Source: a virus
Length of the DNA: 64,000 nt
Virus record (IMG/VR): IMGVR_UViG_3300010885_072825
Location: 62,001 to 126,000 of that record
Reading direction: 5' to 3' (one strand)
Shown: positions 1-64,000 of the stretch, piece after piece
Layout: each line of letters begins with the position of its first letter
How positions within the stretch are numbered: position 1 is the first letter of the stretch
The notes under the pieces: model-generated
The model's input: the letters and a program-made list of their open reading frames with translations, nothing else
The model's database searches: none
Told to the model about the DNA's origin: nothing
Program-made: the position numbers and the translations under genes

Positions 1-345
1 AAGTGCAACTTCATTAATGATGTCATACATGTCATTGACATCTGCTTCACCATCAATGTATTTTTCAATTGCACGATCAGTTAGTTCTCGATTATAAGCT
101 TCCAAATATTTGCGATAATGAACACTTCGCATTCGATCCAATCGATGATTGAAATACTTGAGTATAGCTTCCAAATCTTGTAGTTGAGCATATCGGTGAG
201 CCATAAACCCACCTATATTTTGAGACTGAGTTTCCAACTTGCCTGAAATTTTTGTTTCAGCAAATGCTGTTACCAGTTCTTCATTATAATAAGTGATAGC
301 GTCTGTGACTCTCGACATGTCATCAACTACTCGATTATACCACAT
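1..345 (-). CDS. uvsY: UvsY-like recombination mediator, 3' end outside the window (partial)
   Basis: The reading frame starts with ATG at 345 and runs off the left edge, giving 115 codons of a mostly helical, charged protein. The core LDRMRSVHYRKYLEAYNREL followed by DRAIEKYIDGE resembles the UvsY-type mediators of large T4-like phages, which load UvsX onto gp32-coated single-stranded DNA. The position, in the same operon and downstream of uvsX and gp32, supports this. The start lies directly next to the stop of the preceding gene (346). The family call rests on remembered motif similarity and context, and the C-terminus is missing, so it is tentative. Confidence 0.45.
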   Translation of the reverse strand, partial: MWYNRVVDDMSRVTDAITYYNEELVTAFAETKISGKLETQSQNIGGFMAHRYAQLQDLEAILKYFNHRLDRMRSVHYRKYLEAYNRELTDRAIEKYIDGEADVNDMYDIINEVAL

Positions 346-564
346 TTATTCTTCTTCAACCTCTTCATCAGGATCGGTTTCTGTAAAATGATCCAGCGCT
401 AGATCCAAATAGTGATCTTCACCTCGAACCTGTTCCAGGTCATCTAGATCAAATGCGTGATCAGAAAATACTTTGATCAATTTGTTTGCTGCATCTTCTT
501 TTTTATTGGTTGGTAAGTTTTCATTCAATACTTCCCAAACATCCAGTATGATTGATATATCCAT
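346..564 (-). CDS. small acidic protein of the uvsX-uvsY operon (internal start)
   Basis: This 72-residue frame starts at ATG 564 inside the longer endonuclease frame. A strong ribosome site (GAAGAGGAATAAAATG) lies directly before it, which is why it is listed separately. It begins MDISIILDVWEVL and ends in an acidic tail (DPDEEVEEE). The body looks like a compact helical protein of the type found between uvsX and uvsY in large T4-like phages. I do not know its function. It is probably the original operon member, with the endonuclease a later arrival in front of it. Confidence 0.6.
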   Translation of the reverse strand: MDISIILDVWEVLNENLPTNKKEDAANKLIKVFSDHAFDLDDLEQVRGEDHYLDLALDHFTETDPDEEVEEE

Positions 565-1320
565 TTTATTCCTCTTCTTCTTCAATTTTTTATTAATATT
601 ATTTTCAGTCATTCGAATACGCAATTTTTCCTTGTATTCATCTGAATGAGTTTTACCAAACATTGGATTGTTTTCTCCAGATCTGTATTTTCCAACGTTT
701 TTAACTTCTCTGGTAGTACCTTGCCCCGTGGTCAAATTGAATGCTTGCCACCCAGAAGACGAACCTTTTCTTGGTATCCATCCGTCTTTTACTGCTGCAC
801 ACATGGTTGTATATGATATATTTTTATCAATGCAGAATTTCTTAAATCCGCCAGTAAATTCAAAAATTTCTCCCGCAGGGGAAATTACTCGCCATTGGAT
901 ATTATTTGTTATACTATTCGTAGTACCAGTACGAGAGGGGTACCTTTCTGGATTATTTTTTCTAAGTTCAGATATTGATTTGCCAATTCTTGCACTTACA
1001 TCTGGAGTACGAGTATTTAAGTTTCTACCTCCCAAATCAATATTCAAACTCAATGGATCATCTATAAGTTCTTTAGTAACATACTTGAATTCCAAAGTAT
1101 TCAATTCATTCAAATCCTTTGCAAATTCTAATATTTCTCTCATAATACCAGTTTTACCATGTTTTTTAATATAATAGGTTAATAACAATCCAGATCCAAG
1201 ATAATATTGATCCATGGTTTTATGGCTTCGTATTTTATGTTGGCCAATATAAAACCTACCATCTGGTAGAGTGGTTTTATATATAAATCCATAATATTTT
1301 ATATTGTTAGGCTCAGACAA
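346..1320 (-). CDS. GIY-YIG homing endonuclease, fused in frame to a small acidic phage protein
   Basis: Residues 8-90 carry the GIY-YIG nuclease fold (YGFIYKTT then FYIGQHK). A middle DNA-binding part follows (WRVISPAGEIFEFTGGF, SSGWQAF), then a NUMOD3-type motif ENNPMFGKTHSDEYKEKL near residue 217. This order is that of free-standing homing endonucleases which nick a cognate allele and spread by recombination. The start is TTG at 1320, just behind an in-frame TAA and 14 bases after the uvsX stop. There is no stop codon between the endonuclease and the 72-residue acidic protein that follows, so the frame reads through LKKKRNK into it. Neighbouring uvsX is the likely insertion target. It is uncertain whether the fusion is made, because the small protein has its own ribosome site. 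Confidence 0.8.
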   Translation of the reverse strand: MSEPNNIKYYGFIYKTTLPDGRFYIGQHKIRSHKTMDQYYLGSGLLLTYYIKKHGKTGIMREILEFAKDLNELNTLEFKYVTKELIDDPLSLNIDLGGRNLNTRTPDVSARIGKSISELRKNNPERYPSRTGTTNSITNNIQWRVISPAGEIFEFTGGFKKFCIDKNISYTTMCAAVKDGWIPRKGSSSGWQAFNLTTGQGTTREVKNVGKYRSGENNPMFGKTHSDEYKEKLRIRMTENNINKKLKKKRNKMDISIILDVWEVLNENLPTNKKEDAANKLIKVFSDHAFDLDDLEQVRGEDHYLDLALDHFTETDPDEEVEEE

Positions 1321-1334
1321 TGTTTACCTACTAA

Positions 1335-2843
1335 CTATTCTTCAACATCAACCTGTGTTGTATCTGCATGCCTGAACATACCACCTTCAAGTGTTTGTAT
1401 GTCAGCCATAATTAGATCCAAGCAGTCATTTTTGTTTTGATTCCACGCTTTTCTGAAATATTTCAGCTTCTCTCCATTTTGAAGGGTATAAATCAAGCTG
1501 TTGCCTTCTTTGACAAGTAGACCGGCACCATCAACCAGATCCAGTAGACCCGAATATTCATCCAGTCCACCTGCATAGGGTATCTTCAACTCAATTTTCT
1601 CAAATGGTTTTGAATAACGCGTCTTAGCAACTTGACACATAGAACGAATACCATGTACATCTGTCGTTTTGTTGCCATCATCATCTTCTTTAAGCTTGCC
1701 TTTTTTAATACTCACTACAATACTGGCAGCAAAAATAGGACCAGATCCTCCGGAAATAATATCATCTGGTGCGTATTGTGATTGACTAGAATAAGTATGG
1801 TTGGTAGCCAACAGTCCAATACCTAAATCACCAAACATGTTCACGCAGTTTGTAATTAGCGCTTTAAGTGCTTTGGGTTTTAATCCCATATCACCACGTA
1901 GTGAACCAGCATTGAATTGATCTTGTTGAGTTGGAACCATCAACATTCCCAAACTATCAATTACGAAAAGTACTTCAGGACGATCTGCTTCAGAAAGTCC
2001 GCGATATTCTTTGACAAATTCACTGATCATTTTAGCAACATCATCAATCATAGCCATGTTAAACTTCAACAATTTACTTTCGGAAGTATCCACATTGAAA
2101 GCTTTTAGCCAATCTTCATCTAGAGCATTTTCACTATCTACTAGAATTACATATATTCCTTGATCTTGTGCATTTTTGATAATATTGGCACTTAGGAGGC
2201 TTTTGCCACTGTTGTGACTGGAAAACCCATCACCCCAATATCTATGGTTTGGATGATCAACTTCAAAATCATAGCACTCTTCGGCTGGCATAGAATTAGA
2301 TACTTCAACTGTTTGTATACCTGAATCAGTCAATAATTGATCACCGACTTGTAGTTCACTAGCTAAAATCCAATTGTTATTTGCATCTTGCAATAGATGA
2401 TTTACTGCACAGCACGTTTGATTGCGTTCAGTTTTGATAAATTGCATATTAAGCCGACCCTTATCAAACCAGTTAATAATTGGCTGATATCCATCCGGAG
2501 TATCAATAAAGATTATGTATTGTTGACTTTGAAAAAGTTTTTTTAATTCACCAACTGTTATTTTTTCTGGTGGGAAAAATGCAAACGGATCTTTTTCTCG
2601 ATCAAAATCAATTGGTTGAGCTCGAACCCGAACAATTGCTGATTCCGGCAAGCATCCTGACTCCCCGGCCAAAATTGTGGTCTTTCCCAATGGCACTCCA
2701 CGATTAAAGTTACCACTGATTACATAGTTTAGTGCATAATTACCTGTTGATATCCAAGTCTTGGGATCATGAAATCCCACACTGATACCATCTATACTTT
2801 TAGTTATGTTTTTACGAAAACGCGAAACATCAAATGGTTTCAT
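1335..2843 (-). CDS. uvsX: UvsX/RecA-type recombinase precursor containing a mini-intein
   Basis: The protein is a RecA-superfamily ATPase that forms the strand-exchange filament for phage recombination-dependent replication. The N-terminal part (residues 1-63) ends with the start of the P-loop, GESG. The second half (from 212) restarts with SGKS and continues with Walker B-like VLFVIDSLG, the DNA-binding loop region and LLATNHTY. Removing residues 64-211 restores GESGSGKS, a complete Walker A motif, and leaves a 354-residue protein of normal length for the family. It sits between gp32 and the uvsY-like gene, as in T4-related replication modules. The good ribosome site TAGGAGAATAATTATG supports the start. 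Activity requires intein removal. Confidence 0.9.
   Translation of the reverse strand: MKPFDVSRFRKNITKSIDGISVGFHDPKTWISTGNYALNYVISGNFNRGVPLGKTTILAGESGCLPESAIVRVRAQPIDFDREKDPFAFFPPEKITVGELKKLFQSQQYIIFIDTPDGYQPIINWFDKGRLNMQFIKTERNQTCCAVNHLLQDANNNWILASELQVGDQLLTDSGIQTVEVSNSMPAEECYDFEVDHPNHRYWGDGFSSHNSGKSLLSANIIKNAQDQGIYVILVDSENALDEDWLKAFNVDTSESKLLKFNMAMIDDVAKMISEFVKEYRGLSEADRPEVLFVIDSLGMLMVPTQQDQFNAGSLRGDMGLKPKALKALITNCVNMFGDLGIGLLATNHTYSSQSQYAPDDIISGGSGPIFAASIVVSIKKGKLKEDDDGNKTTDVHGIRSMCQVAKTRYSKPFEKIELKIPYAGGLDEYSGLLDLVDGAGLLVKEGNSLIYTLQNGEKLKYFRKAWNQNKNDCLDLIMADIQTLEGGMFRHADTTQVDVEE
2211..2654 (-). mobile_element. mini-intein (148 residues) in the UvsX P-loop
   Basis: Residues 64-211 of the uvsX frame form a protein-splicing element. 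It begins with Cys (CLPESAIVRV) and has a block-B-like TCCAVNH with the conserved Thr and His. It ends with block F/G features: ECYDFEVDHPNHRYW, then GDGFSSHN. The terminal Asn is followed by Ser as the +1 nucleophile, giving class 1 Cys/Asn/Ser chemistry. There is no room for an endonuclease domain, so it cannot home by itself. The insertion splits GESG|SGKS in the ATP-binding loop, a favoured intein site in RecA-type and other P-loop proteins. Confidence 0.9.
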
Positions 2844-2876
2844 AATTATTCTCCTAGTTGAAAAGGGTTTTTTAAT

Positions 2877-2900
2877 GGGGATACCGTTGCCAGTATCCCC
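2877..2900 (-). other. hairpin between gp32 gene and uvsX
   Basis: GGGGATAC (2877-2884) pairs with GTATCCCC (2893-2900) around an 8-base loop. It lies after the gp32 stop and before the uvsX ribosome site. On the minus strand it is followed by A-rich, not T-rich, sequence. It is therefore more likely an mRNA stabiliser or processing site than a terminator. Confidence 0.4.
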
Positions 2901-2914
2901 GATATTAAATTGAA

Positions 2915-3937
2915 TTATCGAGCAGCTTGTTGGCGGCTTCGAATTACGGCCAGTATTTGTTCTGGCGTTTTCTTTTCACTAGTAGAACTCTGTGTTGGTT
3001 CAGGAGTAGTATCTACTTCTTCTTCAACAATAGGTGTCGCTTTCATTCGGCTCAATATTGAACTTGCAGAAGGAACAGCAGTTTCTGTTTTAACCGTTTG
3101 ATTAGCTTGACCAGTTGGTTGATCACTGGTTTCAGCTTTGAATCCACGAGGCTTATAGTATTGACCCCAACGATCTGGATCATACATTTCACCATCAACA
3201 CTGGCTTCAAACAATTCCATGATAGCTGTTTTATGAACTTCATCTGGTTTTTGTGGCAACCAAGAATTTAGGGTATAGAGGCCATGTGTTTCAATTACGT
3301 GTAGTTCATCAGCTGAAAGTGGACGTTCTTTCATGTGCCATGAGCTGGAAGTATAGTTAGGCCACTTGCCTTTGATAGTCTTGGAAATGTCAAAATCACG
3401 ACCATTCTCATAGTCGGTTGGTGAATTTTCCAGATCTGGGCGTAGCAAAATTCCTTTAATAATATCAAACAATTCTTGATTGATATCAAAACGTCGAATA
3501 GGATTTTCAGGTGTTGTGTCATCTGGGTTGGGATTTTTTGTAACAAATCCCTGTAGTAGAAAAGACTTCTTCCTATAATATGTGCGAGCCATGTCTTCCA
3601 AAGCAGTGTCTTTCCACCATGGAGCAATTGCGGCTGTAATACCACATGACCTGTCTTCCCACATATTGGTGCAGGGAACTACTACATCTGTTCTTTTGGA
3701 ATCGCGTTCACCTTTGATTCCTGCAAAGGGAAGTCGAATTGTTAATTTTTCTCTCCAGAAGAAATCATTAGTTGGATCTTCATCTGGTAGGAAACGCGCT
3801 GTTGCTAGTGAATTTTCCGGGTTATTCCAAAATGCATAAGTTAAATTGTTGTTTTGGAAGTTGCCTGTTTTACCTTTTTCTCGTTTTGCTTCTTGTTCTA
3901 ATAGTTTTGCTTGAATTTCTTTTAAAGTTTTTGCCAT
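2915..3937 (-). CDS. 32: gp32-type single-stranded DNA binding protein
   Basis: 340 residues. The motif TARFLPDEDPTNDFFWREKLTIRLPF (split here by my reading at residues 46-71) is the typical OB-fold entry of T4 gp32 relatives, followed by KNPNPDDTTPENPIRRFDINQ around 135-155 and a flexible C-terminal tail rich in Pro, Thr and Glu (from about 275). Only two cysteines (C89, C98) lie in the region where T4 gp32 binds zinc, so the zinc site is not clearly conserved. The protein coats ssDNA and works with the UvsX encoded next in the operon. A late-type ATAAATA box lies 61 bases before the start. The operon order gp32-uvsX-uvsY supports the call. Confidence 0.82.
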   Translation of the reverse strand: MAKTLKEIQAKLLEQEAKREKGKTGNFQNNNLTYAFWNNPENSLATARFLPDEDPTNDFFWREKLTIRLPFAGIKGERDSKRTDVVVPCTNMWEDRSCGITAAIAPWWKDTALEDMARTYYRKKSFLLQGFVTKNPNPDDTTPENPIRRFDINQELFDIIKGILLRPDLENSPTDYENGRDFDISKTIKGKWPNYTSSSWHMKERPLSADELHVIETHGLYTLNSWLPQKPDEVHKTAIMELFEASVDGEMYDPDRWGQYYKPRGFKAETSDQPTGQANQTVKTETAVPSASSILSRMKATPIVEEEVDTTPEPTQSSTSEKKTPEQILAVIRSRQQAAR

Positions 3938-3997
3938 TTTGTTTTGCTTTCATTTAATGTTAAGACGTTCACTGTGATCCACACAGCGCCGACGAAC

Positions 3998-4004
3998 TAT
4001 TTAT
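3998..4004 (-). promoter_or_regulatory. T4-like late promoter box (ATAAATA) before gp32
   Basis: Minus strand reads GCATAAATAGTTCG. The box is in the 104-base gap upstream of the ssDNA binding protein and matches the motif found before many other genes here. Confidence 0.5.
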
Positions 4005-4041
4005 GCAAAATGGCTGACTATTGATTCAATATTCATGACAT

Positions 4042-6027
4042 TTATTTCAAGTATTCACCATATTTCTCCAGTAAACTTGGGTCAATACATGATCGTGGGT
4101 TTATGAATTTGATTGCTATTGGATTTTGTTTTAACGCAGCACTTTGAACCATTGGTGCTGGTAAAATAATATATCGAATAGCTAATCCATTTTCGCTGAC
4201 CGCAGCCAATTGAATTGGTATACTAGGTTTGCTTATATATTGTATGGCATCCGGCATTGCTTTGACAGCAGCTAATTGAACTTCTAAAGAAGGATCGTTA
4301 ATGAATCTTATTGAAGTTCCATATAAATTAACGGATGCCAATTGAACAGGTATGCTAGGTTCTTCAATATGCTGAATATTAGCCCATGATTTCTCAACAA
4401 ATGCGATTTGTTGTTTCTCTGTCCAATCATTGGGTTCAACTGATTTGTTCTTTGTTTCGGTTAATGATTCATTCAATTGGTCACCATATTTCTCCAGTAA
4501 ACTAGGATTAATACATGATCGTGGATTTATGAATTTGATTGCTTCTGGTTTTTGTTTAATTGCAATCGATTGAATCATGGGTGCGGGATTTTCAATATAA
4601 CGAATTGCCATTCCATTTTGCTCCACCGCTTCCAGCTGTACTCTTATAGAAGGATTTTCAATAAGACGTATTAGGGTTCCATCTTTTCTAACAACAATTA
4701 ATTGAAGCTTCTCTGATGGATTTTTAATAAATTGAATAGCATAACCGTATCTGTTAATTGCCATTAATATAAGTTCTTCAGAGGCTTCAGAGGGATTTTT
4801 AATAAATTGAATAGCTCCTGGATTTTTTTGAACAGCAGCATACTGTATTTCAAAACTGGGATTTTTAATATATTTGAGTGCACTACCAAAAGGTGTCACC
4901 GGTTGATTCGTAACTGCACATAGTTGTACGTCAAAACAAGGATTTTTGATATACTGTATTGCATATGGATGAACTGCAACAATGGCCAATTGAACATTGA
5001 TTGAAGGATTATCAATTTGTTTAAATCTTTTAGAATAATTGAGAGTCTTTAATACCCATTTGATTTGTTCTTCATCACTCAAAGTATTGGGATCCGGATC
5101 TCGATTGATTGATTCATCTAATGGGATGATATTAGGTAAGTTATTGTACCAGTCTTTTATAGACGGTGCTAGGTCTTCCCGTTTAATACAAAATGTAACC
5201 ACCTGGTGATTTTTTTTTGCAGCGGCCCATTGGATCATTGCTGGAGGATGTTTTATATAAGCAATTGAATGTGGATCGGCGTTAACTGACGCCAACATAA
5301 CTCGAACACTAGGGTTCGGAATATATTCAATTGCAGCGCGATGGTTTTCGACTGCACACATCAAGATGTCTTCAGTGATTAACTCTGGCCAAGTATCCAG
5401 CATATCTCCAATGATCATTGAATCATCGTGGATTTTCACAACCCGGTCAATGGCCAATTTAATCAATCCAATACTTGGATTAGATAGATTGAATATCCAG
5501 TAGGGATTGTTTTTTATTTCTTCATATTTCTGTTCTTCTGAACGTAGATTACATTCATCTGAATAGGTTTCTAGAACTTGTTTTTTTAGAAAATCCAAAT
5601 TAGCTGAAAAAGAATTGAAATATTCCTGCAGCTCAACTTGTTCTCTTAATAGACCAAATTTGGGTTCAATGTCTCGATTGAATTTTGCCATGTGAATAGA
5701 CAAGCCACAATGCTTGCCAACTGATCTGATCAATTCAATCTTAGTCAACATTTTATTGAAATTCACATTACCGATCACGCTGGCGTCCGGAATTTTAATA
5801 TCGATCTGACTCTTTGCGCCATTTTCAACAAAAATAATCAAATAACTATAACTTTTTAAATTTTGTTTTTCAGTGTCAGAGTTTGCAACCGTAACAAACA
5901 TTCGTCGCATTTCAGACATGTCTTTGGTAGTTGCCCCATCTTGGTCAAACGTTTGAACGTGGCTTTCTTCCAAGCCTTTGACTATTCCCAGTATTCGTTC
6001 ACTAACATCATTCCAATCAATATTCAT
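4042..6027 (-). CDS. large protein of about 22-residue HEAT-like (DUF4116-like) repeats
   Basis: 661 residues. The first 160 residues are non-repetitive. From about residue 165 the protein is built from units of about 22 residues with consensus A-I-x-x-I-x-N-P-S-x-x-V-Q-L-x-A-V-x-x-x (for example AIRYIENPAPMIQSIAI). This is an alpha-helical solenoid, usually a protein-binding surface, and resembles DUF4116 repeats. A 142-residue block containing FINPRSC-PSLLEKYG occurs twice, at the end and before a short linker, which reflects a DNA-level duplication. A shorter relative is encoded at 8356-9240. The function is unknown. An ATAAATAG box lies 22 bases before the start. Confidence 0.75.
   Translation of the reverse strand: MNIDWNDVSERILGIVKGLEESHVQTFDQDGATTKDMSEMRRMFVTVANSDTEKQNLKSYSYLIIFVENGAKSQIDIKIPDASVIGNVNFNKMLTKIELIRSVGKHCGLSIHMAKFNRDIEPKFGLLREQVELQEYFNSFSANLDFLKKQVLETYSDECNLRSEEQKYEEIKNNPYWIFNLSNPSIGLIKLAIDRVVKIHDDSMIIGDMLDTWPELITEDILMCAVENHRAAIEYIPNPSVRVMLASVNADPHSIAYIKHPPAMIQWAAAKKNHQVVTFCIKREDLAPSIKDWYNNLPNIIPLDESINRDPDPNTLSDEEQIKWVLKTLNYSKRFKQIDNPSINVQLAIVAVHPYAIQYIKNPCFDVQLCAVTNQPVTPFGSALKYIKNPSFEIQYAAVQKNPGAIQFIKNPSEASEELILMAINRYGYAIQFIKNPSEKLQLIVVRKDGTLIRLIENPSIRVQLEAVEQNGMAIRYIENPAPMIQSIAIKQKPEAIKFINPRSCINPSLLEKYGDQLNESLTETKNKSVEPNDWTEKQQIAFVEKSWANIQHIEEPSIPVQLASVNLYGTSIRFINDPSLEVQLAAVKAMPDAIQYISKPSIPIQLAAVSENGLAIRYIILPAPMVQSAALKQNPIAIKFINPRSCIDPSLLEKYGEYLK
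4056..4626. repeat. in-frame DNA duplication, 426-base offset
   Basis: The stretch beginning CACCATATTTCTCCAG at 4056 recurs at 4482, and the similarity continues for roughly 140 bases (for example ATACATGATCGTG at about 4085 and 4511). The 426-base offset equals 142 codons, so the reading frame is preserved. Copies differ at scattered bases, so the event is recent but not brand new. Confidence 0.75.
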
Positions 6028-6048
6028 TCGTATTACTCCAGTAACAAC

Positions 6049-6055
6049 TATTTAT
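6049..6055 (-). promoter_or_regulatory. late promoter box before the repeat protein
   Basis: Minus strand GATAAATAGTTG ends 22 bases before the ATG at 6027. It overlaps the very end of the acetyltransferase gene. Confidence 0.5.
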
Positions 6056-6762
6056 CACATATCACCAAATGTGAAATGGCCCATGGGACTCAGTATTGAA
6101 TTGGGTAGATGACGTGACAATCTATAGCCAAAACTGACTTCTCGTCCTTCGGCAACATATTGAAATTTGTCAGGTGATTCTAACAAATAAAAGAAACGTT
6201 GTCCAGTATCAGTTGCAGGATCATAAAAATCAGCGTCAGCATCATCGAATTCCGGATCAATTGCCGTCGTTCCATCAGGCAATTGACTGCCAATATCAGC
6301 AAAATCAAATATGATTTGTGTTTTTAAATCTATTATTTTGGCTGTGAAAAATGGTGAACGAATCAAACTTTTCCACAATTGTTGGCCTGCAGGACTTAGA
6401 TGAGTATCACTCAATATTGGCAGTTTGGTATATTTTTTCACAAACAACATGAGCTCACTCAATATACCTTGTTTTTGATATTGTGGATCCACTGCGGCAT
6501 TAACTGCATATAAGACAGGACCTGGTGCTAATAAAAAACCACAATAACCCACCGGAGATCCTGGACCAACTGCGCGATTGACGGCAAAATAAATTTCATG
6601 CACTTCATCCTTTTGATACCAAACGTCGATTATGAATTTCACAGACCGTGGTTGAATCTGCCCTATCCTCCGTGCATTTGTTGCAGAAGGAATTGTCAAC
6701 TGTGGTTGGTCAAGTATCAATTGAAATTCTGCCAATGTTTTTTCGGTAAGTGGTAATCTCAT
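6055..6762 (-). CDS. GNAT-family acetyltransferase-like protein
   Basis: 235 residues. The central part GYCGFLLAPGPVLYAVNAAVDPQYQKQGILSELM (about 72-107) has the GNAT pattern of beta strands followed by Q-x-x-G-I/L, the acetyl-CoA pyrophosphate loop. PILSDTHLSPAGQQLWKSL then matches the late helix seen in phage acetyltransferases. The C-terminal 90 residues include an acidic stretch (DPEFDDADADFYDP) and are not part of the usual domain. The stop of the terminase gene overlaps the ATG here by one base, so the two are translationally coupled. The substrate is unknown. Confidence 0.6.
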   Translation of the reverse strand: MRLPLTEKTLAEFQLILDQPQLTIPSATNARRIGQIQPRSVKFIIDVWYQKDEVHEIYFAVNRAVGPGSPVGYCGFLLAPGPVLYAVNAAVDPQYQKQGILSELMLFVKKYTKLPILSDTHLSPAGQQLWKSLIRSPFFTAKIIDLKTQIIFDFADIGSQLPDGTTAIDPEFDDADADFYDPATDTGQRFFYLLESPDKFQYVAEGREVSFGYRLSRHLPNSILSPMGHFTFGDM

Positions 6763-8333
6763 TACAGCCTCATAAAAGAAAATGGCAGTGGTTCTCTGAA
6801 TGATTCTTCTTCATCATCTCGAAAAATACTGGCAATTGATTCATCCCAACTGGTTGCAATTTGCATCAATCGAACACATAATAGGGTGGCAGAAACCGCA
6901 TCATCATGTTCACCAGTCTTACCACCAAAACTATCTCCTTTGGATACATAAAATTTTAATTGACGCACTATCAATTCACTATTAAGAGTCATACGATCAG
7001 TTTCTATCAGTGTTTTTAATCGAGTACATGACTGAACTTTGGTTCTAGTATTTGTGTTTAATCCTTTGCGTTTTTTTGTTGTTTTTAAACCTGGTTCATT
7101 TATCAATTGTCCATTGATAGTATTTTCACCAATTTCATGTAAGCTGACAATGATGGCTTCACCAACTGAGTTGTTTTCAAAAGTATAGTAAATGTCAGGT
7201 TCAGATTTGGGATCCAGTGTTTTTAATTCATCATGTATATAATTGACCAAGTCTTTTAACATCTGTGTTTGTTTTTTTGGAGACGTATTATTATTAGACC
7301 ACTCAGCGATTTGAATCATGTCTGGTAACATGAATACTTGAATCACACTGTCGTCTTTTCTAACACCTGCACTTGGATCCAGTGCAAGCAAATAGGTTTT
7401 ACCTTTTTCAACTGATTGATACCAGCGTACATGTTGGTGAGTTGTGAATTCAGGTTTACGGGATTTCAATTTAGCTAGTTTGGCTGGTGCAATCAATGTT
7501 TCATCTGCGGTGATAAATTCACACTGGTACTCTCTTCGGAACCGATCTAATGTAATTTTATTAATTTCTTTTTGTGCCCACTCTTCATCACGACCAGGAA
7601 CTTCAGAATACAACGCGGTAAATGATTTAAATCCATTTCTGCCAAGTCCTCCCGGAATAGGGTTACCCCATTCATCAATAGTATTGGTTGCTCCATTCCA
7701 AATTTCAGCAAACTTGTCTTCATCACTATTAGGGGTTGATGTAATTATACATTTTCCCCCAGTTGCTAACGTTGGACTCATTGCTGTCCAAAATTCTTCT
7801 GCAACCTTTGGTCGTATAAATGCAAATTCATCACAATATAAAAGGCTCAATGACATGCCACGCCCTGTATCAGGGGTTGTGGTATAAGCCATTATTCGAC
7901 TTTTATTATCGAATTTTACACTTTGGGTATTATATTCAAGTACACCTGATTTAATAAAATTTGGCATTTCTTCATAAGCAAATTTAACACGACTCATAAT
8001 TTCACTAGCTGCTTTAAATTTATTTGCAGCAATCAGCACGGTTACATCTGGATTAAACATTGCATACCAAAGCAAGTAACCAGCAGTGCAAGTAGTTTTT
8101 CCTGACTGTCGTGAAAGCATACCAATAGACAGTCTATTATTATGCATTATATCTATAAAACGTTCTTGGAAAGGATAAGCAGTGAAAGGCAGAACCCCAA
8201 TTACGGGGTATTGCACCTTCATATAAGTATTCATAAAATATAGTGGATCATACTCACATCGCAAAAAAGACTTCATCTGTTCTTGAGTTAGTGAAGTCCT
8301 AACATGTGGTTTTTTGATTAAATCAATTCCCAT
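6762..8333 (-). CDS. terL: large terminase subunit (T4 gp17 type)
   Basis: 523 residues. It is the DNA packaging motor: an N-terminal ATPase and a C-terminal RNase H-fold nuclease that cuts the concatemer. Walker A is SRQSGKTT (74-81) and Walker B with catalytic Glu is LLYCDEF (164-170). The nuclease acidic residues are D319 in LLALDPSAG, E386 in FENNSVGE and D477/D478 in HDDAVSA. The length is slightly under T4 gp17 (610). No small terminase subunit is recognisable next to it. A perfect TATAAATA box ends only four bases before the ATG, in the string ATAAATAAGGGATG. Confidence 0.93.
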   Translation of the reverse strand: MGIDLIKKPHVRTSLTQEQMKSFLRCEYDPLYFMNTYMKVQYPVIGVLPFTAYPFQERFIDIMHNNRLSIGMLSRQSGKTTCTAGYLLWYAMFNPDVTVLIAANKFKAASEIMSRVKFAYEEMPNFIKSGVLEYNTQSVKFDNKSRIMAYTTTPDTGRGMSLSLLYCDEFAFIRPKVAEEFWTAMSPTLATGGKCIITSTPNSDEDKFAEIWNGATNTIDEWGNPIPGGLGRNGFKSFTALYSEVPGRDEEWAQKEINKITLDRFRREYQCEFITADETLIAPAKLAKLKSRKPEFTTHQHVRWYQSVEKGKTYLLALDPSAGVRKDDSVIQVFMLPDMIQIAEWSNNNTSPKKQTQMLKDLVNYIHDELKTLDPKSEPDIYYTFENNSVGEAIIVSLHEIGENTINGQLINEPGLKTTKKRKGLNTNTRTKVQSCTRLKTLIETDRMTLNSELIVRQLKFYVSKGDSFGGKTGEHDDAVSATLLCVRLMQIATSWDESIASIFRDDEEESFREPLPFSFMRL

Positions 8334-8337
8334 CCCT

Positions 8338-8345
8338 TATTTATA
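8338..8345 (-). promoter_or_regulatory. perfect TATAAATA box abutting the terL start
   Basis: Minus strand TATAAATAAGGGATG. A second ATAAATA lies at 8353-8359, over the stop codon of the preceding gene. If 8338-8345 is the working -10 box, the transcript would start at or inside the first codons. The second box would give a 10-15 base leader containing AAGGG. Confidence 0.5.
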
Positions 8346-8355
8346 AGGGGGTTAT

Positions 8356-9240
8356 TTATCCAGCGATCAATTTCATTTCCATAGTTGGATTTTTCACATA
8401 TTTTAACGCTTCAGGATTTTGACAAATAGCTTGATATTGTACTTCTCGTCGTGCTCTGGACTTGAAATGCCCTAATAGGAGGCCATCTTTTTTGACTGCC
8501 GCTAATTGATATTCATATTTGTGAGGATTACCTAACTCCAAAACAACACTTGGTTGAAGGTCAATTGCTAGATACACTAGTTCATCACTGGGATTGTTGA
8601 TGGATCTTATTACACTAGGGGTTGTTCGTATTGCTGTTTCCAACAATTCTGGGAAATGCAATTTGTCTGGAATAGAACGTATTGCATATCCCGACGTTTT
8701 CACAGCTCGCATCAAAAGATCTCGGGTCACGAATTTGGATTTGGATATATCATATATGGTAGAATAACTTTCATCTATACATTCTTCCAAAAGTGACTTT
8801 GGTGGATTTGGCATTTCTAAAACTAGATCCACAACACCACTAGGCCATCGTTTGATTCCCAATGACATTATTTCTTCACTGACGTCAGTGAAGAATTTAA
8901 AGATGTTTGGTGATTTAGAAGAAATGATAGCTGTCTTTTGAAATTCAGTATCTGCTGAATATTCTTGAAACAGTTCTATCAAATTGGCGTCAATGCTCAA
9001 CGCCAGTAACTTGACTTCTCGACTAGTACTATGATCAGCAATATGTTTTTCCCAAAATTCTCTTAGGGGCCTTGTATACCGAGAGTCATACCACGTGTTA
9101 CTTTTTTGTTTTTCATAAAAACAATTGATAGCCATCCTTTGTAGAGTTTCTGTTTGTGGTTCAAGAAATCGAATCAAACTGGGATCTGACTTGATCATCT
9201 CCTCAATCTTGTCTAAAGAAAGAGTTACTTGTTCACTCAT
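8356..9240 (-). CDS. HEAT-like repeat protein, paralogue of the 4042-6027 product
   Basis: 294 residues. The C-terminal two thirds consist of degenerate 22-25-residue units such as VIRSINNPSDELVYLAI and ALKYVKNPTMEMKLIAG, the same N-P-[ST]-x-x-x pattern as the larger relative. The N-terminus (LSLDKIEEMIKSDPSLIRFLEP) also looks like an edge repeat. It is probably an alpha-solenoid adaptor of unknown target. Its ATG overlaps the stop of the RNA ligase gene by four bases (ATGA), so the two are co-translated. Confidence 0.65.
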   Translation of the reverse strand: MSEQVTLSLDKIEEMIKSDPSLIRFLEPQTETLQRMAINCFYEKQKSNTWYDSRYTRPLREFWEKHIADHSTSREVKLLALSIDANLIELFQEYSADTEFQKTAIISSKSPNIFKFFTDVSEEIMSLGIKRWPSGVVDLVLEMPNPPKSLLEECIDESYSTIYDISKSKFVTRDLLMRAVKTSGYAIRSIPDKLHFPELLETAIRTTPSVIRSINNPSDELVYLAIDLQPSVVLELGNPHKYEYQLAAVKKDGLLLGHFKSRARREVQYQAICQNPEALKYVKNPTMEMKLIAG

Positions 9241-10430
9241 GCATCACCATCCCAAGAATAATTCCAAGTCACTCGATTATTCCACAGGCTTCGTGCCTTG
9301 TCAACCCTGTTCTGAGTAGACAAACTCTTCACAATACGATCAATAACTTGTTCTCGAATCGACTTGCCATCTGCGGCTGCAAACATGATGCCAGCTGCCC
9401 ATGAATCAGTTAGACCAGGCACAACTTCAACCGCGAATTTCTTGCGTTCTGAGCCACACTGTTCAACAAATACGGTGTTAAACATGTTTTGATAACGTTC
9501 AACAGTTTCAGCAACCCCCTGCCAAAAACCAGTTTCGAACTTTTCCAGACGCTGTCGTTCTTCATCTGGCAACATGGATTTGATATCATCAGTTGCTGAA
9601 TTTAGAATCAAGTCAATCACGTTCTTTTCCTGTGACAAGCTATCTCGTGCTTTGTGAATACGTACATAGTCAGCTGCCTTAATCTTTGCCATATGACCGG
9701 TATCAAAGCGAAGCACCCAGCCTTCTTGACCGATGATTGGGCGAGTGGTTTCAACCAGCTCATGAATATCGTCAACTGATCCTGGTCGCTCTTGAACAAC
9801 ATCAAGCTCCCAATTGACAAATTCTTCAAGTGGCAGATAGTCACCCGTTACATTATCTCGAACGGCAAGCAGCACCAAGCGATCAACCGGATAGTCGATC
9901 ACGATTCGTTGCTTTCGGCTACAAAACTCAAAAACTGGCGTCCAGTGATTCCGAATCATCAAATCACAAAATTCCCGATAGTTCTTTCGAGTTTGAACCC
10001 ACTCCTGAGCCATTTGAGCAATATCTGTATCACCCATCTTTGTGGCCATTGTCCAATCACCGGTGGGCAAGACCAGTGGACGCACAAAAGAACCATCCAG
10101 CTTTTCCAAAATTTTATGTGGCCGACCAAGATCAATCAAATGCGGTTGACAATCATCATTTTCACCAATATTTTTGAATTTGTGCAGGGGGCGGCTGATA
10201 ATGCGCCGTTCGTTGTTAAACAGAATTCCGCGACATTCACGCCGAATTGCCCAGTTGCGGGCCGTCTTTGAATCTGGCGCAGTGGTGGGATCAGGAAACG
10301 TATCAGAAAAGTTAACCATATAATTTACAACGTGACCCCAGTCACGACGAGCCACGATAAATTCATCTCGACCTTCAATCGCAGGAAGCACATCGGAAAG
10401 AAATTCAATGCGTGGAAAATCATAAAACAT
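9237..10430 (-). CDS. rnlA: RNA ligase, T4 Rnl1 (RnlA) family
   Basis: 397 residues. It is an ATP-dependent RNA ligase that joins 3'-OH and 5'-phosphate ends, in T4 used to reseal tRNAs cut by host anticodon nucleases. The adenylylated lysine is K110 in motif I KLDGS. The upstream RECRGILF and KFKNIGE are typical of Rnl1. Motif IV is EGWVLRF (about 235) and motif V KIKAADYV. The length fits T4 Rnl1 (374). A sigma70-type promoter (TTGACA-N17-TATTGT) lies 25-53 bases before the start, suggesting early expression. A second, different RNA ligase is encoded at 11460-12623. Confidence 0.88.
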   Translation of the reverse strand: MFYDFPRIEFLSDVLPAIEGRDEFIVARRDWGHVVNYMVNFSDTFPDPTTAPDSKTARNWAIRRECRGILFNNERRIISRPLHKFKNIGENDDCQPHLIDLGRPHKILEKLDGSFVRPLVLPTGDWTMATKMGDTDIAQMAQEWVQTRKNYREFCDLMIRNHWTPVFEFCSRKQRIVIDYPVDRLVLLAVRDNVTGDYLPLEEFVNWELDVVQERPGSVDDIHELVETTRPIIGQEGWVLRFDTGHMAKIKAADYVRIHKARDSLSQEKNVIDLILNSATDDIKSMLPDEERQRLEKFETGFWQGVAETVERYQNMFNTVFVEQCGSERKKFAVEVVPGLTDSWAAGIMFAAADGKSIREQVIDRIVKSLSTQNRVDKARSLWNNRVTWNYSWDGDA

Positions 10431-10454
10431 TTGGTAACCTCGTTGTTGTGTTTC

Positions 10455-10483
10455 ACAATAGCTGGTTTTCCTAAACTTGTCAA
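10455..10483 (-). promoter_or_regulatory. sigma70-type promoter for rnlA
   Basis: Minus strand -35 TTGACA (10478-10483), 17-base spacer, -10 TATTGT (10455-10460). It lies back to back with the plus-strand late box at 10488. Confidence 0.6.
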
Positions 10484-10487
10484 ATAG

Positions 10488-10494
10488 ATAAATA
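10488..10494 (+). promoter_or_regulatory. late promoter box six bases before a start codon
   Basis: Plus strand GATAAATAGCTAGATG. The box is followed after five bases by the ATG of the HExxH protein and there is no ribosome site between, so the transcript would be leaderless or nearly so. Confidence 0.5.
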
Positions 10495-10499
10495 GCTAG

Positions 10500-10988
10500 A
10501 TGACAACTGCTGAAATCCGAAAAATAATGACTGATTTAGAAACCATTGATTCTGTGGAAAATTCAGTTGATCAAGTTTCTACAGCATTGACAGATTTCAT
10601 TTCAGTTGGACGACCCTTATTAGAGTCATCTGAAATTGATTATGAAGAATTAAGCAAAAAATTTGTTCGATATGTTATGCGTGGATTGAAATTGACTGAC
10701 ATACCACGCATTGAATTCATTACTAAAAAAAGGGTAGAAACCCAACAACCATCGTTTGGTTCATTCAATCCAAATGACAATTCTATTGTGGTCAGCTGTT
10801 TGAATCGTCATCCGGTTGACGTGTTTAGAACTTTGGCACATGAATTGATTCACTACAAACAAAATATTGCCGGTGAACTGAGTACTGATTCTGGTTCAAC
10901 GGGCAGTCGACATGAAAATGAAGCAAATGCCGGGGCTGGTATTATAATGCGAAACTTTGCTAAAAAATACCCCGGCTACTTTAATTGA
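10500..10988 (+). CDS. HExxH zincin-like protein, possibly packaged in the virion
   Basis: 162 residues. The motif TLAHELIHYKQ (about 118-128) contains HELIH, the zinc-binding and catalytic pattern of zincin metallopeptidases. A downstream HENEANAGAGIIMR offers a third ligand (Glu). The N-terminal 25 residues (MTTAEIRKIMTDLETIDSVE) look like a separate amphipathic leader, similar to those of two other plus-strand proteins here, and contain an L-x-E site like the T4 prohead protease cleavage sites. The substrate is unknown. It is transcribed against its neighbours from a late-type box directly before the ATG. Confidence 0.6.
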   Translation: MTTAEIRKIMTDLETIDSVENSVDQVSTALTDFISVGRPLLESSEIDYEELSKKFVRYVMRGLKLTDIPRIEFITKKRVETQQPSFGSFNPNDNSIVVSCLNRHPVDVFRTLAHELIHYKQNIAGELSTDSGSTGSRHENEANAGAGIIMRNFAKKYPGYFN

Positions 10989-11448
10989 ACATTATTTTTC
11001 GTTCTAATTCTAATTCTGGGTTCAAATAATACCAACGAGCAATTAATTGCTCGTTGGTACTGCCGTCAGTATATAATTCCAATCTTTTTGATTCCGCATC
11101 AAAGTATTTTGCATGTAGTTTTCCATTCATGCTAGCATAAATTAAAGACAGTCGCTTTTTGTTGTGCATGTCTACTAGTACAACGAGGTGATTTTTATGC
11201 AGCAACCAATAAAAAATTGTTTCGACAAATTGTATAATGTGGATTCGCCATCCCAGAACAGGTATATTGATCATGGTGACTATGATTATAAATGATACCA
11301 AAACAATAGCTGATGTAGAAAAAAGTATCAAAGTTTCGACTACGCTCAAATGATTAATCTTAGATGTCCATAATATGAAATTCTCAAACGCCATCATGAT
11401 TATGAAGGGTGTTAAAAATTTAAAAATGCCAAATATAACACCCTTCAT
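10981..11448 (-). CDS. two-pass membrane protein of unknown function
   Basis: 155 residues. Two hydrophobic segments (about 3-25 and 38-62) precede a soluble C-terminal part ending LELYTDGSTNEQLIARWYYLNPELELERK. The ribosome site TAGGATTAAAATCTATG supports the start. The 3' end overlaps the convergent HExxH gene by eight bases and contains a perfect 30-base palindrome. I do not recognise the family. Confidence 0.55.
   Translation of the reverse strand: MKGVIFGIFKFLTPFIIMMAFENFILWTSKINHLSVVETLILFSTSAIVLVSFIIIVTMINIPVLGWRIHIIQFVETIFYWLLHKNHLVVLVDMHNKKRLSLIYASMNGKLHAKYFDAESKRLELYTDGSTNEQLIARWYYLNPELELERKIMFN
11030..11059. repeat. perfect 30-base palindrome within a coding region
   Basis: The 15-base arm beginning TACCAACGAGCAATT at 11030 is followed directly by its exact reverse complement. 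It lies inside the C-terminal codons of the membrane protein gene and about 40 bases past the end of the convergent HExxH gene. No T-tract follows on either strand. Confidence 0.85.
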
Positions 11449-11459
11449 AGATTTTAATC

Positions 11460-12623
11460 CTACTGTAGTTCAGTTCCGCCCTTGCGGGTAAGGTACGCTG
11501 GACTCACCATTTTGAGAATTGGACGCAGGGCGTGCTTTTCATCTGCCATTCGCTTGTCTTGCACCCCAGTGGAGGTGATAACAATACCTTCTCGGATATT
11601 ACCACCACCCATTAGTGTCACACCATCGCGAAGTTGGGTTAGGATGTCAAGATCCCAAGGACCACGGTAAAGAACAGGCGGACGTTCAATACCAATTGCA
11701 GCAAAGTTGGCAATTTTGCGATCAGTATCCATGTAGAACATATTGTCGTTAAACAGCACAGCCATATCAAATGCTCGGAAGATGGGCTTTTGTGAACCAT
11801 AGTGTAGGTCTTGAACTCCTCGGCCAAACACTTCTCCCATGATATGCACCTGTGCGCCCGCAAACGTCCGATCACAGTGCGCAATCATTCGTTCAATAAA
11901 ACCACTTTCCAGCACAGTTCGAACATAGAGATTGTATTGAATATTTTCCTCTACGTTCTTGAATACCAGGCCTTTGGCTCCCAGTCCTTTGCTGGCAATC
12001 ACAGCATCACCATTTGCAAATGCTTCAGGATTGTTTAGTCCAGGGAGGTAACTGATGCGACAAAAGGTCCCATGAATTTTCTCAAGCACTTCCACTTCAT
12101 CATTCACAAGGAATTCTGGGTAGTTTTGCCAATTTTCGATGTCATATGAAAACTGTGCTTTATGACAAGCAAACAGTTGTCCGGACATTGATGACGGAAT
12201 GGGTTCTTCATATTTTTGAATACCAAAGAACTCAACCACATTGTCATATACTGCAACATCTTGCTGAGTTTGATTGGGATGTTCAATCCAATGACGGTCG
12301 CCATCTGTTTTGACTTTCCAAACCAGGCCCTGTGAAACAACCCCTCTGAGCCGAATTGCTCGGACACGATTACCCTGACTTCCGGACAGCATGCCCTGTC
12401 CATTCTCATTGCAGTAGCCTCGATCTTTGAGAACGTCTAGTGGGATAACTGCATTTTCCGGAACATAAACAATCAGTTCACCTGCGGCAAATCGATGATT
12501 GCCGTTTTCGTCCTTATTGGTGATTGCTTCGTATCCCCGAATTTTGCAGATCGAAAGGCGGTCAGCACCCGGATGATCATAGACTGAATCGATTGGGAGT
12601 ACCAGTACTTCAAACGTGCTCAT
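11460..12623 (-). CDS. RNA ligase, Deinococcus DRB0094 (Rnl5) type
   Basis: 387 residues. An N-terminal OB-like domain (about 1-110, with ADRLSICKIRGY) precedes a nucleotidyltransferase domain. That domain has motif I EKIHGTF (lysine K182), motif III-like HIMGEVFG, motif IV REGIVI and motif V LKMVSPAYL. An OB fold placed before the ligase domain is the mark of the DRB0094/Rnl5 family, which seals 3'-OH/5'-phosphate nicks in RNA duplexes. The clear ribosome site AAGGAAATCAAATG supports the start. With Rnl1, a P-loop kinase and a Thg1-like enzyme it suggests an RNA repair set. Confidence 0.82.
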   Translation of the reverse strand: MSTFEVLVLPIDSVYDHPGADRLSICKIRGYEAITNKDENGNHRFAAGELIVYVPENAVIPLDVLKDRGYCNENGQGMLSGSQGNRVRAIRLRGVVSQGLVWKVKTDGDRHWIEHPNQTQQDVAVYDNVVEFFGIQKYEEPIPSSMSGQLFACHKAQFSYDIENWQNYPEFLVNDEVEVLEKIHGTFCRISYLPGLNNPEAFANGDAVIASKGLGAKGLVFKNVEENIQYNLYVRTVLESGFIERMIAHCDRTFAGAQVHIMGEVFGRGVQDLHYGSQKPIFRAFDMAVLFNDNMFYMDTDRKIANFAAIGIERPPVLYRGPWDLDILTQLRDGVTLMGGGNIREGIVITSTGVQDKRMADEKHALRPILKMVSPAYLTRKGGTELQ

Positions 12624-12632
12624 TTGATTTCC

Positions 12633-12878
12633 TTAAAAATTCATATGTTGGTGGATAGAAGTGATGCCTGCAGGAATCATCCAAGCGGGCCAAGTAATGC
12701 CGAGGTAAATCAACGCGAGAATGGTGATGTGCGGAACCAACATTTTCACAAAAATTGCAGTTACCACAGAAACAATGAAGTATGCCCAAGCAGCCATTTC
12801 AAGAACTGCTTTTTGGGTTGCCGTCAATGTCCGATTGATAGATTGTCTAATTGGGCGTGGATTTGCAAGAGCTGTCAT
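12633..12878 (-). CDS. small two-pass membrane protein
   Basis: 81 residues from the ATG at 12878, which has an AAGGA ribosome site. An upstream ATG at 12905 lacks one. Two hydrophobic segments (about 32-50 and 53-72) follow a basic N-terminus. It lies just upstream of the RNA ligase gene in the same direction. The family is not recognised. Confidence 0.55.
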   Translation of the reverse strand: MTALANPRPIRQSINRTLTATQKAVLEMAAWAYFIVSVVTAIFVKMLVPHITILALIYLGITWPAWMIPAGITSIHQHMNF

Positions 12879-12918
12879 GTTAGTGTTCCTTGTTTGGTTA
12901 CACATTCATAACAGGTTT

Positions 12919-13443
12919 TTATTCTGAGTCAACCCTTTCGTAGACGATTCCTTGCGGCAAGCTCATTATAATTTCAAATATGTGTTCTTCAGACCCAGAT
13001 ATAATCACATTGTTTGTCCATTTTTCAGAAAACACTTTAATATTAATTTCCCATTCTAGTTTTCTAAAATACTCGAATAACGTGTCATCATCTGACCAAA
13101 TTCTGACTGCATGCGTTCTGGGTGGGATTGCTGACAACAAATTATTAAATGACCAAAACAAATATTCATGCATCAAAATGCTGATTTCTTTGTTATCAAA
13201 ACCCCCAACATCACTGTCTGAATAATTGCTTATCAACCCGGGTACTGCTTGCCACTGATTTTGATGTAACCAACCTCGAATAGCAGTCAGCTCCATTTCT
13301 GAAAAGCTAACAATACATACAGCCGTTTTGGGATCATGAATAGGAGTAATTGATGACAGTGAAGTTTCATCAATTTTCCACCATTTTAAACAAAAACGGT
13401 CATTAACTCCTAGATCTGATTTGGGCAAACTAGTCAATTTCAA
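12919..13443 (-). CDS. hypothetical protein
   Basis: 174 residues, mixed alpha/beta composition, with no motif I recognise. A run of aromatic and acidic residues (YLFWSFNNLLSAIPPRTHAV, then IWSDDDTLFEYF) suggests a soluble globular protein. The start overlaps the end of the phosphoesterase gene by 14 bases, so it belongs to that operon. Confidence 0.6.
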   Translation of the reverse strand: MKLTSLPKSDLGVNDRFCLKWWKIDETSLSSITPIHDPKTAVCIVSFSEMELTAIRGWLHQNQWQAVPGLISNYSDSDVGGFDNKEISILMHEYLFWSFNNLLSAIPPRTHAVRIWSDDDTLFEYFRKLEWEINIKVFSEKWTNNVIISGSEEHIFEIIMSLPQGIVYERVDSE

Positions 13444-14185
13444 CTACTAAATTTGGATCAAAAGCAGGATTTAATTCATGCCCCACATACCCACGTGGAT
13501 TACAAACGAATCGAGTATCACCCAACTTAAAGTCAAAGCTGTCATGCATGTGCCCACTAAACCAAGCCAGCGGATTCACTTGATCAATAGTAGAATACAA
13601 TCGACTTGTATAATAGGGATTATTAGTATAATTTTTAAAACGTTCATTTATACATTCAGGAATTGCTGGATGGTGAGTTACTACAATCGTTTTTTGTTCA
13701 GGCTTGTTTGAAAATGATTCAATAAAGAATCGAGTTTGTTGATGCTCTGCTAGAATATGTTCAGGTGTTAATTTCTGACCACCAAAAGTAATTTGGTTAT
13801 AGTCATTCATTTGTGCAGGTGCATCCAGCATTGCTAGTAGTTGATTTCCGAATAGATTGAAATCTGTCCAAAGAGTTCCGCCCACAAAAGTATAGCCATT
13901 TATATCAACTGAGTTGTTTTGTAGAAAATGAATTCCTAGTTTTTGGCATTTGACGCGGAGTTCTTCTGTATGGTAAACAATATCTCGTCCATAAACCTCA
14001 TGGTTTCCGGCCACATAGATAGCAGGTATATTCTTATCCAAGAAAGTTCGTTCAATCCAGGGCAGTGCCATGCATCCCACTCCCATGTCACCAGCTAGTA
14101 CTGCTACATCACACTCAGGTGGTGTATGTCGGAACTTGCCGAACTCCAGGTGGCAATCATTCAATGAATGTATTTTTATAGACAT
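13430..14185 (-). CDS. calcineurin-like metallophosphoesterase
   Basis: 251 residues. The metal-binding motifs appear in order: D-x-H as NDCHLEF near the N-terminus, VLAGDMG (GD), YVAGNHEVYG (GNHE), VVTHHPA (TH) and SGHMHD (GHxH). These coordinate two metal ions that hydrolyse phosphoesters. Similar phage enzymes act on nucleic acid ends or nucleotides, but the substrate cannot be read from the sequence. It is the leading gene of a pair with the following hypothetical protein. Confidence 0.82.
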   Translation of the reverse strand: MSIKIHSLNDCHLEFGKFRHTPPECDVAVLAGDMGVGCMALPWIERTFLDKNIPAIYVAGNHEVYGRDIVYHTEELRVKCQKLGIHFLQNNSVDINGYTFVGGTLWTDFNLFGNQLLAMLDAPAQMNDYNQITFGGQKLTPEHILAEHQQTRFFIESFSNKPEQKTIVVTHHPAIPECINERFKNYTNNPYYTSRLYSTIDQVNPLAWFSGHMHDSFDFKLGDTRFVCNPRGYVGHELNPAFDPNLVVEID

Positions 14186-14194
14186 ATTACAGCC

Positions 14195-14476
14195 CTAGAT
14201 CCTTCCAAGGAATTGCCTAGCAAACGTTTCTGCCCAACTATCCAAATTTTTCTGAAGTTCATCAATTCCAGAAGCTGTATGTAGACTTGGCGTTTTAGCA
14301 ATTGCGTTTGTAACAACTGTTGGTAATTGATCTTCAATCATATTGATGATACGTGATTTTTCCACAGGATTCATATCCTGATCTTTTATACTCATGTAGA
14401 GTTTTTCACTCACCATTATACAGATTTGAACGGTCAATTCTTCTAGTTGTGATTTATAGTCGCCGGGCGTTGTCAT
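14195..14476 (-). CDS. hypothetical helical protein
   Basis: 93 residues, almost entirely predicted helix (SQLEELTVQICIMVSEKLY, then LQKNLDSWAETFARQFLGRI). No motif is recognised. It is co-directional with its neighbours, nine bases from the phosphoesterase start. Confidence 0.55.
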   Translation of the reverse strand: MTTPGDYKSQLEELTVQICIMVSEKLYMSIKDQDMNPVEKSRIINMIEDQLPTVVTNAIAKTPSLHTASGIDELQKNLDSWAETFARQFLGRI

Positions 14477-14536
14477 TGTTTTCCTTATAGATACGTCATC
14501 TTCAAGACTAACAGTTGTTATTCATCAATGTCAATA

Positions 14537-15853
14537 TCAATCAAAATCTGCTAGCAGATCAATGTAAGCATATGCCCCAAACGGCGGAACAATACGAGAT
14601 CCATGTCCTCCTGCGATGATCCAAAGAGTGTCACAATAATCGGACGATCCCCAGCCATAATTTGGATATCCATCTGTGAACCAAATTGCTTTCTTTGGCA
14701 AGATTTCATTTTGTTGCCAATATTCCCAAACAGCTTCAAAGCTAGTACCGCCGCCGCCTCGGCATTCATAACTTAGAAACTCTTCTTTGTTTTCATGTGT
14801 AAATTCCTGGTAGTTATGGATGCTAGTATCGAAGCACAAAACACCAATTTTAAACTGAGAATATACTTCCATGATTTCCCAGACTTCAGTCAAAAATTTC
14901 CTAGCAACTTGATCACTGATTGATGCACTCATATCAATTGCAACTTGTACATCAATTGTTTCATCCACATTAAGAACCGGCATGAAAATACTAGTACCCG
15001 TAAACCTGCGATTGGGTTCCATAAAGGTATAATCGTCTGACATACAACTGTTGATAGTTGATTGCAGTAGTTCTCGCCAATTGATTTCTGGTGTTAGAAA
15101 ATTGTTGAGCAGGCGTTGCATGCCAGCGGACATATTACCTGCCGCTGCGGCTGCTGAACTAATCAGCGCTGACTTGATATGTTCTCGAATTTCTTCTAGA
15201 TCAGCATCACTAATTTTAGGCATACTTTGCCCACCCGGATTTTTGCCATCTTCAGGGTCACTGGATCCTGCCATGGGAATATGAACATCCAGAGTCAGCT
15301 GTTTCTTGACCTTTCGTTTCATCAAGTCATCATAAACAGCTTCACTGGTCCATAGGTTGGGTTCACAATAGCGTTTGTCATAGAGTCCAACGCGTTGTTG
15401 ACCTTTGGTGGCAGAAGTTGTATCAACCACGATTTCTGTGGGCATCTTACCAATGCCTTCTTGTTCCAGAAATCCATTGACAATAAAATCCGTTGCCATG
15501 TTCCAATAGTCTGGATCGCGCAGTGAACGACGTCCAAAATGTTCAAATGCACAGTGAAGCAGCTCATGACAAAACACAAACATGAGTTCTGATGGTGCAC
15601 CAGACTGTTCAACGGCTAGTCCTAAAACAAAGTCTGCATTGTAATAGATCTTTCGACCATCAACTGCCATCGTAGGACACCATCCTACATCGGTGGCATC
15701 TACTAGACCAAAATGCATTGCCAGATTTCCCAAGAAGGGGTGTTTCATAAGTAGACTGATTCTGGCCTTAGTAATTTGACGCCGAGCTAGTTCTGACTTC
15801 TGACTTTTTTCAGCAAGTGTCAATTCTTTTGTTTTTGTTACTGCTTTTGCCAT
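14537..15853 (-). CDS. VWA-like metallopeptidase (DUF2201 type), partner of the MoxR ATPase
   Basis: 438 residues. The N-terminal half has FVFCHELLHCAFEH with HELLH at 96-100, a zinc-peptidase-like site. The C-terminal half is a von Willebrand A fold with the MIDAS start VAIDMSASIS and later WFTDGYPNYGWG. This combination is the DUF2201 family, usually encoded next to a MoxR AAA+ ATPase, as here, where the two genes overlap by one base (TAATG). MoxR/VWA pairs are thought to act as chaperones or remodelling machines. The role in phages is unknown. Confidence 0.8.
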   Translation of the reverse strand: MAKAVTKTKELTLAEKSQKSELARRQITKARISLLMKHPFLGNLAMHFGLVDATDVGWCPTMAVDGRKIYYNADFVLGLAVEQSGAPSELMFVFCHELLHCAFEHFGRRSLRDPDYWNMATDFIVNGFLEQEGIGKMPTEIVVDTTSATKGQQRVGLYDKRYCEPNLWTSEAVYDDLMKRKVKKQLTLDVHIPMAGSSDPEDGKNPGGQSMPKISDADLEEIREHIKSALISSAAAAAGNMSAGMQRLLNNFLTPEINWRELLQSTINSCMSDDYTFMEPNRRFTGTSIFMPVLNVDETIDVQVAIDMSASISDQVARKFLTEVWEIMEVYSQFKIGVLCFDTSIHNYQEFTHENKEEFLSYECRGGGGTSFEAVWEYWQQNEILPKKAIWFTDGYPNYGWGSSDYCDTLWIIAGGHGSRIVPPFGAYAYIDLLADFD

Positions 15854-17043
15854 TAGACGATCAATTCTGCAAATTCTTTGGTGTATTCTTTCCAGATAGG
15901 CAAATCACGCCCACGGTATTGTGTTGGTTGGTGTGGGTGCCCCAAAATACCTTTACATCCCATAACAGCCAGCTCACGTTCAAAATTCCTTAGGATGAAT
16001 GTTAAATACGTGTTGGCCATTTCCTTCAGTTTTTTAACTGAATCCGGATTGGGGTTGGCTGCGGCTTTTTTATCCAGTTCAATAAGTCGATAAATGCAGC
16101 TTGTGATCAAGCTATATACAATACCAATGTCTTTAATATCTAGTTTAGTGAGTTTACCAGTCAAAATTTCATCTGGGTTGGGAAGTTTGGCGGCCTGTTC
16201 TCGATACTTCATGAACTTCAAACCACGACTTGCTCCCACTGTGCCATTTACCAGTGACGTCAGTGTTGATTCAGTGTTCCAGACCTTTTCGTGAATATTG
16301 CCCGCATCATCCACAGTCTGGAGGAACTTGCTGACAAATTCCCAGGAACGTGGTGTAGCAAATGCTTCTGAATCCATGTTCTCACCAAACGAGTTTAGGT
16401 CGTTGGGCTGGAAGCAAATATATCCCACAACATCTCGGTGGATTCGGTTTTGCATGGCCCACATCTTCCAGTCTTCAAAAGTCGTTTGAAGTGTGACATG
16501 GGTGAACCTGTTCCTGAGAGGAGTTGGCATTTTATAGCTAACGCCCTGGTCCTTCAGTCGATTGCCTGCTGCAATAATTGCACATTGTTCTGGCAGTTGG
16601 TAATTGCCAATACGTCGGTTTAGAATCATTTGATAGGTAGCTGCTTGTACACTGGGAGGAGCAGCTGAAATTTCATCATAAAATACCAGTGCTCGACTAG
16701 CTTGGTCAACTGGTAGGTCACTGGGATTACTCCAGCGGAATTCCTTTTCAACCAATGGCACCCCGGTATCATCACGCACTAGTTTACCATCAGCATCAAA
16801 TACTTTTACTTCTGCTAGATAGGGAATGCCTCGAACATCTGTAATATCCAACAGTGGCAATCGAATATCAATAAGTGGTCGATTTTGTTTTTTCGCTGCT
16901 TGCGCAACAATATCAGACTTACCAACACCTGGCCCAGCCCAAATCATAAGAGGACGTTTCATATCGATACAAACGTCGATCATTTCAGCAAGTGCTGCTG
17001 GTCCTACTGAATCACTGATATCAATCGTATTACCTTTAGACAT
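15853..17043 (-). CDS. MoxR-family AAA+ ATPase
   Basis: 396 residues. Walker A is GPGVGKSD (37-44) and Walker B is VFYDEIS. A sensor-1 region (CAIIAAGNRLKD) and an arginine-rich RFTHVTL segment follow in the order of AAA_5/MoxR proteins. It presumably uses ATP to remodel a target together with the VWA-metallopeptidase encoded one base downstream. A sigma70 promoter with a perfect TATAAT lies 32-59 bases before the start, so the pair is probably expressed early. Confidence 0.85.
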   Translation of the reverse strand: MSKGNTIDISDSVGPAALAEMIDVCIDMKRPLMIWAGPGVGKSDIVAQAAKKQNRPLIDIRLPLLDITDVRGIPYLAEVKVFDADGKLVRDDTGVPLVEKEFRWSNPSDLPVDQASRALVFYDEISAAPPSVQAATYQMILNRRIGNYQLPEQCAIIAAGNRLKDQGVSYKMPTPLRNRFTHVTLQTTFEDWKMWAMQNRIHRDVVGYICFQPNDLNSFGENMDSEAFATPRSWEFVSKFLQTVDDAGNIHEKVWNTESTLTSLVNGTVGASRGLKFMKYREQAAKLPNPDEILTGKLTKLDIKDIGIVYSLITSCIYRLIELDKKAAANPNPDSVKKLKEMANTYLTFILRNFERELAVMGCKGILGHPHQPTQYRGRDLPIWKEYTKEFAELIV

Positions 17044-17074
17044 TCAAATACCTTTTTTCTCGGGTTGTATGTCA

Positions 17075-17102
17075 ATTATATGGTAACTTTTTTGTTTGTC
17101 TA
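17075..17102 (-). promoter_or_regulatory. sigma70-type promoter for the MoxR-VWA pair
   Basis: Minus strand TAGACA (17097-17102), 16-base spacer, TATAAT (17075-17080). Confidence 0.65.
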
Positions 17103-17113
17103 CCTGACTAGTA

Positions 17114-17536
17114 TCAAAAAGTGCAAAAGGCTCGAACATTTCCACTGGATAATTGGAATTCAAAAGCTGCTTCTGGATTCCAGAGAAACATAGTGCCTGA
17201 TTTGAAAAACCAGGGTCCTGCTATGTAGCGATTCAAACCAATTATGACTTTGGGTGTCATTTCAGCTTGGAATTCTCGATAGGTTTTTGTTTGAAGTTCA
17301 ACTGCAATAGGTGGCCAGTGTGGGGACAATAATTCAAATCCGAATTTGGTTAACTGCCAACTCCTGTTTACCCAAACTAGGTCAGCTAATTCCTTGATTC
17401 GTTTTGCGTGTTCATCGGGACCCCGGTCAGTCAATTCCTGCAAAATAGGATTCAAGTCATTGATTATTTCAGTAACTTCCTGTCTAGATATTGCCTGTGG
17501 AAAACGATCACTCACCTTCTTTGATTTCAACTCCAC
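17114..17536 (-). CDS. hypothetical protein
   Basis: 140 residues. Soluble, with a central SWQLTKFGFELLSPHWPPIAVEL and a C-terminal PWFFKSGTMFLWNPEAAFEF that resemble a small phage DNA-metabolism protein, but I do not recognise the family. The start overlaps the end of the preceding gene by 29 bases. Confidence 0.55.
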   Translation of the reverse strand: MELKSKKVSDRFPQAISRQEVTEIINDLNPILQELTDRGPDEHAKRIKELADLVWVNRSWQLTKFGFELLSPHWPPIAVELQTKTYREFQAEMTPKVIIGLNRYIAGPWFFKSGTMFLWNPEAAFEFQLSSGNVRAFCTF

Positions 17537-17804
17537 TGTTTAAAAGAAAAACTTGAAATTTAGTTGTTTTAAACATTCGATTTAATTTTTCCGCCAAATT
17601 AAAAGCATGACCCTGATTGGAAAAACTGCTTTTTTTATATTTCAGTGAATTTTCACTCAATAGACTATTTTTAATAGTTCTCAAATTAATGGGTTTGCCG
17701 TCATAGAATACAGCATAAATGCCGGTTGCTGCTAATACCTGTTCACTTTTATAAGTTTTGGGATCCGTATAATTTAATACTACTCGAGGTTTGGGACGCG
17801 ACAT
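17508..17804 (-). CDS. hypothetical basic protein
   Basis: 98 residues, lysine-rich (KYKKSSFSNQGHAFNLAEKL), with no recognised domain. It is preceded by an ATAAATAG box 26 bases upstream and overlaps the following gene, so both probably share a transcript. Confidence 0.55.
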   Translation of the reverse strand: MSRPKPRVVLNYTDPKTYKSEQVLAATGIYAVFYDGKPINLRTIKNSLLSENSLKYKKSSFSNQGHAFNLAEKLNRMFKTTKFQVFLLNSGVEIKEGE

Positions 17805-17829
17805 AAAAACACCATAATGATTATATGGC

Positions 17830-17836
17830 TATTTAT
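17830..17836 (-). promoter_or_regulatory. late promoter box
   Basis: Minus strand ATAAATAGCC, 26 bases before the start at 17804. Confidence 0.45.
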
Positions 17837-17845
17837 TCATTTTGT

Positions 17846-18082
17846 TCAAAAATTTCCACCTTCAAAACTTATATCAATTTGCTCAGATTTTTGAAGTTCA
17901 ATGATTTGATTTTGTAGATCAAGAATTTTAGAACTCAACGATAATTCGCGCGCTAAAACTAGACTTATTGCAGTAGATAATCTTTCTGCTTCCTGTATGC
18001 TCAAACGAATTTCTTTGCTATTTTGATTTTTAGCTGTTTGAAATTTAAGAACAAATTCTTCTATTCCATGATAATTTGACAT
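17846..18082 (-). CDS. short coiled-coil protein
   Basis: 78 residues. The stretch SIQEAERLSTAISLVLAREL to IIELQKSEQ has heptad hydrophobic spacing. It lies two bases from the end of the next gene upstream. The function is unknown. Confidence 0.5.
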   Translation of the reverse strand: MSNYHGIEEFVLKFQTAKNQNSKEIRLSIQEAERLSTAISLVLARELSLSSKILDLQNQIIELQKSEQIDISFEGGNF

Positions 18083-18083
18083 T

Positions 18084-18566
18084 TTATTGCAATTCCTCGG
18101 ATTTGTTTTTTTCTTGATTTACCACATGCGTTGCTTCAAGTTTCGTTTTAAATGGTCCCAAGGTTTGATACTGTTCCAAGGTTGCTTTTTTGGGGGAAAA
18201 TGCAGTTGTCCAGCCATTGGGAAATAAAATTACCCAATAACCAGCCGCATATAATACGTCTGAAGTAGCCGTTTTAGTATAAGTTGGTATTTGCCCCTCA
18301 GTTATATTGAATGGCGCGTGTTTTACCGGGAACCCTGAAATATCACCCAGTTCTTCTGATTTGTTATTGTCAGTTACTTCTTCAATCTGTATTTCTATTT
18401 TGAGCTGTTTTTCCATGTCAGCAAATGATTCAAACGTTTTGCCTTTGGCAATAGACACTCCAATCAGATGGTATGTTTCATTTATCAATGCACAAAGTCC
18501 CTGTTTATTTCCCCCTACTGAAACAATCCAGCTGGTTGTGGATATTGGTTTAAAATCATATCGCAT
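18084..18566 (-). CDS. hypothetical protein
   Basis: 160 residues. The N-terminal 80 residues are beta-rich (TSWIVSVGGNKQGLCALINE), then a segment ending GYWVILFPNGWTTAFSPKKA. No family is recognised. Its start overlaps the end of the exonuclease gene by 11 bases. Confidence 0.55.
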   Translation of the reverse strand: MRYDFKPISTTSWIVSVGGNKQGLCALINETYHLIGVSIAKGKTFESFADMEKQLKIEIQIEEVTDNNKSEELGDISGFPVKHAPFNITEGQIPTYTKTATSDVLYAAGYWVILFPNGWTTAFSPKKATLEQYQTLGPFKTKLEATHVVNQEKNKSEELQ

Positions 18567-19563
18567 TGGCAGTATTCCTAATTGTCAATAAATGTCCGGT
18601 ATAGGGTGTAGAGAAGCAAGCACTAAAATCACTTGCCGATTTTTCTATTCTAACCAATCCATGCGTGTGACAAAATTGCAACAACCCAATACCAACTTGT
18701 GATCTACCGGGCCTATCAATTGAATCCAATATTGAACTATCAAATTTTTCAATTAGATCTGCTGGCTGTTGAGTCAAGTCAATCAGTAGTCGATTCCTTT
18801 TATAATCATCTTGTACACGGTGTTCCGCGCCTTCGTGATCCAACCAAGTACTTAACATCAAATTATTCCAAGCATAGCCCTGTGTAGTTCGATCTTCAAA
18901 CGCCAGCTGCATCTGCGTTTTTCTAACGCGTGGAAAAGCAGACATGATATTATCTGAAGAATCTCCGCGCAGACATTTTTCAAACAACATCCATTCGGGA
19001 TCGGGTTTGGCTATTTGGTTGCCTTTTTTATCAACAGCCGGGGCCCCATTTTTGTCCCAAACACCTTCAATAGTGTATAAGAGTGCTGATATACCATCAT
19101 AAAGCATTACACGATCTGATATCAATTGTTTGAAATCACTGTCACTGGAAATAATAACGTGATTATCTTCAGGATGTAATTGTATCCAACGCGCAATAAG
19201 ATCGTCTGCTTCAGCTTCTGGGTTTTGAAGAACTGTGCAATTGGTTTTTGTTCGGAGAAATTTAACAAATTCATTCATTGTTTCAAAAAAAGCAGTGTCG
19301 TCATCTATTTCACGCTGAGTTCGCTGTGCAGCAGCCGCCTTTCGATTTGCCTTATAGGGAGCATAGATATTTTTTCTCCATGAACGTCCTTCTAGCATGA
19401 AAACCAGGTGTTTGGAATCTGCATCAAACTGATCCCAAACTTTTTTAATACTTTGGAATATTATGTGCAATGCCATTCCAGAAGCTGAATCTTGATCCGG
19501 TGCTCGAATACCATGTCTTATTCGCATGAATAGATTTTGTTGATCTATTAGGATATATCTCAT
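18556..19563 (-). CDS. 5'-3' exonuclease / flap endonuclease (T4 RNase H-like, PIN fold)
   Basis: 335 residues. It starts MRYILIDQQNLF, with the first acidic ligand, continues with ENIYAPYKANRK-type arch contacts (RKNIYAPYKANRKAAA), then EAEADDLIARW and VIISSDSDFKQLI, which carry the clustered metal-binding Asp/Glu of FEN/5'-nuclease proteins, and GDSSDNI, the helix-hairpin region. The enzyme would remove RNA primers and flaps during lagging-strand synthesis, as T4 RNase H does. The length matches T4 RNase H (305). Confidence 0.82.
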   Translation of the reverse strand: MRYILIDQQNLFMRIRHGIRAPDQDSASGMALHIIFQSIKKVWDQFDADSKHLVFMLEGRSWRKNIYAPYKANRKAAAAQRTQREIDDDTAFFETMNEFVKFLRTKTNCTVLQNPEAEADDLIARWIQLHPEDNHVIISSDSDFKQLISDRVMLYDGISALLYTIEGVWDKNGAPAVDKKGNQIAKPDPEWMLFEKCLRGDSSDNIMSAFPRVRKTQMQLAFEDRTTQGYAWNNLMLSTWLDHEGAEHRVQDDYKRNRLLIDLTQQPADLIEKFDSSILDSIDRPGRSQVGIGLLQFCHTHGLVRIEKSASDFSACFSTPYTGHLLTIRNTANAI

Positions 19564-19574
19564 TCACATTACTT

Positions 19575-20276
19575 TCAAAAATATTCTGTTAAATCACCTG
19601 AGATTCTTTGACTTTGTCCATTTGCCACAAATGTATTTTCAGGAATGTTTAGCTCATTTGAAACCAGTCGACAAATATCATTCAACCAATGATTTATTAC
19701 TTCTTCTTCAGTTCCATTGTAGCCATTTGCTTTTAGGAATTCCAAGAAATAATCATTGTAGTCTAGCTCAAAAAAGTTCTTTTTATCATCAACTGGATCC
19801 CAATTTATTTTGGGCATAGAAACCCAGGGTTCATGCCGGAGCTCAGCTGCTTGTTTTTCCATTTCATAATCTGTAATCAACTTGAATTCCAAATCCAACT
19901 CAAGTTTAGCTAGTTGCCATTCCACACTGTCAGTTTCACCTGGCAGTTTAGCTAGTCGATAATCATATTCAGAAATGTTATTATGCTTGAATTCAGTTTC
20001 AGCATTTAGTCGGGCCAGTTCAGTTTTATTATCAGCAATAAGTTCATTTTTTTGTAGTTCATAATCATACTGGCTAATGTGATCATATTGACGCTGTATA
20101 TCAAGTTTCTTTAATTGATATTCAATATCATTTTCAGATTCTAGAGCAGCGATTCTGAGATCAAGGTCATAACCAGTATATTCATATTCTGCTTGTGCTC
20201 TGAGTCTGGTTTTGCCTTTGAGTCCCCAGCTTGCCGGGTGTAGAAAAAATGGTATTATTGTGTTCTTTTTTGTCAT
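19575..20276 (-). CDS. repetitive helical protein of unknown function
   Basis: 233 residues from the ATG at 20276, which has a clear GGGGAG ribosome site right after the queE stop. The middle (about 30-150) is made of repeating units of the form Y-D-Y-x-L-x-K-x-E-L followed by a charged helix (QYDYELQKNELIADNK, EYDYRLAKLPGETDS, DYEMEKQAAEL). This suggests a long charged helical rod. The C-terminus is globular. No family is recognised. Confidence 0.6.
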   Translation of the reverse strand: MTKKNTIIPFFLHPASWGLKGKTRLRAQAEYEYTGYDLDLRIAALESENDIEYQLKKLDIQRQYDHISQYDYELQKNELIADNKTELARLNAETEFKHNNISEYDYRLAKLPGETDSVEWQLAKLELDLEFKLITDYEMEKQAAELRHEPWVSMPKINWDPVDDKKNFFELDYNDYFLEFLKANGYNGTEEEVINHWLNDICRLVSNELNIPENTFVANGQSQRISGDLTEYF

Positions 20277-20277
20277 T

Positions 20278-21210
20278 TTAAACTCCCCAAGCATTCCCTT
20301 TGACATTGACATGATATCTAGGACTCATTCTGTAACCATATTTAAGGCACAAATCATATACTATTTCTTGATAGTGAATATATTCTTCATAACAACCACC
20401 AACTGGCATTAGAAATACTTGTTCTACTCCCAGTTCTTTTACAGCTTGTTCAACTTCGGGAATGTGTTCTTCACCAGCAACCACAAATTTCAAATACATG
20501 ATCCGAGCTTTGACCTGTTCAAAGCTGCGAATGACTTCGGGGCGAATGGCCTGACTCCACAATTCTCCACTAGCAGACAGTTTGGGACTAACTGAAAAAG
20601 TTACTGTAATTGGTCTGGGTGGTTCTGGAGTTGTGTATATCTCTCGGTATCCACCCAGACCATCGTCTTCTAATTCACCCTCTTCCCAAGCCCATATTTC
20701 ATGTGTTTTATTACGATCGTTAAAATAGTCAACCAATGCTTTGCTGAGTGGTTGCGTGCCATTAGTTTCAAAAGTGAGATTCGTTAATTCCGGCAATAGA
20801 TCCAAAAGTTTGGGATATGCACGTTGCCAGCCCAACAGTGGTTCGCCGCCTGTAATCACTAGATGAAACTCTTTGCCATTTTCTGTGTGAAATTTGCCAT
20901 CTGGCAACAAAGCTCGCATTTCATTTACCAAGTCTTCTTCTGTTTTCATTGGTGATAGATGTTTGAATTCAGTGTAGATAGCCGCATAGCTATCACACCC
21001 TGTTCTTACCAGTGGTAAATCGTCAAATTTTTCATAATTATCGATGTTTTTGATTATTTCACCAACTTCAGTTGTCTGTTCTCCCTTAGGTAACCCAAAT
21101 GATTTACATCGAAAATTACACCCGAATGTACGTAGAAAAATACTGGGTTGTCCAAGCCAATAGCCTTCTCCTTGATGAGCTGGTCCAAAAAGTTCTGATA
21201 CTTTAATCAT
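20278..21210 (-). CDS. queE: QueE-like radical SAM enzyme (7-carboxy-7-deazaguanine synthase) with split cluster motif
   Basis: 310 residues from the ATG at 21210 (AGAGGTAATT ribosome site). It contains the QueE N-terminus GPAHQGEGYWLGQPSIFLR, then CNFRC, FETNGTQPL and the C-terminal MPVG region. QueE makes CDG, the precursor of preQ0/queuosine and of 7-deazaguanine DNA modifications. The radical SAM motif is unusual. C31-x3-C35 is normal, but the third cysteine of C-x3-C-x2-C is missing. Instead GCDSYAAIY, which resembles the usual WCDTxYA, comes 36 residues later (C72). No queC, queD or transglycosylase gene is seen in the window. Confidence 0.8.
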   Translation of the reverse strand: MIKVSELFGPAHQGEGYWLGQPSIFLRTFGCNFRCKSFGLPKGEQTTEVGEIIKNIDNYEKFDDLPLVRTGCDSYAAIYTEFKHLSPMKTEEDLVNEMRALLPDGKFHTENGKEFHLVITGGEPLLGWQRAYPKLLDLLPELTNLTFETNGTQPLSKALVDYFNDRNKTHEIWAWEEGELEDDGLGGYREIYTTPEPPRPITVTFSVSPKLSASGELWSQAIRPEVIRSFEQVKARIMYLKFVVAGEEHIPEVEQAVKELGVEQVFLMPVGGCYEEYIHYQEIVYDLCLKYGYRMSPRYHVNVKGNAWGV

Positions 21211-21261
21211 AATTACCTCTGATTCTATCTTCAATTATTCTATATTCACTGGCTGCCAGTC

Positions 21262-21295
21262 AATAAAAAACTCCGGACTTTGATATCCGGAGTTT
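21262..21295 (-). terminator. intrinsic terminator
   Basis: On the minus strand AAACTCCGGA pairs with TCCGGAGTTT (21268-21295, 10-base stem) and is followed by a T-run (TTTTTTATT). It lies just past the stop of the gene at 21304. Confidence 0.85.
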
Positions 21296-21303
21296 CTTTT
21301 GAG

Positions 21304-22077
21304 TTATCGTACCCAGCTGGGAGGCGGTTGACATCCAGATGAACTACCATTTCCTGGGAATGGATTGGGAATCGTGGGAGAATTTTTTGTCCTAAGCTGT
21401 ATACCCATCTTCCGTAAATTTTCTGCTGTGTCATAATAAATGATCATTAGACTGTCTGCTGTTGTGGTATTGTATCTGACAAAGTTCACTTCTTGTGTTA
21501 TGTGATCAACAGCATTACCAAAAGCTGTTCCCACTTTTAATTGTGAGCAATTGTTGGTGGTAACAGTTGAAACTGTACTACGTAGATAAGAGTCGTGATG
21601 TGATGCAGCACTAATTAATATTGGTGTAGCAATATTAGAATGAAGATTTGCTGAATAACCGGCATAATTTGATAATGGTGTTGCATTTGAGTTCTCACCA
21701 AATACCATACACCCAATTACTCCTGTGTTAGCAACCGTACCGCCAATCTGATTTACATAGGAATTTGATTTTTTAGAGAAATAAAATTCTGCTGCTTCTC
21801 GGTTATTAAGTCTCCAGCCCGGTATTTCCATGCTTTGATTGGGTGATAACACATAACCTCTGCTGTGGATACCTGCCGGTAACCCATCAAGTATATCTAG
21901 TCCATCCACGCTTACGATGAACTGGGCACGTCGCCAATCATTGTTTTTTAGATAGATAGTGTACTTACTGCCTTCTCGTCCTTCAATCCAAATATTACCA
22001 TTGTGGAGGTATTCATCAGCAGCAGCACGACCATTTGGACGTATTTGCATTTCATATAGTGCGCCAGTATTAAACAT
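21304..22077 (-). CDS. conserved secreted/structural-type protein, function unknown
   Basis: 257 residues from the ATG at 22077. The order GNIWIEGREGSKYTIYLKNN, FIVSVDGLDILDG, GIHSRGYVLSP and SMEIPGWRL is a beta-rich domain that I recognise from uncharacterised bacterial and phage proteins. The C-terminus is low-complexity and Pro/Ser/Gly-rich. It overlaps the VWA gene by eight bases and is followed by a strong terminator, so it ends that operon. VWA pairing suggests a shared role, but no function can be given. Confidence 0.6.
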   Translation of the reverse strand: MFNTGALYEMQIRPNGRAAADEYLHNGNIWIEGREGSKYTIYLKNNDWRRAQFIVSVDGLDILDGLPAGIHSRGYVLSPNQSMEIPGWRLNNREAAEFYFSKKSNSYVNQIGGTVANTGVIGCMVFGENSNATPLSNYAGYSANLHSNIATPILISAASHHDSYLRSTVSTVTTNNCSQLKVGTAFGNAVDHITQEVNFVRYNTTTADSLMIIYYDTAENLRKMGIQLRTKNSPTIPNPFPGNGSSSGCQPPPSWVR

Positions 22078-22867
22078 GATTTGTGCCTCGCTTTTTAGAA
22101 CCACGAACTTTGACAGATGTAGTTGTTACCACATCTGCAACTGAATCAGACCATCCTGATGTTGCAGCACCTGAAGCATATATGGTTTGGGTATTCATAC
22201 CAGCAAATTTTGCACCACGCATTGCCGTAGTACTGGAACTCACTGAATTCATAGTCTTAATCATGTCAGAAGTACTATAAGATACGGTGTTGTGAGATCC
22301 CATGCCATAAGCAGATCCCACGCTGAATGCATCAATATTAGCTCCCAAGAAGATGAATGAATAATCAGCAGCTTCGCCTGCTGCCACCATTTCTTTGATT
22401 TGAGCATTGGTATATTTTTGACTAGCGTTTTCTTCACCATCTGTCATGATCACCACAATCACACCTGGACGTTCCAATTCAGGTACTGATCGAAGTACTT
22501 CATCTATATTTTGAATAGCAGACCCAATGGCATCATTCAAATTGGTCCCACCACCTGGTTGATAGTCACGAGTAGTTAATGGCTCTACCAATTCAATTGG
22601 TTTATTTTTATAAAGTGTGTGAATATGAGGTGCATTCAGCTTAGTGACTGTAAGATACGCTCGTCCGGCGCCTTCGGTGCGTTTTTGTCCATCAACAAAT
22701 TCATTGAATCCTGCGATAGTGCTGGCTTGAGCATGAGCCATGCTGCCGCTTTCATCTAAAATAATGCTGATTAATGTTCCGTTATTGGATGCTTTGGCAA
22801 ATTCCCATTTTTTATCTGCGGGGAACGCATTTGGTAGATCATTCAGAGCTGTAGTGTATGTTTTCAT
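22070..22867 (-). CDS. VWA-domain protein with intact MIDAS
   Basis: 265 residues. ISIILDESGSMAHAQ (about 32-46) is a D-x-S-x-S metal-ion-dependent adhesion site. GGGTNLNDAIG supplies the Thr ligand and VVIMTDGEENAS the last Asp. No signal peptide or membrane segment is seen, so it is probably a cytoplasmic or virion scaffold protein. It is the first gene of a two-gene unit behind a perfect TATAAATA box. Confidence 0.75.
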   Translation of the reverse strand: MKTYTTALNDLPNAFPADKKWEFAKASNNGTLISIILDESGSMAHAQASTIAGFNEFVDGQKRTEGAGRAYLTVTKLNAPHIHTLYKNKPIELVEPLTTRDYQPGGGTNLNDAIGSAIQNIDEVLRSVPELERPGVIVVIMTDGEENASQKYTNAQIKEMVAAGEAADYSFIFLGANIDAFSVGSAYGMGSHNTVSYSTSDMIKTMNSVSSSTTAMRGAKFAGMNTQTIYASGAATSGWSDSVADVVTTTSVKVRGSKKRGTNHV

Positions 22868-22955
22868 TTATTTTCCTTCTGAGGTCTTCGCTGCTCAGCA
22901 TCACCGCTGAGACTTCACCGCCTCGTGTGAATCGACCCTATGTCAACTCACATTC

Positions 22956-22963
22956 TATTTATA
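22956..22963 (-). promoter_or_regulatory. perfect TATAAATA late box for the VWA operon
   Basis: Minus strand TATAAATAG, 89 bases before the ATG at 22867, in a 139-base gap with no gene. The leader contains short GC-rich repeats (GCTGAG/CTCAGC). Confidence 0.55.
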
Positions 22964-23006
22964 ATTTATTGAACTGAATAAAATCAAATTTCAGTAAATA
23001 AAATAA

Positions 23007-23192
23007 TCATTTGATTGCTTGAAATTCAATTTGTCTAATTCCATCACGCATTGGCAAAAAGACCGGCATATTATTGCCTGCTTTGAAGTATTCTTGTTCC
23101 TTGAGTTCTTTTGCAATTTTATCAATATAAAGTTTGGCTTTGTCATCACTAAGATTCCCAACTTCAACATATGCTATCAAAATAGTTTCCAT
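23007..23192 (-). CDS. small protein of unknown function
   Basis: 61 residues (METILIAYVEVGNLSDDKAK) with a good ribosome site (AAAAAGGAATTAAATG). A beta-alpha-beta pattern typical of small phage conserved proteins is visible. No family is recognised. Confidence 0.55.
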   Translation of the reverse strand: METILIAYVEVGNLSDDKAKLYIDKIAKELKEQEYFKAGNNMPVFLPMRDGIRQIEFQAIK

Positions 23193-23243
23193 TTAATTCC
23201 TTTTTTAAATTAAATCAAATTATATGCAGCAAATAATTAGAAA

Positions 23244-23867
23244 TCAAATCTGAGGAAATAATATTTGAGTCATGAAAGTTTTAGCAGACTGTTCACCAAT
23301 AATATTTTTCAATGCTCGGAATGTATGTTCATTCTGACGTTGTTTTTCACAATATCTATTTTGACCAATAGTAATTTCAGCAACATCACCTAATTCAGTT
23401 TGTAAAGTAGTCAAATAAGCGGTCAACACTCGCTTAGCTTCGTCTGCTATTAACCGCATTTCTGCTTCATCTGGGCGTGCTGCTATCCAGTGATCACTGA
23501 ATATATCGCCCCATGCTGGTCGTTCACGTTGTTTGACAATTGCAATGTCACTGAATGGTTTGAGTGGTTTGCTATTTGTTGGACTCAAATCTAAGAACAC
23601 ACCAGTGACTTTATTCTCACCCGCAATTACATCAAAGCCAAAGATGGGTGCTGTGTCATTAGCACGTGGAAAAACACAACAGTGAACTACCATAAATCTG
23701 TCTTGGTTGAAAATTTCAATATGTGCTAGACGAAATCGATCACTTGAATATCTATAATTTTCCCAACCCCAGTCTTCAGTTGGTATTTCGGTCAAATTAG
23801 ACTGACTTAATATTATTGCGTGTAATTCTCGAGCCAGGTTATCTAGAAAATGAATATAGTTCATCAT
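23244..23867 (-). CDS. pcyX: ferredoxin-dependent bilin reductase, PcyA/PcyX type
   Basis: 207 residues. The blocks VVHCCVFPRANDTAPIFGFD (61-79), FLDLSP, RPAWGDIFSDHWIAARP and RYCEKQRQNEHTFRAL with C-terminal ILFP line up with phycocyanobilin:ferredoxin oxidoreductase. By alignment E51, H62 and D79 correspond to PcyA Glu76, His88 and Asp105, the catalytic residues. The enzyme reduces biliverdin to a phycobilin with ferredoxin electrons. It overlaps the heme oxygenase gene by 29 bases. Marine phages carry a PcyA-related enzyme, PcyX, that makes phycoerythrobilin; which product is made here is open. It is shorter than cyanobacterial PcyA (about 248). Confidence 0.85.
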   Translation of the reverse strand: MMNYIHFLDNLARELHAIILSQSNLTEIPTEDWGWENYRYSSDRFRLAHIEIFNQDRFMVVHCCVFPRANDTAPIFGFDVIAGENKVTGVFLDLSPTNSKPLKPFSDIAIVKQRERPAWGDIFSDHWIAARPDEAEMRLIADEAKRVLTAYLTTLQTELGDVAEITIGQNRYCEKQRQNEHTFRALKNIIGEQSAKTFMTQILFPQI

Positions 23868-24351
23868 AAATCTTTATTATCCATTCGAATGATTTGATTG
23901 CTAGATCGGGATCTATATGTTTGGTATTGTTTCTAATAAAATCAATGGTTCCTGCTCTATCAATATAAGTCAAATAATTCAATTTGATTGGTTGTCGATC
24001 AGCAATAATAGAACCTCCGTAGAGATCTCCCAAATAATGCACATAAATAGGCGCCCAAATATCTTGGTCAGATAAAGTATTCAACCAAGAAATATATGCT
24101 TGAGCGGTTTTTGTTATTTTGCCTGGTGACTTTAGTGTTAATAAATCTTGTGAAATTAAATTCGATCTCATGAGTTCTGTATCGGCAAATAAATCACGTG
24201 CTTCAAAATGACTGTAGATCAAAATTAAATTGTAGAGATGATTGGACCATTCTGTTTTTGTAAGTTCGCCAGCAATCATTAGTTGACTCCAAGCAGTTTT
24301 TTCTGCTTGATGGTGAATATCAGATATAACGTCTTTTATTGATAGTGTCAT
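23839..24351 (-). CDS. ho1: heme oxygenase (biliverdin-forming)
   Basis: 170 residues. DIHHQAEKTAW places the proximal heme ligand at H13, in the family pattern H-x-x-A-E. HYLGDLYGGS (105-114) is the distal-helix motif, normally YLGDLSGGQ. The enzyme opens heme to biliverdin, CO and iron using reduced ferredoxin, and so feeds the bilin reductase encoded directly downstream. It is shorter than bacterial HO-1 (about 240), mainly at the C-terminus. Its ATG overlaps the stop of the upstream RyR-domain gene (ATGA), indicating translational coupling in a three-gene operon. Confidence 0.85.
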   Translation of the reverse strand: MTLSIKDVISDIHHQAEKTAWSQLMIAGELTKTEWSNHLYNLILIYSHFEARDLFADTELMRSNLISQDLLTLKSPGKITKTAQAYISWLNTLSDQDIWAPIYVHYLGDLYGGSIIADRQPIKLNYLTYIDRAGTIDFIRNNTKHIDPDLAIKSFEWIIKIYDELYSFSR

Positions 24352-24923
24352 TTTTCAGCAATTCGAAGACCCAAGTTATTTAGGGTTTCAAAAAGCGATA
24401 GGATCAACTCGAATTCCTGCTTTTGGTATTTTTCACTTAAATTTTCCCAAGGCATGATCATGGGATGCAGTTTATTCTTTTGATCCAATCGTATACCAAA
24501 ATTCCAACCCGCTTTTACTTTGGATTTCATCCAAGCCGTATGATGTTGTTTTGCAGCAGTTTCAACAATTTCTTTTAGCTTGTTATCATACTTTTCTTTG
24601 ACCTGATGCTTCATTCGAGTCAATTGACTAAAATTGATGATGAAGTTTTTATTCGTGGTCCAAGTTTTAGACCAAGCAGCCGCAATAGAACCAGCTTCAT
24701 GTTCTTGTAGATCTCTGCATAATACAACAACATAATGGGTTTTTCCATTATGTGTTCTATGCACATGAGTTAACATGCGTGGTTTGGAATCAATGAATAT
24801 TTCGGTTGAACTCACTATAGAAGGTGGTCCAACCGTTTCAACCAAGTCATACCAAAGTTGTTTTTCGGCTGGTGAAAGTTTTTCTTTGACAATTAACTCA
24901 ATAAATGGGAATTGATATTTCAT
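24348..24923 (-). CDS. RyR-domain protein, first gene of the heme oxygenase-bilin reductase operon
   Basis: 191 residues. Residues about 122-175 (AAKQHHTAWMKSKVKAGWNF, then KLHPMIMPWENLSEKYQKQE) match the RyR repeat named after ryanodine receptors: H-x-x-W, GW-x-x-G, HP-x-[LMI]-x-P-[WY]. The first 110 residues are a separate part with no family I recognise. It is coupled to the heme oxygenase gene by a four-base overlap and starts directly after ATAAATAAGGG, the same string as at the terminase gene. A role in bilin production or in sensing its product is possible but is inference from position only. Confidence 0.7.
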   Translation of the reverse strand: MKYQFPFIELIVKEKLSPAEKQLWYDLVETVGPPSIVSSTEIFIDSKPRMLTHVHRTHNGKTHYVVVLCRDLQEHEAGSIAAAWSKTWTTNKNFIINFSQLTRMKHQVKEKYDNKLKEIVETAAKQHHTAWMKSKVKAGWNFGIRLDQKNKLHPMIMPWENLSEKYQKQEFELILSLFETLNNLGLRIAEK

Positions 24924-24927
24924 CCCT

Positions 24928-24934
24928 TATTTAT
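24928..24934 (-). promoter_or_regulatory. late promoter box abutting the start of the RyR-HO-reductase operon
   Basis: Minus strand ATAAATAAGGGATG, identical over 14 bases to the terL start region. Four bases separate the box from the ATG. Confidence 0.5.
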
Positions 24935-24946
24935 CATTAAGTGTCG

Positions 24947-25390
24947 TTAGTCTTCTTCAACGTCGTCGTCATCAAACTCTTCGTCTGACATTTCACTGGA
25001 AAGCACAAAGCTGATATTGTCTACGTTACTTAGATCAGTTACAAAATTGTTGATTCTGCATACTGACAGTTCAACATCTCCAGACAATTTAAATGCCATG
25101 AATTGTTCTAGTACAAGATTGCCTTGTTCTTCCACATCTTCCACGGTCATTCCAGTAGTATCATTTGCATTGCAAATATGTTCAATATGTTCAGCACCCG
25201 ATTTATAATTGATGATGAATGTCAAACATGGAGGAATTTCTGCCAAGCCATCTCGTGACTTGCCAGATGTCCAACCAGCTTCTACCGCTGCTTGTGCTTC
25301 TTCAAACGTTGAATCAAATTGTTCTCGGTGTTCTTTTACCAGTTTCATTGCTGCAATTGATGAAACCTTATTCGTGTCTTTCATTACCAT
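24947..25390 (-). CDS. acidic hypothetical protein
   Basis: 147 residues with a strongly acidic C-terminus (SDEEFDDDDVEED). The middle contains CLTFIINYKSGAEHIEHICN and LSVCRINNFVTDL. It could be a DNA mimic or a binding protein, but no family is recognised. It overlaps the preceding small gene by seven bases. Confidence 0.6.
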   Translation of the reverse strand: MVMKDTNKVSSIAAMKLVKEHREQFDSTFEEAQAAVEAGWTSGKSRDGLAEIPPCLTFIINYKSGAEHIEHICNANDTTGMTVEDVEEQGNLVLEQFMAFKLSGDVELSVCRINNFVTDLSNVDNISFVLSSEMSDEEFDDDDVEED

Positions 25391-25608
25391 ACCTTTTTGT
25401 CTCCAGATGCTTCACAGTCATCATACCCTAAATTATATTCTGCAATTTCTTTGTCAGTTAGATCAATAATTTTTTCACCATGATAAGTGCCTTCGGGATA
25501 CCAATGCGGATCTCTTGGACGACCATAGTAACTGTCTGCTGACCCCCGATCATAGAGTGCACCATTTCGGTCTCGGTCAAATTGTGGTAGCATTTGTTTT
25601 CTCTTCAT
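25384..25608 (-). CDS. small conserved phage protein
   Basis: 74 residues. The run YDRGSADSYYGRPRDPHWYP is a pattern I recall from uncharacterised small proteins of large phages. NLGYDDCEASGDKK ends the protein. No function is known. Confidence 0.6.
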   Translation of the reverse strand: MKRKQMLPQFDRDRNGALYDRGSADSYYGRPRDPHWYPEGTYHGEKIIDLTDKEIAEYNLGYDDCEASGDKKVW

Positions 25609-25619
25609 TTTAAAATTGC

Positions 25620-26123
25620 CTACAGTTTGTCAAATTGCCAATCTTCAGCACGAACCACCAAATCAAACCCTTCTTCGACAGTAGGCGGTTGATAGGTCGT
25701 TGCCATGTTTTTCAGGATATGGCCGGGAATGGTTTTACCAAGCCGGGAATCCAGTACTTGTTGCCAAACAGTGTCTTCCAATGCTGGAAACACTAACGCG
25801 ATCTTAAAATAAGTCGCAGGAATTTTCGACAACTTGGATCGTCTAGCTTTGGCAGATAAATTGGTTTGGTCCCAAAGGATTAGACTTTGATTCTTAACCG
25901 CGTTTTGTAATTTTTCTTCTGCTAGCTGAGTCGCGGTTTTGATATATTCTTCAAACACTGCATCATAAGTCGTGTTTTGTTTGCGAGCATAGATATCAAT
26001 GAACTTGTCAGTTGAAATGAGTGCAATGTCAGAGAATCGATTAGCTAGAGACTGTTCCAACTTCTTGAAAAACGTAGACTTGCCCGTTCCTGGAAGTCCC
26101 ACTGCCATAATCATCAAGTTCAT
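25620..26123 (-). CDS. P-loop kinase of the polynucleotide-kinase type (AAA_33)
   Basis: 167 residues. The P-loop GLPGTGKST (9-17) stands at the N-terminus. ILWDQTNLSAKARRSKL gives the D-x-T-N-x-x-x-x-x-R pattern typical of polynucleotide-kinase-like enzymes. There is no C-terminal phosphatase domain. It may phosphorylate 5'-OH ends of RNA before ligation by the two phage RNA ligases, although nucleoside kinases look similar. A sigma70 promoter with TATAAT lies 23-50 bases upstream. Confidence 0.72.
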   Translation of the reverse strand: MNLMIMAVGLPGTGKSTFFKKLEQSLANRFSDIALISTDKFIDIYARKQNTTYDAVFEEYIKTATQLAEEKLQNAVKNQSLILWDQTNLSAKARRSKLSKIPATYFKIALVFPALEDTVWQQVLDSRLGKTIPGHILKNMATTYQPPTVEEGFDLVVRAEDWQFDKL

Positions 26124-26145
26124 TGTTTAACCCTTTTGTCTTTTG

Positions 26146-26173
26146 ATTATAACATGATGTTATCAAAAATCAA
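26146..26173 (-). promoter_or_regulatory. sigma70-type promoter for the kinase gene
   Basis: Minus strand TTGATT (26168-26173), 16-base spacer, TATAAT (26146-26151). Confidence 0.55.
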
Positions 26174-26739
26174 CGCATCTTATAAAAAACATGCAAGCCA
26201 ATTTGACGTGTTTTTTTCAATGAACCATTATGAGACCATTGGGGTTTCACATAGTTAGCATGATAATAGGTTGCGCCTCGAGTCACGTCTGAAACATTGC
26301 CTAGATAAACATTTTCAGCCAATTTGATTGTACGCCGAAACGTTCGTCGATCTCGTATGGGACGATGTGGTTCACACTGCCATGAAAATTGACATACCGT
26401 TTGAGTACGTTGTCGAATCACACTACAAGGTGTACGTCCAAACTTACCATTGTGTATTCGATTGATTACAACGTTATTAACTGCAATAATTCCAAGATCA
26501 CCCTGATCAGCAGCTTCATAATAGGCATTCTCTGCCATACAATATATTTGTTCTCGATCTTTGACGGTTAGGTTTACCGGAACTCGGACCACCACTCGAC
26601 GTTCTACGATCTTTGGTACTTGAACTATTTGTATTCTGGGAGCAGGTTGTGAATGTATCATGCACAACAAAATTATTACTGCACCAACCAGTTTAAAATT
26701 TATGGCCCATAATACATTGTTCAATGTGATAGTTGGCAT
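26170..26739 (-). CDS. cell-wall hydrolase, SleB type, membrane anchored
   Basis: 189 residues. A hydrophobic segment at about 14-28 (FKLVGAVIILLCMIH) anchors the protein. From about 65 the Hydrolase_2/SleB domain follows: CMAENAYYEAADQGDLGIIAVNNVVINRI, with the catalytic-type Glu in NAYYEA, then VCQFSWQCEPHRP and ATYYHANYVKPQW. These enzymes cleave peptidoglycan. It may act in lysis with the spanins at 41.4-42.3 kb or in superinfection or entry. No strong ribosome site precedes the start, so the exact start is uncertain. Confidence 0.78.
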   Translation of the reverse strand: MPTITLNNVLWAINFKLVGAVIILLCMIHSQPAPRIQIVQVPKIVERRVVVRVPVNLTVKDREQIYCMAENAYYEAADQGDLGIIAVNNVVINRIHNGKFGRTPCSVIRQRTQTVCQFSWQCEPHRPIRDRRTFRRTIKLAENVYLGNVSDVTRGATYYHANYVKPQWSHNGSLKKTRQIGLHVFYKMR

Positions 26740-26794
26740 AAGCTTGTGACCACGTTGATTACTGCTTCATAGTTAACGGATTAGCAATCAAATG

Positions 26795-27355
26795 TCAACT
26801 GTTTTTCACATACCCTCTGAAAGTCAAAGAGATTCTAGCTCCGCAAATGAAACTGGCCTTGGGAATGCGATGCAAATGGGTATCTTGCATTCCAGCATGC
26901 ATCAAACACAAACTGCCATGTGGCAACTTGACTTTGGTGATATTTTCAGGACTATTGTCTGCACCAATTTCCTTGAACCAAATTTCTCGTTCTACTCCCA
27001 AACTAATGATGCCAATTGGTCGAGCATCATCCATCTCAGGACTGTTGTCCGAGTGCCATCCCAATTGATCCTTTTGATCCAAATAGCGATTCAAGAAACA
27101 AACTTCGAACACTGCTCCAGTGTGTGCTTCCAATGATTGACGAATCGTCAAAATTTCTGGGTGCCAGGGTTGAACTTGATAGGCACGTCCATGTTCAGGA
27201 GTACCATAGAAATAAGGCTCAGGAAAATCATTGCAGTAGTATTCGCTACGCGGCGTGTTAGAGATCCTTACCCAATCCAATTCCTGATTCAACACAGCAA
27301 AAGAATCCGATGGGTTGGTAATAAAGTCGGGGATCAATGTGATAGGTACGGTCAT
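26795..27355 (-). CDS. alkB: AlkB-like Fe(II)/2-oxoglutarate dioxygenase
   Basis: 186 residues. LGWHSDNSPEMD carries the iron-binding H-x-D, HLHRIPK the second His and ARISLTFR the 2-oxoglutarate-binding Arg. RSEYYCNDFPEPYFYG is a typical substrate-side segment. AlkB proteins remove methyl groups from damaged bases, and phage versions may protect the genome or undo host modifications. The length is normal for the family. Confidence 0.82.
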   Translation of the reverse strand: MTVPITLIPDFITNPSDSFAVLNQELDWVRISNTPRSEYYCNDFPEPYFYGTPEHGRAYQVQPWHPEILTIRQSLEAHTGAVFEVCFLNRYLDQKDQLGWHSDNSPEMDDARPIGIISLGVEREIWFKEIGADNSPENITKVKLPHGSLCLMHAGMQDTHLHRIPKASFICGARISLTFRGYVKNS

Positions 27356-27378
27356 CGGATTTTTCTCATCGTTCGTTG

Positions 27379-27753
27379 TTAAATGAATCTATTTCTTGCG
27401 TCTTTCAAATGAGCAGGCAATGCTTCAGCTTCAGTATCATCAAGTTCCCAAAGATTGCAGGTGAACTGTCGTTCAATGATCACAAATTGTTGACCATCCC
27501 ATTCTGCCATAGCCCATTCACGATAGTTATTTACCGGCTTGTCCGTAGGGCAACATTTACGTCTTTGTGATTGAAAGTTCCAATGATCACTAATTCGGAT
27601 ACACCCAATTGGCGTCTTTCCCCAATCTTTTTCACTGTCTTCACAGCTATAGTAGCTTTTTGAATAGGGACTCTTGTGTACCTTATCCCAACTGCGAATG
27701 ATACGCTTAAAGTCTCGAGGAACTTGCCAAGCGATTTGCATGATCAAATGCAT
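27379..27753 (-). CDS. hypothetical protein
   Basis: 124 residues. Trp- and Cys-containing (WGKTPIGCIRISDHWNFQSQ, RRKCCPTDKP, EWAMAEWDGQQFVIIERQFT). It looks like a small globular phage protein but is not recognised. The start at 27753 overlaps the stop of the gene before it; an alternative ATG is at 27741. Confidence 0.55.
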   Translation of the reverse strand: MHLIMQIAWQVPRDFKRIIRSWDKVHKSPYSKSYYSCEDSEKDWGKTPIGCIRISDHWNFQSQRRKCCPTDKPVNNYREWAMAEWDGQQFVIIERQFTCNLWELDDTEAEALPAHLKDARNRFI

Positions 27754-27944
27754 TCTGAAGTGGGTACAGCCTTAAACCAATAGCGTCCCTTCTTAGCACC
27801 CACGATATGACCACCAGCAACGGCTTGGTAACGTGCCTTTTTGATTGCATCAGACTTGGACGTCGCCGTTACGTAGAATGGGATACCACCCTTTTCATCC
27901 CATGCAGGATATTGAAAGGTCATTGTAACTTCATATTCGGTCAT
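27744..27944 (-). CDS. small hypothetical protein
   Basis: 66 residues. MTEYEVTMTFQYPAWDEKGG followed by YVTATSKSDAIKKARYQA is a beta-strand plus helix pattern seen in many small phage proteins. A sigma70-like TTGACA-N16-TAGTAT lies in the 60 bases upstream. The function is unknown. Confidence 0.55.
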   Translation of the reverse strand: MTEYEVTMTFQYPAWDEKGGIPFYVTATSKSDAIKKARYQAVAGGHIVGAKKGRYWFKAVPTSECI

Positions 27945-28006
27945 GCTGCGCTCTCCCGTTGCATGCGTGTATACTAGCAGAATCTAATTCATTGTCAATA
28001 CCTAGT

Positions 28007-28261
28007 TCAATTCCAATTCACGGTTTTCGAAGTGGTGCAATTGTAAATAAACACCGCTGCGGATTTGCTTGAACACCAAATTTTATCAGTACAGTTTGGA
28101 TCTTCAACTTTTGTGATTCGAACAAAATACTCTGCATTCTTAAAGTCATAACTCAGTTGCTTTTGAGTTTCGCCATCTTCGGTGAACGATTCAGCAAGAA
28201 GAATAGGTTCCATTTCATCCAGGTCATTCTCTGAAATATGAAATTGATCCAAAGTAGTCAT
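28007..28261 (-). CDS. small acidic hypothetical protein
   Basis: 84 residues from the ATG at 28261, chosen because GGGAG lies eight bases before it. Acidic N-terminal half (ISENDLDEMEPILLAESFTE) and several cysteines near the end. Not recognised. Its sigma70 promoter lies next to the divergent late promoter of the following gene. Confidence 0.5.
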   Translation of the reverse strand: MTTLDQFHISENDLDEMEPILLAESFTEDGETQKQLSYDFKNAEYFVRITKVEDPNCTDKIWCSSKSAAVFIYNCTTSKTVNWN

Positions 28262-28297
28262 TTTGTTGTCTCCCAACAAGTATTCTTCAACAATTTG

Positions 28298-28325
28298 ATA
28301 ATAACAACTTTTGATTTTTTGTCAA
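28298..28325 (-). promoter_or_regulatory. sigma70-type promoter
   Basis: Minus strand TTGACA (28320-28325), 16-base spacer, TATTAT (28298-28303). Confidence 0.6.
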
Positions 28326-28334
28326 ATGAAAAAC

Positions 28335-28341
28335 ATAAATA
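28335..28341 (+). promoter_or_regulatory. late promoter box five bases before a start codon
   Basis: Plus strand CATAAATAGTTTTATG. It decides the start of the next gene, because upstream in-frame ATGs at 28311 and 28326 would lie before the promoter. Confidence 0.5.
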
Positions 28342-28346
28342 GTTTT

Positions 28347-28790
28347 ATGAGAATTAGTGACTTGCTTGATACACCCTTGAATGAATCCGATAAAAAAGCT
28401 GATCAAAAAGACCGAGAACAATATAAAAAATGGCGACAACTAGTGAACATGTCGTCAGCAACCTTGTCTAAATTTCTTGAAACTCGAACTGGTGATGAAG
28501 CTGGACTTAAAAAGAAGCAAGCAGCCAAATTGGGAATTGGTACTGGTCATGAAAGTGCGCGCGCAATTTTGCGAATGAGAAAAAAGCCATTTTCTGAATG
28601 GAATGAAACTGATCGCAAATGGATGAATCGACAAATATCATTCATATCTCGGATGTCTGGCAACCCTGGCCCACTGGTGAAAAAAGATGCTGACGGCAAA
28701 AATATACCTACAAGAAAATTAACATCACTTTGGATCTGGGGTCATATTCCAACCGGATATCCGCCCGGCAAGTTTGGTGTTTTTAAATAA
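28347..28790 (+). CDS. conserved phage protein with capsid-targeting-like leader
   Basis: 147 residues. The leader MRISDLLDTPLNES contains L-N-E|S, like the (I/L)-x-E sites cut by T4 prohead protease. The body is basic (RMRKKPFSEWNETDRKWMNR, then QISFISRMSGNPGPL and LTSLWIWGHIP). It ends KFGVFK. I recognise the body as a common but uncharacterised protein of large T4-like phages. Late expression on the plus strand and the leader suggest an internal virion protein; this is inference. Confidence 0.6.
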   Translation: MRISDLLDTPLNESDKKADQKDREQYKKWRQLVNMSSATLSKFLETRTGDEAGLKKKQAAKLGIGTGHESARAILRMRKKPFSEWNETDRKWMNRQISFISRMSGNPGPLVKKDADGKNIPTRKLTSLWIWGHIPTGYPPGKFGVFK

Positions 28791-29172
28791 ATTCATCTAG
28801 ATCAATATATTGAATTTGTTCAATATGTAATGACTCCATAGCACCTGAACCATAATAATTACTAACTGGATAAAGAAAGAGTTGAATAACTCGTCCCGAA
28901 TCTAAAGTCATCTCAAATGTAGGATTTTTGATCTTAATTCTTTCTTGCCATGGCAATAGTTCATAATGTTTGTGTGACGCTGCAATATAAGGACTTTCAT
29001 CACCTTCACATCTTCCAAAATATCCATTCGAAGTGCCTTCAATTTTGTCTTTGATTTCTTCCAGTGTCTGTTTATTTTTGCTCATTGCCAAAATTCTTAG
29101 ATCACGAAGCGACTCATGATCAGTGCCATTGAAGCTGTAGATATATGTTGTCAATTGATATGCAGTAGCCAT
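28783..29172 (-). CDS. hypothetical protein
   Basis: 129 residues. YQLTTYIYSFNGTDHESLRD and the segment LDSGRVIQLFLYPVSNYYGS suggest an alpha/beta protein. Its end overlaps the convergent gene by eight bases. Not recognised. Confidence 0.55.
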   Translation of the reverse strand: MATAYQLTTYIYSFNGTDHESLRDLRILAMSKNKQTLEEIKDKIEGTSNGYFGRCEGDESPYIAASHKHYELLPWQERIKIKNPTFEMTLDSGRVIQLFLYPVSNYYGSGAMESLHIEQIQYIDLDEFI

Positions 29173-29198
29173 TTAAAAATTCCTAAAAAAGTTAAATT

Positions 29199-29456
29199 TT
29201 ACGCTCTGTTGAAGCTTGCACAGATTACACCAGCTGGTAGATGAGTTTCACCAATATATTCTACAATTACGTTTTCTGGATTGGTCCATGAATGATCATC
29301 ACCTCCAATCCAATCAGAACCATCCCATTTAAGAAATATACCATCCGGATGAATCAGTTTCGCAGAATCTGATGTTTCAGCAGCCACAACCGCACAGTCA
29401 TAGCTGTCCCACCATTGGTTTTTCAAAACAGTACGTGAAATAAGAAATAATTTCAT
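29199..29456 (-). CDS. small hypothetical protein
   Basis: 85 residues. MKLFLISRTVLKNQWWDSYD followed by AVVAAETSDSAKLIHPDG is the pattern of small phage proteins with a beta-alpha-beta fold. No function is known. Confidence 0.55.
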   Translation of the reverse strand: MKLFLISRTVLKNQWWDSYDCAVVAAETSDSAKLIHPDGIFLKWDGSDWIGGDDHSWTNPENVIVEYIGETHLPAGVICASFNRA

Positions 29457-29465
29457 GTCAAATCC

Positions 29466-29585
29466 TCAATTAGTTTTGTCTGAGTCTTGAGTTTCATTCA
29501 ATGCGTCTCGGCGGCCATCCAAAAACCCAGCTACATAACCAATAATTGCTGCACTTAATGCCGTGATTACAAGTTCCAAAAACAA
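29466..29585 (-). CDS. possible 39-residue membrane peptide
   Basis: This frame reads with a TTG start followed by FLELVITALSAAIIGYVAGF, one transmembrane segment, then a charged tail DGRRDALNETQDSDKTN. A GGAG ribosome site lies somewhat far (about 11 bases) upstream. It fills most of the gap before the purA gene. The non-standard start makes it uncertain. Confidence 0.35.
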   Translation of the reverse strand: MFLELVITALSAAIIGYVAGFLDGRRDALNETQDSDKTN

Positions 29586-29638
29586 TGCATTTGAATGTCT
29601 CCTGTTGTGCCGTCATCATAACAGGATTATTGTTTATG

Positions 29639-30871
29639 TCAATCAATTTCTCGAACATCCCATGCTTGCGGACCCCAGCTGGTATATTTTACTTGAACTT
29701 GATTTTGATGTCGAAGACGACCAACAAAATCTTTAGATCTAGCTTCCACAACTTCATTTGATCCAGGATGGATATATGAAATATTATCAAACTGATCCAA
29801 ACATGTGACGGCCAATTGAGGAGTGTTCAGTTTGATTTTGAACACTGTGGCCATTGCCTGAGATCGTTCCCAATCTGATTGAATGTTCTTATAGAGCTCG
29901 TTAAGATCCAGAGGCGCGAATCGCAAAGTATCTTGCCATGGATTGGGTTTGTTGGTTTGATCAACTACTTGAGAAAAATCCATTTTCAAATTTTCCCATT
30001 TTAGTGGACCTGCTCCATGGCGAGTGGCATAGCAGCGGGTCACATATACAGGGGTGATTTCTTTTACTCCCAGTTCAGCCGCAGTATGAATTGCACTGAG
30101 CAGTCCCGTAATCGACCTAGTCACATGGGGAAATTCACCCATAAGTTCATCCAACCCCAGACCCTGTGCACCTTCAAAAATCACAGGTGTATCTTCCCAA
30201 ATGTTGAAAGGGTTGAAATTGGGTTGAATCACTTTGAGAGTTTCTAGCATACGTTTGATCATGGCCCATTCTGAATCAACATTCATCAATGGTACAAATT
30301 TTTGATATTCGGGGAGATGTTCAAATGGTTCTAGTAGTGGTTTGTAATATTCCTGTACTCGCAAAAGACTGAGAGAACTAGTACCATAACAACAATCATT
30401 GAGAACCAACTGCGCTGATGGATCTTGATTTCTAGTTACCGTAGCATTCACACCCAAACCACAGGACCCATGCTTGCTAGTACCTCGACTAATTTCTTGC
30501 AATTGATTATATGCAATATCCCAAATTGTGGTGATGATTGCGCTGGGATGAGCCCAAAAATTATAATGATAGGGACCATCAACATGTTGGATTCCCAATG
30601 CTTGTAATTGATCCCATTCTTTTAGAAATGCAAATGGATTGACGATAAAATTACTAGATAGATAAGTTCTAGATCCAGCAAGTGTTCCAGATCCAAAGTG
30701 ACCAAACACATGACGATGTTGATCTGTTACCACAGTGTGTCCAGCTTGAGCTCCGCCATTAACACGAGCAACTAGTGTATTTTTTGGACCTAACTTTCTA
30801 GCTAGATAATCAGTAATCAAGCCTTTGCCTTCATCACCATATCCAGCACCAATAACAGCATAGTTCGTCAT
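29639..30871 (-). CDS. purA: adenylosuccinate synthetase
   Basis: 410 residues from the ATG at 30871 (CAAGGTGACGTC before it). VIGAGYGDEGKG (6-17) is the GTP-binding loop with catalytic D13; NGGAQAGHTV, GTSKHGSCGLGVNATVTRNQ (split), EGAQGLGLDELMG and VTRCYATRHGAGP follow the family order. The enzyme makes adenylosuccinate from IMP and Asp for AMP synthesis. PurZ, the phage homologue for 2-aminoadenine, is reported to lack this Asp, so normal adenine synthesis is favoured. A perfect TTGACA-N16-TATAAT promoter lies upstream. Confidence 0.88.
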   Translation of the reverse strand: MTNYAVIGAGYGDEGKGLITDYLARKLGPKNTLVARVNGGAQAGHTVVTDQHRHVFGHFGSGTLAGSRTYLSSNFIVNPFAFLKEWDQLQALGIQHVDGPYHYNFWAHPSAIITTIWDIAYNQLQEISRGTSKHGSCGLGVNATVTRNQDPSAQLVLNDCCYGTSSLSLLRVQEYYKPLLEPFEHLPEYQKFVPLMNVDSEWAMIKRMLETLKVIQPNFNPFNIWEDTPVIFEGAQGLGLDELMGEFPHVTRSITGLLSAIHTAAELGVKEITPVYVTRCYATRHGAGPLKWENLKMDFSQVVDQTNKPNPWQDTLRFAPLDLNELYKNIQSDWERSQAMATVFKIKLNTPQLAVTCLDQFDNISYIHPGSNEVVEARSKDFVGRLRHQNQVQVKYTSWGPQAWDVREID

Positions 30872-30894
30872 GACGTCACCTTGAAGTTTCATAG

Positions 30895-30922
30895 ATTATA
30901 ACATGCCATTGAAATCTGTCAA
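30895..30922 (-). promoter_or_regulatory. consensus sigma70 promoter for purA
   Basis: Minus strand TTGACA (30917-30922), 16-base spacer, TATAAT (30895-30900), both hexamers perfect. Confidence 0.75.
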
Positions 30923-30949
30923 CCTCTCTGTCAGAATGATACAAAAACA

Positions 30950-30956
30950 ATAAATA
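30950..30956 (+). promoter_or_regulatory. late promoter box
   Basis: Plus strand CAATAAATAAAAG, 24 bases before the GTG start at 30980; the leader contains the GGAG ribosome site. Confidence 0.5.
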
Positions 30957-30979
30957 AAAGCAGCAATCCGGAGAACAAC

Positions 30980-31561
30980 GTGTCTATTGAAGAAATTAGA
31001 AAACTTATTGATTTATTAGAATCTGTTGATCAACATCAAGTACTTGGTGAGTCTATTTGGCCAAGTGCGGAAAAACGTACTGCTAAAGAACTTAAAAGGG
31101 ATGAAGCCAAGCGAAGAAAGCTAACTCCAACAGTAGATGAACAAGCACAGGATTTGTTACCAGCTGTAAAAAAAGCATTTAATTATGTGGTAAATGGTGG
31201 AAATAGGCCAGACGGGGTTTATATTCGTATAGAAGAAAATAAAAAAATATCATTTAAACTCAGTGGTGATTATATTACATCTTATGCAACGCCATTTAAT
31301 ATATTATTATGCACCAAACGAAATAATATGTTGGGGTGGGATGCAGATAATAATAAGTTATACTTGTTTGAATACAAAAATATCGGTACGTCTAAGACCC
31401 CAATATTCATACCACACACCAGATATGTGGATTTTAAATTTCCCGGAGAATATAATCCGCAGTTACCAGGGGATGTCAAAAAGGCATCCGCTATTTTGAA
31501 GACATTATGTGATTCTCCTGAATACAAGGATTTCACAAAATATTATACATATTTCAGCTAG
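30980..31561 (+). CDS. unknown protein with capsid-targeting-like leader
   Basis: 193 residues with a GTG start supported by CCGGAGAACAAC. The first 26 residues (MSIEEIRKLIDLLESVDQHQ, then VLGES) resemble the leader of the HExxH protein at 10500 and contain L-L-E|S and L-G-E|S. The remainder is a soluble domain with aromatic C-terminus (YKDFTKYYTYFS). It is late-expressed on the plus strand and overlaps the convergent thg1 gene by four bases. Possibly an injected virion protein; no family is recognised. Confidence 0.55.
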   Translation: MSIEEIRKLIDLLESVDQHQVLGESIWPSAEKRTAKELKRDEAKRRKLTPTVDEQAQDLLPAVKKAFNYVVNGGNRPDGVYIRIEENKKISFKLSGDYITSYATPFNILLCTKRNNMLGWDADNNKLYLFEYKNIGTSKTPIFIPHTRYVDFKFPGEYNPQLPGDVKKASAILKTLCDSPEYKDFTKYYTYFS

Positions 31562-32385
31562 CGAAACAACCAAGCAACTTTTTCATCAATCGACCAGGTT
31601 CTAAATTCAGGGCAGGGAGCACTTTTGATCACATGTCGATCAAACAAAGTATCTGGTGAGGGTCGATGTGCGGCCGGGATGCCATCAAGTTCTTTGTTAG
31701 TCAGAGGGTGTTGAACCAAGTATCGACGTACCCAAGTGCCGTGGACAAATGCAGCCGGAAACGAATCAATCAGATGGTCAAGCTCAGCCAACCGTTGTCG
31801 CATTTCTTGACTGTTTTGCCCTTGCAAACTCTTATGGGAAAAATAATGATGGGCTGCCATACTGGTGGAATTTTTCTCACAATCCAATACCCTCCAAAGC
31901 ATGGCATTGGCTGCTTCAGTTTGTGAGGGCAGAGAAAAAACCCTGGCATCAAAATGCGGAATATATTCTTGCAGTGCCTGAACTCGACCGTGATAATCGT
32001 CACTAGCATCTATTGAATGCATGAATTTAGAACTGGCCATACCAGACAGTACACTAGACATCTTAGTGACTTTGCCTGAAAACCAATCAGGTTTAGCCCA
32101 AACTAAACTGATTTCATCGCTTTGAGTGAATCCTGCCAGTGCATGGGTTTGCTCCACAAGGTACTCGGTGGTCTTGACCATGCATGCATGAAAATTGACA
32201 TCAAATGGTCGTTCTAAATTTTTGGTTAGTTTGGAAAAACTGCGCCCATCTATCCTAGCATACACGGGTAGATCTTCAGGCAATCGAATCTCAGTGTACA
32301 CTGATTCTAATTCCTTCATTCGATCACCCAGCTCGTCTTTGGATACAGAAACCAAAGGTTTACGATCTTCGTCTAAGAATGTCAT
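31558..32385 (-). CDS. thg1: tRNA(His) guanylyltransferase-like protein (Thg1/TLP)
   Basis: 275 residues. VYARIDGRSFSKLTK (41-55) has the first metal-binding Asp (D46) and FTQSDEISLVW (87-96) the second acidic pair, the two-metal site shared with palm polymerases. Bacterial and viral Thg1-like proteins add nucleotides in the 3'-to-5' direction and can repair truncated tRNA 5' ends. The length is typical (about 260-280). It adds a 5'-end repair activity to the phage's RNA ligases and kinase. Confidence 0.85.
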   Translation of the reverse strand: MTFLDEDRKPLVSVSKDELGDRMKELESVYTEIRLPEDLPVYARIDGRSFSKLTKNLERPFDVNFHACMVKTTEYLVEQTHALAGFTQSDEISLVWAKPDWFSGKVTKMSSVLSGMASSKFMHSIDASDDYHGRVQALQEYIPHFDARVFSLPSQTEAANAMLWRVLDCEKNSTSMAAHHYFSHKSLQGQNSQEMRQRLAELDHLIDSFPAAFVHGTWVRRYLVQHPLTNKELDGIPAAHRPSPDTLFDRHVIKSAPCPEFRTWSIDEKVAWLFR

Positions 32386-32387
32386 TA

Positions 32388-32708
32388 TTAATCTTCTTTG
32401 TTTTCATTGTAGAAACTCAATGCTTTACGAAGCCTGGCAATTTCCTCTTCTGCTGCTGCCGCTCTGGCCAAAGCGTTATTGACGGTTTCCATCATGCCAC
32501 GTCCAGTTCGAGCAAGACTAGAGATTTGGGTTTGCAAACTGTCTACTGTTTCTTGAGAATACAGAGGTTCGATTGGTCCAAAAATCTCAACCAAATTCTT
32601 TTCCCAATACTCAACGGTGGTATCGTATTCGGTATACGTATAGTCGCAGACACCAATACCGGGATTGCGGGCTCCAATACGCCAAGCAATGGGATTAACT
32701 TCTGACAT
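32388..32708 (-). CDS. hypothetical protein with C-terminal coiled coil
   Basis: 106 residues. The N-terminal half (SEVNPIAWRIGARNPGIGVC) is globular and the C-terminal half (about 52-100, SLQTQISSLARTGRGMMETV to EEEIARLRKAL) has heptad repeats. It lies two bases from the thg1 start. The function is unknown. Confidence 0.55.
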   Translation of the reverse strand: MSEVNPIAWRIGARNPGIGVCDYTYTEYDTTVEYWEKNLVEIFGPIEPLYSQETVDSLQTQISSLARTGRGMMETVNNALARAAAAEEEIARLRKALSFYNENKED

Positions 32709-32754
32709 TTTGCTCTCCAGCAGTTCGTTATACTATTACATAGCAGATTATATT

Positions 32755-32952
32755 TTATTTGTCAATGCATCGATTGATATATTTTACAATTCCCAAAGGT
32801 ACCATAATTGGCCAACCAAAAACACAAAGCACGATGGTTTCTGAGTTTACCTTTGTGAACAGTGCTTTTGCTAACATTGCAGTATAAGGTATGAACATGA
32901 TACTAGCAAAAACACCACAAACCCAATATGCAACAAACTGTTGAATTTCCAT
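32755..32952 (-). CDS. small two-pass membrane protein
   Basis: 65 residues with two hydrophobic segments (about 6-27 and 38-58). The AGGAG ribosome site is placed correctly inside the end of the preceding short gene, whose stop overlaps its ATG (TAATG). The function is unknown. Confidence 0.55.
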   Translation of the reverse strand: MEIQQFVAYWVCGVFASIMFIPYTAMLAKALFTKVNSETIVLCVFGWPIMVPLGIVKYINRCIDK

Positions 32953-33068
32953 TATCGGTCTCCTTCGATGCGATTCAAAATTTCAGTACCGATCCAATAC
33001 ACGCAGACTACCATTACAAATGCTACCTCTCCGGTTGCAAGTGCATCAAATAAAGACTCTGTTGTCAT
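32952..33068 (-). CDS. 38-residue single-pass membrane peptide
   Basis: The frame reads MTTESLFDALATGEVAFVMV then VCVYWIGTEILNRIEGDR. One transmembrane segment is visible. CACAGGAAATATTTCAA precedes the ATG. It is translationally coupled to the next membrane protein. The pair may form a small membrane complex, perhaps for lysis control, but this is a guess. Confidence 0.5.
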   Translation of the reverse strand: MTTESLFDALATGEVAFVMVVCVYWIGTEILNRIEGDR

Positions 33069-33091
33069 TTGAAATATTTCCTGTGAGTTAA

Positions 33092-33120
33092 AATGATGCA
33101 GAGGTTATCTCTGCATCATT
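33092..33120 (-). terminator. terminator-like hairpin
   Basis: AATGATGCAGAG pairs with CTCTGCATCATT (12-base stem, GTTAT loop). On the minus strand it follows the stop of the VWA gene by ten bases and is followed by TTTTAAC, a short T-run. Confidence 0.7.
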
Positions 33121-33130
33121 CATAATCAAA

Positions 33131-34024
33131 TTATGCCGTTTGCAATGCGTTAGTAAACGCATATTCCAATTTACTAGCTATTTCAGATTCTGTCAAGACC
33201 TGTCGAATGCTAGTGCCTTCAGCAATCTTAATAGTAGCTGTGATAATAGCAGGCAGGTCTTTATGATCCTTCATCCTAATCACATTTGGCCCCAACAGTT
33301 CAGTCCAGTTTGCAACCACTAGCCCTGGGTTAGAACGAGCATAGCTACCTTGTTCAGCAACAATATGGAACACATTGTATTTTTGTTGAACCAATTCCAA
33401 CAGTTCGGCATTTGAATAAACTAGATGTTGTCCTTCTGTACCAAACACCGATTTCAATTGACTGGCCGTAAGAGGTTTAGGTGCCATTTCGTCACCGATA
33501 GTAAAGATGTAACCTTTTTTGCCACGTTTTTCGAGACAATCAATTGCAGTCTTAGTAAGAGCAAAATACCACGGTAGGTTATAAGATTCAGTGTTGTTTC
33601 CACCACCACCGCTTTCAATCCACATGGTGCGCAATTGTCCAATCAATGGGATTGCTCCTGCTTCAAACTGTGAAACTTGCAAAGGTGCTGAGTCTGAATA
33701 CACATCACCGATGCCCATAAACATTAGGTGAGGGTCAGTAACAGGACGTTGATCATAGATAGAATTCATGATCTCAGGTAGTTGTGTTTTGGCAATTTCA
33801 TGTGCCACAAATCCCATGCTACCAGTTACATCCAATCCAATGATAATGGATGTGGACATCGGATTAGCGTCTGAGTCTCTGGATTCACGAATTGTGATCT
33901 TGCGTGGATCCAATGCTTGTGGCATGTTGCGACTAGTAAACACTTCATGCTGAGATTTAGTTCCCAGCCCATGCGTGCTTGAATAAGTTCTATAAGTAGT
34001 ATCGTCAAATCTTGCGTTTCCCAT
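33131..34024 (-). CDS. VWA-domain phage protein
   Basis: 297 residues. IIGLDVTGSMGFVAHE is the MIDAS start (D-x-T-x-S). ESGGGGNNTESYNLPWYFAL supplies the middle ligand and IFTIGDEMAP a final acidic region. It belongs to a type of VWA protein often found in large phages next to a Met-rich protein, as here. No membrane segment is present. It is the third VWA protein of the window and ends its operon at a hairpin. Confidence 0.72.
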   Translation of the reverse strand: MGNARFDDTTYRTYSSTHGLGTKSQHEVFTSRNMPQALDPRKITIRESRDSDANPMSTSIIIGLDVTGSMGFVAHEIAKTQLPEIMNSIYDQRPVTDPHLMFMGIGDVYSDSAPLQVSQFEAGAIPLIGQLRTMWIESGGGGNNTESYNLPWYFALTKTAIDCLEKRGKKGYIFTIGDEMAPKPLTASQLKSVFGTEGQHLVYSNAELLELVQQKYNVFHIVAEQGSYARSNPGLVVANWTELLGPNVIRMKDHKDLPAIITATIKIAEGTSIRQVLTESEIASKLEYAFTNALQTA

Positions 34025-34035
34025 TGTTCTTCTCC

Positions 34036-34701
34036 TTAGGTTCTAAATGGTGTTTTAGTATTGCTGGATCCAAAAAGGCTATTTCCAGATCCCATCATTT
34101 TCTGCATCATCATCATCTGCATCATGCCGGCCATTGGGTTAGCTGTGGTTGCACCATTCATTTGACTCATCAACATTAGTGGCATGATCTTTTCCAAATC
34201 CATGTCTCCGCCACCCATCATCATCATGGGCAGCAACATGCCTTGCAGAGATCCCAAGCCATCTGCGCCACTGGGCAGCATGGTAAGCAGACTGCGCACT
34301 ACCAGCACGCCTGAATCAAACCCAAACATTTGTACTTTGGGCGGAGTCCAGCGACTGGTGGTCCCACTTGGACGAAGCAGCATAAAAGTGGTCTTGCCTT
34401 CTGCTGTGGTTTTGATTTCCGTAATCCACCCAGCACCATCTGCGCTGGTATAAATCAGATCACCAACTTTGACAGTTTCCACTGGTGTTGATTGTGCGAA
34501 TGCCGGAACAGCAAACCCAAAATCATCGAATGGATTGATCACCACAGTGGTGTCTTCGCCTGTGCCTTCAATGGTAGCAATTTCACCATCTCGAGTACGA
34601 ACACCCAGCTTGCCTGTCATTAGATCCCAAACCACGGAATCTACTTGTCTAAACATGCGTCCCATCAATTTGTCGACGCTCATATTCATCATCTTTGTCA
34701 T
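34036..34701 (-). CDS. Met-rich protein, partner of the VWA protein
   Basis: 221 residues. The first 120 residues are a beta-rich domain (LGVRTRDGEIATIEGTGEDT, VGDLIYTSADGAGWITEI). From about 140 the sequence becomes extremely methionine-rich (LLPMMMMGGGDMDLEK, MAGMMQMMMMQKMMG). It lies 11 bases upstream of the VWA gene in the same operon. The Met-rich tail may be a flexible hydrophobic contact surface. The function is unknown. Confidence 0.6.
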   Translation of the reverse strand: MTKMMNMSVDKLMGRMFRQVDSVVWDLMTGKLGVRTRDGEIATIEGTGEDTTVVINPFDDFGFAVPAFAQSTPVETVKVGDLIYTSADGAGWITEIKTTAEGKTTFMLLRPSGTTSRWTPPKVQMFGFDSGVLVVRSLLTMLPSGADGLGSLQGMLLPMMMMGGGDMDLEKIMPLMLMSQMNGATTANPMAGMMQMMMMQKMMGSGNSLFGSSNTKTPFRT

Positions 34702-34734
34702 TTTATTTTCCTCTTTGTTTTGAAAGTTAATTTA

Positions 34735-35004
34735 TTATAGTTCTAGTCCTAGTGCAACTCGTTCTTCTCTTGTGAGTTTTGTAAGTGCTGCATTTCGAAG
34801 ATCATTTGCCAAATGGTTTTTGTGCCATTTGATAAATTCTTCCTTGTCAACACCAGCTTCTTTATAGTCCAATAGTTCATATGCTTTTTCATAGCTACCA
34901 TACACAATTTTTAGTAGATTCATAGTTGCGCAAAGCACGCGTTGAGTCATCTTGAAGCATTCTTCATCATCGTTATAAAAATTGTTTTTAATATCACATA
35001 CCAT
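34735..35004 (-). CDS. small hypothetical protein
   Basis: 89 residues from the ATG at 35004, with GAGAGG eight bases before it. Helical with several cysteines early on (VCDIKNNFYNDDEECFKMTQ). Not recognised. Confidence 0.55.
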   Translation of the reverse strand: MVCDIKNNFYNDDEECFKMTQRVLCATMNLLKIVYGSYEKAYELLDYKEAGVDKEEFIKWHKNHLANDLRNAALTKLTREERVALGLEL

Positions 35005-35023
35005 TTTCAAATCCTCTCTATCA

Positions 35024-36025
35024 CTACTTCTGCAAAAATGGCCGGATAGTGGTCATTTGTGGTCGATCCTGTCCATTAACAGGTTCTATTGTTTGGAAAT
35101 AATTACCCCACCAGGGTCCTCCAGCCCAGTAGGTCCATCCCATCCAAACGTCATTATTGGTGGAATAATAAGTTAGCATTGCAGTCAACCCCGACAAACA
35201 GTTGGGATCCGCACTGGCGCCAAACTCACCCACAAATGCTCGGTAATGATTAGCACGTAACCAAGCTGTTGCTGCGGTGAGATTATTGACCACGTCATTT
35301 GGGCTCATACAGGTTGTGCCAGTACCTGAGAAATTACCATCCAAATATTCATGCATTTCAATTGCAAAATTATTTGCAGGATCTTGAATGCCAGTAAATC
35401 CCGCTGCATTAGTTGCGGTCCAATCATGTGCCCCATCCCATCCGGCTCCGGGAATGAGAATCAAATTATTAGCATTAGCTGCTCTAATAGCTGGGATCAC
35501 TGCATTAACAGTTGCTCTCCATCCGGATACATTTTGAGAAGCAGGTTCATTCATTAACCCAAACACAACCTGTTTATCTGATGGCCATTGATTGGCCAAT
35601 TGGGTCCAAAGATTTACAAAAGCTGTGATGGGTACTGCGGCGGATCCAATAGGCTGACCTCGATAGTTTCCAAAATCATGTACGTCAAGAACCACAGTGG
35701 CTCCTGAATACTTGATCATAGCCACTGTGGCTTGCAAACGTGCTAGCTCACCTGGATCCAGTGGACCATTAAGTGTGGGTTGAATGCGTTCCCAAAGAAA
35801 CGGAACTCGAAATACATTGACGCCTTTGCCAACATAATAGGTGACTTCCGCTTGGTTAGGATATGTGTAGTCAAAGAATGGTCTACCAGGTAGTGCTCCA
35901 CCATTAAATTCCGCACCGGACAAATTAACTCCGGTTAGTGGTACAGGGTTAAATGCAGCTGAGCTTGCAGGTGTTGCAAGTGCAAGACTGGTAGCGGATA
36001 AAAGCAGTGCAATAGTGTGTTTCAT
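35024..36025 (-). CDS. secreted GH5-family glycoside hydrolase (cellulase/mannanase type)
   Basis: 333 residues. A signal peptide MKHTIALLLSATSLALATPA ends at the A-S-S-A-A site near residue 24. The TIM-barrel markers of GH5 follow: FRVPFLWERIQP, VVLDVHDFGNYRG, VFGLMNEP with acid/base E160, EMHEYLD, and FVGEFGAS with nucleophile E267. GH5 enzymes hydrolyse beta-1,4-glucans or mannans. Export by the host Sec system is implied. Such an enzyme has no role in standard virion assembly, so it is an auxiliary gene or an exopolysaccharide depolymerase. Substrate cannot be fixed by sequence. Confidence 0.88.
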   Translation of the reverse strand: MKHTIALLLSATSLALATPASSAAFNPVPLTGVNLSGAEFNGGALPGRPFFDYTYPNQAEVTYYVGKGVNVFRVPFLWERIQPTLNGPLDPGELARLQATVAMIKYSGATVVLDVHDFGNYRGQPIGSAAVPITAFVNLWTQLANQWPSDKQVVFGLMNEPASQNVSGWRATVNAVIPAIRAANANNLILIPGAGWDGAHDWTATNAAGFTGIQDPANNFAIEMHEYLDGNFSGTGTTCMSPNDVVNNLTAATAWLRANHYRAFVGEFGASADPNCLSGLTAMLTYYSTNNDVWMGWTYWAGGPWWGNYFQTIEPVNGQDRPQMTTIRPFLQK

Positions 36026-36141
36026 GGGCGTTTCCTCGTGTGTGTTAATAATGCAATATATTTTTTATCTTGTCACGACATATTATCAAAATTTTTAAAC
36101 AGCATGACTAAATAATCATGTAATTTAAAAAAGGCTTCTTA

Positions 36142-37068
36142 ATGCATAATTTATGTCCGGTATGTCAATTTCCTAAAAAACATTCTATAGAAAAACCAAC
36201 AATGCCATCTTTATGGAGTAGAACATGTGGGCAAAAATCATGCATAAAAATTTTAACCCAACAAACTAATTTAGAACAGTTTGGTCATATTTCTAATTTA
36301 CATCGTAAATTAGAAAATGGAAACACTGTACTTCAAGAAACAATGTTAAATAAATATCAAGTTTTTAATGTTTCTCAAATAGATAGTGTTAAACAGAAAA
36401 AACAAGAAACCTGTTTAGAAAATTTTGGAGTACCATGGCCGATGCAATCTGCATTAGTAAAACAAAAATCTGTTGAAACTGTTCTTGAAAAATATGGAGT
36501 CACTAATGTTTCTAAATCTCCATCTGTTATTGCAAAAATTAAACAAACTCAAATTGATAAGTATGGTTGTTATTTTATGCAAACCTCTGAAGGAAAAGAG
36601 TTGTTAAAAAATATTTGCCGAGAAAAATACGGAGTAGATTGGTATTTTAATTCGGAACATTTCAAAACTCAATTAGAAGCTAGAAACCTTGAACTATTTG
36701 GTGTAACTAATCCTTTCTATTCATCTGTGGTACAATCTCAAATAGCTAAAAGAAATGGTAAGGGTAAATCAAAAGAAGAAACTAAATGGTTAGATTCTTT
36801 ATGCATTGATGAAACCTTTCGACAATATCCGATCACAGGAAAAAGTGGGAAAACATATATGGTTGATGGGTTTGATCCGATTACTAATACTGTTTATGAA
36901 TGGAATGGTTCTTTTTGGCATGGTAACCCAGATTATTATGATTCGCATATATCACATCCTGTCAAAAAGAACAAAACGTTTGGTGAATTATATGAACAAA
37001 CTGTTGCTAGAGAACAAGACATGTTAGACGCTGGATACGAACTCATAGCTAAATGGTCAGTATTGTAG
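36142..37068 (+). CDS. free-standing homing-type endonuclease (VSR-like fold) with YG repeats
   Basis: 308 residues. The N-terminal zinc-like part (CPVCQF, CGQKSC) precedes four to five repeats of about 30 residues with the pattern E-T-x-L-x-K-Y-G-V-x-N-x-S-x-S (ETVLEKYGVTNVSKSP), a DNA-binding array. The C-terminus (TYMVDGFDPITNTVYEWNGS, FWHGNP, ELIAKWSVL) resembles the VSR/EDxHD nuclease fold. It lies opposite to its neighbours, is more AT-rich than they are, and overlaps the NAMPT gene by 20 bases at the 3' end. It is probably a mobile homing endonuclease. Confidence 0.75.
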   Translation: MHNLCPVCQFPKKHSIEKPTMPSLWSRTCGQKSCIKILTQQTNLEQFGHISNLHRKLENGNTVLQETMLNKYQVFNVSQIDSVKQKKQETCLENFGVPWPMQSALVKQKSVETVLEKYGVTNVSKSPSVIAKIKQTQIDKYGCYFMQTSEGKELLKNICREKYGVDWYFNSEHFKTQLEARNLELFGVTNPFYSSVVQSQIAKRNGKGKSKEETKWLDSLCIDETFRQYPITGKSGKTYMVDGFDPITNTVYEWNGSFWHGNPDYYDSHISHPVKKNKTFGELYEQTVAREQDMLDAGYELIAKWSVL

Positions 37069-38386
37069 AATTTGCGCGACTACGGATTGTATCTAATGTG
37101 TCATTTACTAAGAGTTTTCCTTCTTTATAATAATCAATCAACAATTTATGATCCAATCTTCCACCTTTGCTACGTTTCCCATTATCAGTGATCGGACTTT
37201 TTACGGTGTCTCTCCATTCATTCCTAACTCGAATAGCAGATGTTTTTTGCGCAAATGAGAAATCATCTCGATTTACATTTTGAAGTAATCCTCCGCCACT
37301 ACCATAAATTACACATTCTGGAGCATACCCCAATTGCTCAACCATTATGGTAAGCTCTTCAAATGTACGTCGATTGATACCATCTCCTTGAATAATACCA
37401 ACATTTTTGAGCACTTTATATCCTTTACTATTAATAGTAACGCCAAAGCCTGCTTCCAGCATATTTAAAATACGCGGAATAACTTCGGTGGGTTCACCAG
37501 AATCCGGGCGCACTACCCATTTAACGCCGGATTCAACAATGCGGTCTCGATATTCATCGCATAGTAGTTGAACTTCTCGATAAATGTCATACCCGTCCAT
37601 TACTGCGGAAATAATAGCACCGGGCTTTGCAAACTTTTCAAGCAATCTATCGAAATATTCTCTGGCGCCATCGATTCCATAACTAGTTTCTACAGAATGC
37701 TCAGTGGCAACAACTGAATATCCTGCCATATCACAATTATAATATTCTCGGGCTGCTACAAGTGCAACTAAATCATCAGTGCCTCGGAAATATAACAGGT
37801 GTGCTAGACCACCAATTTCTGCGGTTTCCCTAGAACTAACACCTCGGCTTGCAAAAGAATGCAAGGAAAATTCCAACATTGTTGGATTATCACTACTCAA
37901 ATCATAAATCTTTTTTAAGTGTTCATAACTAATTCGATCTAAACTTGCAATAGTTGTTGGATACCAAATACCGCGTTGAAGACTAGTTTCAACAAATGAT
38001 GCTAACCAAAATAGTCGGGAATCATCACATTCAACAGTAACAATTGGCGTTAAACTGTTAACCAATGTTCCTTCCGGAACACCTCGAATTGTAAATGGAA
38101 TATATCCATTGTATTTTGATACTAGATATTCCCAATCAGATGTATCAAAAGGCATACCATGCTTGACAGCAATATCTTGTGCAAGTTGAATATTTTCAAA
38201 CGTAATAGGATTCATTAGATTTTTCTTGATCCACATTTGCAGACCAAAAGGCACAATAATCTGATTGGGTTTTCTTGCTTCGATATACGAAAACATAGCA
38301 TTAGTGCCTTCTGGATAGGCATATTTATGAGATAGTTTATAGGAATCTGCATCAAGCAGGAAGGAAATAGTATTCAAAATCGTCAT
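37049..38386 (-). CDS. nadV: nicotinamide phosphoribosyltransferase (NAMPT)
   Basis: 445 residues from the ATG at 38386 (GGGAG eight bases before). DADSYKLSHKYAYPEGTNAM starts the family pattern. FASRGVSSRETAEIGGLAHL, VMDGYDIYRE, VVRPDSGEPTEVIPR, IQGDGINRRTFEEL and SGGGLLQNVNRDDFSFA form the phosphoribosyl and nicotinamide sites. It makes NMN from nicotinamide and PRPP. The next gene upstream encodes the NMN adenylyltransferase that completes NAD synthesis, so the two form a salvage pathway. The length is close to other bacterial and phage NAMPTs (about 460-490). Confidence 0.92.
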   Translation of the reverse strand: MTILNTISFLLDADSYKLSHKYAYPEGTNAMFSYIEARKPNQIIVPFGLQMWIKKNLMNPITFENIQLAQDIAVKHGMPFDTSDWEYLVSKYNGYIPFTIRGVPEGTLVNSLTPIVTVECDDSRLFWLASFVETSLQRGIWYPTTIASLDRISYEHLKKIYDLSSDNPTMLEFSLHSFASRGVSSRETAEIGGLAHLLYFRGTDDLVALVAAREYYNCDMAGYSVVATEHSVETSYGIDGAREYFDRLLEKFAKPGAIISAVMDGYDIYREVQLLCDEYRDRIVESGVKWVVRPDSGEPTEVIPRILNMLEAGFGVTINSKGYKVLKNVGIIQGDGINRRTFEELTIMVEQLGYAPECVIYGSGGGLLQNVNRDDFSFAQKTSAIRVRNEWRDTVKSPITDNGKRSKGGRLDHKLLIDYYKEGKLLVNDTLDTIRSRANSTILTI

Positions 38387-38421
38387 GTTCAAGTCTCCCT
38401 TGAGGTTTAAGTTTAAAATGT

Positions 38422-39603
38422 TTATAGTCCAAGAATTTTAGAAATCACATCAAAATGGTCTTCAAAAAAGGGTTCGCTTGTGATTTCACTAAATGGCAAC
38501 CAAAAAGCAGCATCAGCATCATCAGCGCCTTCAACTTCCGGAAAATTATTAGCAAGCGGACCACGCACATCCGGAAGGTATGTTTGGTCATTGAGTTTAA
38601 AGTGAAACACCTTGCTGTATACTCGACCACGATCAGATCTGTGTGGATGGTCTGCGTCAAATGTGGTTGCAATAGATCCTCGCAATACCGGTTCAGGTAC
38701 CTTGAGTCGAGTTTCTTCACGTAATTCTCGAAGAGCAGCCGACAGCAGAGTTTCATCTGGGTTCACATGCCCACCCGGCATTGCCAACAGACTGTTACCA
38801 ATTTCACCAGCACGACGAATTACCAACACATGTCCTGATTGAGTTACCAGCGCGTCTGCACAGATTTCCTGAACAGGATATTCTGCGTGTCTCTGTCTGC
38901 GTTGTTTGTATTCAACGCTGGATGTAATGTATCTTTGAATCTGATCATATTCATTGTGATCTTCAAATTCCTGCAAAGATTTTAGCACAGCAGGATCCAC
39001 TCGGTTCTTCAAATAAGACCATTTGCTGTCATTAAGCAACACATTGGTGTCTACACCAAAGTAAGCATTTCGAATATCAGTTGCATTCAGAGGATTGAGA
39101 AAACGCACATTCACGTTGCCACATTGTGGGAACAGTTTGAGATAATAGCTGGAGCTGTCTTTGCTGCAACCAATCAAACCGATCTTTCGATTGCGACTGA
39201 CATTACCAAACTTGGTTTCCATAACTTCCTTGACAATGTTTTGTACTTGTGCAAGCCAAAGCTCGTCTCGATAAGTAAAATCTTCGAGTGGTTGAATCAG
39301 CAACTTGCTGTTCGGAACATGTGTAAAGCTATTGCGAATCATGTCTCGACGTTCTGTCCAAGACCAAGGATTGCGTGGATGTCTGGGTCTGTATGCTGAA
39401 CCAATCAAAACCAAAACTTTTTTGGATTTTTTCAGTGCAATATCAATTACTCGCTTGTGTCCAAGATGGAATGGTTGCATACGACCAATAAACACAAGAA
39501 GATCATATTCTTCGTCGTGTAGATTGCCTTCGTAAAGGTCTTCAATTTCAATTATGGGGTTATAGATATCGTCCGAATAGGACGGGGTGTTTTGTGTTTT
39601 CAT
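38422..39603 (-). CDS. nadM: bifunctional NMN adenylyltransferase / Nudix hydrolase
   Basis: 393 residues. The N-terminal domain (about 30-215) has [13 protein letters not shown] (nucleotidyltransferase H-x-G-H) and [20 protein letters not shown], the NMN adenylyltransferase signature. The C-terminal domain has the Nudix box [20 protein letters not shown] followed by ET, as in ADP-ribose pyrophosphatases. The first domain turns NMN plus ATP into NAD; the second would hydrolyse ADP-ribose or NAD-related compounds. The gene is 36 bases upstream of nadV in the same transcript. TTGACA with a -10 overlapping an ATAAATAG box lies in front. Confidence 0.9.
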
Positions 39604-39627
39604 CGTCGAGACTCCCTCGTTACCTTC

Positions 39628-39634
39628 TATTTAT
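39628..39634 (-). promoter_or_regulatory. late box overlapping a possible sigma70 -10 of the NAD operon
   Basis: Minus strand GCATAAATAG, 25 bases before the ATG at 39603. A TTGACA lies 17 bases further upstream (39653-39658), so one site could serve both kinds of polymerase. Confidence 0.5.
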
Positions 39635-39663
39635 GCTCAATTGCCGATTGTTTGTCAACTAAT

Positions 39664-40029
39664 CTAAAGATTATTTTGATTTTCTTTTTGCATCCAAAGC
39701 GTCTCAAATATTTTCAATGATCTAACTTCCAAAGAATTCATTGCAATTCGCCGCCCCTGTTCAATACCAACTTGAATAGCCGCTGCAATAATTACTTCAA
39801 GTGCGTCCCGCCCCTGTTCTTCTAAATCATATGCTAGTGATGTTTGAGTGAATTTTGTTTTAATACCATGTGACACATGTAGACTACCGTGTTCATATCC
39901 ATCATATATGATGTCTTTATCTATATTCTTTCGTTTGAGATCATATGCAAATCTAATAGATTTGATAAAAGGTTTTACCAATTCTTCAAAATCAACCGGT
40001 TGATTATCGGCAGGCCAAGTTTTTGTCAT
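39664..40029 (-). CDS. hypothetical protein
   Basis: 121 residues. Alpha-helical with LVKPFIKSIRFAYDLKRKNI and ALEVIIAAAIQVGIEQGRR. It lies between the sigma factor and the NAD operon in the same direction. Not recognised. Confidence 0.55.
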   Translation of the reverse strand: MTKTWPADNQPVDFEELVKPFIKSIRFAYDLKRKNIDKDIIYDGYEHGSLHVSHGIKTKFTQTSLAYDLEEQGRDALEVIIAAAIQVGIEQGRRIAMNSLEVRSLKIFETLWMQKENQNNL

Positions 40030-40053
40030 TTGTATAACTCGTGTGTTTGAAAT

Positions 40054-41475
40054 TCAATTTTCATCATAAACTTTTGCAAGTTCTTTCATTTTAGTGGGAT
40101 TACGAAGCTTTGTCAATGCCTTGCTTTCAATCTGTCGAACTCGTTCTCGAGTCACATTAAACTCACGACCAATTTCTTCTAATGTGTATTCATTCTTTGC
40201 ACCAATTCCGAACCGCATTCGAATCACACGTTCTTCCTTGCTATTCAAACTGTTGAGTACTCTGCCAACCGCTCGGCTTTTGTCAACTGCATTCAGATTC
40301 TCAATTACGTTTACGCTGGATTCATCTGAAATCAGTTCACCAATTGTATTTTCAGAATCTTGACTTGCGGGACGATCCAAACTGGTTGGTTCAATAGCTG
40401 CTCGCTGTGCTTGTATAATTTTCTCCACTGATAGATTGATTAGTGGTGACAGCTCTTCCGCAGATGGTTCTCGACCAGTCTTATAAACCCAGTCACGAGT
40501 TGCCAATTTAATTTTTTTAATATTATCTAGAATGTGTCCAGGAATTCTGATGGTCTTGGTTTGTTCACCCAGTGCTTTCATAATGCCCTGTCGGATCCAC
40601 CAGGTTGCGTATGTGGAAAAACGATAACCCAATTGCCACTTATATCTTTCAACAGCTTTGATGAGTCCAATATTACCTTCTTGAATTAGATCAAGCAGAA
40701 TCTGTTGATTATTGTGACTGTATTTCTTAGCAACACTGACCACTAGACGCAAGTTACTGACCACCATCTTTTGAATGGCCGCATCCTTCAAACTGTTCTG
40801 CGTCTTAAGTGTTCTGACAATTGACCGAAGTTCTTCACTGGTTAAACCGGTTTGATTGACCAGGGTTTCAATTTCAGCAACTATACCAGCAATTGATTCA
40901 GACTGTTCTGTTTGGAATTTTTGCCAGGACAGTGGCAATTGCTTGCTACCAATTTGAGTTTCTGAACCAATGTATTCTTGAATAAAATCAGTTCTAGTGA
41001 TTCCGGATTTTTGAGCCAGTCGAAGCATCGCACCATCACAGGCCGTGATTTTTTGATTCAATCGAGTAATTTGATCAATTAGAGTTGCAATACTAGCTGA
41101 ATTAATTGGCAGATCATTAAATTTCTGTACCAGTTCAGCCTTCTTAATCGTATCTAAAAGATATTCTTTTGCCAGAGATTTTACAATTGCTAGATTTTCC
41201 GGAGTGATATTTGCATCTTCCAGTTCTAGATCAAACACATCAGTTGGTAAAACAGTTTGTTTTTCAATACCATCAATCCAACCAATTATGGTATTAACTG
41301 TGAGTGGGATTGCAAAAAGGGTATCGATAATGATACGCTTACTGTTTTCAATTTGTTGGCTGATTTCAATCTCTTGCTTGTGATTGATCAGCGGCGCCTT
41401 CTTCACATCATTAAGATAAAGTTTAATCGGGTCTTGATACCCCGTTGGGTCTTTTTCTTTGGTCACTGTCTTCAC
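40054..41475 (-). CDS. rpoD: primary-type sigma70 factor (RpoD-like)
   Basis: 473 residues from a GTG at 41475, with TAGGAG nine bases before it. Region 1.2 (IKLYLNDVKKAPLINHKQEI), regions 2.1-2.4 (NLRLVVSVAKKYSH, LDLIQEGNIGLIKAVERYKW, YRFSTYATWWIRQG), region 3 (TIRIPGHILDNI) and region 4.2 (YTLEEIGREFNVTRERVRQI) are all present. It therefore can bind both -10 and -35 elements like a housekeeping sigma. Region 1.1 is lacking. T4-like phages normally carry only the short late sigma gp55, so a complete factor is unusual. It overlaps the o-spanin gene by 53 bases. Confidence 0.9.
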   Translation of the reverse strand: MKTVTKEKDPTGYQDPIKLYLNDVKKAPLINHKQEIEISQQIENSKRIIIDTLFAIPLTVNTIIGWIDGIEKQTVLPTDVFDLELEDANITPENLAIVKSLAKEYLLDTIKKAELVQKFNDLPINSASIATLIDQITRLNQKITACDGAMLRLAQKSGITRTDFIQEYIGSETQIGSKQLPLSWQKFQTEQSESIAGIVAEIETLVNQTGLTSEELRSIVRTLKTQNSLKDAAIQKMVVSNLRLVVSVAKKYSHNNQQILLDLIQEGNIGLIKAVERYKWQLGYRFSTYATWWIRQGIMKALGEQTKTIRIPGHILDNIKKIKLATRDWVYKTGREPSAEELSPLINLSVEKIIQAQRAAIEPTSLDRPASQDSENTIGELISDESSVNVIENLNAVDKSRAVGRVLNSLNSKEERVIRMRFGIGAKNEYTLEEIGREFNVTRERVRQIESKALTKLRNPTKMKELAKVYDEN

Positions 41476-41911
41476 TGAACTGAACTCCTACTCTGGCTAG
41501 CTCAGATAGATAAGTGAAGTAAAGTCGTTTGTCAACACCTCCCGCGGGAGGTGTTTTTGGCAATGTCAAAATCTTATAAAGCTTGTCACCGGTGATACCA
41601 TCATAATAAGCGATGATAGATTTCTGTTGCTGAATATAACGTTTGATATCGGCCATGTTGACCATCAAAGTTTTAAAATCATCAACTGACAAAACCACAA
41701 AAGTTGGATTATCAGTGCTTTGGACAGTTTTAGCTTGATCTATAAAAGTAGTCATGTTAGCTGCTGTCACAACTTGCCAGTTCACGTCTGTCAATTGAAT
41801 TGGTTCAGGAGGCGGTGGATGATTAATTACCACAGGTACAGGTTCAGTTGTTACCTTCAATGGGGTGGCACAAGAACTTAATAACAAGCATAATAGGATA
41901 ATTTTTTTCAT
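41423..41911 (-). CDS. lipoprotein, probable o-spanin (Rz1-like)
   Basis: 162 residues. MKKIILLCLLLSSC is a lipoprotein signal with lipobox LSSC (Cys 14), and the mature part is Pro-rich near the start (PVVINHPPPPEPIQL). It overlaps the preceding membrane coiled-coil gene by four bases (ATGA), the usual arrangement of i-spanin and o-spanin, which fuse inner and outer membranes in lysis. At 162 residues it is long for an o-spanin, so an alternative lipoprotein role is possible. Confidence 0.65.
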   Translation of the reverse strand: MKKIILLCLLLSSCATPLKVTTEPVPVVINHPPPPEPIQLTDVNWQVVTAANMTTFIDQAKTVQSTDNPTFVVLSVDDFKTLMVNMADIKRYIQQQKSIIAYYDGITGDKLYKILTLPKTPPAGGVDKRLYFTYLSELARVGVQFSEDSDQRKRPNGVSRPD

Positions 41912-42315
41912 TGTTTGGCCGACACGGTTCTTAAATCATTAAAAGCGGAAATTGAAGCCGCGTTTGCTAGATCACTTGCTGCTTTATTGTCTGTTTTAGA
42001 AACAGAATTAATAGGCAGTTTGTTGATTTTGGTAGTTGTGGTTTTTACTTCAGCTTCAGCCAATTGCTGTTGGTTTTGTAAATCAGTTAACATGCTAGCT
42101 TGTTGAGCTGCTTGCTGTTGTAATGCTGTTATGGTCTTAGTTTGCAAATCGAAACCGGTTTGTAGTTTGGTCTGGTTTTGATTTAGAACTGCTAGGTTAT
42201 GATCTGTTATTTTATAGTAAATGAAACCAGCAACACCCATTCCCAACAATAAGGTAGATAATACCACAATTATTGTATTTTGCGCATTACTAAAAAAAGA
42301 AGTTAAAAATGCCAT
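41908..42315 (-). CDS. probable i-spanin (Rz-like)
   Basis: 135 residues from the ATG at 42315 (ACAGG ribosome site). One N-terminal transmembrane helix (about 13-34, IIVVLSTLLLGMGVAGFIYY) and a long Gln/Ala-rich coiled coil (LQQQAAQQASMLTDLQNQQQ) give the i-spanin layout: inner-membrane anchor with a periplasmic rod. The downstream overlapping lipoprotein supports the pairing. An ATAAATA box lies 25 bases before the start, fitting late lysis expression. Confidence 0.65.
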   Translation of the reverse strand: MAFLTSFFSNAQNTIIVVLSTLLLGMGVAGFIYYKITDHNLAVLNQNQTKLQTGFDLQTKTITALQQQAAQQASMLTDLQNQQQLAEAEVKTTTTKINKLPINSVSKTDNKAASDLANAASISAFNDLRTVSAKQ

Positions 42316-42339
42316 GTGAGCCTGTTTTTGAATCAATTA

Positions 42340-42346
42340 TATTTAT
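42340..42346 (-). promoter_or_regulatory. late promoter box for the spanin pair
   Basis: Minus strand CATAAATATAATTG, 25 bases before the ATG. Confidence 0.5.
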
Positions 42347-42355
42347 GATCAAAAA

Positions 42356-42601
42356 TCAATTCAATTTTTTTATTTCACGATCATAGATATGATTATAAAG
42401 TTCATTGACTTCCAACATTCTAAAATAAGTCTCGGTTGGTAACCCTATTTTCATTTCCAAAAATGATTCCCGGGAAATTTCAGTCACAAGAAATTCACTC
42501 CCACAACTACCATCAACTTCAACAATTGCACCATGGCTTATTCCATTATCGGTAAGATGATCTGAAATCAATTCTTCATCGACATAGATTACTCGAACCA
42601 T
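42356..42601 (-). CDS. small hypothetical protein
   Basis: 81 residues. VRVIYVDEELISDHLTDNGI then a glycine-containing GSCGSEFLVTEI. It starts where the preceding gene stops (no gap). Not recognised. Confidence 0.55.
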   Translation of the reverse strand: MVRVIYVDEELISDHLTDNGISHGAIVEVDGSCGSEFLVTEISRESFLEMKIGLPTETYFRMLEVNELYNHIYDREIKKLN

Positions 42602-42880
42602 TTAAATAGTGTCTTTTTTCAAGGAATCTTTAATAGTCGCGCTTTTTATATGCGCCGTGTTATCTTCATCAATTGTCAAAACTGCTTTTTTAAATTTAAT
42701 AGACCCTTTGGTATGTGAATTATTTGGTGATTCTTTGGTAGACCAACTCATATTTGATTCTATGTGATTGACATAAAATGTTCGTCCAGCCGTTTTTGCT
42801 ACCCAGGGCGGAACTGTTTGATCTTCCAAATGTTTCTTATTGAAATGAATCACTAGATCTCGGCAATATATCTTTTCCAT
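42602..42880 (-). CDS. small hypothetical protein
   Basis: 92 residues. HFNKKHLEDQTVPPWVAKTA and YVNHIESNMSWSTKESPNN suggest a compact DNA- or protein-binding protein, but no family is recognised. It is the first gene of a pair. An AAGGAGAGAAATATG ribosome site precedes it. Confidence 0.55.
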   Translation of the reverse strand: MEKIYCRDLVIHFNKKHLEDQTVPPWVAKTAGRTFYVNHIESNMSWSTKESPNNSHTKGSIKFKKAVLTIDEDNTAHIKSATIKDSLKKDTI

Positions 42881-42916
42881 ATTTCTCTCCTTAATTGGTT
42901 GATTGGTCAGACAGAA

Positions 42917-42948
42917 GGAATCTCAGTCTGAAAACAAACTGAGATTCC
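42917..42948. terminator. hairpin in the gap upstream of the 42.6 kb genes
   Basis: GGAATCTCAGT pairs with ACTGAGATTCC (11-base stem). On the plus strand a T-rich stretch follows (TTTCTATTTTTTT). On the minus strand it would lie in the leader of the gene at 42880. Confidence 0.55.
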
Positions 42949-42988
42949 AAATTTCTATTTTTTTGAAAGATTATCTAACGCATGTTTA

Positions 42989-42996
42989 TATTTATA
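42989..42996 (-). promoter_or_regulatory. perfect TATAAATA box
   Basis: Minus strand TATAAATATAAAC, 109 bases before the ATG at 42880, with the 42917-42948 hairpin between. Confidence 0.45.
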
Positions 42997-43130
42997 GTTG
43001 ATTTTTTATTCGAAATCAAATCAATCTGCTCGACTATGTGATTCTGCTCGGATACCATGCTGAATAAGAACTGCCACATAAGCGTAGGTAGCAAGTTCCT
43101 TGAGTGTCATAGTACCTCAAATCATATAAT

Positions 43131-43150
43131 ATCTTAAACTAGTTTAAGAT
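43131..43150. repeat. perfect 20-base palindrome at the TnpB stop codon
   Basis: ATCTTAAACT followed by AGTTTAAGAT spans the stop codon of tnpB and is 20 bases from the right boundary of the element. It could be the terminal stem recognised by a transposase or part of an omega-RNA. Confidence 0.8.
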
Positions 43151-44344
43151 ATCACTACTATTATGATTGAGTCTTTGTTTTTTTCCAAGAGAACTATTTG
43201 TGCCCTTGTGTGTTTTCTTAGCTAGAGCGCCCAGACCTCTAGCCAAGATATTACGTGCGGCATTAGTATCTGCGTCGCTGTCGTAACCACAATGTACACA
43301 CACGAAATATTCGCCCCTGCGACTATCTGCATGTACATGCCCACATTCGCTACACATCTGAGATGTATAGGCAGGATTTATCCGAAATACATGAACGTCA
43401 TGTTCAGCAGCTAACTCCTCAATCCGGTTGTTGATATAACTTAAACACCATGCATGGTTTTTATATCCCCAACTTTTACCTGTTTTCATACCAGTTAAAT
43501 TTTCGGTAATCAAATAGTCTATTGCATCAAAATTAATGTCGCGTTTCAATGAATAATTAATTTCATTACGTAAAAAATTTCTAGCTCGTTTTTGTGCTTT
43601 ACTACCATGTTTCTTTGAAGCAACAATATCCATGATTTGATCAATTGGCAATCCCCTTTTGTGTGTGGTTTCCATATGCCCATCATCTCTAGCAATTAAC
43701 TTTTTACGACCAATATCAATTGCTTGAATCTTAGTTATGTCATTGCTCAAATTGACTGTTTTGTGAAAATAAAATCCCAATGACCCGTCATTATTCACTC
43801 GTAACGAATTGGTCTTTAAAACAAATCCCCTGTCAATTAATTTTTTCATATGACGCGTTAACACAAGCGGAATATAAAAATTACCCCGCATGAAGGAAGA
43901 TATTTTAATCCAATACTCACAAATCTTAGTATCTTTTGATTTTTCTATTGAAATAAATCTTGAATCCAGTTCAATATTAACTGAGTTAATATCAACTTGC
44001 AATAGACCCGAATTATATTTTGTCAATATCTCTCGTTGATATTTTTTTAAATTCTCAGAATTCCTAGCTAATTTGACTTTAACTGTAATAGATCTAGCTA
44101 TTGCTACTGCTTGTTTGGCTAAAACTTGACTCATCCGAGCAGGAAATGGCAATGCTGCAACTATTTCTTTGGGAAGAAAGTTTGGTATTTGATCAAAATC
44201 ATATATCAACTTGTTGACTAATTTATGTAATTCAAATTTATATAAGTCGAAAGGAGTATTCAAACGTGTTTGTTTCCCTGTATTCGCCAATACGGGATTA
44301 TAATTACTAATGCGGATATTGTTTTTATTGGGTTTCTTCGCCAT
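43139..44344 (-). CDS. tnpB: TnpB-family RNA-guided nuclease (OrfB of IS200/IS605)
   Basis: 401 residues. The RuvC-like catalytic residues appear as Asp in IQAIDIGRKKLI, Glu in YLITENLTGMK and Asp in YDSDADTNAARNIL. The C-terminal zinc finger is C-S-E-C-G followed by C-V-H-C-G. TnpB proteins use an RNA from the element's right end to cut DNA next to a short motif and are relatives of Cas12. The N-terminal wedge/REC part is more divergent than usual, so the fold there is less certain. It lies in a split phage gene. Confidence 0.88.
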   Translation of the reverse strand: MAKKPNKNNIRISNYNPVLANTGKQTRLNTPFDLYKFELHKLVNKLIYDFDQIPNFLPKEIVAALPFPARMSQVLAKQAVAIARSITVKVKLARNSENLKKYQREILTKYNSGLLQVDINSVNIELDSRFISIEKSKDTKICEYWIKISSFMRGNFYIPLVLTRHMKKLIDRGFVLKTNSLRVNNDGSLGFYFHKTVNLSNDITKIQAIDIGRKKLIARDDGHMETTHKRGLPIDQIMDIVASKKHGSKAQKRARNFLRNEINYSLKRDINFDAIDYLITENLTGMKTGKSWGYKNHAWCLSYINNRIEELAAEHDVHVFRINPAYTSQMCSECGHVHADSRRGEYFVCVHCGYDSDADTNAARNILARGLGALAKKTHKGTNSSLGKKQRLNHNSSDILN

Positions 44345-44430
44345 TAGTCAATTCCAAAATTAGTTTTTCTTATACAACCAATTACAAAAAGATGTTTATA
44401 ATTCATCAAAAACTTTATGTTTCCTACTTG

Positions 44431-44438
44431 TATTTATA
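44431..44438 (-). promoter_or_regulatory. TATAAATA box in the left end of the TnpB element
   Basis: Minus strand TATAAATA, 87 bases before the tnpB start. It may be a promoter carried by the element. Confidence 0.4.
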
Positions 44439-44739
44439 CTAGAAATATAGTATTGTTTGCAATATGAATGAAAATAAATAATACTTTGTGTCATTGATCC
44501 ACCTGGATTCCAAACTCGGACGCCGCCTTGATAACTGTCTTTGCGAGCAATTCCAGCTGCCACCAATTCCTTGGCAAACTTGGAATTCGCCGGGCGAATA
44601 ATTGCCCAGGCAAAACCACAATAAAATGGTTCAGGATTCTTGGCGAGATAGTCGGCTTATGCCTTTTGTGCAGCAGTCCAAGCCATATTGTGAATTTCAA
44701 TTGCAGTAGGCATCTTGTTGCTCCAACAAATTATTCCTT

Positions 44740-44768
44740 ATCATATAATTCAAAAACCTGTTTGTCAA
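44740..44768 (-). promoter_or_regulatory. sigma70-type promoter of the broken gene
   Basis: Minus strand TTGACA (44763-44768), 17-base spacer, TATGAT (44740-44745). It precedes the start of the interrupted gene by 27 bases. Confidence 0.6.
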
Positions 44769-44791
44769 CAGTTGATTTATTTCTCAATCCA

Positions 44792-44798
44792 ATAAATA
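44792..44798 (+). promoter_or_regulatory. late promoter box for the HNH gene
   Basis: Plus strand CAATAAATAATTGG, 22 bases before the ATG at 44821. Confidence 0.5.
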
Positions 44799-44820
44799 AT
44801 TGGGAAAATAGAGATCACCC

Positions 44821-45384
44821 ATGTCAACCACACTTCTTATGAACGCTGACTTTTCTCCACTCAGCATAATTCCACTCAGCACAGTATCTTGGAGAGAAGG
44901 CATCAAAATAAGCTTTCTTGATCATGCCAAGACACTTGAGTACTATGACGATTGGTTCGTGCATAGCCCAAGTCGAACCATGCAAGTTCCCAGTGTGATG
45001 ATCAGCCGGACTTTCATCAAGAAGAAGAATTTCATCAGATTCACTCGCCAAAATCTTTTGATACGAGATAATTTCTCTTGCCAGTATTGTGGCACGATTT
45101 TGAACAACAATACACTAACTGTAGATCACGTTATTCCTCGTGTCCGAGGAGGTAAAACTCGCTGGGATAATATTGTCTGTGCATGTAAAAAATGTAACTC
45201 TGAAAAGGGACACAAATCAGTGATGAAACCCATGCAGGCTCCATTCAAACCCAGCTATTATGATTTAGTGGGGAATGCACAGAAGTTACCAATCGTGGTT
45301 CCTGATGCCAAATGGATCCCCTATTTGAATTGGGATCCTGAAATAATCACGGTTAGACCACCAAACAAAAATAATTTCAATTAA
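44821..45384 (+). CDS. HNH endonuclease
   Basis: 187 residues. The HNH/McrA-type centre CQYCG-x-x-x-x-x-x-x-LTVDHVIPRVRGGKTRWDNI, with CKKCNSEKG, carries the zinc-binding cysteines and the catalytic His of TVDHVIPR. The N-terminal 80 residues (LLMNADFSPLSIIPLSTVSW) are the type found in phage and bacterial HNH proteins that act as host-type nucleases. It may be a homing endonuclease or a T4-like DNA-metabolism enzyme. It has its own late-type promoter. Confidence 0.82.
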   Translation: MSTTLLMNADFSPLSIIPLSTVSWREGIKISFLDHAKTLEYYDDWFVHSPSRTMQVPSVMISRTFIKKKNFIRFTRQNLLIRDNFSCQYCGTILNNNTLTVDHVIPRVRGGKTRWDNIVCACKKCNSEKGHKSVMKPMQAPFKPSYYDLVGNAQKLPIVVPDAKWIPYLNWDPEIITVRPPNKNNFN

Positions 45385-45409
45385 ATTATTGACTTGGTCT
45401 AGATCAGTC

Positions 45410-45416
45410 ATAAATA
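45410..45416 (+). promoter_or_regulatory. late promoter box
   Basis: Plus strand CATAAATAATTTG, 24 bases before the ATG at 45441; the leader contains AAGGAG. Confidence 0.55.
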
Positions 45417-45440
45417 ATTTGACTTATTTAAGGAGACTTT

Positions 45441-45641
45441 ATGACTGAACAAAACAATACTGATCACTTGATTACACTTGTTGATCTAAAGAATATCATG
45501 ACTATAATTGATCTCGCTAGTACTCGAGGTGCATTCAAAGCTCTTGAACTTCAGCCCGTTGGTGAATTGTATAATAAAATAGACCGTTTTATACAAATCG
45601 CTAATTCTGCCAGTGAATCAAAATCTGAAACCACAACCTAA
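45441..45641 (+). CDS. small conserved phage protein
   Basis: 66 residues. LVDLKNIMTIIDLASTRGAF then KALELQPVGELYNKIDRFI is a helical pattern seen in small proteins of T4-like marine phages. TTAAGGAGACTTT precedes the ATG. No function is known. Confidence 0.6.
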   Translation: MTEQNNTDHLITLVDLKNIMTIIDLASTRGAFKALELQPVGELYNKIDRFIQIANSASESKSETTT

Positions 45642-45650
45642 AAGGAACTC

Positions 45651-46412
45651 ATGACAATTACCACTTTACATGGAATGACCAAACACGTTGGGGTCATTAA
45701 TAATACTGGAAAAAACGTGGCCGTAATTTATATGCAACTCCCTGATGATCCAGGGCATGCACTGGTTCTTGATACGGATGCACTACCCGATGAATTCAAC
45801 GATGTACTTCGTCGAATTATTGATAGCCAAGATGGTCAGGATTCAAAAAATCTTGGAGATGTGTTGGGACGTAAAATGTCGCCTGATGGCAGCAATCTAA
45901 CACTGCTACAAAAATTTCATGCAGCTGGTCGACTGGAACGCAAACCAATTGAACAAATTACTATGACTCCGCGCCGTGGTGTTAATTGGCCACTAAAAGA
46001 TATTTTAGATGCCATGGCTCAACCTGAAGCAGAAATCATTCCTGGATTTAATGATTTGGATCCAGAAACCCGAGCTGAAATTGCCGCTAATCTTGGTAAG
46101 TTCAACATGCATGAAGTAAATCATGAAGCTGAATCAACAAGCTTAAATGCAAGTCAAGCCGCTGAACTTTTGGAAATGGCAAAGATGTTGGAAGCTGATG
46201 CTCATAACAAAAGAATTCAAGCATACCGCATGGATCCTTCACTGAAGCCTGCTGAAAAGAAAGCTATTGCTGAAAAGAAGGCAATCGAAGCAGAAGCACC
46301 AGCACCACAAAAAATGGTACGTATTGCCAAGACAACTAAAACCAAATCAACTGAACTTCATGCCTCAGCTGATCCCAAGCCACGTGCTAACACGGTTCGC
46401 AAAACCAAATAA
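45651..46412 (+). CDS. conserved phage protein of unknown function
   Basis: 253 residues. The N-terminal half (TKHVGVINNTGKNVAVIYMQ, GHALVLDTDALPDEFNDVLR) is a compact domain I associate with T4-like phage genomes, but I cannot name it. The C-terminal third is Ala/Lys/Glu-rich and likely disordered (KPAEKKAIAEKKAIEAEAPA). It ends at a strong terminator. It is second in a late two-gene operon, so a virion or assembly role is plausible. Confidence 0.6.
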   Translation: MTITTLHGMTKHVGVINNTGKNVAVIYMQLPDDPGHALVLDTDALPDEFNDVLRRIIDSQDGQDSKNLGDVLGRKMSPDGSNLTLLQKFHAAGRLERKPIEQITMTPRRGVNWPLKDILDAMAQPEAEIIPGFNDLDPETRAEIAANLGKFNMHEVNHEAESTSLNASQAAELLEMAKMLEADAHNKRIQAYRMDPSLKPAEKKAIAEKKAIEAEAPAPQKMVRIAKTTKTKSTELHASADPKPRANTVRKTK

Positions 46413-46425
46413 ACTTCATTTAATT

Positions 46426-46455
46426 AAATGACCAATGATTCTTCATTGGTCATTT
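46426..46455 (+). terminator. intrinsic terminator
   Basis: AAATGACCAATGA pairs with TCATTGGTCATTT (13-base stem, TTCT loop), with T-rich continuation. It ends the plus-strand unit and also faces the convergent minus-strand gene at 46462. Confidence 0.85.
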
Positions 46456-46461
46456 TTATGA

Positions 46462-46935
46462 TTAATTGTCAAACTCGGATTCATCAGGTAATTCAATTGG
46501 TTGAATATAGAATCGACCAAAATGTTCATCTGCAATGTCACCAATTATTTCATAATTTATTTTTTTCAATTTAGGAGCAAGATATTGTGCTAGTGAATCA
46601 TAGATGCCAATATGATTACCATCAGCATTAATTTGTATTTGCTTGGGTTTGACTTTGATGATAAAAGAATAAATTCCAGAAACAATTTTTGAAAAAACAG
46701 TGAATGCTTTTCTTCCGGCTAATGAATTGATACTGGTATCTCGAATCGATCTACCCTGATACATTCTATCTGCCCAAAATGCAAAAAACCAAATCGATTG
46801 ACTTGGCCTTGCTCTGTCTTTTTGAAATGCTGCTTGATAAGTGATATTGTCTAATTCGAAAGAAAAGTGATAACGATCTTCAGAATGTTTCACCAATTCA
46901 ATGGCATTGATTTCAAATAATTCATATAGTTTCAT
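46462..46935 (-). CDS. unknown protein, possible targeting leader
   Basis: 157 residues. The start MKLYELFEINAIE resembles the short N-terminal leaders of other late proteins here. The body (FELDNITYQAAFQKDRARPS, YSFIIKVKPKQIQINADGNH) is an alpha/beta domain with no recognised family. It is co-directional with thyA, ten bases downstream of it. Confidence 0.55.
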   Translation of the reverse strand: MKLYELFEINAIELVKHSEDRYHFSFELDNITYQAAFQKDRARPSQSIWFFAFWADRMYQGRSIRDTSINSLAGRKAFTVFSKIVSGIYSFIIKVKPKQIQINADGNHIGIYDSLAQYLAPKLKKINYEIIGDIADEHFGRFYIQPIELPDESEFDN

Positions 46936-46945
46936 CTGATATTTA

Positions 46946-47800
46946 TCAGACGGCCATGGGCGCTGATATGGCTGGGTGATGTTGATAATTTAAAATTTTG
47001 ATATCACACATTTTAAAATCATCTATGTCTTTTATGTCGGGATTGAGCCAAAGTTGTGGTAATGGATAGGGTTCTCTAGTCAGTTGTTCTCGAACTTGTT
47101 CAATATGATTCTGATATATATGTTCATCTCCCACAGACACTATTAATTCACCCACAGATAAATTACATACTTGAGCAATCATATGGGTAAGCAAAGCATA
47201 TGATGCATAATTATAGCTTGCGCCTAAAAAGCCATCTTGACTTCTCTGCGTCATCATGCAGCTCAATTTACCATTAGCAACCCACATTTGGAACATGGCA
47301 TGGCACGGAGGGAGTGCCATTTCTTCTATCTCACCGGGATTATAAGCCACTACCATATGACGACGACTTGCGGGATCTTTTTTAATACCATCAATCAAAT
47401 TTTTAATTTGATCGATTCGTTCTTGACGATAATTAAACCATTGTCTCCACTGAACCGGATATATACGCCCAGTATCACCATCAAATCTGGCGTTGGGTTT
47501 CCAATAATCGGCTTGTGCGTTTGCTGTCCAAATAGTGGTTTTATTGGTTAGTTCTTGTCTAGGCTTTTCATAACGGATTTCTGCCAATCGTCGTTCGTCT
47601 GAACTACCTTCTAAAAACCAAAGTAGCTCACTTACAATACTACCCCACAACATTTTCTTTGTAGTAACTAGTGGGAAACCCTCTGATAAATCAAATCGAA
47701 TTTGTCTACCAAATACCGATAGTGTACCAACCCCAGTTCTATCCATACGATAGACACCATTATCCAATATATATTTGAGCTCATCGTGATATTGTTTCAT
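46946..47800 (-). CDS. thyA: thymidylate synthase (ThyA)
   Basis: 284 residues. RTGVGTLSVFGRQIRFDLSE is the phosphate/folate entry. ELLWFLEGSSDERRL follows. LPPCHAMFQMWV carries the catalytic Cys. TQRSQDGFLGASYNYASYAL and the C-terminal ISAPMAV tail are all standard. It methylates dUMP to dTMP using methylene-tetrahydrofolate. It overlaps the DHFR gene by 20 bases, and DHFR regenerates the folate. It is slightly longer than E. coli ThyA (264). Confidence 0.95.
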   Translation of the reverse strand: MKQYHDELKYILDNGVYRMDRTGVGTLSVFGRQIRFDLSEGFPLVTTKKMLWGSIVSELLWFLEGSSDERRLAEIRYEKPRQELTNKTTIWTANAQADYWKPNARFDGDTGRIYPVQWRQWFNYRQERIDQIKNLIDGIKKDPASRRHMVVAYNPGEIEEMALPPCHAMFQMWVANGKLSCMMTQRSQDGFLGASYNYASYALLTHMIAQVCNLSVGELIVSVGDEHIYQNHIEQVREQLTREPYPLPQLWLNPDIKDIDDFKMCDIKILNYQHHPAISAPMAV

Positions 47801-48323
47801 TCTTTCTTGTCCAGACTTGGTATTGCTTATTTTCCAGTAATTGAGTGTCAGTTTGTTTGAAATGTTTTAGATAGGCCATCATATCTAAACTAACATCACA
47901 ATCATACATATTATTGAACACTGTAAGTTGAATGTCATTAATTATTGGATGCGCTAGTTCTAATACCTGTTTACCTCCAATGAAGTAAATTTCTTTGTCA
48001 GGATGCTCATCATGCAGAGTAACAATTGATTCAAAAAAATCACTGGGAGTAATGATAGCATCTGGTTTTACATTATCCATTGTTTCCCAACATGGACATC
48101 TACTTACAACAATGTTCATTCGGTTTGGAAGAGGTTTTCTAGAACCCAATGAATCCCAAGTCTTGCGTCCCATAACGATAATATTGTCTGTTGTGATCTG
48201 TTTGAATCTCCGTAAATCTTCTGAATCATTTGGCCAAGGCAATGCGCCATTGTTTCCCAGTCCTCCTCGAACATCAACTGCAAATATGGCATGATGCTTT
48301 TTAGAAAAGTATATGTTTGGCAT
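47781..48323 (-). CDS. folA: dihydrofolate reductase
   Basis: 180 residues. IFAVDVRGGLGNNGALPWPN, RRFKQITTDNIIVMGRKTWD and the later YFIGGKQVLELAHP match the DHFR order: substrate loop, NADPH phosphate-binding stretch and G-G-x-x-[VIL]. It reduces dihydrofolate produced by the thymidylate synthase encoded next. The 20-base overlap indicates coupled translation, the usual T4-like arrangement. Confidence 0.92.
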   Translation of the reverse strand: MPNIYFSKKHHAIFAVDVRGGLGNNGALPWPNDSEDLRRFKQITTDNIIVMGRKTWDSLGSRKPLPNRMNIVVSRCPCWETMDNVKPDAIITPSDFFESIVTLHDEHPDKEIYFIGGKQVLELAHPIINDIQLTVFNNMYDCDVSLDMMAYLKHFKQTDTQLLENKQYQVWTRKNETISR

Positions 48324-48328
48324 TGGAT

Positions 48329-48664
48329 TTATTTTGAAGCAGTCTTTTTTGTTTTTTTAGAAGGCGCGGTTTCTATTTGCATGGTATCCATTTCTTCCAA
48401 CAATTTTTTGCTCCAACGATTCACATCTCGTTTGATTCTATTAAAATCAATTCTAAGCCTGCAACTTACAATAGAGTTTGGTGGTATTTCATGATTTTTT
48501 TCAGATTCCAACAAATCAGTGAATTCTTCTGGACTTATTGTATATTTGTCTCCAGTATTAGTAATTACTTGTACTTCTCGAATATATTTTGCGGGAGGAT
48601 TATTTTCAATTACCAAGGAGTCAAATATGTCTTTCCAAACTGGATCATTTATATATCGTGACAT
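48329..48664 (-). CDS. hypothetical protein
   Basis: 111 residues. REVQVITNTGDKYTISPEEF and VSCRLRIDFNRIKRDVNRWS, with a Lys-rich tail (PSKKTKKTASK). This pattern occurs in large T4-like phages, but I cannot name it. An ATAAATAG box lies 26 bases before the start. Confidence 0.55.
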   Translation of the reverse strand: MSRYINDPVWKDIFDSLVIENNPPAKYIREVQVITNTGDKYTISPEEFTDLLESEKNHEIPPNSIVSCRLRIDFNRIKRDVNRWSKKLLEEMDTMQIETAPSKKTKKTASK

Positions 48665-48689
48665 GGTTGTTCTCCTATTTTACACTAAC

Positions 48690-48696
48690 TATTTAT
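48690..48696 (-). promoter_or_regulatory. late promoter box
   Basis: Minus strand GATAAATAGTTAG, 26 bases before the ATG at 48664. Confidence 0.5.
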
Positions 48697-48707
48697 CTAT
48701 TTTTCTT

Positions 48708-49094
48708 TTATTCAACTGAAGATCCCGGCGCAATTGGCCAAACAATTTTCGTGGGATCTGGATAAGTAACTAATATATTTCTAATAGATTGTCGATATGT
48801 AGCCCATGCTGTTTTGTTTATTGTGTTAGGCACATCAGGCAATTGTGTCCAGTCTGATTGAGACAAAATGTTATTTCTCATGTTTCGTGCTTGTTCTACT
48901 GTCAATGCTGGTTGAACTGGTTTTTGAGTTATTGGTTGACCATTGGTACCCATGACAATGACATTACCGGTTGATTGATCATCTATCAAGTGTTGATAAT
49001 AATCATCTGCCAGTTCAATTACATCATCGGGCATTGAATCATGAATATCATCAGTATAAAATCCTTTGGTAGTTGGTGAATAAAAATATGTCAT
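48708..49094 (-). CDS. tail fibre assembly chaperone-like protein
   Basis: 128 residues. The N-terminus (MTYFYSPTTKGFYTDDIHDS, MPDDVIELADDYYQHLI) and the C-terminus (QARNMRNNILSQSDWTQLPD, then YRQSIRNILVTYPDP) match phage tail assembly chaperones that accompany tail fibre genes. The R-x-x-x-L-x-x-S-D-W-T motif is typical. It lies downstream of two fibre genes in the same direction. Confidence 0.78.
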   Translation of the reverse strand: MTYFYSPTTKGFYTDDIHDSMPDDVIELADDYYQHLIDDQSTGNVIVMGTNGQPITQKPVQPALTVEQARNMRNNILSQSDWTQLPDVPNTINKTAWATYRQSIRNILVTYPDPTKIVWPIAPGSSVE

Positions 49095-49108
49095 AAATTC
49101 TCCGATAA

Positions 49109-49762
49109 TTATCTAAAATCACTATAATCACTTGCTGACTCAACTTGCAATATTACATTGTTAGTTGACACTACTGCTGAATCTGATATACGTCGTATAT
49201 TGATTCTCAAATTAACTTCGCGATAACGATCCACATTTCTACCAGCTGCCACAAACAAACTGTATGATATGGCACTAGCTGATCCCAAATTATACCAAGT
49301 ATCAGGCTGGTAAGTACCATATAAAGAATTTATAGTGGCACCTGTTTCAGTAGTACTGGTCACAATTTGTGCTTGTATTTGGTAATTCGCAGCATTATCC
49401 CCAGTGGGATTCCATTCATTAGTATATACCGTTTCTGAACCAGTGTCACCAGAATCTCTCACTATCACTGATCCAGCGGGATAACTGGAATATCCTGAAT
49501 TTACGTATATAATACTGGATTGCGCATTGCCAGGCCAAGTTACAAATGAATAAACCAAGTGTGGTGCTAGAACCACGGGCATTGGGCCGTCACTTCCACC
49601 GCCCCCGCCACCACCGCCGCCGCCTGATGACACTGAATTCCAAGCTGACCCATCCCATGCACCCATGTCACTAGCAACCCATGATGTACCATTCCAAACA
49701 TAAAGCTGTGCAGTATGCCATGAACCAGTGCCAGAATTAGTAGAGTAATTAATTTGTGCCAT
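49109..49762 (-). CDS. tail fibre / tip protein with glycine linker
   Basis: 217 residues from the ATG at 49762, which overlaps the stop of the large fibre gene (TAATG). WHTAQLYVWNGTSWVASDMG and AWDGSAWNSV are WNG-type carbohydrate-binding-like repeats. A run of ten Gly (near residue 56) links them to a C-terminal beta domain (VYSFVTWPGNAQSSIIYVNS). It is probably a receptor-binding tip or adhesin attached to the fibre. Confidence 0.72.
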   Translation of the reverse strand: MAQINYSTNSGTGSWHTAQLYVWNGTSWVASDMGAWDGSAWNSVSSGGGGGGGGGGSDGPMPVVLAPHLVYSFVTWPGNAQSSIIYVNSGYSSYPAGSVIVRDSGDTGSETVYTNEWNPTGDNAANYQIQAQIVTSTTETGATINSLYGTYQPDTWYNLGSASAISYSLFVAAGRNVDRYREVNLRINIRRISDSAVVSTNNVILQVESASDYSDFR

Positions 49763-52700
49763 TAGTATCCAACTGCAATATATGTATATGGACGCAATCC
49801 ATAAGATGACGTCTGAGCATAGTGTGTTTGTACTCCACATCCTGAATTACTTAATCCAAAATACTGTATCACAACCATAGCGCCACTAGTGTTACAAGTT
49901 GCTGTTACAGAAAACACAGTATTTGGGAATGTGATTGGAAAAGTGATAGTACCATTACCACCACCATCCGTAGTCCCTTGACCCCATTGAATGATGCAGC
50001 CACCAGGTAATGTAACATAACCATTACCGGTCAATGATTGAGCACCGCCTCCGCTGCCTGATGTATTGATCCAAATGTCACCAGCAGCACTGGCAGTGGG
50101 AGTAGATCCCGTAATGAATACTTGCCCTCCGGAAGTATAGCCAGCAGTAACATTTCTCAATACCGGACTATTAGCTGTGGTTACGATACTAGTAGTATCT
50201 GAACTACTAATACTAGCTGAACCAGATACTGCACCTGCCAACGCAATGGTTTTTCCAGTTATATATCCTTTGACAGCATATTGGGTGGGTGCAGTTGTGT
50301 GATCATAGCTAGCATTGACATGTGTTAGTGAAGGATCGTCGCTGACTTCCTGCAATTGAACTCCAGCTACGACGCCATTCCTAGAAAATGGACCAATTTC
50401 ACTAATACCACTCAAATTAATATTATTGGCGTTTAGTGTGATTGTACCAGTAGCAAAATCCACCCCAAAATAAGGACCAACTGAAAAATTACCAGTATTG
50501 TCAATTGTCACATAGTAGACTTTACCAGGATAATCTGAAATAGTCTTTTGCGTTAAATCTGGCACACCACCATAGGCTGGCAATGCATTAAATGTGACTC
50601 CAGATCCAGGATATTCTAACGCCAAACTACCAGTACTGATGTAACTCACATTATAAAATGCAACGGTTGTTCCAGAGCTGACACTTACGATTGCTGGTTG
50701 AATTTGCACATCATAAGTTGTACCACTTACCAGTGTGGCTGCAATCACATTATAAAACACGCTATTGATTAATGCACTGGTACCATTTTGCGGTTTGTTA
50801 GAAAGTCCACTAATTCTCAACACGTTTGGAGATTGTAAGATAACCGTTCCTGTTGCGCTTGTACCAGATCCAGCAGCAAAACTTACTGAAGGAACTGATG
50901 TATAATTCGATCCACTGGTGTTCATTTGAACAGTGCTGACGCCACCCAGATTTACTATTGCGTTGCCTGATGCTCCAGAACCGCCGCCGCCACTGAATGA
51001 AACCGGGAAATTAGCAGAATATCCTGATCCAGCAACATCAATCCTGACACCAGCCACCGTGGAATTGTATGTATTTGCTACTGTACCGGAAGCATATGCC
51101 ACGGGGTAATATCCACTTGCTCTAATTCCCTGTGTTCCAAAATCCACCACACTATTGGAAATATTGGCTACACCTCCAGATCTAGCCCAAAATCCCACGC
51201 TGGAGAAAGTAGTAAAGCAACTGACGAACTGTGCATAACCTTTATTGATAATCAAATGCCCAATACCACCTTGGTTAATTTGGGTATAACTATCACATAC
51301 CATACTGGTTATAACAGACGCATTACTTAATACTTGTCCATCAATTCTAGTACCGGATCCTGCCCCATTGGGATTGACCGCAGTAAATCCAGAACCAGGC
51401 GCTGAAATATTATATGGTGGTAGAGTAGTAATCAATTTACCTGTAGTATCATATGGGCCAGTAATACTAGAACAATTCTGTATATATGGAGATACCGTAA
51501 TAGTTAATGGAGTTGGTGGAGGAACACTAACCGTTGGTACGAAGGAATATTTACTACCACTATTAGTTATTGTAAAACTACCGATTATATTTGCTACGAC
51601 GGTGGCTATTGCTGTTGCTCCTACACCCGTAACATCACTTATTGTAACAAATGCTCCAGTACCAGTGGTATATCCAGACCCAGGAGTTACTACATTGATT
51701 GCAGTAATAACACCACCTACGGTACGTACCGTCAACACTGCATCATCTGATGTTATACTTCCACTAGCAGTAGCAGTTGGACTAGTGTATCCAGATCCTC
51801 CGGAGGTCACTGTGACTACTTGAATACCAGTTACCAAGTTAGCAGTTGCAGTAGCTTGTACTCCGGTTAAATCTACCGGAGGTTCAATGAATACCGCGGG
51901 AGCAACTGAATAGCTGCCCGGTGACCAAGCCGCAGATATTGAACTTACGATACCTGATCCCGTTACCAAGTTACCACTCATTGTTGGCAAACCAATTGCA
52001 CAACGGAATGCCACAGCAGCAGCAGGCGCTTGATGATCCCTAACAGTAAACCCATAAAAGTAGGTTGCCGAATCAGTATGGAACACATCTAATTGCGGAT
52101 ATAGTGGACGAACCGTAACTCGGCGCAGGTTATCTCCCACTATACTGACTCTAGCTGGAACATAAAGCGGATTAGCTTCGGTGTAATCACCACTGGCCAA
52201 TATGATTGTGTCGCCAGCTGCCACAGCGGCTAATGCTGCTTTTATTGTTCGATAGGGTTTGTTGACTGTGCCATTATTAGCATCATTACCGGCGGTGGAA
52301 ACATAAAGTCTATTAGATACCGTGGCATCTGCACTGTACAGTGGTACTTGTCGTATTGGAGTTCCGCCAGAACTGTTTGTAAAATAAAAATCTACTCCAT
52401 CAAATTCCACAGCTCCCAATTGAGGTGTGGCAGTTAATGTGCCAATTTGATAAGTCATTGGTGCTGTATTTGCAGTACCACCACCTATTGTTACTGGACC
52501 AGAAAACAGAGATTTTCCTGAAACAGCCAATTGGTTACTGGTTGGGGCAGTATTGATCCCCAACTGATTAAATTGTGCTCTATTACTGTATATGTTTGCA
52601 AAACGTTGTGAAGTAGATCCCAAATTTCTAGTATTATCAGAATCTGGCAAGTTATTTTGATTACTCTTAAATAAAGTGGAATCACCAATAATTGTTGTAC

Positions 52701-53334
52701 CAGAAACAGTGCTTTTGAAATTAATACCAGGATAAATTTTATTGTCATTGGCAATGCCCGTAAACCCAGCTACAACCGGGTTTGGTAAAAATGCGGCATC
52801 CTTGCTTATAATAGCAAACAATGTTCCACCAATCACTACTCGCCATACCTGATGACTTGTTCCTCCAGCATCAATTAACAAAACTGCATCAATTACACTG
52901 TGAGTTGGAACAGAAGTCGCAATAGGATCTGTGTTAACTGCTGATCCTTCGGGACCAACGAGTAACCAACTAGAGCCATTCCAAATATTCAGCTGTTGGT
53001 TTATAGTATCATACCAAAGAGACCCTGGACTGTTACCTGATGTTGGAGCAGTGGCTTGACTTATGACGCCACCAGTAGTTGCCCAAGCAGAACCATTCCA
53101 AACTTTTAGAAGCAATATGTTAGTATCATACCAAAGTTGTCCAACTAGTGGATTTTCAGGAGCTGTCAATCCTCCAAAATTTTCAAGTATCCAAATCAAA
53201 CCTTCCATTACGGTTTCACCATAGGGTTGATAGGATTTACCAGGTATTTTTATTGAAGCATGACTTGCATCTACCGTTCCATCTGCTACTTGTGTTAATA
53301 GTGTACCATCGAATTTAAATATATTGGTTGCCAT
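49762..53334 (-). CDS. large tail fibre / tailspike with beta-helix domain
   Basis: 1190 residues. Three modules are seen. An N-terminal attachment module carries repeats NPLVGQLWYDTNILLLKVWN and PGSLWYDTINQQLNIWNGSS. A pectin-lyase-like beta-helix entry follows (YVSTAGNDANNGTVNKPYRT, then GDTIILASGDYTEANPLYVP) with many GSGYT/S repeats (YTSPTATASGS). The C-terminal fibre tip (TLPGGCIIQWGQGTTDG, IPTFPNTVFSVTATC-like) is shared with many tail fibre proteins. It probably binds or degrades a host polysaccharide. It is the first gene of the fibre operon behind an ATAAATAA box. Confidence 0.85.
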   Translation of the reverse strand: MATNIFKFDGTLLTQVADGTVDASHASIKIPGKSYQPYGETVMEGLIWILENFGGLTAPENPLVGQLWYDTNILLLKVWNGSAWATTGGVISQATAPTSGNSPGSLWYDTINQQLNIWNGSSWLLVGPEGSAVNTDPIATSVPTHSVIDAVLLIDAGGTSHQVWRVVIGGTLFAIISKDAAFLPNPVVAGFTGIANDNKIYPGINFKSTVSGTTIIGDSTLFKSNQNNLPDSDNTRNLGSTSQRFANIYSNRAQFNQLGINTAPTSNQLAVSGKSLFSGPVTIGGGTANTAPMTYQIGTLTATPQLGAVEFDGVDFYFTNSSGGTPIRQVPLYSADATVSNRLYVSTAGNDANNGTVNKPYRTIKAALAAVAAGDTIILASGDYTEANPLYVPARVSIVGDNLRRVTVRPLYPQLDVFHTDSATYFYGFTVRDHQAPAAAVAFRCAIGLPTMSGNLVTGSGIVSSISAAWSPGSYSVAPAVFIEPPVDLTGVQATATANLVTGIQVVTVTSGGSGYTSPTATASGSITSDDAVLTVRTVGGVITAINVVTPGSGYTTGTGAFVTISDVTGVGATAIATVVANIIGSFTITNSGSKYSFVPTVSVPPPTPLTITVSPYIQNCSSITGPYDTTGKLITTLPPYNISAPGSGFTAVNPNGAGSGTRIDGQVLSNASVITSMVCDSYTQINQGGIGHLIINKGYAQFVSCFTTFSSVGFWARSGGVANISNSVVDFGTQGIRASGYYPVAYASGTVANTYNSTVAGVRIDVAGSGYSANFPVSFSGGGGSGASGNAIVNLGGVSTVQMNTSGSNYTSVPSVSFAAGSGTSATGTVILQSPNVLRISGLSNKPQNGTSALINSVFYNVIAATLVSGTTYDVQIQPAIVSVSSGTTVAFYNVSYISTGSLALEYPGSGVTFNALPAYGGVPDLTQKTISDYPGKVYYVTIDNTGNFSVGPYFGVDFATGTITLNANNINLSGISEIGPFSRNGVVAGVQLQEVSDDPSLTHVNASYDHTTAPTQYAVKGYITGKTIALAGAVSGSASISSSDTTSIVTTANSPVLRNVTAGYTSGGQVFITGSTPTASAAGDIWINTSGSGGGAQSLTGNGYVTLPGGCIIQWGQGTTDGGGNGTITFPITFPNTVFSVTATCNTSGAMVVIQYFGLSNSGCGVQTHYAQTSSYGLRPYTYIAVGY

Positions 53335-53361
53335 TCAGTCTACCATTTTTGAGTTGTCAAT

Positions 53362-53368
53362 TATTTAT
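53362..53368 (-). promoter_or_regulatory. late promoter box of the fibre operon
   Basis: Minus strand GATAAATAATTGAC, 28 bases before the ATG at 53334. Confidence 0.5.
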
Positions 53369-53386
53369 CAATCGGTGATCTATTGG

Positions 53387-53393
53387 ATAAATA
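53387..53393 (+). promoter_or_regulatory. late promoter box, divergent from the fibre operon
   Basis: Plus strand GGATAAATAGTTG, 19 bases before the ATG at 53413. Together with 53362-53368 it forms a divergent pair 18 bases apart. Confidence 0.55.
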
Positions 53394-53412
53394 GTTGAAA
53401 GAGAGCAAAGAC

Positions 53413-53622
53413 ATGAGTGAATTCCAAGGCGAATATTATACCCAATCAGACGATAATTATGAAATGGCAAATATAAAAGATACTAGAAAGCCACGACTTA
53501 CGTTAAAACATTTGAATAAACTTAAAAAAATGCGTGAAGCACAGGATTTAGAAAATCTAATTCGCGCAGATTTTTTGGAAATTATATATGGTACCCCACC
53601 TGAAAATACAGGAGGATTTTAA
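53413..53622 (+). CDS. small protein of the second fibre operon
   Basis: 69 residues from the ATG at 53413; the late box just upstream excludes the upstream TTG. The protein is charged (RKPRLTLKHLNKLKKMREAQ) and its stop overlaps the next ATG by one base (TAATG). Similar small proteins precede neck or tail genes in T4-like phages. The function is not known. Confidence 0.6.
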   Translation: MSEFQGEYYTQSDDNYEMANIKDTRKPRLTLKHLNKLKKMREAQDLENLIRADFLEIIYGTPPENTGGF

Positions 53623-54614
53623 TGTCTTATAATTTAACCAAATCGAATGGTACACCATTTCTAGTTATTGCTGATTCAACGACCGACAATACTTCCACCA
53701 GTTTGACACTTGTTGGAAAAAATTCAGTTAATTTCGGACTAGCAGTCAACCAAAATTTTATCAACATGATGCAAAATTTTGCAAACAATACAAGTCCCGT
53801 CAAACCATTAGTAGGGCAGCTTTGGTATGACATGGTGTCCCAACAATTAAAAATTTATTCTGGTACCAATTGGCAAGCTTTAGTACCAAGTTGGGATGGT
53901 ATTGCAGGCACGATTGTTACTATAGCAAATAATGTTGAAATAACTTGTATTTTGAGTCAAGGTATTATTGTTGCAGTTGTGAGCCACCAATCAATTGATC
54001 GGGCTGATTTACAAACATCCATCGTGTTAAATGGTATTACTTATGACTTTGGTGCTAGATTCCCTAATGGTATTAAACCTGGGTTCACATTAGCAACTGA
54101 CACAAATGGTTATCAACTAGTTGGATCAGCAAGTTCAGCAACCCAATGGACCAAACCTGTTACTGCTACATTCAATGGTGCAATAACTGGTACAATGACC
54201 ATACAAGGTGGATCAAATATCACAGTCGCAACCAGTCTACCCAACCACTGGACTCCAAATACTTATACCAAAGTTATAGTATCAGGCAATGGATTGGTAA
54301 CTGGAGGCAATGTAACTTTAAATAGTTCTGATATTACAACTGCATTGACATATGTTCCTGTAAGCAATGTTGCAATAACCGGCTCTATTACAGGAAATGC
54401 AGTTGTTGATTCAAATGGTCTAGCCACTATTATAACACAAAGCACTGGTATGGTCAATGTGGGGGATATTATACTCACAACAAATAGTTCAATCCCAGCT
54501 GGATGGGCAGTATGTAATGGACAAACAGTATCAACGCCAACTGGTTCTGTTGTCACACCAAATCTTGCCAACGTTGTAGTTGGTTCTACTCGGTATATAA
54601 TGCGAACATATTGA
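53622..54614 (+). CDS. tail collar / fibre-type structural protein
   Basis: 330 residues. The N-terminus (SNGTPFLVIADSTTDNTSTS) and KPLVGQLWYDMVSQQLKIYS with NWQ share the attachment repeat of the large fibre at 49.8-53.3 kb. The C-terminus NVGDIILTTNSSIPAGWAVC then NGQTVSTPTGSVVTPNL is a tail-collar motif (PAGW-x-x-C-x-G). It is probably a short fibre or collar component. The upstream partner overlaps it by one base. Confidence 0.78.
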   Translation: MSYNLTKSNGTPFLVIADSTTDNTSTSLTLVGKNSVNFGLAVNQNFINMMQNFANNTSPVKPLVGQLWYDMVSQQLKIYSGTNWQALVPSWDGIAGTIVTIANNVEITCILSQGIIVAVVSHQSIDRADLQTSIVLNGITYDFGARFPNGIKPGFTLATDTNGYQLVGSASSATQWTKPVTATFNGAITGTMTIQGGSNITVATSLPNHWTPNTYTKVIVSGNGLVTGGNVTLNSSDITTALTYVPVSNVAITGSITGNAVVDSNGLATIITQSTGMVNVGDIILTTNSSIPAGWAVCNGQTVSTPTGSVVTPNLANVVVGSTRYIMRTY

Positions 54615-54640
54615 AAAAGCGCATTTTTAAAGCGTTTTTT
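54614..54640 (+). terminator. intrinsic terminator
   Basis: AAAAAGCGC pairs with GCGTTTTTT (nine bases with one G-T pair) around an A/T-rich loop. It directly follows the stop codon of the collar-type gene. Confidence 0.6.
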
Positions 54641-54660
54641 ACAATGTTTTCAATATAGTC

Positions 54661-54667
54661 ATAAATA
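54661..54667 (+). promoter_or_regulatory. late promoter box for the acidic core protein
   Basis: Plus strand CATAAATAGTG, 37 bases before the ATG at 54705; AAGGAG is in the leader. Confidence 0.55.
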
Positions 54668-54704
54668 GTGTTTGAGTCTGTAACACTATTTAAAGGAGAC
54701 GCAA

Positions 54705-55670
54705 ATGAGTAAAGGTAAACTAGAACAAGTTCTAGAATATTTGATGAATGACCAAGAAGATCAAGCCAAAGCTTTGATACATGAAATATTTCTAGAAAAA
54801 GCTCGTGCAATTCATGAATCCATGATGGAAGATGAAGACGAAATGGGCGGCGATGAAGAAGATGATTTCAAAAAGGACATCAAAGCTGGTGGTCATTCAG
54901 ATGCTACTGAAGAGTTTGAAGAATTTGACGACGAAATTGAAAATGAAGAAATCAATATGGAATCCGAAGAAGATGATGAATTCTATTCAGATGATGAATC
55001 AGCTGATATGGATGATGGCATGGAAATGGATTCTGATGACATGGAGATGTCAGATGAAGACGGAGACATGGATGGTGAATATGGCGAAATCAACGACAAG
55101 ATCGAGGATTTGGAACTTGCGCTTGATGCACTAAAGGCAGCATTCTCAGACATCAATGATGCCGACGAGGATGACATGACAGATGTCGACATGGCTGATA
55201 ATGATGAAGACGAAGAAGTTGAGCATTCAGAAATGGATGACGATGAATTTGAAGACATGCTGGAAAGCTTAAACCTAGAAGTCTATGACGCTGACATCTA
55301 CAAAAGCGGTAAAGCTGTTGGTGAAATCGGCGCTGGTAAATATGCCAAAGTCAAAGGCACAAGCGAAAGTCCTGTTCCAAAATCACAAACCAGCCGCAAT
55401 GGTGCTGGTCCAGTGAAATTTGATCGTGGTTCCAAAGTAACAGGATATCCTGAATGGGAAGACAAGGTTGGTTACGACAAAGCTGTTGCCAAAGAACTGA
55501 AGCACGGTGGTGATAACCGTCGTAAACGTGCAGAATCTGGTATGGAAGACCTCGAAGGCGCAAAGTATGGCCAAACAAAGAAAATGGGTTCTAAGATTGA
55601 ATCCACCAAGTCTGAATTTGGTATTAAAGACCATTCAGCTTCACCATTTACAAAAACCCGTAAAATGTAA
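54705..55670 (+). CDS. highly acidic protein, prohead core-like
   Basis: 321 residues. The first 40 residues are helical (KLEQVLEYLMNDQEDQAKAL, IHEIFLEKARAIHESMM), then an extremely acidic block (about 41-190, DEDEMGGDEEDDF to EEVEHSEMDDDEF). A Lys- and Gly-rich C-terminal third ends FTKTRKM. Such composition, with a helical N-terminus and location among virion genes, resembles T4 prohead core (gp67/68-like) or internal proteins. A TAAAGGAGACGCAAATG start and a strong terminator frame the gene. The function is inferred. Confidence 0.6.
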   Translation: MSKGKLEQVLEYLMNDQEDQAKALIHEIFLEKARAIHESMMEDEDEMGGDEEDDFKKDIKAGGHSDATEEFEEFDDEIENEEINMESEEDDEFYSDDESADMDDGMEMDSDDMEMSDEDGDMDGEYGEINDKIEDLELALDALKAAFSDINDADEDDMTDVDMADNDEDEEVEHSEMDDDEFEDMLESLNLEVYDADIYKSGKAVGEIGAGKYAKVKGTSESPVPKSQTSRNGAGPVKFDRGSKVTGYPEWEDKVGYDKAVAKELKHGGDNRRKRAESGMEDLEGAKYGQTKKMGSKIESTKSEFGIKDHSASPFTKTRKM

Positions 55671-55695
55671 TTATTGAAGAAGATTAATTAAATTA

Positions 55696-55725
55696 ATGAG
55701 CAGGAGTTTTCCTGCTCATTTTTTT
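55696..55725. terminator. bidirectional terminator between convergent genes
   Basis: ATGAGCAGGA pairs with TCCTGCTCAT (10-base stem, GTTT loop), followed by TTTTTTTC on the plus strand. It ends the acidic-protein gene and faces the gp15-like gene. Confidence 0.85.
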
Positions 55726-57359
55726 CATAATTCTACACGCCATAAACCAGCGGCAACAGTCTTGGGAACCACATTTGCCCAATAATCATCAAACTCTAAA
55801 ATATTACTGTTGAATAAATTTTTCACATAATGTTTGCCGGTCGCAGCTGATGAATTAAAACTGATCACCCAAGATGTACCATTATATTCAATTATATCAT
55901 TTTCTGAAGCAGCGATTTGCCAATTTTGATTATTTACTTGTATTGATTCCAACAACAAGTATCTCTGCCCTAATGAAGCAATTGCCAATCCAGTACCTGG
56001 TATTACTTTATTGGGATCAATCACTGACAATACCGGATTCAAATTAGTGGCGGGAAGACTCGTGGGATTAATATTCCATGTCAATTTATTTTGATCAACA
56101 GCATCAATATCTATCCAACCTTCAATTTGGTAATCAGATTGAACTACATCAACCGCATCTAATATTTTAACTTTGCTGGCGGCCGCAGAGTATTGTTGAT
56201 AAGTTTTCATATTACCATATGCCAACAATGTTCTATACCAAGAAATGGTTCCTCCGGGATAAACACCTGTAGATAATCCTAGGCTACTCAAAGGCGCTCC
56301 TAATCCATCTACAAATTGATTGTCTCCGCCAGTTGAATTAATGAAACATATTTTATTACCAACTTGATTTACTGAAAACAACGTGTTAACCAAACTAGCA
56401 TTGAATGATTTAATTACAGCTTCAATGTCAGTCGATGAAACTGTAAGTGTGATACCATTAAATTCAAAACTAGTTCCTATCACTAATAGTGGATTCAATT
56501 TGGAAAATGTCCAGGTTGGTAATTGGCCAGGATCAGTTGGATCTCCATTTGATGTAATTGATAATGAATATACCAGTGATGAAATTTGACTAATAACCAG
56601 TGAATAATCACCAGGTGTGACCACGGTTTGATGCAGAAATTCAGTGGTATCCCATTCCATGTTATTTGGATCAAAGGTGCCTTCTGATATGTTGACAATT
56701 ATTTCTTCAATCAATTTTTGTGTTTTTATTTTGGCTGGAGGATTCAACCAAATTGGCACCTTAAATTTCAACGTTGATATGTCAATTGGCGTTTCTGTTC
56801 CCTGCGGAATAGTAACACTTGTCCAAGATATGGAATCAGTTAGTTCAATACTAGACAACATGGTCCAATCCAGTGGATTCATGCTGGTTTGAAAATCAAT
56901 ACGTGGGTTATACAATACTAATATTTGTTCCAGAAGTTGTTCTTTGATGTCAATATTATTAGTCCATATGCTGACATCAAAAGTCAAGTCATAAGGGACC
57001 GGCATATATTTTTCAATAGTATATCGATTGCCTATTTGACTGGTATATCTCTGTTGTTCTTCATCATAGTATCGTTCATTTACTTGAGTAGTTTCCACAA
57101 ATGTTGGGTTTTGCCGACGTTCACCACTCATTGAAAAATTTTCAATATAACAAGTTATGAATGGACAAGTAAGCATTGTATTTTCACTATTGCCTTTTAT
57201 AATAGATGCTGCAATACGAGTTTGTTCTCCATATCGACAAGGGACACGTCGCAATTCTGGGTTCGGTCCATTAGCACCAAACTGAACACTGAAATTACTG
57301 AATGCTCTAACAAACTGTAGCCTATATTGTCTTATTTGTGAATTATACCAAAAATCCAT
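55725..57359 (-). CDS. 15: gp15-like tail completion and sheath stabiliser protein
   Basis: 544 residues. The N-terminus MDFWYNSQIRQYRLQFVRAF then PNPELRRVPCRYGEQTR and YDLTFDVSIWTNNIDIKEQL, LEQILVLYNPRIDFQTS, with FKVPIWLNPPAKI, follows the T4 gp15 pattern. In T4 that protein caps the tail and stabilises the contracted sheath. The protein is about twice as long as T4 gp15 (272), with an extra C-terminal half (from about 285) of unknown function. The neighbours are virion genes. Confidence 0.72.
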   Translation of the reverse strand: MDFWYNSQIRQYRLQFVRAFSNFSVQFGANGPNPELRRVPCRYGEQTRIAASIIKGNSENTMLTCPFITCYIENFSMSGERRQNPTFVETTQVNERYYDEEQQRYTSQIGNRYTIEKYMPVPYDLTFDVSIWTNNIDIKEQLLEQILVLYNPRIDFQTSMNPLDWTMLSSIELTDSISWTSVTIPQGTETPIDISTLKFKVPIWLNPPAKIKTQKLIEEIIVNISEGTFDPNNMEWDTTEFLHQTVVTPGDYSLVISQISSLVYSLSITSNGDPTDPGQLPTWTFSKLNPLLVIGTSFEFNGITLTVSSTDIEAVIKSFNASLVNTLFSVNQVGNKICFINSTGGDNQFVDGLGAPLSSLGLSTGVYPGGTISWYRTLLAYGNMKTYQQYSAAASKVKILDAVDVVQSDYQIEGWIDIDAVDQNKLTWNINPTSLPATNLNPVLSVIDPNKVIPGTGLAIASLGQRYLLLESIQVNNQNWQIAASENDIIEYNGTSWVISFNSSAATGKHYVKNLFNSNILEFDDYWANVVPKTVAAGLWRVEL

Positions 57360-57360
57360 T

Positions 57361-57993
57361 TCACGCTTTCAATATGGTTAGAAATTCTTTATAATTGGCT
57401 TCTCGTTCATCTTCTCCCAGATAACCACCATTAATTCTGCGAGTTACTTCCCGGAAGTTTGCATGATCTACCAAATCATTTAAATGGCGTGTCGTCCAAA
57501 ACCAGCATGCTATTTCAACTGCCGTAACTTTATCAAGAGCTAGATCTGGATTATCAACCAATCGGTTATCATGAAATAAAAATTGACTTGCAGATTGATA
57601 ATTTGCCTTGCCTGTAATTTGAATAATGCCTCGACCTCTATATCGCCATCCATCGCCAGATTCTGGAGCTCCATTTCCCAGTCGACTAGCATATATACTG
57701 TTTGCAATCTTTTCTGGCTGTCGGGCTATTGATAGAGCAGAAGTTACTGTGGGAAAACGATTTGGAAAAGTTTTAGCCAGTCCGGCGGCACTATAATTCA
57801 AATTTTCTAACAGAACCGTATAGTTTGAGCTTTCATGCGCAGTTTGTGCAAAAAATTCAGCAACTTGTTCAACCGTAACAATGTTATATTTTGGCAATAC
57901 AGTTGACAATGCATCAAACCAAGCTGGTATTTCATGATTGTTATGTAAAATTTTTGCTAATTTATCTTGAGTAAAATTAAATGTAAATGTCAT
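57361..57993 (-). CDS. GH19-type endolysin
   Basis: 210 residues. VEQVAEFFAQTAHESSNYTV with LLENLNYSAAGLAKTFPNRF contains the catalytic Glu pair of family 19 glycoside hydrolases. DGWRYRGRGIIQITGKANYQ is the diagnostic motif. It cleaves peptidoglycan in the cytoplasm-to-periplasm lysis step. No signal peptide is present, so it needs a holin, which is not identified here. The length matches phage GH19 lysins. Confidence 0.88.
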   Translation of the reverse strand: MTFTFNFTQDKLAKILHNNHEIPAWFDALSTVLPKYNIVTVEQVAEFFAQTAHESSNYTVLLENLNYSAAGLAKTFPNRFPTVTSALSIARQPEKIANSIYASRLGNGAPESGDGWRYRGRGIIQITGKANYQSASQFLFHDNRLVDNPDLALDKVTAVEIACWFWTTRHLNDLVDHANFREVTRRINGGYLGEDEREANYKEFLTILKA

Positions 57994-58002
57994 GTGATTC
58001 CC

Positions 58003-59106
58003 TTATATAATGTCTGGATCCAGTTTTGGCTTAACCGCAGTTCGAATGTTTTGTTTTTCTGGGTGCGTTGTGTCATCTGTGTAAGTAGTTATCGAATCAT
58101 TATTAATGAAAGTAATTAAAGTTTCATTTGTTGGTACCCAAGGCTGGCGATAGTCAATCTTGATTCTTTTCCACCGTTTGTCAGTCTTCTTATATAATAT
58201 CGGGGGTTGATAATCCGTTCTTAGGAAGTAACTGCCAATTGCAGCATCCGGAAATGATTCACCTGAATCAACAGGTTTACTGCCATTTGGCGGAATACCA
58301 TCTCCGGCCCAGATGGATTCTGGTTTGTCTAAATCTGCCGGCAATACATATAAATGTGCTGGTTGAAACGTTCTGAATTGCACTTGGTTTTCTGCTTCGG
58401 CAACAATTGCATCAGAAATTGCCAGTTCTTTATTATAGGTTGATAAAATGTCTGCCAACGTAGAAGGACCATTACCAGTTTTAATTGGGTCTCCATTTGT
58501 GTCAGTGGGGGGTAAATTCAAAATGTTTCTATATTCTTGCGTATCTGAGATGGGTTGACACCTAACTCGCCAAATATGACTTAGCCAATTGGGATCCCAT
58601 CCTTCTGCTGGACGAGTTCCTTCATCAACCACGTAAAATTTGGATACTGCAATATCAGATCCCAACACCAAATCATCACGTAAATGAATTACTTCAATCA
58701 CATCACCCATCATCAATTTTCTACCAATCTGATTGACCATGTCATTTAAGTGAAATGTAATAGATAGAGTATCATTCGTAATTGTCATACCAGCTAAGGT
58801 AAGTCCAAAATCATTGTCTGTAATTTGATAGTGTCCCATTAGTGAATAAATGTCAGGATCATATGTTCTGTCACGTATTTCCATGTTAAGAACATCTTGT
58901 ATATCCAACTCTGGAATAATCGATTGACTAGTTGCTGTATTTGTTAATGTCGCATCACCATTTGCAGTCTGTGTTTCTGGACCCAAATATTTGTGAATCC
59001 AAAATTCTACTCCACCGCGACGGTATTGTTCAGACACAATTCGATCCACAAATTTATAGTCCTTGGATTTTTTACCAAGTCCCTTCCAAAGGGTAAATTT
59101 AGACAT
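58003..59106 (-). CDS. 14: gp14-like neck protein
   Basis: 367 residues from the ATG at 59106. FVDRIVSEQYRRGGVEFWIH and KYLGPETQT align with T4 gp14 (a segment L-x-x-E-x-x-Q-x-R-G-V-E-x-x-Y). MMGDVIEVIHLRDDLVLGSD then SKFYVVDEG matches the later D-L-I-x-F segment. The neck protein joins head and tail. It lies directly before the lysin and the gp15-like gene. The similarity is from memory and moderate; an unrelated structural protein is possible. Confidence 0.5.
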   Translation of the reverse strand: MSKFTLWKGLGKKSKDYKFVDRIVSEQYRRGGVEFWIHKYLGPETQTANGDATLTNTATSQSIIPELDIQDVLNMEIRDRTYDPDIYSLMGHYQITDNDFGLTLAGMTITNDTLSITFHLNDMVNQIGRKLMMGDVIEVIHLRDDLVLGSDIAVSKFYVVDEGTRPAEGWDPNWLSHIWRVRCQPISDTQEYRNILNLPPTDTNGDPIKTGNGPSTLADILSTYNKELAISDAIVAEAENQVQFRTFQPAHLYVLPADLDKPESIWAGDGIPPNGSKPVDSGESFPDAAIGSYFLRTDYQPPILYKKTDKRWKRIKIDYRQPWVPTNETLITFINNDSITTYTDDTTHPEKQNIRTAVKPKLDPDII

Positions 59107-59133
59107 TGACTTTTCTTTCAAACATGCATATGA

Positions 59134-59140
59134 TATTTAT
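59134..59140 (-). promoter_or_regulatory. late promoter box
   Basis: Minus strand GCATAAATATC, 28 bases before the ATG at 59106. Confidence 0.5.
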
Positions 59141-59164
59141 GCAGAAATTTGAAAGGTATATCTC

Positions 59165-59281
59165 GTGTTCCCATTTAAAAAGCCCCGACATCTAGATGAT
59201 GTGATTCTAGTGATTGGACTTGCGCCACAGGTTGGGGCAATTGTGTTTTTCGCTTATCTTTATTTGACAGGAAAAATCTAA
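59165..59281 (+). CDS. 38-residue membrane peptide
   Basis: The GTG frame reads MFPFKKPRHLDDVILVIGLA then PQVGAIVFFAYLYLTGKI, with one transmembrane segment after a basic N-terminus. AAAGGTATATCTC precedes the GTG. It is divergent from the neck gene. The function is unknown. Confidence 0.45.
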   Translation: MFPFKKPRHLDDVILVIGLAPQVGAIVFFAYLYLTGKI

Positions 59282-59286
59282 TTTGA

Positions 59287-59294
59287 TATAAATA
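59287..59294 (+). promoter_or_regulatory. perfect TATAAATA late promoter
   Basis: Plus strand GATATAAATAAAATATG, directly before the 59296-59318 hairpin and the next small gene. Confidence 0.6.
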
Positions 59295-59295
59295 A

Positions 59296-59318
59296 AATAT
59301 GCTGGGTTCCAGCATATT
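59296..59318 (+). other. hairpin at the predicted 5' end of a late transcript
   Basis: AATATGCTGG pairs with CCAGCATATT (10-base stem, GTT loop) followed by TTT. It could terminate the preceding small gene or protect the 5' end of the new transcript, as it starts where the late promoter would start. Confidence 0.6.
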
Positions 59319-59334
59319 TTTAGGAGATATAATT

Positions 59335-59466
59335 ATGTCATTATCAGATATTTTCCGTGCTTATAATCATGCTTGTGTCACTCACAACAAGGAAGATGAA
59401 AAGAAATGGTACTTGGAAATTTTGAAACTCAGCCTTCGTCGAGAACCAACTCAACGTGCTCGTTGA
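59335..59466 (+). CDS. 43-residue basic protein
   Basis: Reads MSLSDIFRAYNHACVTHNKE then DEKKWYLEILKLSLRREPTQ and RAR. TAGGAG lies nine bases before the ATG, and the late promoter and hairpin lie upstream. Helical and soluble; the function is unknown. Confidence 0.55.
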   Translation: MSLSDIFRAYNHACVTHNKEDEKKWYLEILKLSLRREPTQRAR

Positions 59467-59475
59467 TTTTTTGAC

Positions 59476-59504
59476 TTGACAAACTGACTTTAGACGTTTA
59501 TCCT
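59476..59504 (+). promoter_or_regulatory. sigma70-type promoter
   Basis: Plus strand TTGACA (59476-59481), 17-base spacer, TATCCT (59499-59504), before the gene at 59548. Confidence 0.6.
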
Positions 59505-59547
59505 TGTTGAAATCCTAGATAGGGATTTCCGATAGAGAGAGAAAACA

Positions 59548-59784
59548 ATGAACAACCAAGATCTAAAACGTGATTTTGAAAACATTCTAACTGAAGTTCG
59601 GCTTGGAGAAATTGATAGCACGATTGGGCGAGTAATTATCGAAGCTGAAAAATATATTAGATATCTAGAAGATTTTGAAACTCGCGCTCGCAAGTTTGAA
59701 GCTGTTCTAGAAAAGATGGCAGCAACCAATGATCCAGAAATCAACAAGGTTCTGGAGACATATTTCAAGGAATTTGAAGCATGA
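59548..59784 (+). CDS. small coiled-coil protein
   Basis: 78 residues. The middle (ETRARKFEAVLEKMA) has heptad pattern. Its end overlaps the following ATG (ATGA). The function is unknown; early expression is likely from the upstream sigma70 promoter. Confidence 0.55.
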   Translation: MNNQDLKRDFENILTEVRLGEIDSTIGRVIIEAEKYIRYLEDFETRARKFEAVLEKMAATNDPEINKVLETYFKEFEA

Positions 59785-60344
59785 CCAAATCTCACACCAA
59801 GTTTTTCCTAGTACTTGCAGGAGCAATTGCTATCGCGAGTACATCGATGACGCCTGCTTGGGCTCGTTTTTCTAGCAGCACTTATCACAGTAGCTCTAAT
59901 TCATACCACAGTAATTCTAGTTCTAGTTCAACAAGTCGATATTCCAGTCCACGCTATTCTAGTTCAAATTACAAGTCTTCACCAGTAACCACCACAAAGT
60001 ATACCAGTTCTGGATATGTTTCCAGCGGATCAATTACCGCTAGTCGACCAATCCAGACCGCTCCAAATTATGCGAATCGATCCACATATAATGCACCAAC
60101 AACTACGTATGTGCATCATGACTCTGGGATTCTAGGCAACCCATTCTTTTGGATGTGGGCCATGGATCGTCATCAACAGCCTGTTTATGTGAATGGGGCG
60201 CAGCCTGCGGTTCAACAGGGCGCTACAGCAGACTATAGTTCACCGAATCCAATTGGTGCATTTTTTGGATGGTTGATCCAGCTAGCTATCCTTGTGGGAA
60301 TTGGTTGGGCAATTTGGTATTTCTTTTTCCGAAAGAAATTTTAA
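59781..60344 (+). CDS. secreted Ser-rich protein with C-terminal membrane anchor
   Basis: 187 residues. A signal peptide MTKSHTKFFLVLAGAIAIAS ends with A-W-A (about 28). The region 30-85 is almost only Ser, Tyr, Thr and Asn (SSTYHSSSNSYHSNSSSSST). A C-terminal transmembrane segment (about 162-183, WLIQLAILVGIGWAIWYFFF) is followed by RKKF. A surface protein made early could block superinfection or alter the cell envelope, but this is inference. Confidence 0.65.
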   Translation: MTKSHTKFFLVLAGAIAIASTSMTPAWARFSSSTYHSSSNSYHSNSSSSSTSRYSSPRYSSSNYKSSPVTTTKYTSSGYVSSGSITASRPIQTAPNYANRSTYNAPTTTYVHHDSGILGNPFFWMWAMDRHQQPVYVNGAQPAVQQGATADYSSPNPIGAFFGWLIQLAILVGIGWAIWYFFFRKKF

Positions 60345-60359
60345 AAATATATAATCTCG

Positions 60360-60659
60360 ATGATCTATTCCAAAAAAGAATTTATTGGTCACTTGATCAA
60401 ACAATACCCCGGACAGGTCCGGACATTGGGACAAAAATTTCTCAATAAGTGGCCTGTCTGGGAATTTGTTTTGGTTCATCATTTAACCCATTTGAAATGG
60501 CGTGTAGATCAAGAAAATTGGATAGAAAATCTCTGTGATCGAGTATCCAATGACGTTGAATTCAATATCAGTACTGGATACAAGGATAATTGGCGAATTA
60601 TCTATTTGACCTTTCATTCCAGGGAAGAGGCTTTTGAATTTCAAATGACTTATCTATGA
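60360..60659 (+). CDS. hypothetical protein
   Basis: 99 residues. The C-terminus (IYLTFHSREEAFEFQMTYL) resembles that of the next gene, which overlaps it by four bases (ATGA). The N-terminus contains IKQYPGQVRTLGQKFLNKWP. The function is unknown. Confidence 0.5.
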   Translation: MIYSKKEFIGHLIKQYPGQVRTLGQKFLNKWPVWEFVLVHHLTHLKWRVDQENWIENLCDRVSNDVEFNISTGYKDNWRIIYLTFHSREEAFEFQMTYL

Positions 60660-60946
60660 AAGTCAGATTAGTTGCTGACAAAATAAATCGCGATCATTCA
60701 ACCAAATGGATGTATTCAATTTGGTGGCAAAATTTTTCAAAACATGATAAATTTCAAAAACAGTCAGAAACAAGACTCAATTCATATCCACATATAGATG
60801 TTGATTCATATAGACAAGACTACAAAAATACTGCTAATGACTTGTTAAAATCATTCAATGGGGCATATAATTATACAGACAGTGAATTTATTTTGGAATT
60901 TGAATCCGAAGAAGATTTCCTTGAATTTAAAATGACATGGAGTTGA
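60656..60946 (+). CDS. hypothetical protein
   Basis: 96 residues. The end FESEEDFLEFKMTWS resembles the end of the upstream gene. Aromatic middle part (STKWMYSIWWQNFSKHDKFQ). It overlaps both neighbours, so the three form a coupled operon. The function is unknown. Confidence 0.5.
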   Translation: MKVRLVADKINRDHSTKWMYSIWWQNFSKHDKFQKQSETRLNSYPHIDVDSYRQDYKNTANDLLKSFNGAYNYTDSEFILEFESEEDFLEFKMTWS

Positions 60947-61446
60947 AATTGGAAATTATTGGTCCATTTGATTTTCAAGAATATGATGCACATCAAATTG
61001 ATTGCATCATCAGCAAATACCATCCATCCAATGATCGTTCAATCAAGCTACTAAATTTATTAAAATCGGCAACTGAAACTTCAACTGAAACCGCAACTGA
61101 ACAAATTGAGAAACGACAACAAAGTCGACGTCAACTGCTTTTTGATGAACAAATGCATATATGGACAAACGTTGAACGACCTCATATAATTTTGGGAATA
61201 GAAAAATTATTTGAAACACGGATACGACAGCCATTCCATTTTATGCATATTGAAAGGCAACACAGCTATTCAACTCGAGATCACTCAAGCGTCATTGGGG
61301 TTGTTAATGGATTGGCTGATTTTGAGAAAACCAGTTATGTTTATCCCAAAGTTCAAAGAGTTACCTGGGGCATATTCTTAGCAGATAAACCTGAATTAGA
61401 AGAGTTGAAGCAAGAAATCATACTTGAATGGAAATTCAATCAATAA
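60937..61446 (+). CDS. hypothetical protein
   Basis: 169 residues. FDFQEYDAHQIDCIISKYHP at the start and an aromatic, charged C-terminus (KVQRVTWGIFLADKPELEEL). No family is recognised. It ends the overlapping trio of genes. Confidence 0.5.
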   Translation: MELKLEIIGPFDFQEYDAHQIDCIISKYHPSNDRSIKLLNLLKSATETSTETATEQIEKRQQSRRQLLFDEQMHIWTNVERPHIILGIEKLFETRIRQPFHFMHIERQHSYSTRDHSSVIGVVNGLADFEKTSYVYPKVQRVTWGIFLADKPELEELKQEIILEWKFNQ

Positions 61447-61461
61447 TTTTTCAATAGACTC

Positions 61462-61490
61462 TTGACAATACAATTGCTTATAAACATATG
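61462..61490 (+). promoter_or_regulatory. possible sigma70 promoter for dnaK
   Basis: TTGACA (61462-61467) is perfect; a 17-base spacer leads to CATATG, a weak -10. No ATAAATA box is found in the 103-base gap. Confidence 0.35.
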
Positions 61491-61549
61491 AAGCGCTGAA
61501 CGGCATTAGGTGCGTTCAAAAATCAAATCTTGCTTTTAAAGGAGAACAT

Positions 61550-63394
61550 ATGACTACAATTGGTATTGACTTGGGCACAGGGAATTCCTGTGTTGCTGTG
61601 ATTGAAGACGGTAAAGCACGAGTAATTGAAAATTCAGAGGGTGCTAGAACAACTCCTTCAGTTGTCGCGTTTACAGATTCTGAAATACTCATCGGACAGC
61701 CCGCTAAACGACAAGCAGCAACGAATCCTGCTAGAACAATTCACGCTGCTAAAAGACTTATTGGCCGCAGTTTTGCAGACAAAACATTAAAAAATACTGT
61801 CAACATCCTACCCTATAAAGTAGTAAAGAACAAAAATGGCGATGCTGCCATTTCAGTAGATGACAAAGTTTTGAGTCCCGAAGAAATTTCTGCAAAAGTA
61901 CTCATTAAAATGAAGGAAACTGCTGAAGAATATTTGGGCAAAAAAGTAACTGATGCTGTTATTACATGCCCAGCTTATTTCAATGATGCACAGCGACAAG
62001 CTACTAAGGCCGCTGGGCAAATTGCCGGTCTAAATGTGCTCCGAGTAATTAATGAACCAACCGCTGCCAGCTTAGCATTTGGTTTAGATGGCAAAAAGTC
62101 AGGAAAATATGTTGTCTGGGACGCTGGTTCTGGAACATTTGACGTAAGCGTCATGGATATTTCAGATGGTGTTTTTGAAGTTCTCAGTACCAACGGTGAT
62201 GTTACACTTGGCGGTGAAGATATCGACCATCTAATTGTGGAATGGGCTATCAAAGAATTTGCAAAAGATAATTCTATTGATCTCAAAAAGGATGCCATGG
62301 CCCTGCAACGAGTTCGTGATGCTGCTGAAAAAGCCAAAATTGAACTCAGTTCAACTCTTCAAACTGAAATCAACCTACCCTATATTTCAGCTGATGCTAC
62401 TGGACCCAAGCATATGGTACTTAAACTGAATCGAGCTACTCTGGAAAACATGATTCAGCCACTTGTCGCTCGCATGATTGAACCCGCTAAAAAAGCACTC
62501 AAAGATTCTGGACTTGATGTTGGACAAATTGATGAAATCATCATGGTCGGTGGTACTACTCGTATCCCGGCAGTGCGTGAAGCTGTTAAAACATTGTTTG
62601 GTAAGGAACCCAACTATTCAGTCAATCCCGACGAAGCTGTTGCTATTGGTGCTGCCATCCAGGGATCAATTCTAAAGGGTGATATTAAAGACGTTCTACT
62701 CCTGGATGTTACACCACTTACACTGGGAATTGAAACTCAGGGAGGGGTGTTTACGCCTCTGATTGAACGCAACACCACTATCCCAATCAAGAAGCAACAA
62801 ACCTTCTCAACTGCAACTGACAATCAACCAGCTGTTACTATACGAGTATTCCAAGGAGAACGTCAGTTTGCAAACGACAACAAACTGCTGGGACAGTTTG
62901 ATCTAACTGATATTCCTCCAGCTCCGCGTGGAGTTCCACAAATTGAAGTAGCATTTGACATTGATGCTTCTGGCATTGTCAGTGTTTCTGCAAAGGATCT
63001 GGCAACCAATAAAAGTCATGCCATTAAGATACAGGACAATGGCGGCCTGTCAGAAGATGATATTAAGCGTATGATTGCAGAAGCTGAAGCTCATGCTGCT
63101 GAAGATGCTGCTAGAAAAGAACTAGTAAATGCAAAAAATACAGCAGAAATGATCATCAACTCCACTGAAAAATCACTAAAAGAAGTGGGTGACAAACTAG
63201 CTGAAACTGATCGCCTGGACATTGAAGCTGCTATTGCGGCTTTAAAAACAGAACTTGAATCGGATAATCTAGTAGCGATTCAGGAAGCACAACAAACAGT
63301 CTTGGCTCGATCACAAAAGATTGGTGAAGTAATGTATGCTGAAACCAAGTCTGCTGATTCAGTACAAGATGCTGAATTCACCGAAGTTAACTGA
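61550..63394 (+). CDS. dnaK: phage-encoded Hsp70 chaperone (DnaK)
   Basis: 614 residues. [20 protein letters not shown] opens the ATPase domain, with [15 protein letters not shown] (166-180), the phosphate-2-like loop [11 protein letters not shown] (190-200), [11 protein letters not shown] and the substrate-binding domain ([20 protein letters not shown]). A helical lid completes it, ending DAEFTEVN without the EEVD-type tail. It folds or holds client proteins using ATP. Two loop positions differ from E. coli: the second Thr of GTTNSC is Gly and DLGGGTFD is DAGSGTFD. No DnaJ or GrpE is seen nearby. AAAGGAGAACATATG supports the start. Confidence 0.93.
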
Positions 63395-63446
63395 TTGACT
63401 TTCCCAGTCGATCCAAATATTATTCAGTCCACAAAAGAAAGATAAT

Positions 63447-64000
63447 ATGATGGGTCGACTGGGAACTCCCTGTAAATGGATCAGCAGTGCTGAGGATATT
63501 AATGGCATCGCCAAAGATTCTCCCACTAAAAAATTCAATACACAGACCACAACAATCACATGGCTGAACAACAATCCCGACAAAGCTGAACAGAGATTGT
63601 TAGACATTGCACTAGCAAATATCACAGCCCTCAAATTACTAGCTGCAGAAGTTGCTGCTCAACCTGCCATTATGCATATGCTGCGAATGGGATCTGATAT
63701 ACTGCCTGCATACACAGAAAATTCCTGGAGTTGGTTTTGGCAACAAGCAGATATTAAAAAATTGCTAGAGCAACAATTTGCTGAATTAGGTGAAATACTT
63801 CAAAAAAACTCAATCAAATCAAGCTTTCATCCCGGACAATTTTGTTGTATAGTGTCCGACAAGCCAGACGTGGTAGATCGCAGTTTGGCTGAATTAGAAT
63901 ATCACGCAGATATGGCACGCATGATGAATTTCGGCAAATCAAAACTGGATTTTAAAATCAATGTGCATTTGAGTGGCAAACTGGGAGCAGCTGGTTTTGA
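63447..64000 (+). CDS. uvsE: UV damage endonuclease (UvdE/UvsE type), 3' end outside the window
   Basis: 184 residues remain before the right edge. MMGRLGTPCKWISSAEDING at the start and AEQRLLDIALANITALKLLA, HMLRMGSDILPAYTE (the R-M-G/S-S-x-x-x-P motif) and KSSFHPGQFCCIVSDKPDVV (His metal ligand) are the UvdE pattern. The enzyme nicks DNA 5' of UV photoproducts in a metal-dependent reaction. It starts 53 bases after dnaK. The ribosome site is weak. The end is missing. Confidence 0.82.
   Translation, partial: MMGRLGTPCKWISSAEDINGIAKDSPTKKFNTQTTTITWLNNNPDKAEQRLLDIALANITALKLLAAEVAAQPAIMHMLRMGSDILPAYTENSWSWFWQQADIKKLLEQQFAELGEILQKNSIKSSFHPGQFCCIVSDKPDVVDRSLAELEYHADMARMMNFGKSKLDFKINVHLSGKLGAAGF

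What the first reader, a model, noticed from the sequence alone, without database searches (positions are those of the whole stretch)
23244..24934. Coupled operon RyR-domain protein, heme oxygenase and bilin reductase
Three genes overlap (ATGA, then 29 bases), which indicates one translation unit. Heme oxygenase carries H13 of H-x-x-A-E and YLGDLYGG. The reductase keeps residues equivalent to PcyA Glu76, His88 and Asp105. Heme-to-phycobilin pairs are known from marine phages (PebS and PcyX), but a RyR-domain protein as the leading third member is, as far as I know, not described, and its first 110 residues match nothing I know. The phage could make a pigment, or destroy or signal with heme.
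Basis: partly seen in the sequence, partly recalled or inferred. Interest (0 to 1): 0.9.

Follow-up and report, generated by a model that had tools for sequence, protein, structure and literature searches.

The report
Phage heme-to-bilin genes behind anti-defence-like gene
A relative of very large phages carries a conserved three-gene block in which a likely immune-signal-binding protein is coupled to two enzymes predicted to turn heme into the blue pigment phycocyanobilin; each part is known separately, but their stable pairing, and an altered heme oxygenase in most relatives, are new and testable.

Summary
In detail: on the minus strand, RyR (24923-24348), heme oxygenase (24351-23839) and bilin reductase (23867-23244) overlap by ATGA and 29 bases, and all three families are confirmed. 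RyR is not clearly the leading gene; packed ORFs lie upstream. The order recurs in 14 IMG/VR contigs (7 further sequence types) under purifying selection. The reductase is PcyA-like (Glu51/His62/Asp79), outside the PcyX clade, so phycocyanobilin is predicted, as shown for freshwater phage CB_2. Phage RyR-domain proteins were described in 2026 (RyDEP) as anti-Thoeris proteins that cleave or sequester cADPR; here His128, Trp131 and His153 are kept, with Glu170 at the catalytic Asp. The same record carries NadV and NadM-Nudix NAD-salvage genes. In complete relatives (Phosso, Atu_ph07) a similar two-domain RyR protein lies beside a DNA ligase without HO or FDBR, so the bilin genes look inserted behind an older counter-defence gene. 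Best reading: two co-expressed modules, NAD-signal counter-defence and heme-to-bilin conversion. Unexpected: every other member of the block has Trp or Tyr at the HO catalytic Asp140 position. Substrates, product and role in infection are predictions, not tested.

The parts
24348..24923 (-). RyR-domain protein, 191 aa: N-terminal domain (about residues 1-105, predicted beta-alpha-beta-beta-alpha-beta) plus C-terminal RyR domain
   Evidence: ORF; PF02026; AF2 model (mean pLDDT 73); Foldseek to B. thetaiotaomicron RyR-like protein; BFVD top hit Atu_ph07 RyR protein
24357..24587 (-). RyR domain (residues 113-189) with H128, W131, H153, E170 in the columns of RyDEP H75, W78, H100, D117
   Evidence: RyDEP residues from PMC13232231
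23839..24351 (-). Heme oxygenase, 170 aa (His13 proximal, D109 = human HO-1 D140 position, G108/G112/G113)
   Evidence: PF01126; AF2 pLDDT 93.9; Foldseek to HmuO/HO-1, TM about 0.8; alignments
23244..23867 (-). Ferredoxin-dependent bilin reductase, PcyA-like by residues (E51, H62, D79), 207 aa
   Evidence: PF05996; PDB best hit PcyX 5OWG, then PcyA; residue table; tree
24348..24351 (-). ATGA stop/start overlap of RyR and HO genes
23839..23867 (-). 29-base overlap of HO and FDBR genes
22070..22867 (-). VWA-domain protein; conserved downstream neighbour, also found in L001, L003, L058, L074/L077 and L120
21304..22104 (-). Conserved downstream neighbour of unknown function, follows the VWA gene in relatives too
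24947..25390 (-). Unknown 147-aa ORF 23 bases upstream of RyR, possibly in the same transcription unit
   Evidence: no family hit
37049..38392 (-). NadV-type nicotinamide phosphoribosyltransferase (NAD salvage; supports the NAD-axis reading of RyR)
   Evidence: Pfam; PHROG 448 E=1e-124
38422..39603 (-). Bifunctional NMN adenylyltransferase/Nudix (NadM-Nudix)
   Evidence: PDB 2QJO E=3.5e-59

Best explanation
The block is two modules expressed together in a jumbo-type phage. Module 1: the RyR-domain protein binds, and perhaps hydrolyses, ADP-ribose-type immune signals (2'cADPR/3'cADPR), protecting the phage from Thoeris-like defence; phage NadV and NadM-Nudix elsewhere in the record rebuild NAD+. 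Module 2: the heme oxygenase opens host heme to biliverdin IX-alpha, CO and Fe2+, and the PcyA-type reductase reduces biliverdin to phycocyanobilin with electrons from host ferredoxin. The HO-FDBR pair was most likely inserted behind an older RyR gene in an ancestor of this phage clade and has stayed coupled to it. Shown here: gene identities, folds for HO and the RyR domain, active-site residues, recurrence, constraint, absence of HO/FDBR in three complete phages with the related RyR gene. Inferred: substrates, product, anti-Thoeris role, direction of insertion. Unknown: what the bilin does in the cell.
For: RyR: PF02026; alignment to DyoEdafos RyDEP gp78, the tested anti-Thoeris glycosidase, puts H128/W131/H153 on H75/W78/H100 (PMC13232231). 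That paper found that six of eight tested phage homologs bind cADPRs and that two tested sponges restore infection. RyDEP itself sits in a NAD-synthesis operon, and this record has NadV and NadM-Nudix; two related block contigs also have NadV. HO: fold and proximal His. FDBR: Glu/His/Asp triad, whereas PcyX-type viral reductases carry Asp at the first position; own clade at 99/96 outside PcyX; the CB_2 phage FDBR lacking the PcyX Asp makes PCB (PMC11480375); Glu76 is the residue needed for 18-vinyl reduction (PMC10151467). Module independence: RyR next to DNA ligase without HO/FDBR in Phosso, Atu_ph07, L210, L211-L213, and HO-FDBR without RyR in most viral loci.
Against: RyDEP's catalytic Asp117 is Glu170 here, and overall identity to RyDEP is only about 19%. 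The window RyR stays joined to HO, FDBR and the VWA pair although the tail-fibre and ligase flanks of its relatives are not beside it, which hints at some advantage in staying together. No Fer2 ferredoxin was found in the record, nor a bilin acceptor of the phycobilisome family. FDBR scores below NCBIfam's PcyA equivalog cut-off, 104 against 206 bits. Host and host defences are unknown.
Confidence: 0.55

Rival explanations
1. One pathway: the RyR protein works with HO and FDBR, for example as a nucleotide-sensing regulator, a bilin or heme carrier, or a scaffold.
For: ATGA coupling and retention of RyR-HO-FDBR across 8 sequence types with about 30% identity in RyR and HO, also where the flanks differ.
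Against: A two-domain RyR protein of the same build exists without HO/FDBR in three complete jumbo-phage genomes, and most HO-FDBR pairs lack RyR. Residues known to bind nucleotides are kept. Locus comparison explains the adjacency as an insertion.
Confidence: 0.2
2. The reductase makes a product other than phycocyanobilin, such as phycoerythrobilin (PcyX-like) or phytochromobilin.
For: Closest solved structure is PcyX, and the clade lies on the PcyX/alpha-proteobacterial branch. Relatives L074 and L120 carry Gln at the Glu76 position.
Against: The window protein keeps the full PcyA triad; CB_2 vPcyA, described as midway between PcyX and PcyA, makes PCB.
Confidence: 0.25
3. The pair is there to destroy heme (removing a respiratory cofactor or releasing iron and CO), the bilin being a by-product cleared by the reductase.
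For: No phage-encoded phycobilisome protein, photosynthetic reaction-centre protein or ALA synthase in the records searched. Iron-dependent 2OG oxygenases are encoded nearby here and next to the pair in Mosig.
Against: A conserved PcyA triad, and the strongest conservation of the three falling on the reductase (51-61% against about 30% for HO), suggest that the bilin product matters. HO alone would suffice for heme removal.
Confidence: 0.3
4. In the relatives with Trp/Tyr at the HO Asp140 position the enzyme does something else (different regiochemistry, peroxidase-like, or heme binding only), so the block is not one conserved pathway.
For: The D140 position is W or Y in all seven other sequence types of the block and D in nearly every other viral HO compared; the W/Y types form one HO clade at 100/99. 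Asp140His in human HO-1 cuts activity (PMC7948506).
Against: Plant HO-1 lacks this Asp and is active through another hydrogen-bond network (PMC7948506). The genes are under constraint and keep the proximal His.
Confidence: 0.3

Closest known systems
RyDEP, mycobacteriophage DyoEdafos gp78, and phage RyR-domain homologs (PMC13232231, 2026 preprint)
   Same: PF02026 RyR domain; His75, Trp78, His100 equivalents kept; NAD-synthesis genes in the same genome
   Different: Glu at the Asp117 position; extra N-terminal domain of about 105 residues; coupled to HO-FDBR rather than to NARP1 genes; activity untested
RyR proteins of Agrobacterium phage Atu_ph07, Sinorhizobium phage Phosso, Salicola phage SCTP-2
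   Same: Related over the whole length, 23-24% identity; Phosso and Atu_ph07 also have the nearest large terminases
   Different: No HO or FDBR in those genomes; Phosso and Atu_ph07 have RyR beside DNA ligase genes and Asp near the position of Glu170
hemO-pcyX cassette of marine phages, including Pelagibacter phage Mosig (PMC11480375)
   Same: HO directly followed by an overlapping FDBR gene
   Different: PcyX carries Asp at the Glu76 position; no RyR gene
CB_2 phage vHemO and vPcyA (PMC11480375)
   Same: Large freshwater phage with HO and a PcyA-type FDBR lacking the PcyX Asp; enzymes shown to make biliverdin and PCB
   Different: Comes with ALA synthase, not found here. Whether CB_2 lies in the same FDBR clade could not be tested, its sequence not being in the collections used
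Cyanophage PebS and PcyA
   Same: Phage-encoded bilin reductases
   Different: The P-RSM6 PebS lacks the His88 equivalent; cyanophage PcyA groups with cyanobacterial PcyA, this one does not

Membership tests
Phage RyR-domain (RyDEP) family | PF02026 domain over the curated cut-off | tested here: met
   52.8 bits against 27.4
Phage RyR-domain (RyDEP) family | Ligand residues H75, W78, H100 | tested here: met
   H128, W131, H153; the other members of the block have Ser at the third position
Phage RyR-domain (RyDEP) family | Catalytic Asp117 (glycosidase type) | tested here: not met
   Glu170 in the window and all members of the block; so it is not filed as a glycosidase. Binding without cleavage is common among tested homologs
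Phage RyR-domain (RyDEP) family | Binds or cleaves 2'/3'cADPR and defeats Thoeris | not testable with these tools
   needs protein
Heme oxygenase (PF01126) | Fold and proximal His | tested here: met
   AF2 pLDDT 93.9, Foldseek to HmuO and HO-1; His13 invariant
Heme oxygenase (PF01126) | Distal-helix Asp140 and glycines | tested here: met
   HYLGDLYGG in the window; Asp replaced by Trp/Tyr in the other members of the block; the human Arg136 position is His105 here
PcyA | Glu76, His88, Asp105 | tested here: met
   E51, H62, D79
PcyA | Over the NCBIfam equivalog cut-off | tested here: not met
   104 bits against 206; it is PcyA-like, not a canonical cyanobacterial PcyA
PcyA | Makes phycocyanobilin | not testable with these tools
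   needs enzyme assay
PcyX | Asp in place of Glu76 | tested here: not met
   Glu51
PcyX | Lies inside the PcyX clade | tested here: not met
   separate clade 99/96; the clade with PcyX 100/99
PebS | No His88 equivalent; groups with PebS | tested here: not met
   His62 present; P-RSM6 PebS is the distant outgroup
hemO-pcyA/X-valaS cassette | ALA synthase in the cassette or genome | tested here: inconclusive
   no TIGR01821 match in 9 records, most of them fragments

The most novel reading that the evidence does not exclude
RyR, HO and FDBR form one counter-defence device: cADPR capture and heme removal or bilin production block the same host response, and in most of the clade the HO has been remodelled (Asp140 to Trp/Tyr) for a new heme reaction.
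Probability: 0.08. Interest if true: 0.85.

Novelty: new variant of a known kind. Interest (0 to 1): 0.5.

Why it matters
It links two active topics, phage evasion of NAD-derived immune signals and the unexplained heme-to-bilin genes of phages without photosynthesis genes, in one conserved block. It predicts a PcyA-type enzyme in phages other than cyanophages, gives RyR-domain proteins a second conserved genomic setting, and offers a natural set of heme oxygenases that lack the catalytic Asp yet are maintained.

Tried and rejected
PcyX and PebS identity for the reductase (residues and tree). Chance or decayed ORFs (pN well below pS in all three genes; pS is saturated in many pairs, so omega values are rough). 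A cyanophage origin (no Photo_RC or phycobilisome matches). A phage-supplied Fer2 ferredoxin. ALA synthase and AmoC (but no control genome rang in that search). PADLOC models for the block (no hits). An alignment scan with A1 failed; scans with the window RyR and with Phosso RyR alone found no relatives. No file of the whole record was available, so the record was read in pieces. The RyR-linked contigs were found with patterns derived from members of the block, so their 14-of-14 linkage is biased; the broader scan found other RyR loci, none with HO or FDBR on the stretch fetched except contigs of the block already known.

Full report
OBSERVATION. The three ORFs are real and lie on the minus strand at the stated place. 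The RyR stop and HO start share ATGA at 24351-24348; HO and FDBR overlap by 29 bases. Pfam identifies all three over their cut-offs. Two further ORFs (25390-24947 and 25608-25384) lie tightly upstream, so RyR is the first of the trio but not evidently the first gene of the transcript; promoter and terminator scans are uninformative.

SETTING. The window is part of a 139,590-base virus record. The large terminase (8333-6762) is nearest to those of the jumbo phages Phosso and Atu_ph07, at about 45% identity. No tRNA was found in the window. The record is probably a fragment, so absences are weak evidence.

RECURRENCE. HMM searches of the fetched loci find RyR-HO-FDBR in the same order in 14 IMG/VR contigs, falling into seven sequence types besides the window. 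One, L120, has a gene between RyR and HO whose start resembles a GIY-YIG endonuclease. Between the window and these relatives FDBR keeps 51-61% identity, HO and RyR about 30%. Synonymous sites are near saturation and pN is well below pS in all three genes: all are maintained. The tree of the reductases puts the block members and three RyR-less loci (L006, L043, L044) in one clade at 99/96, while the grouping of window plus the other seven is itself weak, 46/0.

HOW THE BLOCK AROSE. In Phosso, Atu_ph07, L210 and L211-L213 a RyR protein of the same two-domain build lies close before an ATP-dependent DNA ligase gene or a short ligase-related ORF. The full Phosso, Atu_ph07 and SCTP-2 genomes hold neither FDBR nor HO by the same searches that find both in five block records. 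In L001, L003, L004/L005, L074/L077 and L119 the order is collagen-like or tail-fibre-like genes, RyR, HO, FDBR, often the VWA pair, then the same ligase. The simplest reading is that HO-FDBR and the VWA pair were inserted between RyR and ligase; loss in the other lineages is not excluded. The window keeps RyR, HO, FDBR and the VWA pair, but neither the ligase nor such upstream genes are beside it.

RyR PROTEIN. The fold model is modest (pLDDT 73, pTM 0.47), with the C-terminal part matching RyR-like structures and the N-terminal part predicted as a beta-alpha-beta-beta-alpha-beta domain; the best viral match is the Atu_ph07 RyR protein. A 2026 preprint (PMC13232231) shows that phage RyR-domain proteins cleave or sequester 2'cADPR and 3'cADPR and defeat Thoeris. 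I fetched RyDEP itself and aligned it: His75, Trp78 and His100 correspond to His128, Trp131 and His153; Asp117 corresponds to Glu170. A sponge is therefore at least as likely as a glycosidase. The record also encodes NadV and NadM-Nudix, a nicotinamide-to-NAD+ route. NAD-replenishing counter-defences NARP1 and NARP2 are named in PMC11984713 and PMC12300627; that NARP2 consists of these two activities is from my own knowledge. NadV also occurs in two block records and in SCTP-2.

HEME OXYGENASE. The model is confident (pLDDT 94) and matches HmuO and HO-1 at TM about 0.8 of the query. The window keeps the proximal His and the Asp at the human Asp140 position. All seven other types of the block have Trp or Tyr there and form one clade at 100/99 together with L047, also Trp; 12 of 84 unique HO sequences are of this type. 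Asp140His reduces human HO-1 activity, but plant HO-1 works with His there (PMC7948506), so activity is open.

REDUCTASE. The triad is that of PcyA. Of 127 unique FDBR sequences, 70 have Glu-His-Asp, 53 Asp-His-Asp (the PcyX reference and most HO-linked viral ones), two Gln-His-Asp (L074, L120). Glu76 is required for reduction of the 18-vinyl group (PMC10151467). The freshwater phage CB_2 reductase lacks the PcyX-specific Asp55 and makes PCB (PMC11480375). In the 5OWG chain the Asp of this column is residue 63, which equals Asp55 if the chain bears an eight-residue tag (inference). I predict PCB. CB_2 is a 527-kb phage predicted to infect Methylocystis (PMC7674155 and PMC11480375); whether it belongs to this clade could not be checked.

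VERDICT. A well-supported, conserved combination of two known kinds of phage function; the anti-Thoeris role of RyR and the PCB product are predictions. The co-occurrence was not found in the papers searched. The surprise that deserves attention beyond the original finding is the HO clade without the catalytic Asp.

Noticed in passing
HO genes of L001, L003, L004, L058, L074/L077, L119, L120; also L047: Heme oxygenase Asp140 position replaced by Trp or Tyr in a whole clade of maintained phage HO genes, while the window keeps Asp.
   Followed up: partly
window 37049-39603 (-): NadV and NadM-Nudix NAD-salvage genes side by side, in the same phage as the RyR protein.
   Followed up: partly
FDBR genes of L074, L077, L078 and L120: Gln at the PcyA Glu76 position (L074 and L120 tabulated), expected to change the product.
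   Followed up: no
L120:3053-3892 and L078:7190-7840: ORFs whose starts look like GIY-YIG endonucleases, one of them inserted between RyR and HO (recognised by eye, not by a family search).
   Followed up: no
window 20278-21234 (-): Radical-SAM protein with QueE similarity below the curated cut-offs, possibly 7-deazaguanine related.
   Followed up: no
window 31558-32385 (-): Thg1-type tRNAHis guanylyltransferase in a phage.
   Followed up: no
window 29639-30892 (-): Adenylosuccinate synthetase (PurA-like) gene, which in some phages belongs to modified-base synthesis (the link to modified bases is from memory).
   Followed up: no
L123, L125, L126, L134: HO plus PcyX-type FDBR in contigs binned as bacteria; L123, L125 and L126 fall among the viral sequences in the trees, so they may be mis-binned phage contigs.
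   Followed up: no
L039 (Pelagibacter phage Mosig): HO-PcyX pair follows several 2OG-Fe(II) oxygenase genes and a putative ferrochelatase gene, hinting at an iron or heme theme.
   Followed up: no

Follow-up and report, generated by a model that had tools for sequence, protein, structure and literature searches.

A divergent NadM-NAMPT gene pair of a T4-like phage, predicted to form a late-transcribed NAD salvage module

A 64,000-nt stretch of viral DNA (the window; positions 62001-126000 of the 139,590-nt IMG/VR virus record IMGVR_UViG_3300010885_072825, which is incomplete) carries two adjacent minus-strand genes that very probably constitute a phage NAD salvage module of the KVP40 NadV-NatV or NARP2 type, co-transcribed late and keeping or restoring NAD. 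The first encodes a NadM-type bifunctional NMN adenylyltransferase/Nudix hydrolase (NatV-like; 38422-39603, 393 aa), assigned from family and PDB matches. The second encodes a nicotinamide phosphoribosyltransferase (NadV/NAMPT; 37049-38386, 445 aa from its ATG), apparently of the PRPP type and without the Namat clamp. A sequence-only reading had placed both enzymes at 37049-39660, and indeed both genes are found there; the remainder, as far as 39660, forms a leader carrying a Shine-Dalgarno sequence and a late-promoter-like motif. The pair is a divergent, well-preserved further example of an already known phage pathway, and the earlier remark that such NAD pathways are known in phages is correct; for NARP1 and NARP2 a role against NADase defences has been published. 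The presence, integrity and family of the two genes, their catalytic residues, the absence of the clamp, gene order, correlated divergence and promoter-motif enrichment were all computed here.

The contig bears the marks of a T4-like phage: a UvsX-like recombinase, a single-strand binding protein, a terminase and a T4-type tail sheath stabiliser. Since the terminase has its nearest counterparts in the jumbo phages Phosso, Atu_ph07 and PA5oct (42-46% identity), the IMG/VR record is probably a piece of a larger genome. A nucleotide search of phage records turned up no relative of the region. Upstream of the pair, on the same strand, lies a 121-aa ORF (39664-40029, minus) for which family and phage searches gave no match. 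On the other side, a DUF7487/homing-endonuclease-like gene (36142-37068, plus), a neighbour outside the pathway, runs towards NAMPT and shares the final 20 bases of that gene.

The ATG of NAMPT sits behind the Shine-Dalgarno sequence AAGGGAGA, located in the 35-nt intergenic stretch (38387-38421, minus); the mechanical ORF list begins the gene two codons earlier, with a TTG at 38392. The product scores 469.6 bits against NCBIfam NF006629 (cut-off 405) and matches the NAPRTase and NAMPT_N families of Pfam (PF04095, 5.3e-38; PF18127, 6e-18), PHROG 448 (1e-124) and PDB 7yqo (2.7e-104), with the solved Xanthomonas and mammalian enzymes matching across residues 8-412. When aligned with 63 viral relatives, the protein keeps the residues that bind nicotinamide, ribose and phosphate, together with the nicotinamide-binding Asp and the catalytic His. 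Indeed, across the 64 NAMPT and NadM sequences compared, the catalytic residues are kept in all or nearly all. The protein lacks a variable loop near the C-terminus and is for that reason 17-36 residues shorter than eight aligned phage relatives; the last conserved helix motif is present despite this loss, so that a broken or truncated NAMPT was rejected. The short length, together with the 20-base overlap of the 3' end with the convergent endonuclease gene, is what might be expected of decaying or recently captured genes that have no function in this phage, NAMPT having been clipped by its neighbour. This we regard as highly improbable, given the open frames, the Shine-Dalgarno sites and the retention of all catalytic residues and of the terminal helix motif.

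The NadM-Nudix protein has its nucleotidyltransferase domain at about residues 32-215 and its Nudix domain at about residues 245-390, and its gene, like that of NAMPT, is preceded by a clear Shine-Dalgarno sequence. It scores 365 bits (E 3.4e-109) against NCBIfam NF003786, below the equivalog cut-off of 397, and is therefore a divergent member. The match to PHROG 395 is 3.5e-65 and that to PDB 2qjo is 3.5e-59, the latter covering both domains; both solved NadM-Nudix enzymes (2qjo and 2qjt) match over the two domains. The architecture is that of PRK05379, full length and two-domain, with the nucleotidyltransferase motifs and a complete Nudix box, and these motifs and the box are kept in the alignments with 63 viral relatives. 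The Nudix type of this family is known as an ADP-ribose pyrophosphatase, and by analogy the domain most likely converts ADP-ribose to ribose-5-phosphate and AMP. Two reviews, PMC9503650 among them, instead stress cleavage of NAD by the Nudix domain as a control of NAD level. The sequence-only reading had supposed that the extra domain might remove ADP-ribose-derived signals: ADP-ribose pyrophosphatase activity is plausible from the known activity of the family, but this sequence lends no support to the destruction of cyclic ADP-ribose signals. With a complete Nudix box whose key residues vary little or not at all among 64 relatives, the Nudix domain could be imagined as the main anti-defence part, removing ADP-ribose-derived immune signals or RNA NAD caps, with NAD synthesis secondary. 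We think this quite unlikely. In the NadM-Nudix family this domain always comes joined to the adenylyltransferase and in the company of NAMPT, an association that speaks for a role in NAD metabolism; moreover, the known activities are on ADP-ribose or in NAD level control, with no evidence for cyclic substrates. PADLOC returned one weak Nudix match and nothing for NAMPT.

Namat, the transferase of the NARP1 pathway, is a close relative of Nampt, and a 2026 structural study (PMC12774641) attributes its use of ADPR-PP to a clamp, comprising a GSX..TRD motif, in which residues 3 and 7 are aromatic, and a variable loop. In the corresponding NAMPT segment, GGGLLQNVNRD, the two clamp positions are Gly and Asn, as in ordinary Nampt. 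Lacking the Namat adenine clamp, this enzyme should therefore use PRPP, as a PRPP-type rather than an ADPR-PP-type transferase. No match to PF13793 or TIGR01251, models that have not been validated for Adps, was found in the incomplete contig for an Adps (Prs-like) gene or PRPP synthetase. PRPP is thus probably supplied by the host, on which the pathway would depend. Because the clamp is absent, an NMN adenylyltransferase is adjacent and the contig has no Prs/Adps-like gene, we assign the module on sequence grounds to classical two-step salvage, from nicotinamide and PRPP to NMN and then NAD (KVP40/NARP2 type), and not to NARP1. Homology, conserved catalytic residues and conserved gene order lend good support to the earlier proposal that the two enzymes build NAD from nicotinamide. 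A NARP1-like pathway, in which the transferase makes NAD directly from ADPR-PP, would account for the shared Nampt/Namat catalytic core; it is nevertheless extremely improbable here, for besides the missing clamp and the lack of an Adps/Prs-like gene in the contig, the adjacent NMN adenylyltransferase would be unneeded. NARP1/Namat membership was accordingly ruled out by the clamp motif and the absence of a Prs/Adps-like gene from the contig.

The gene order is widely conserved. Among the 80 best IMG/VR viral loci, 75 have a same-strand NAMPT downstream of NadM-Nudix; for the five exceptions the sequence covered reaches just 1.5-5 kb downstream, and NAMPT may lie farther away. The arrangement of NadM-Nudix with a same-strand NAMPT after it, in some cases with small ORFs between, also occurs in phages LucasX, RcXuper, Cp1R7A-A1, BUCT-ZZ01, B23, DLP6 and vB_OspM_OC. 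This agrees with a published survey in which NadV was present in every phage with NadM (PMC9503650). Moreover, protein distances of NadM and NAMPT correlate (Mantel r = 0.67, reached by 0 of 2000 permutations), a correlation to which common phage ancestry contributes. The 35-nt gap, the common strand and the identical order in relatives support a predicted NadM-NAMPT operon, as the sequence-only reading had supposed.

The heptamer ATAAATA is the core of T4-type late promoters. It occurs at 39628-39634 (minus), 31 nt before the NadM start; its first base differs from T4's TATAAATA, and this copy is a putative late promoter, identified by sequence only. In the window, 17 copies of ATAAATA fall in the 120 nt preceding ORFs of 110 aa or more, about ten-fold above the 1.6 expected from the motif density across the whole window, and the ORFs so preceded include the terminase and a tail fibre gene. 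In related IMG/VR loci the motif lies upstream of NadM in 33 of 79 cases and of NAMPT in 3 of 63, against 83 of 724 for all ORFs together; it precedes NadM in 14 of 51 non-redundant loci and, when KVP40 and the named phages are included, in 35 of 88 (1.9 expected). Being common before NadM and rare before NAMPT, it predicts joint late transcription, and the pattern fits one late promoter before NadM with NAMPT read on the same transcript. A scan for sigma-70 promoters and terminators gave counts not above shuffled background (27 versus 22.2 +/- 4.6 and 6 versus 4.7 +/- 2.3, respectively). The predicted late timing contrasts with phage phi-St2, whose NAMPT was transcribed almost immediately upon infection (PMC5107563). 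The occurrence of the motif before NadM, and rarely before NAMPT, in many T4-like phages is a fresh lead: it predicts one late transcript, a timing that would suit NAD repair after defence firing. The 17 sites could also serve for mapping the late regulon of this phage.

Several other genes of the phage deserve record. An RpoD-like sigma factor comprising regions 1.2 to 4 (window 40054-41475, minus) ends some 450 bases before NadM begins. A TnpB/Cas12f-like protein (window 43139-44344, minus), recognisable only C-terminally (about residues 240-390), has ATAAATA 93 nt upstream; a second TnpB-looking ORF was seen by eye at contig 9347-10585. The window also encodes a full-length DnaK chaperone (61550-63394, plus; NF001413, 915 bits, above cut-off), and a DnaJ-like ORF lies at contig 50613-51503. 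A glycoside hydrolase family 5 cellulase with a signal-peptide-like N-terminus (PF00150, 1e-53; window 35024-36025, minus) has relatives in only 2 of 50,697 phage records, one being LucasX, a phage that likewise carries a close NadM-NAMPT pair. As an indicator of the host the cellulase gene was uninformative, giving a single 45% match in Marinoscillum pacificum. The GMP reductase gene, outside the window at contig 15766-18264, is split into two ORFs. The first has residues 1-185 followed by a segment starting CFVPGQQVLTENGL, which resembles an intein N-terminus; the second opens with an intein C-terminus-like ...DHSYNIDGIVVHN and continues with SQCSTRRVAGVG, the remaining GMP reductase, and a homing-endonuclease-like ORF lies between the two pieces. 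We take this arrangement to resemble the known 'fractured gene' split inteins of the IMPDH-1 type. A divergent adenylosuccinate synthetase-like protein (window 29639-30892, minus) matches PHROG 1211 at 4e-55 and falls far under the NCBIfam PurA and PurZ cut-offs; together with GMP reductase it could serve purine interconversion or be linked to 2-aminoadenine.

Read from homologues or from sequence, the two reactions, the Nudix substrate, the late timing and the anti-defence benefit would combine as follows. The pair would be transcribed together from the T4-type late promoter before NadM. NAMPT would convert nicotinamide and PRPP to NMN, and the NadM adenylyltransferase domain would add AMP from ATP to give NAD. 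The Nudix domain would split ADP-ribose to yield AMP and ribose-5-phosphate, and from the latter the host could regenerate PRPP. The benefit would be NAD kept or restored in the infected cell, most useful once a host NADase defence has cleaved NAD. According to published reports, NARP1 and NARP2 refill the NAD pool once defence NADases have acted (PMC11984713, PMC12300627), and by this analogy counter-defence against NADase systems is a plausible, and the best, reading of the role of the pair. The pair would, of course, also benefit phages where no defence acts. Its help against NADases might then be incidental to a general metabolic supply meeting ordinary NAD demand in redox reactions, nucleotide synthesis and a long infection cycle. 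Such a supply role accords with the thymidylate synthase, GMP reductase and adenylosuccinate synthetase-like protein of this phage, and the phi-St2 authors interpret NAMPT/NMNAT as boosting NAD production for metabolism (PMC5107563). However, searches of the contig revealed neither an NAD-dependent DNA ligase nor a sirtuin, and the published NARP work links such pathways to NADase defences; we therefore give this explanation appreciable weight but consider it the less probable one. Counter-defence and general NAD supply are not mutually exclusive. A search of the contig for other NAD or ADP-ribose genes (PnuC, Macro, NADAR, SIR2, NAD-dependent ligase and Tad2-like) found none. More tentatively, and with considerable doubt, the counter-defence role might extend to a full loop recycling both NADase products, in which Nudix would yield ribose-5-phosphate, host Prs would turn it into PRPP, NAMPT would join this with the released nicotinamide and NadM would complete NAD. 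Under a late phage promoter, such a loop would act once late (structural) proteins had set off NADase defences.

The closest functional precedent is KVP40, whose NadV and NatV are described as a functional salvage pathway (Lee et al. 2017, as cited in PMC9503650 and PMC7139368). The two enzyme types and the domain fusion are the same, and NatV is 36% identical to the NadM-Nudix protein here. However, the annotation of KVP40 shows no NadV in the 4 kb flanking natV on each side, whereas here the genes are adjacent with NadM first, and a T4-type late-promoter motif stands before NadM. NARP2 (NAD reconstitution pathway 2, attributed to Osterman et al. 2024) reportedly makes NAD through Nampt and an NMN adenylyltransferase instead of through ADPR-PP. 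It has the same type of enzyme pair as the present module, for which anti-defence activity is only predicted. A review describes NARP2 only as using 'alternative metabolites'. NARP1 (Adps-Namat) is alike in its Nampt-like catalytic core and in its outcome, the restoration of NAD; in contrast, the present module has neither Adps nor the selectivity clamp, and would use PRPP plus an extra adenylylation step. Finally, Xanthomonas phage LucasX, Rhodobacter phage RcXuper, Mesorhizobium phage Cp1R7A-A1 and others have the same order and strand, with proteins about 36-44% identical to those described here, although these are different phages with different surroundings, and in several of them small ORFs lie between the two genes.

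What the first reader, a model, noticed from the sequence alone, without database searches (positions are those of the whole stretch)
43021..44713. TnpB-only element inserted in a conserved phage gene, with the empty site readable
The broken gene's two halves join in frame at the shared ATGACAC, giving a plausible intact protein. This defines the element ends (43104-43111 and 44488-44494) and predicts the guide: the roughly 16-20 bases just beyond the right end on the tnpB strand, 43084-43103 (or 43091-43110 if the repeat is included), and a target-adjacent motif within or just before ATGACAC. No TnpA is present, so the element may spread by RNA-guided homing in coinfection.
Basis: partly seen in the sequence, partly recalled or inferred. 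Interest (0 to 1): 0.85.

Follow-up and report, generated by a model that had tools for sequence, protein, structure and literature searches.

The report
Transposase-less TnpB element in phage gene
A large bacterial virus carries a gene for an RNA-guided DNA cutter (TnpB) that has landed inside another virus gene; the joint can be read to within a few bases and suggests what the cutter would aim at, but its activity and spread are not shown.

Summary
Real, but the boundaries were misread. An intact tnpB (43139-44344, minus) splits a phage gene of family phrog_22149; in 81 of 81 homologue loci the halves are contiguous. ATGACAC is not an element end: both copies are host-gene sequence, since homologues read TQSMDxKE and the intact gene read MTQS-MTLKE. 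Element 43109-44480 (1372 bp), likely guide 43108-43089, likely target-adjacent motif AGTAT (44485-44481). The same junction (AGTAT / ACTAT) is seen directly between Thermus phages TMA (element) and phiYS40 (empty). The TnpB lies in a phage-rich clade whose complete members carry an IS607-type serine transposase; this record has none. The host gene also has an in-frame TAA upstream, so the joined protein is not intact. RNA-guided homing is plausible, untested. In four related phage loci a diverged copy of the host-gene end stands left of tnpB while its remnant on the right starts the guide: a possible rescue arrangement. The element itself: new member of a known kind.

The parts
43109..44480 (-). 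TnpB element, 1372 bp (cut ambiguous within the shared TAT, up to 43112-44483)
   Evidence: best of 597 joints; right-end motif of the clade; length
43139..44344 (-). tnpB, 401 aa, RuvC D210/E281/D357-D359 and four zinc-finger cysteines intact
44345..44480 (-). left end, 136 bp, no transposase remnant found
43116..43171 (-). right-end hairpin overlapping the tnpB 3' end; candidate guide-RNA scaffold (z -2.32 for the 151-nt stretch around it)
43109..43116 (-). right-end terminus GGTACTAT, the clade's AACTAT-like terminal motif
43089..43108 (-). predicted guide GACACTCAAGGAACTTGCTA (host-gene sequence)
   Evidence: inference from the joint
44481..44485 (-). predicted target-adjacent motif AGTAT (host-gene sequence)
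   Evidence: same motif in TMA/phiYS40
44481..44713 (-). 5' part of the interrupted phrog_22149 gene, with in-frame TAA at 44659-44657
43021..43108 (-). 3' part of the interrupted gene, ends SRAD-stop
44488..44494 (-). left ATGACAC: host-gene sequence, not an element end
43104..43110 (-). right ATGACAC: host-gene sequence apart from the AT shared at the joint

Best explanation
A derived element of the IS607-like TnpB lineage common in large phages. Shown: an intact TnpB, no serine or Y1 transposase in this record, insertion between AGTAT and GACACTC in a phage gene, right end GGTACTAT. Inferred: it first arrived by the dinucleotide recombination of an IS607-type serine transposase (its own, since lost, or one acting in trans), leaving no duplication beyond the shared TA(T). 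The 3' end of the tnpB transcript folds into the hairpin and runs on into the host gene, giving the guide GACACTCAAGGAACTTGC... The protein-RNA complex cuts uninterrupted alleles that carry RRTAT plus the guide match in coinfecting sister phages, and repair from the occupied copy spreads the element (RNA-guided homing). The resident junction is spared because its -4 base is C (ACTAT), not a purine. The host gene is dispensable: it is broken by the insertion and by a nonsense codon.
For: Joint. Lineage: the tree pairs the window TnpB with L191 (100/100) inside a 66-row group (100/99) that holds all TnpA-bearing rows (15 full, 4 stubs); IS607-type TnpA was found at 30 of 121 viral loci (some share a contig) and 2 of 80 cellular loci. 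Right end: [AGT]AC[TC][AG]T near the tnpB 3' end in 32 of 65 other distinct viral relatives against 17% in shuffles; copies with different flanks end at the same motif (L194, L197, L204, L208 AACTRT; L273-L276, L281 GACTGT). Directly observed empty site: phiYS40 CGAGTATTTCAATG against TMA left CGAGTAT and right GGGGGACTAT|TTCAATG. Active-site residues intact. The only site in the record within 3 mismatches of TAT plus guide is the element's own junction, one mismatch off RRTAT-guide. tnpB stays open over 401 codons while the host gene has gained a stop.
Against: No expression, RNA or cleavage data. No close relative with an empty allele was found, so the target in its own species is inferred. 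Only 2 of 52 distinct homologous sites have RRTAT, so distant phages could not be homed into. The TnpB is divergent: 62.9 bits against the NCBIfam guided_TnpB cut-off of 100, and its nearest relative L191 lacks the acidic residues at 357 and 359. YS40_Isch's joint does not show RRTAT, and five GACTGT-ended copies do not share the second base of the core with the AATAT seen at left in three of them.
Confidence: 0.62

Rival explanations
1. A relic: the element jumped once, its TnpB no longer cuts anything of note, and it is decaying with its host gene.
For: No transposase; host gene doubly broken; no close relative found; nearest relative L191 has lost third-motif acidic residues.
Against: tnpB is open over 401 codons with all catalytic residues, while the host gene already has a stop; right end and hairpin are kept.
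Confidence: 0.22
2. A non-autonomous IS607 derivative that still moves with a serine transposase supplied in trans by a coinfecting phage or the host; TnpB only guards against loss.
For: L194 and L208, nearly identical TnpBs in one contig, differ in that only L208 has TnpA; one TnpB type sits at several sites in two contigs (L273-L276, L281).
Against: No second copy of this element in the record; no transposase in the record.
Confidence: 0.11
3. TnpB serves the phage as an RNA-guided regulator or weapon against competitors (TldR-like or Cas12f-like), rather than serving itself.
For: Best fold matches are Cas12f; phage TldR regulators exist (PMC13418256, start of abstract in listing).
Against: Catalytic residues intact; no CRISPR-like array in 41500-47000; the predicted guide matches its own insertion site, as in ordinary TnpB elements.
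Confidence: 0.04
4. A self-splicing intron or IStron that restores the host mRNA.
For: In-frame joint of the two exons.
Against: No Rfam intron match in the window; the stop at codon 19 would remain after splicing.
Confidence: 0.01

Closest known systems
IS607 element of Thermus phage TMA (TMA_131/TMA_132), empty site in phiYS40
   Same: same junction AGTAT / ACTAT, TnpB in the same broad clade, phage genome
   Different: TMA has a full serine transposase; the TnpBs are only about 25% identical
solo tnpB of Thermus phage YS40_Isch (annotated IS607 family transposase ISCARN1)
   Same: phage tnpB left with a 35-aa stub of TnpA; right end GGGGGACTA
   Different: lies between genes; its left joint does not show RRTAT
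IS607 TnpBs ISXfa1 and ISFba1 (PMC10711439 and PMC11061315, passages read)
   Same: RNA-guided nuclease at the right end of an IS607 element; ends share a dinucleotide and the fixed right-flanking base is part of the scaffold (ISXfa1)
   Different: there a GG core with TAM GGG, or AGGAG/GAGGG, and TnpA present; here a TA-like core, predicted RRTAT, no TnpA
TnpB gene drive of IS200/IS605 elements in plasmids (PMC11870625, abstract and outline read)
   Same: cutting of the unoccupied allele would bias inheritance
   Different: Y1-transposase family, plasmids, shown by experiment
phage homing endonuclease genes (PMC10448857, search listing only)
   Same: selfish spread into a site of related phages
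   Different: target read by the protein, not by an RNA guide

Membership tests
TnpB (RNA-guided nuclease) | RuvC acidic residues and C4 zinc finger | tested here: met
   D210, E281, D357/D359 and C331/C334/C349/C352; which Asp is catalytic in the third motif is recalled, both are present
TnpB (RNA-guided nuclease) | TnpB/Cas12f fold | tested here: met
   8j12 E 5.4e-16; ISFba1 TnpB 8iaz E 2.0e-11; ISDra2-type TnpB 8h1j E 2.4e-10
TnpB (RNA-guided nuclease) | curated family cut-offs | tested here: inconclusive
   Pfam PF07282 met, 68.5 over 26.3; NCBIfam guided_TnpB not met, 62.9 under 100
TnpB (RNA-guided nuclease) | guide RNA from the right end and RNA-guided cleavage | not testable with these tools
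   only a hairpin and the joint are seen
IS607 family | serine-recombinase TnpA | tested here: not met
   PF00239 absent in the record, no remnant in the left end; so described as IS607-like lineage, not filed as an IS607 element
IS607 family | TnpB related to TnpBs that sit beside serine TnpA | tested here: met
   tree; long branch, place inside the group unresolved
IS607 family | no target duplication; short matching core at both ends | tested here: met
   only TAT shared at the best joint
IS200/IS605 family | Y1 TnpA | tested here: not met
   PF01797 absent in the record and in 12 of 12 relatives' contigs
Group I/II intron or IStron | intron RNA fold | tested here: not met
   0 Rfam matches at gathering score in the window
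CRISPR-Cas12f | CRISPR array nearby | tested here: not met
   no array in 41500-47000; the rest of the record was not scanned

The most novel reading that the evidence does not exclude
Large phages carry a lineage of IS607-derived TnpB genes that shed the transposase again and again and live on as RNA-guided homing genes. Some pay for their stay by inserting near a gene's 3' end and holding a diverged copy of that end on the left (gene kept whole, first guide bases mismatched, so immune to the element's own cutter), while the remnant on the right supplies the guide. Four relatives show this arrangement: L094, L199, L091, L093. The window element would be the unrescued, gene-breaking form.
Probability: 0.35. 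Interest if true: 0.8.

Novelty: new member of a known kind. Interest (0 to 1): 0.52.

Why it matters
If right, the guide and target of a phage TnpB can be read from a single genome, and a cultured pair (Thermus phages TMA and phiYS40) has the same junction and so allows a direct test of RNA-guided homing between phages. The relatives with a diverged gene end on the left would be a natural counterpart of a recoded-rescue gene drive.

Tried and rejected
Rejected: ATGACAC as terminal repeat. Rejected: IS200/IS605 reading, since no Y1 transposase was found in the record or in 12 of 12 relatives' contigs. Rejected: intron (and the TAA). Rejected: CRISPR-Cas12f locus.

Led nowhere: single-protein searches of viral contigs for close relatives of the host gene and of the TnpB; near DNA matches among phage records; a near-identical contig found through the tail sheath (L256's contig, 6717 bases) has no match to phrog_22149; a last scan with P0001 and L191 gave only L191 and L294; plasmids gave only distant matches. 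Left ends did not align well enough for an independent left boundary.

The protein-level search for flank duplication is noisy: at score 70 or more it gave 2 of 64 distinct viral and 7 of 62 distinct cellular TnpB ORFs. Six of the 7 cellular ones look like GC-rich chance matches and one (L161) is an exact 16-residue repeat. L091 and L093 are under that score and rest on short DNA repeats and on where the upstream frames end. An earlier run on 58 ORFs with cross-locus pairs as control had a control maximum of 67.

Full report
What is there. The window is bases 62001-126000 of a 139,590-base virus record with tail sheath, large terminase and other phage genes. On the minus strand lies tnpB, 43139-44344, 401 aa. 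It passes the cut-off of Pfam PF07282 but not that of NCBIfam guided_TnpB (62.9 against 100). It keeps D210, E281, D357, D359 and four zinc-finger cysteines. Its AlphaFold model (mean pLDDT 87.2, pTM 0.78) matches Cas12f and TnpB structures (8j12 E 5.4e-16; ISFba1 TnpB 8iaz E 2.0e-11; TnpB 8h1j E 2.4e-10).

The interrupted gene. A two-sequence profile found homologues in IMG/VR (207 confirmed, the best 80 kept). These 80 and Pelagibacter phage HTVC026P were examined: in 81 of 81 loci the protein runs through the joint. The family has no known function. No other copy was found in the record.

The joint. Homologues read TQSMDxKE; QSM is invariant in 60 of 60 distinct homologues. The window's left half reads GGSMTQS before it departs, the right half MTLKE. 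So the intact gene contained ATGACACAAAGTATGACACTC, with both ATGACAC copies inside it. The corrected joint scores 55.7 bits against 43.2. The element is 43109-44480, 1372 bp. The 5' half also has TAA at codon 19, where 60 of 60 homologues have E, V, Q, I, A or L. The gene is broken twice.

Independent support for the right end. Right ends in the clade finish in AACTAT, AACTGT or GACTGT followed by unrelated sequence: near-identical tnpB copies L194, L197, L204 and L208 end AACTRT; the copies L273-L276 and L281 in two contigs end GACTGT. The pattern [AGT]AC[TC][AG]T close after the tnpB stop is present in 33 of 66 distinct viral 3' ends, window included, against 17% in shuffles; in some of them (for instance L091) the first such match is not the joint that other evidence shows. 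A stricter pattern, RACYRT, gave 27 of 64 distinct viral ORFs near the stop against 6 of 64 further downstream, and 6 and 2 of 62 in cellular loci. The window has GGTACTAT ending at 43109, 30 nt after the stop, preceded by the hairpin 43171-43116.

An empty site seen directly. Thermus phage TMA carries a full IS607 element with a TnpB of the same broad clade; phiYS40, 97.5-98.8% identical in the flanks, lacks it. The empty site reads CTACGAGTATTTCAATG; TMA has CTACGAGTAT on the left and GGGGGACTAT|TTCAATG on the right: the AGTAT / ACTAT junction of the window. YS40_Isch, whose tnpB keeps only a 35-aa TnpA stub, ends GGGGGACTA, but its left flank is changed and RRTAT is not seen.

Lineage. Viral relatives match better than cellular ones: best viral 7e-67 (L191), best cellular 1e-30 (L114); these E-values are relative to each set of candidates. 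In a 77-row tree the window TnpB and L191 pair (100/100) inside a 66-row group (100/99) with all rows that have an IS607-type TnpA (15 full, 4 stubs); its exact place is open and its branch long. IS607-type TnpA lies at 30 of 121 viral and 2 of 80 cellular loci (some loci share a contig). Of 12 relatives' contigs none has a Y1 transposase and 1 a serine recombinase by PF00239. The window's own record has neither, nor a TnpA remnant in the left end. Published IS607 elements insert through a matching dinucleotide, and the fixed right-flanking base is part of the guide scaffold (PMC10711439, passages; PMC4058570, passages). TA and the following T would play these parts here (inference); copies ending in GT fit this less well.

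How it would work. The tnpB transcript would run through the hairpin into the host gene; the guide would be GACACTCAAGGAACTTGCTA (43108-43089), the TAM RRTAT. RRTAT stands at the joint in the window, TMA, L199, L091, L094 and L093, and not in YS40_Isch, so in 6 of 7 joints read; four of the six were placed by eye within a few bases. In the whole record the only site within 3 mismatches is the element's own junction, which differs from RRTAT-guide by one base, C at -4; the element's safety would rest on that base. Homing follows by analogy with the gene drive shown for IS200/IS605 elements in plasmids (PMC11870625, abstract). At the same site 2 of 52 distinct homologous sequences have RRTAT, so spread would be confined to close kin.

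A wider pattern. In four relatives the sequence that starts the guide also stands left of tnpB as the end of a host gene: L199 (SMLWKHKKDPEKLRQ.. and TIIWKNRKDPEKLRQ..), L094 (NMDINNTNDYLILDC.. and VDINNTNDYLILDC..), L091 (GMLSNNREE and MKSNNREE), L093 (YNLGKYHKKVEN and HNLGKYHKKSEN). The left copies keep RRTAT but mismatch the guide in its first ten bases (4, 2, 2 and 4 mismatches) and in bases 11-20 (3, 3, 0, 0). This looks like a rescued gene end protected from the element's own cutter. It is 4 cases among 64 distinct viral TnpB ORFs, two of them short; tandem gene duplication is not excluded. The window element has nothing of the kind.

In print. Searches of the open-access PMC library listed no paper that I recognised as describing TnpB homing genes of phages or diverged gene ends beside tnpB. 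Of the six phrases only 'phage-encoded TnpB' was found, in one paper (PMC11437467, passages: Thermus phages with tnpB beside CRISPR-like arrays). Subscription papers and most preprints are not held. Verdict: a real, well-bounded, transposase-less TnpB element, known in kind; the homing and rescue readings are worth testing.

Noticed in passing
G000:C1:9347-10585 (outside the window; locus L108): A second tnpB of another, IS200/IS605 type (NCBIfam IS200_TnpB 322.9 bits, PF01385) beside a gene with DUF2828/DUF7788.
   Followed up: partly
L191:2980-4269: The nearest relative of the window TnpB has H and G at the two conserved third-motif Asp positions and its stop overlaps the start of a gene that looks like a clamp loader (by eye, no search); perhaps nuclease-dead.
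   Followed up: partly
L194, L197, L204 (about 2804-2998): Where the near-identical copy L208 has a TnpA, these copies have a small ORF instead; its family is unknown.
   Followed up: partly
L094, L199, L091, L093: Diverged copies of a host-gene end left of tnpB and a remnant on the right that begins the guide.
   Followed up: partly
window 44821-45384 (+): HNH endonuclease gene beside the interrupted gene on the other strand (PF14279, PF01844); possibly another homing gene.
   Followed up: no
window 14537-15853 (-): DUF2201 putative metallopeptidase/VWA-like protein, whose PHROG is named HNH endonuclease.
   Followed up: no
L161: A cellular TnpB locus with an exact 16-residue repeat on both sides of tnpB.
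   Followed up: no
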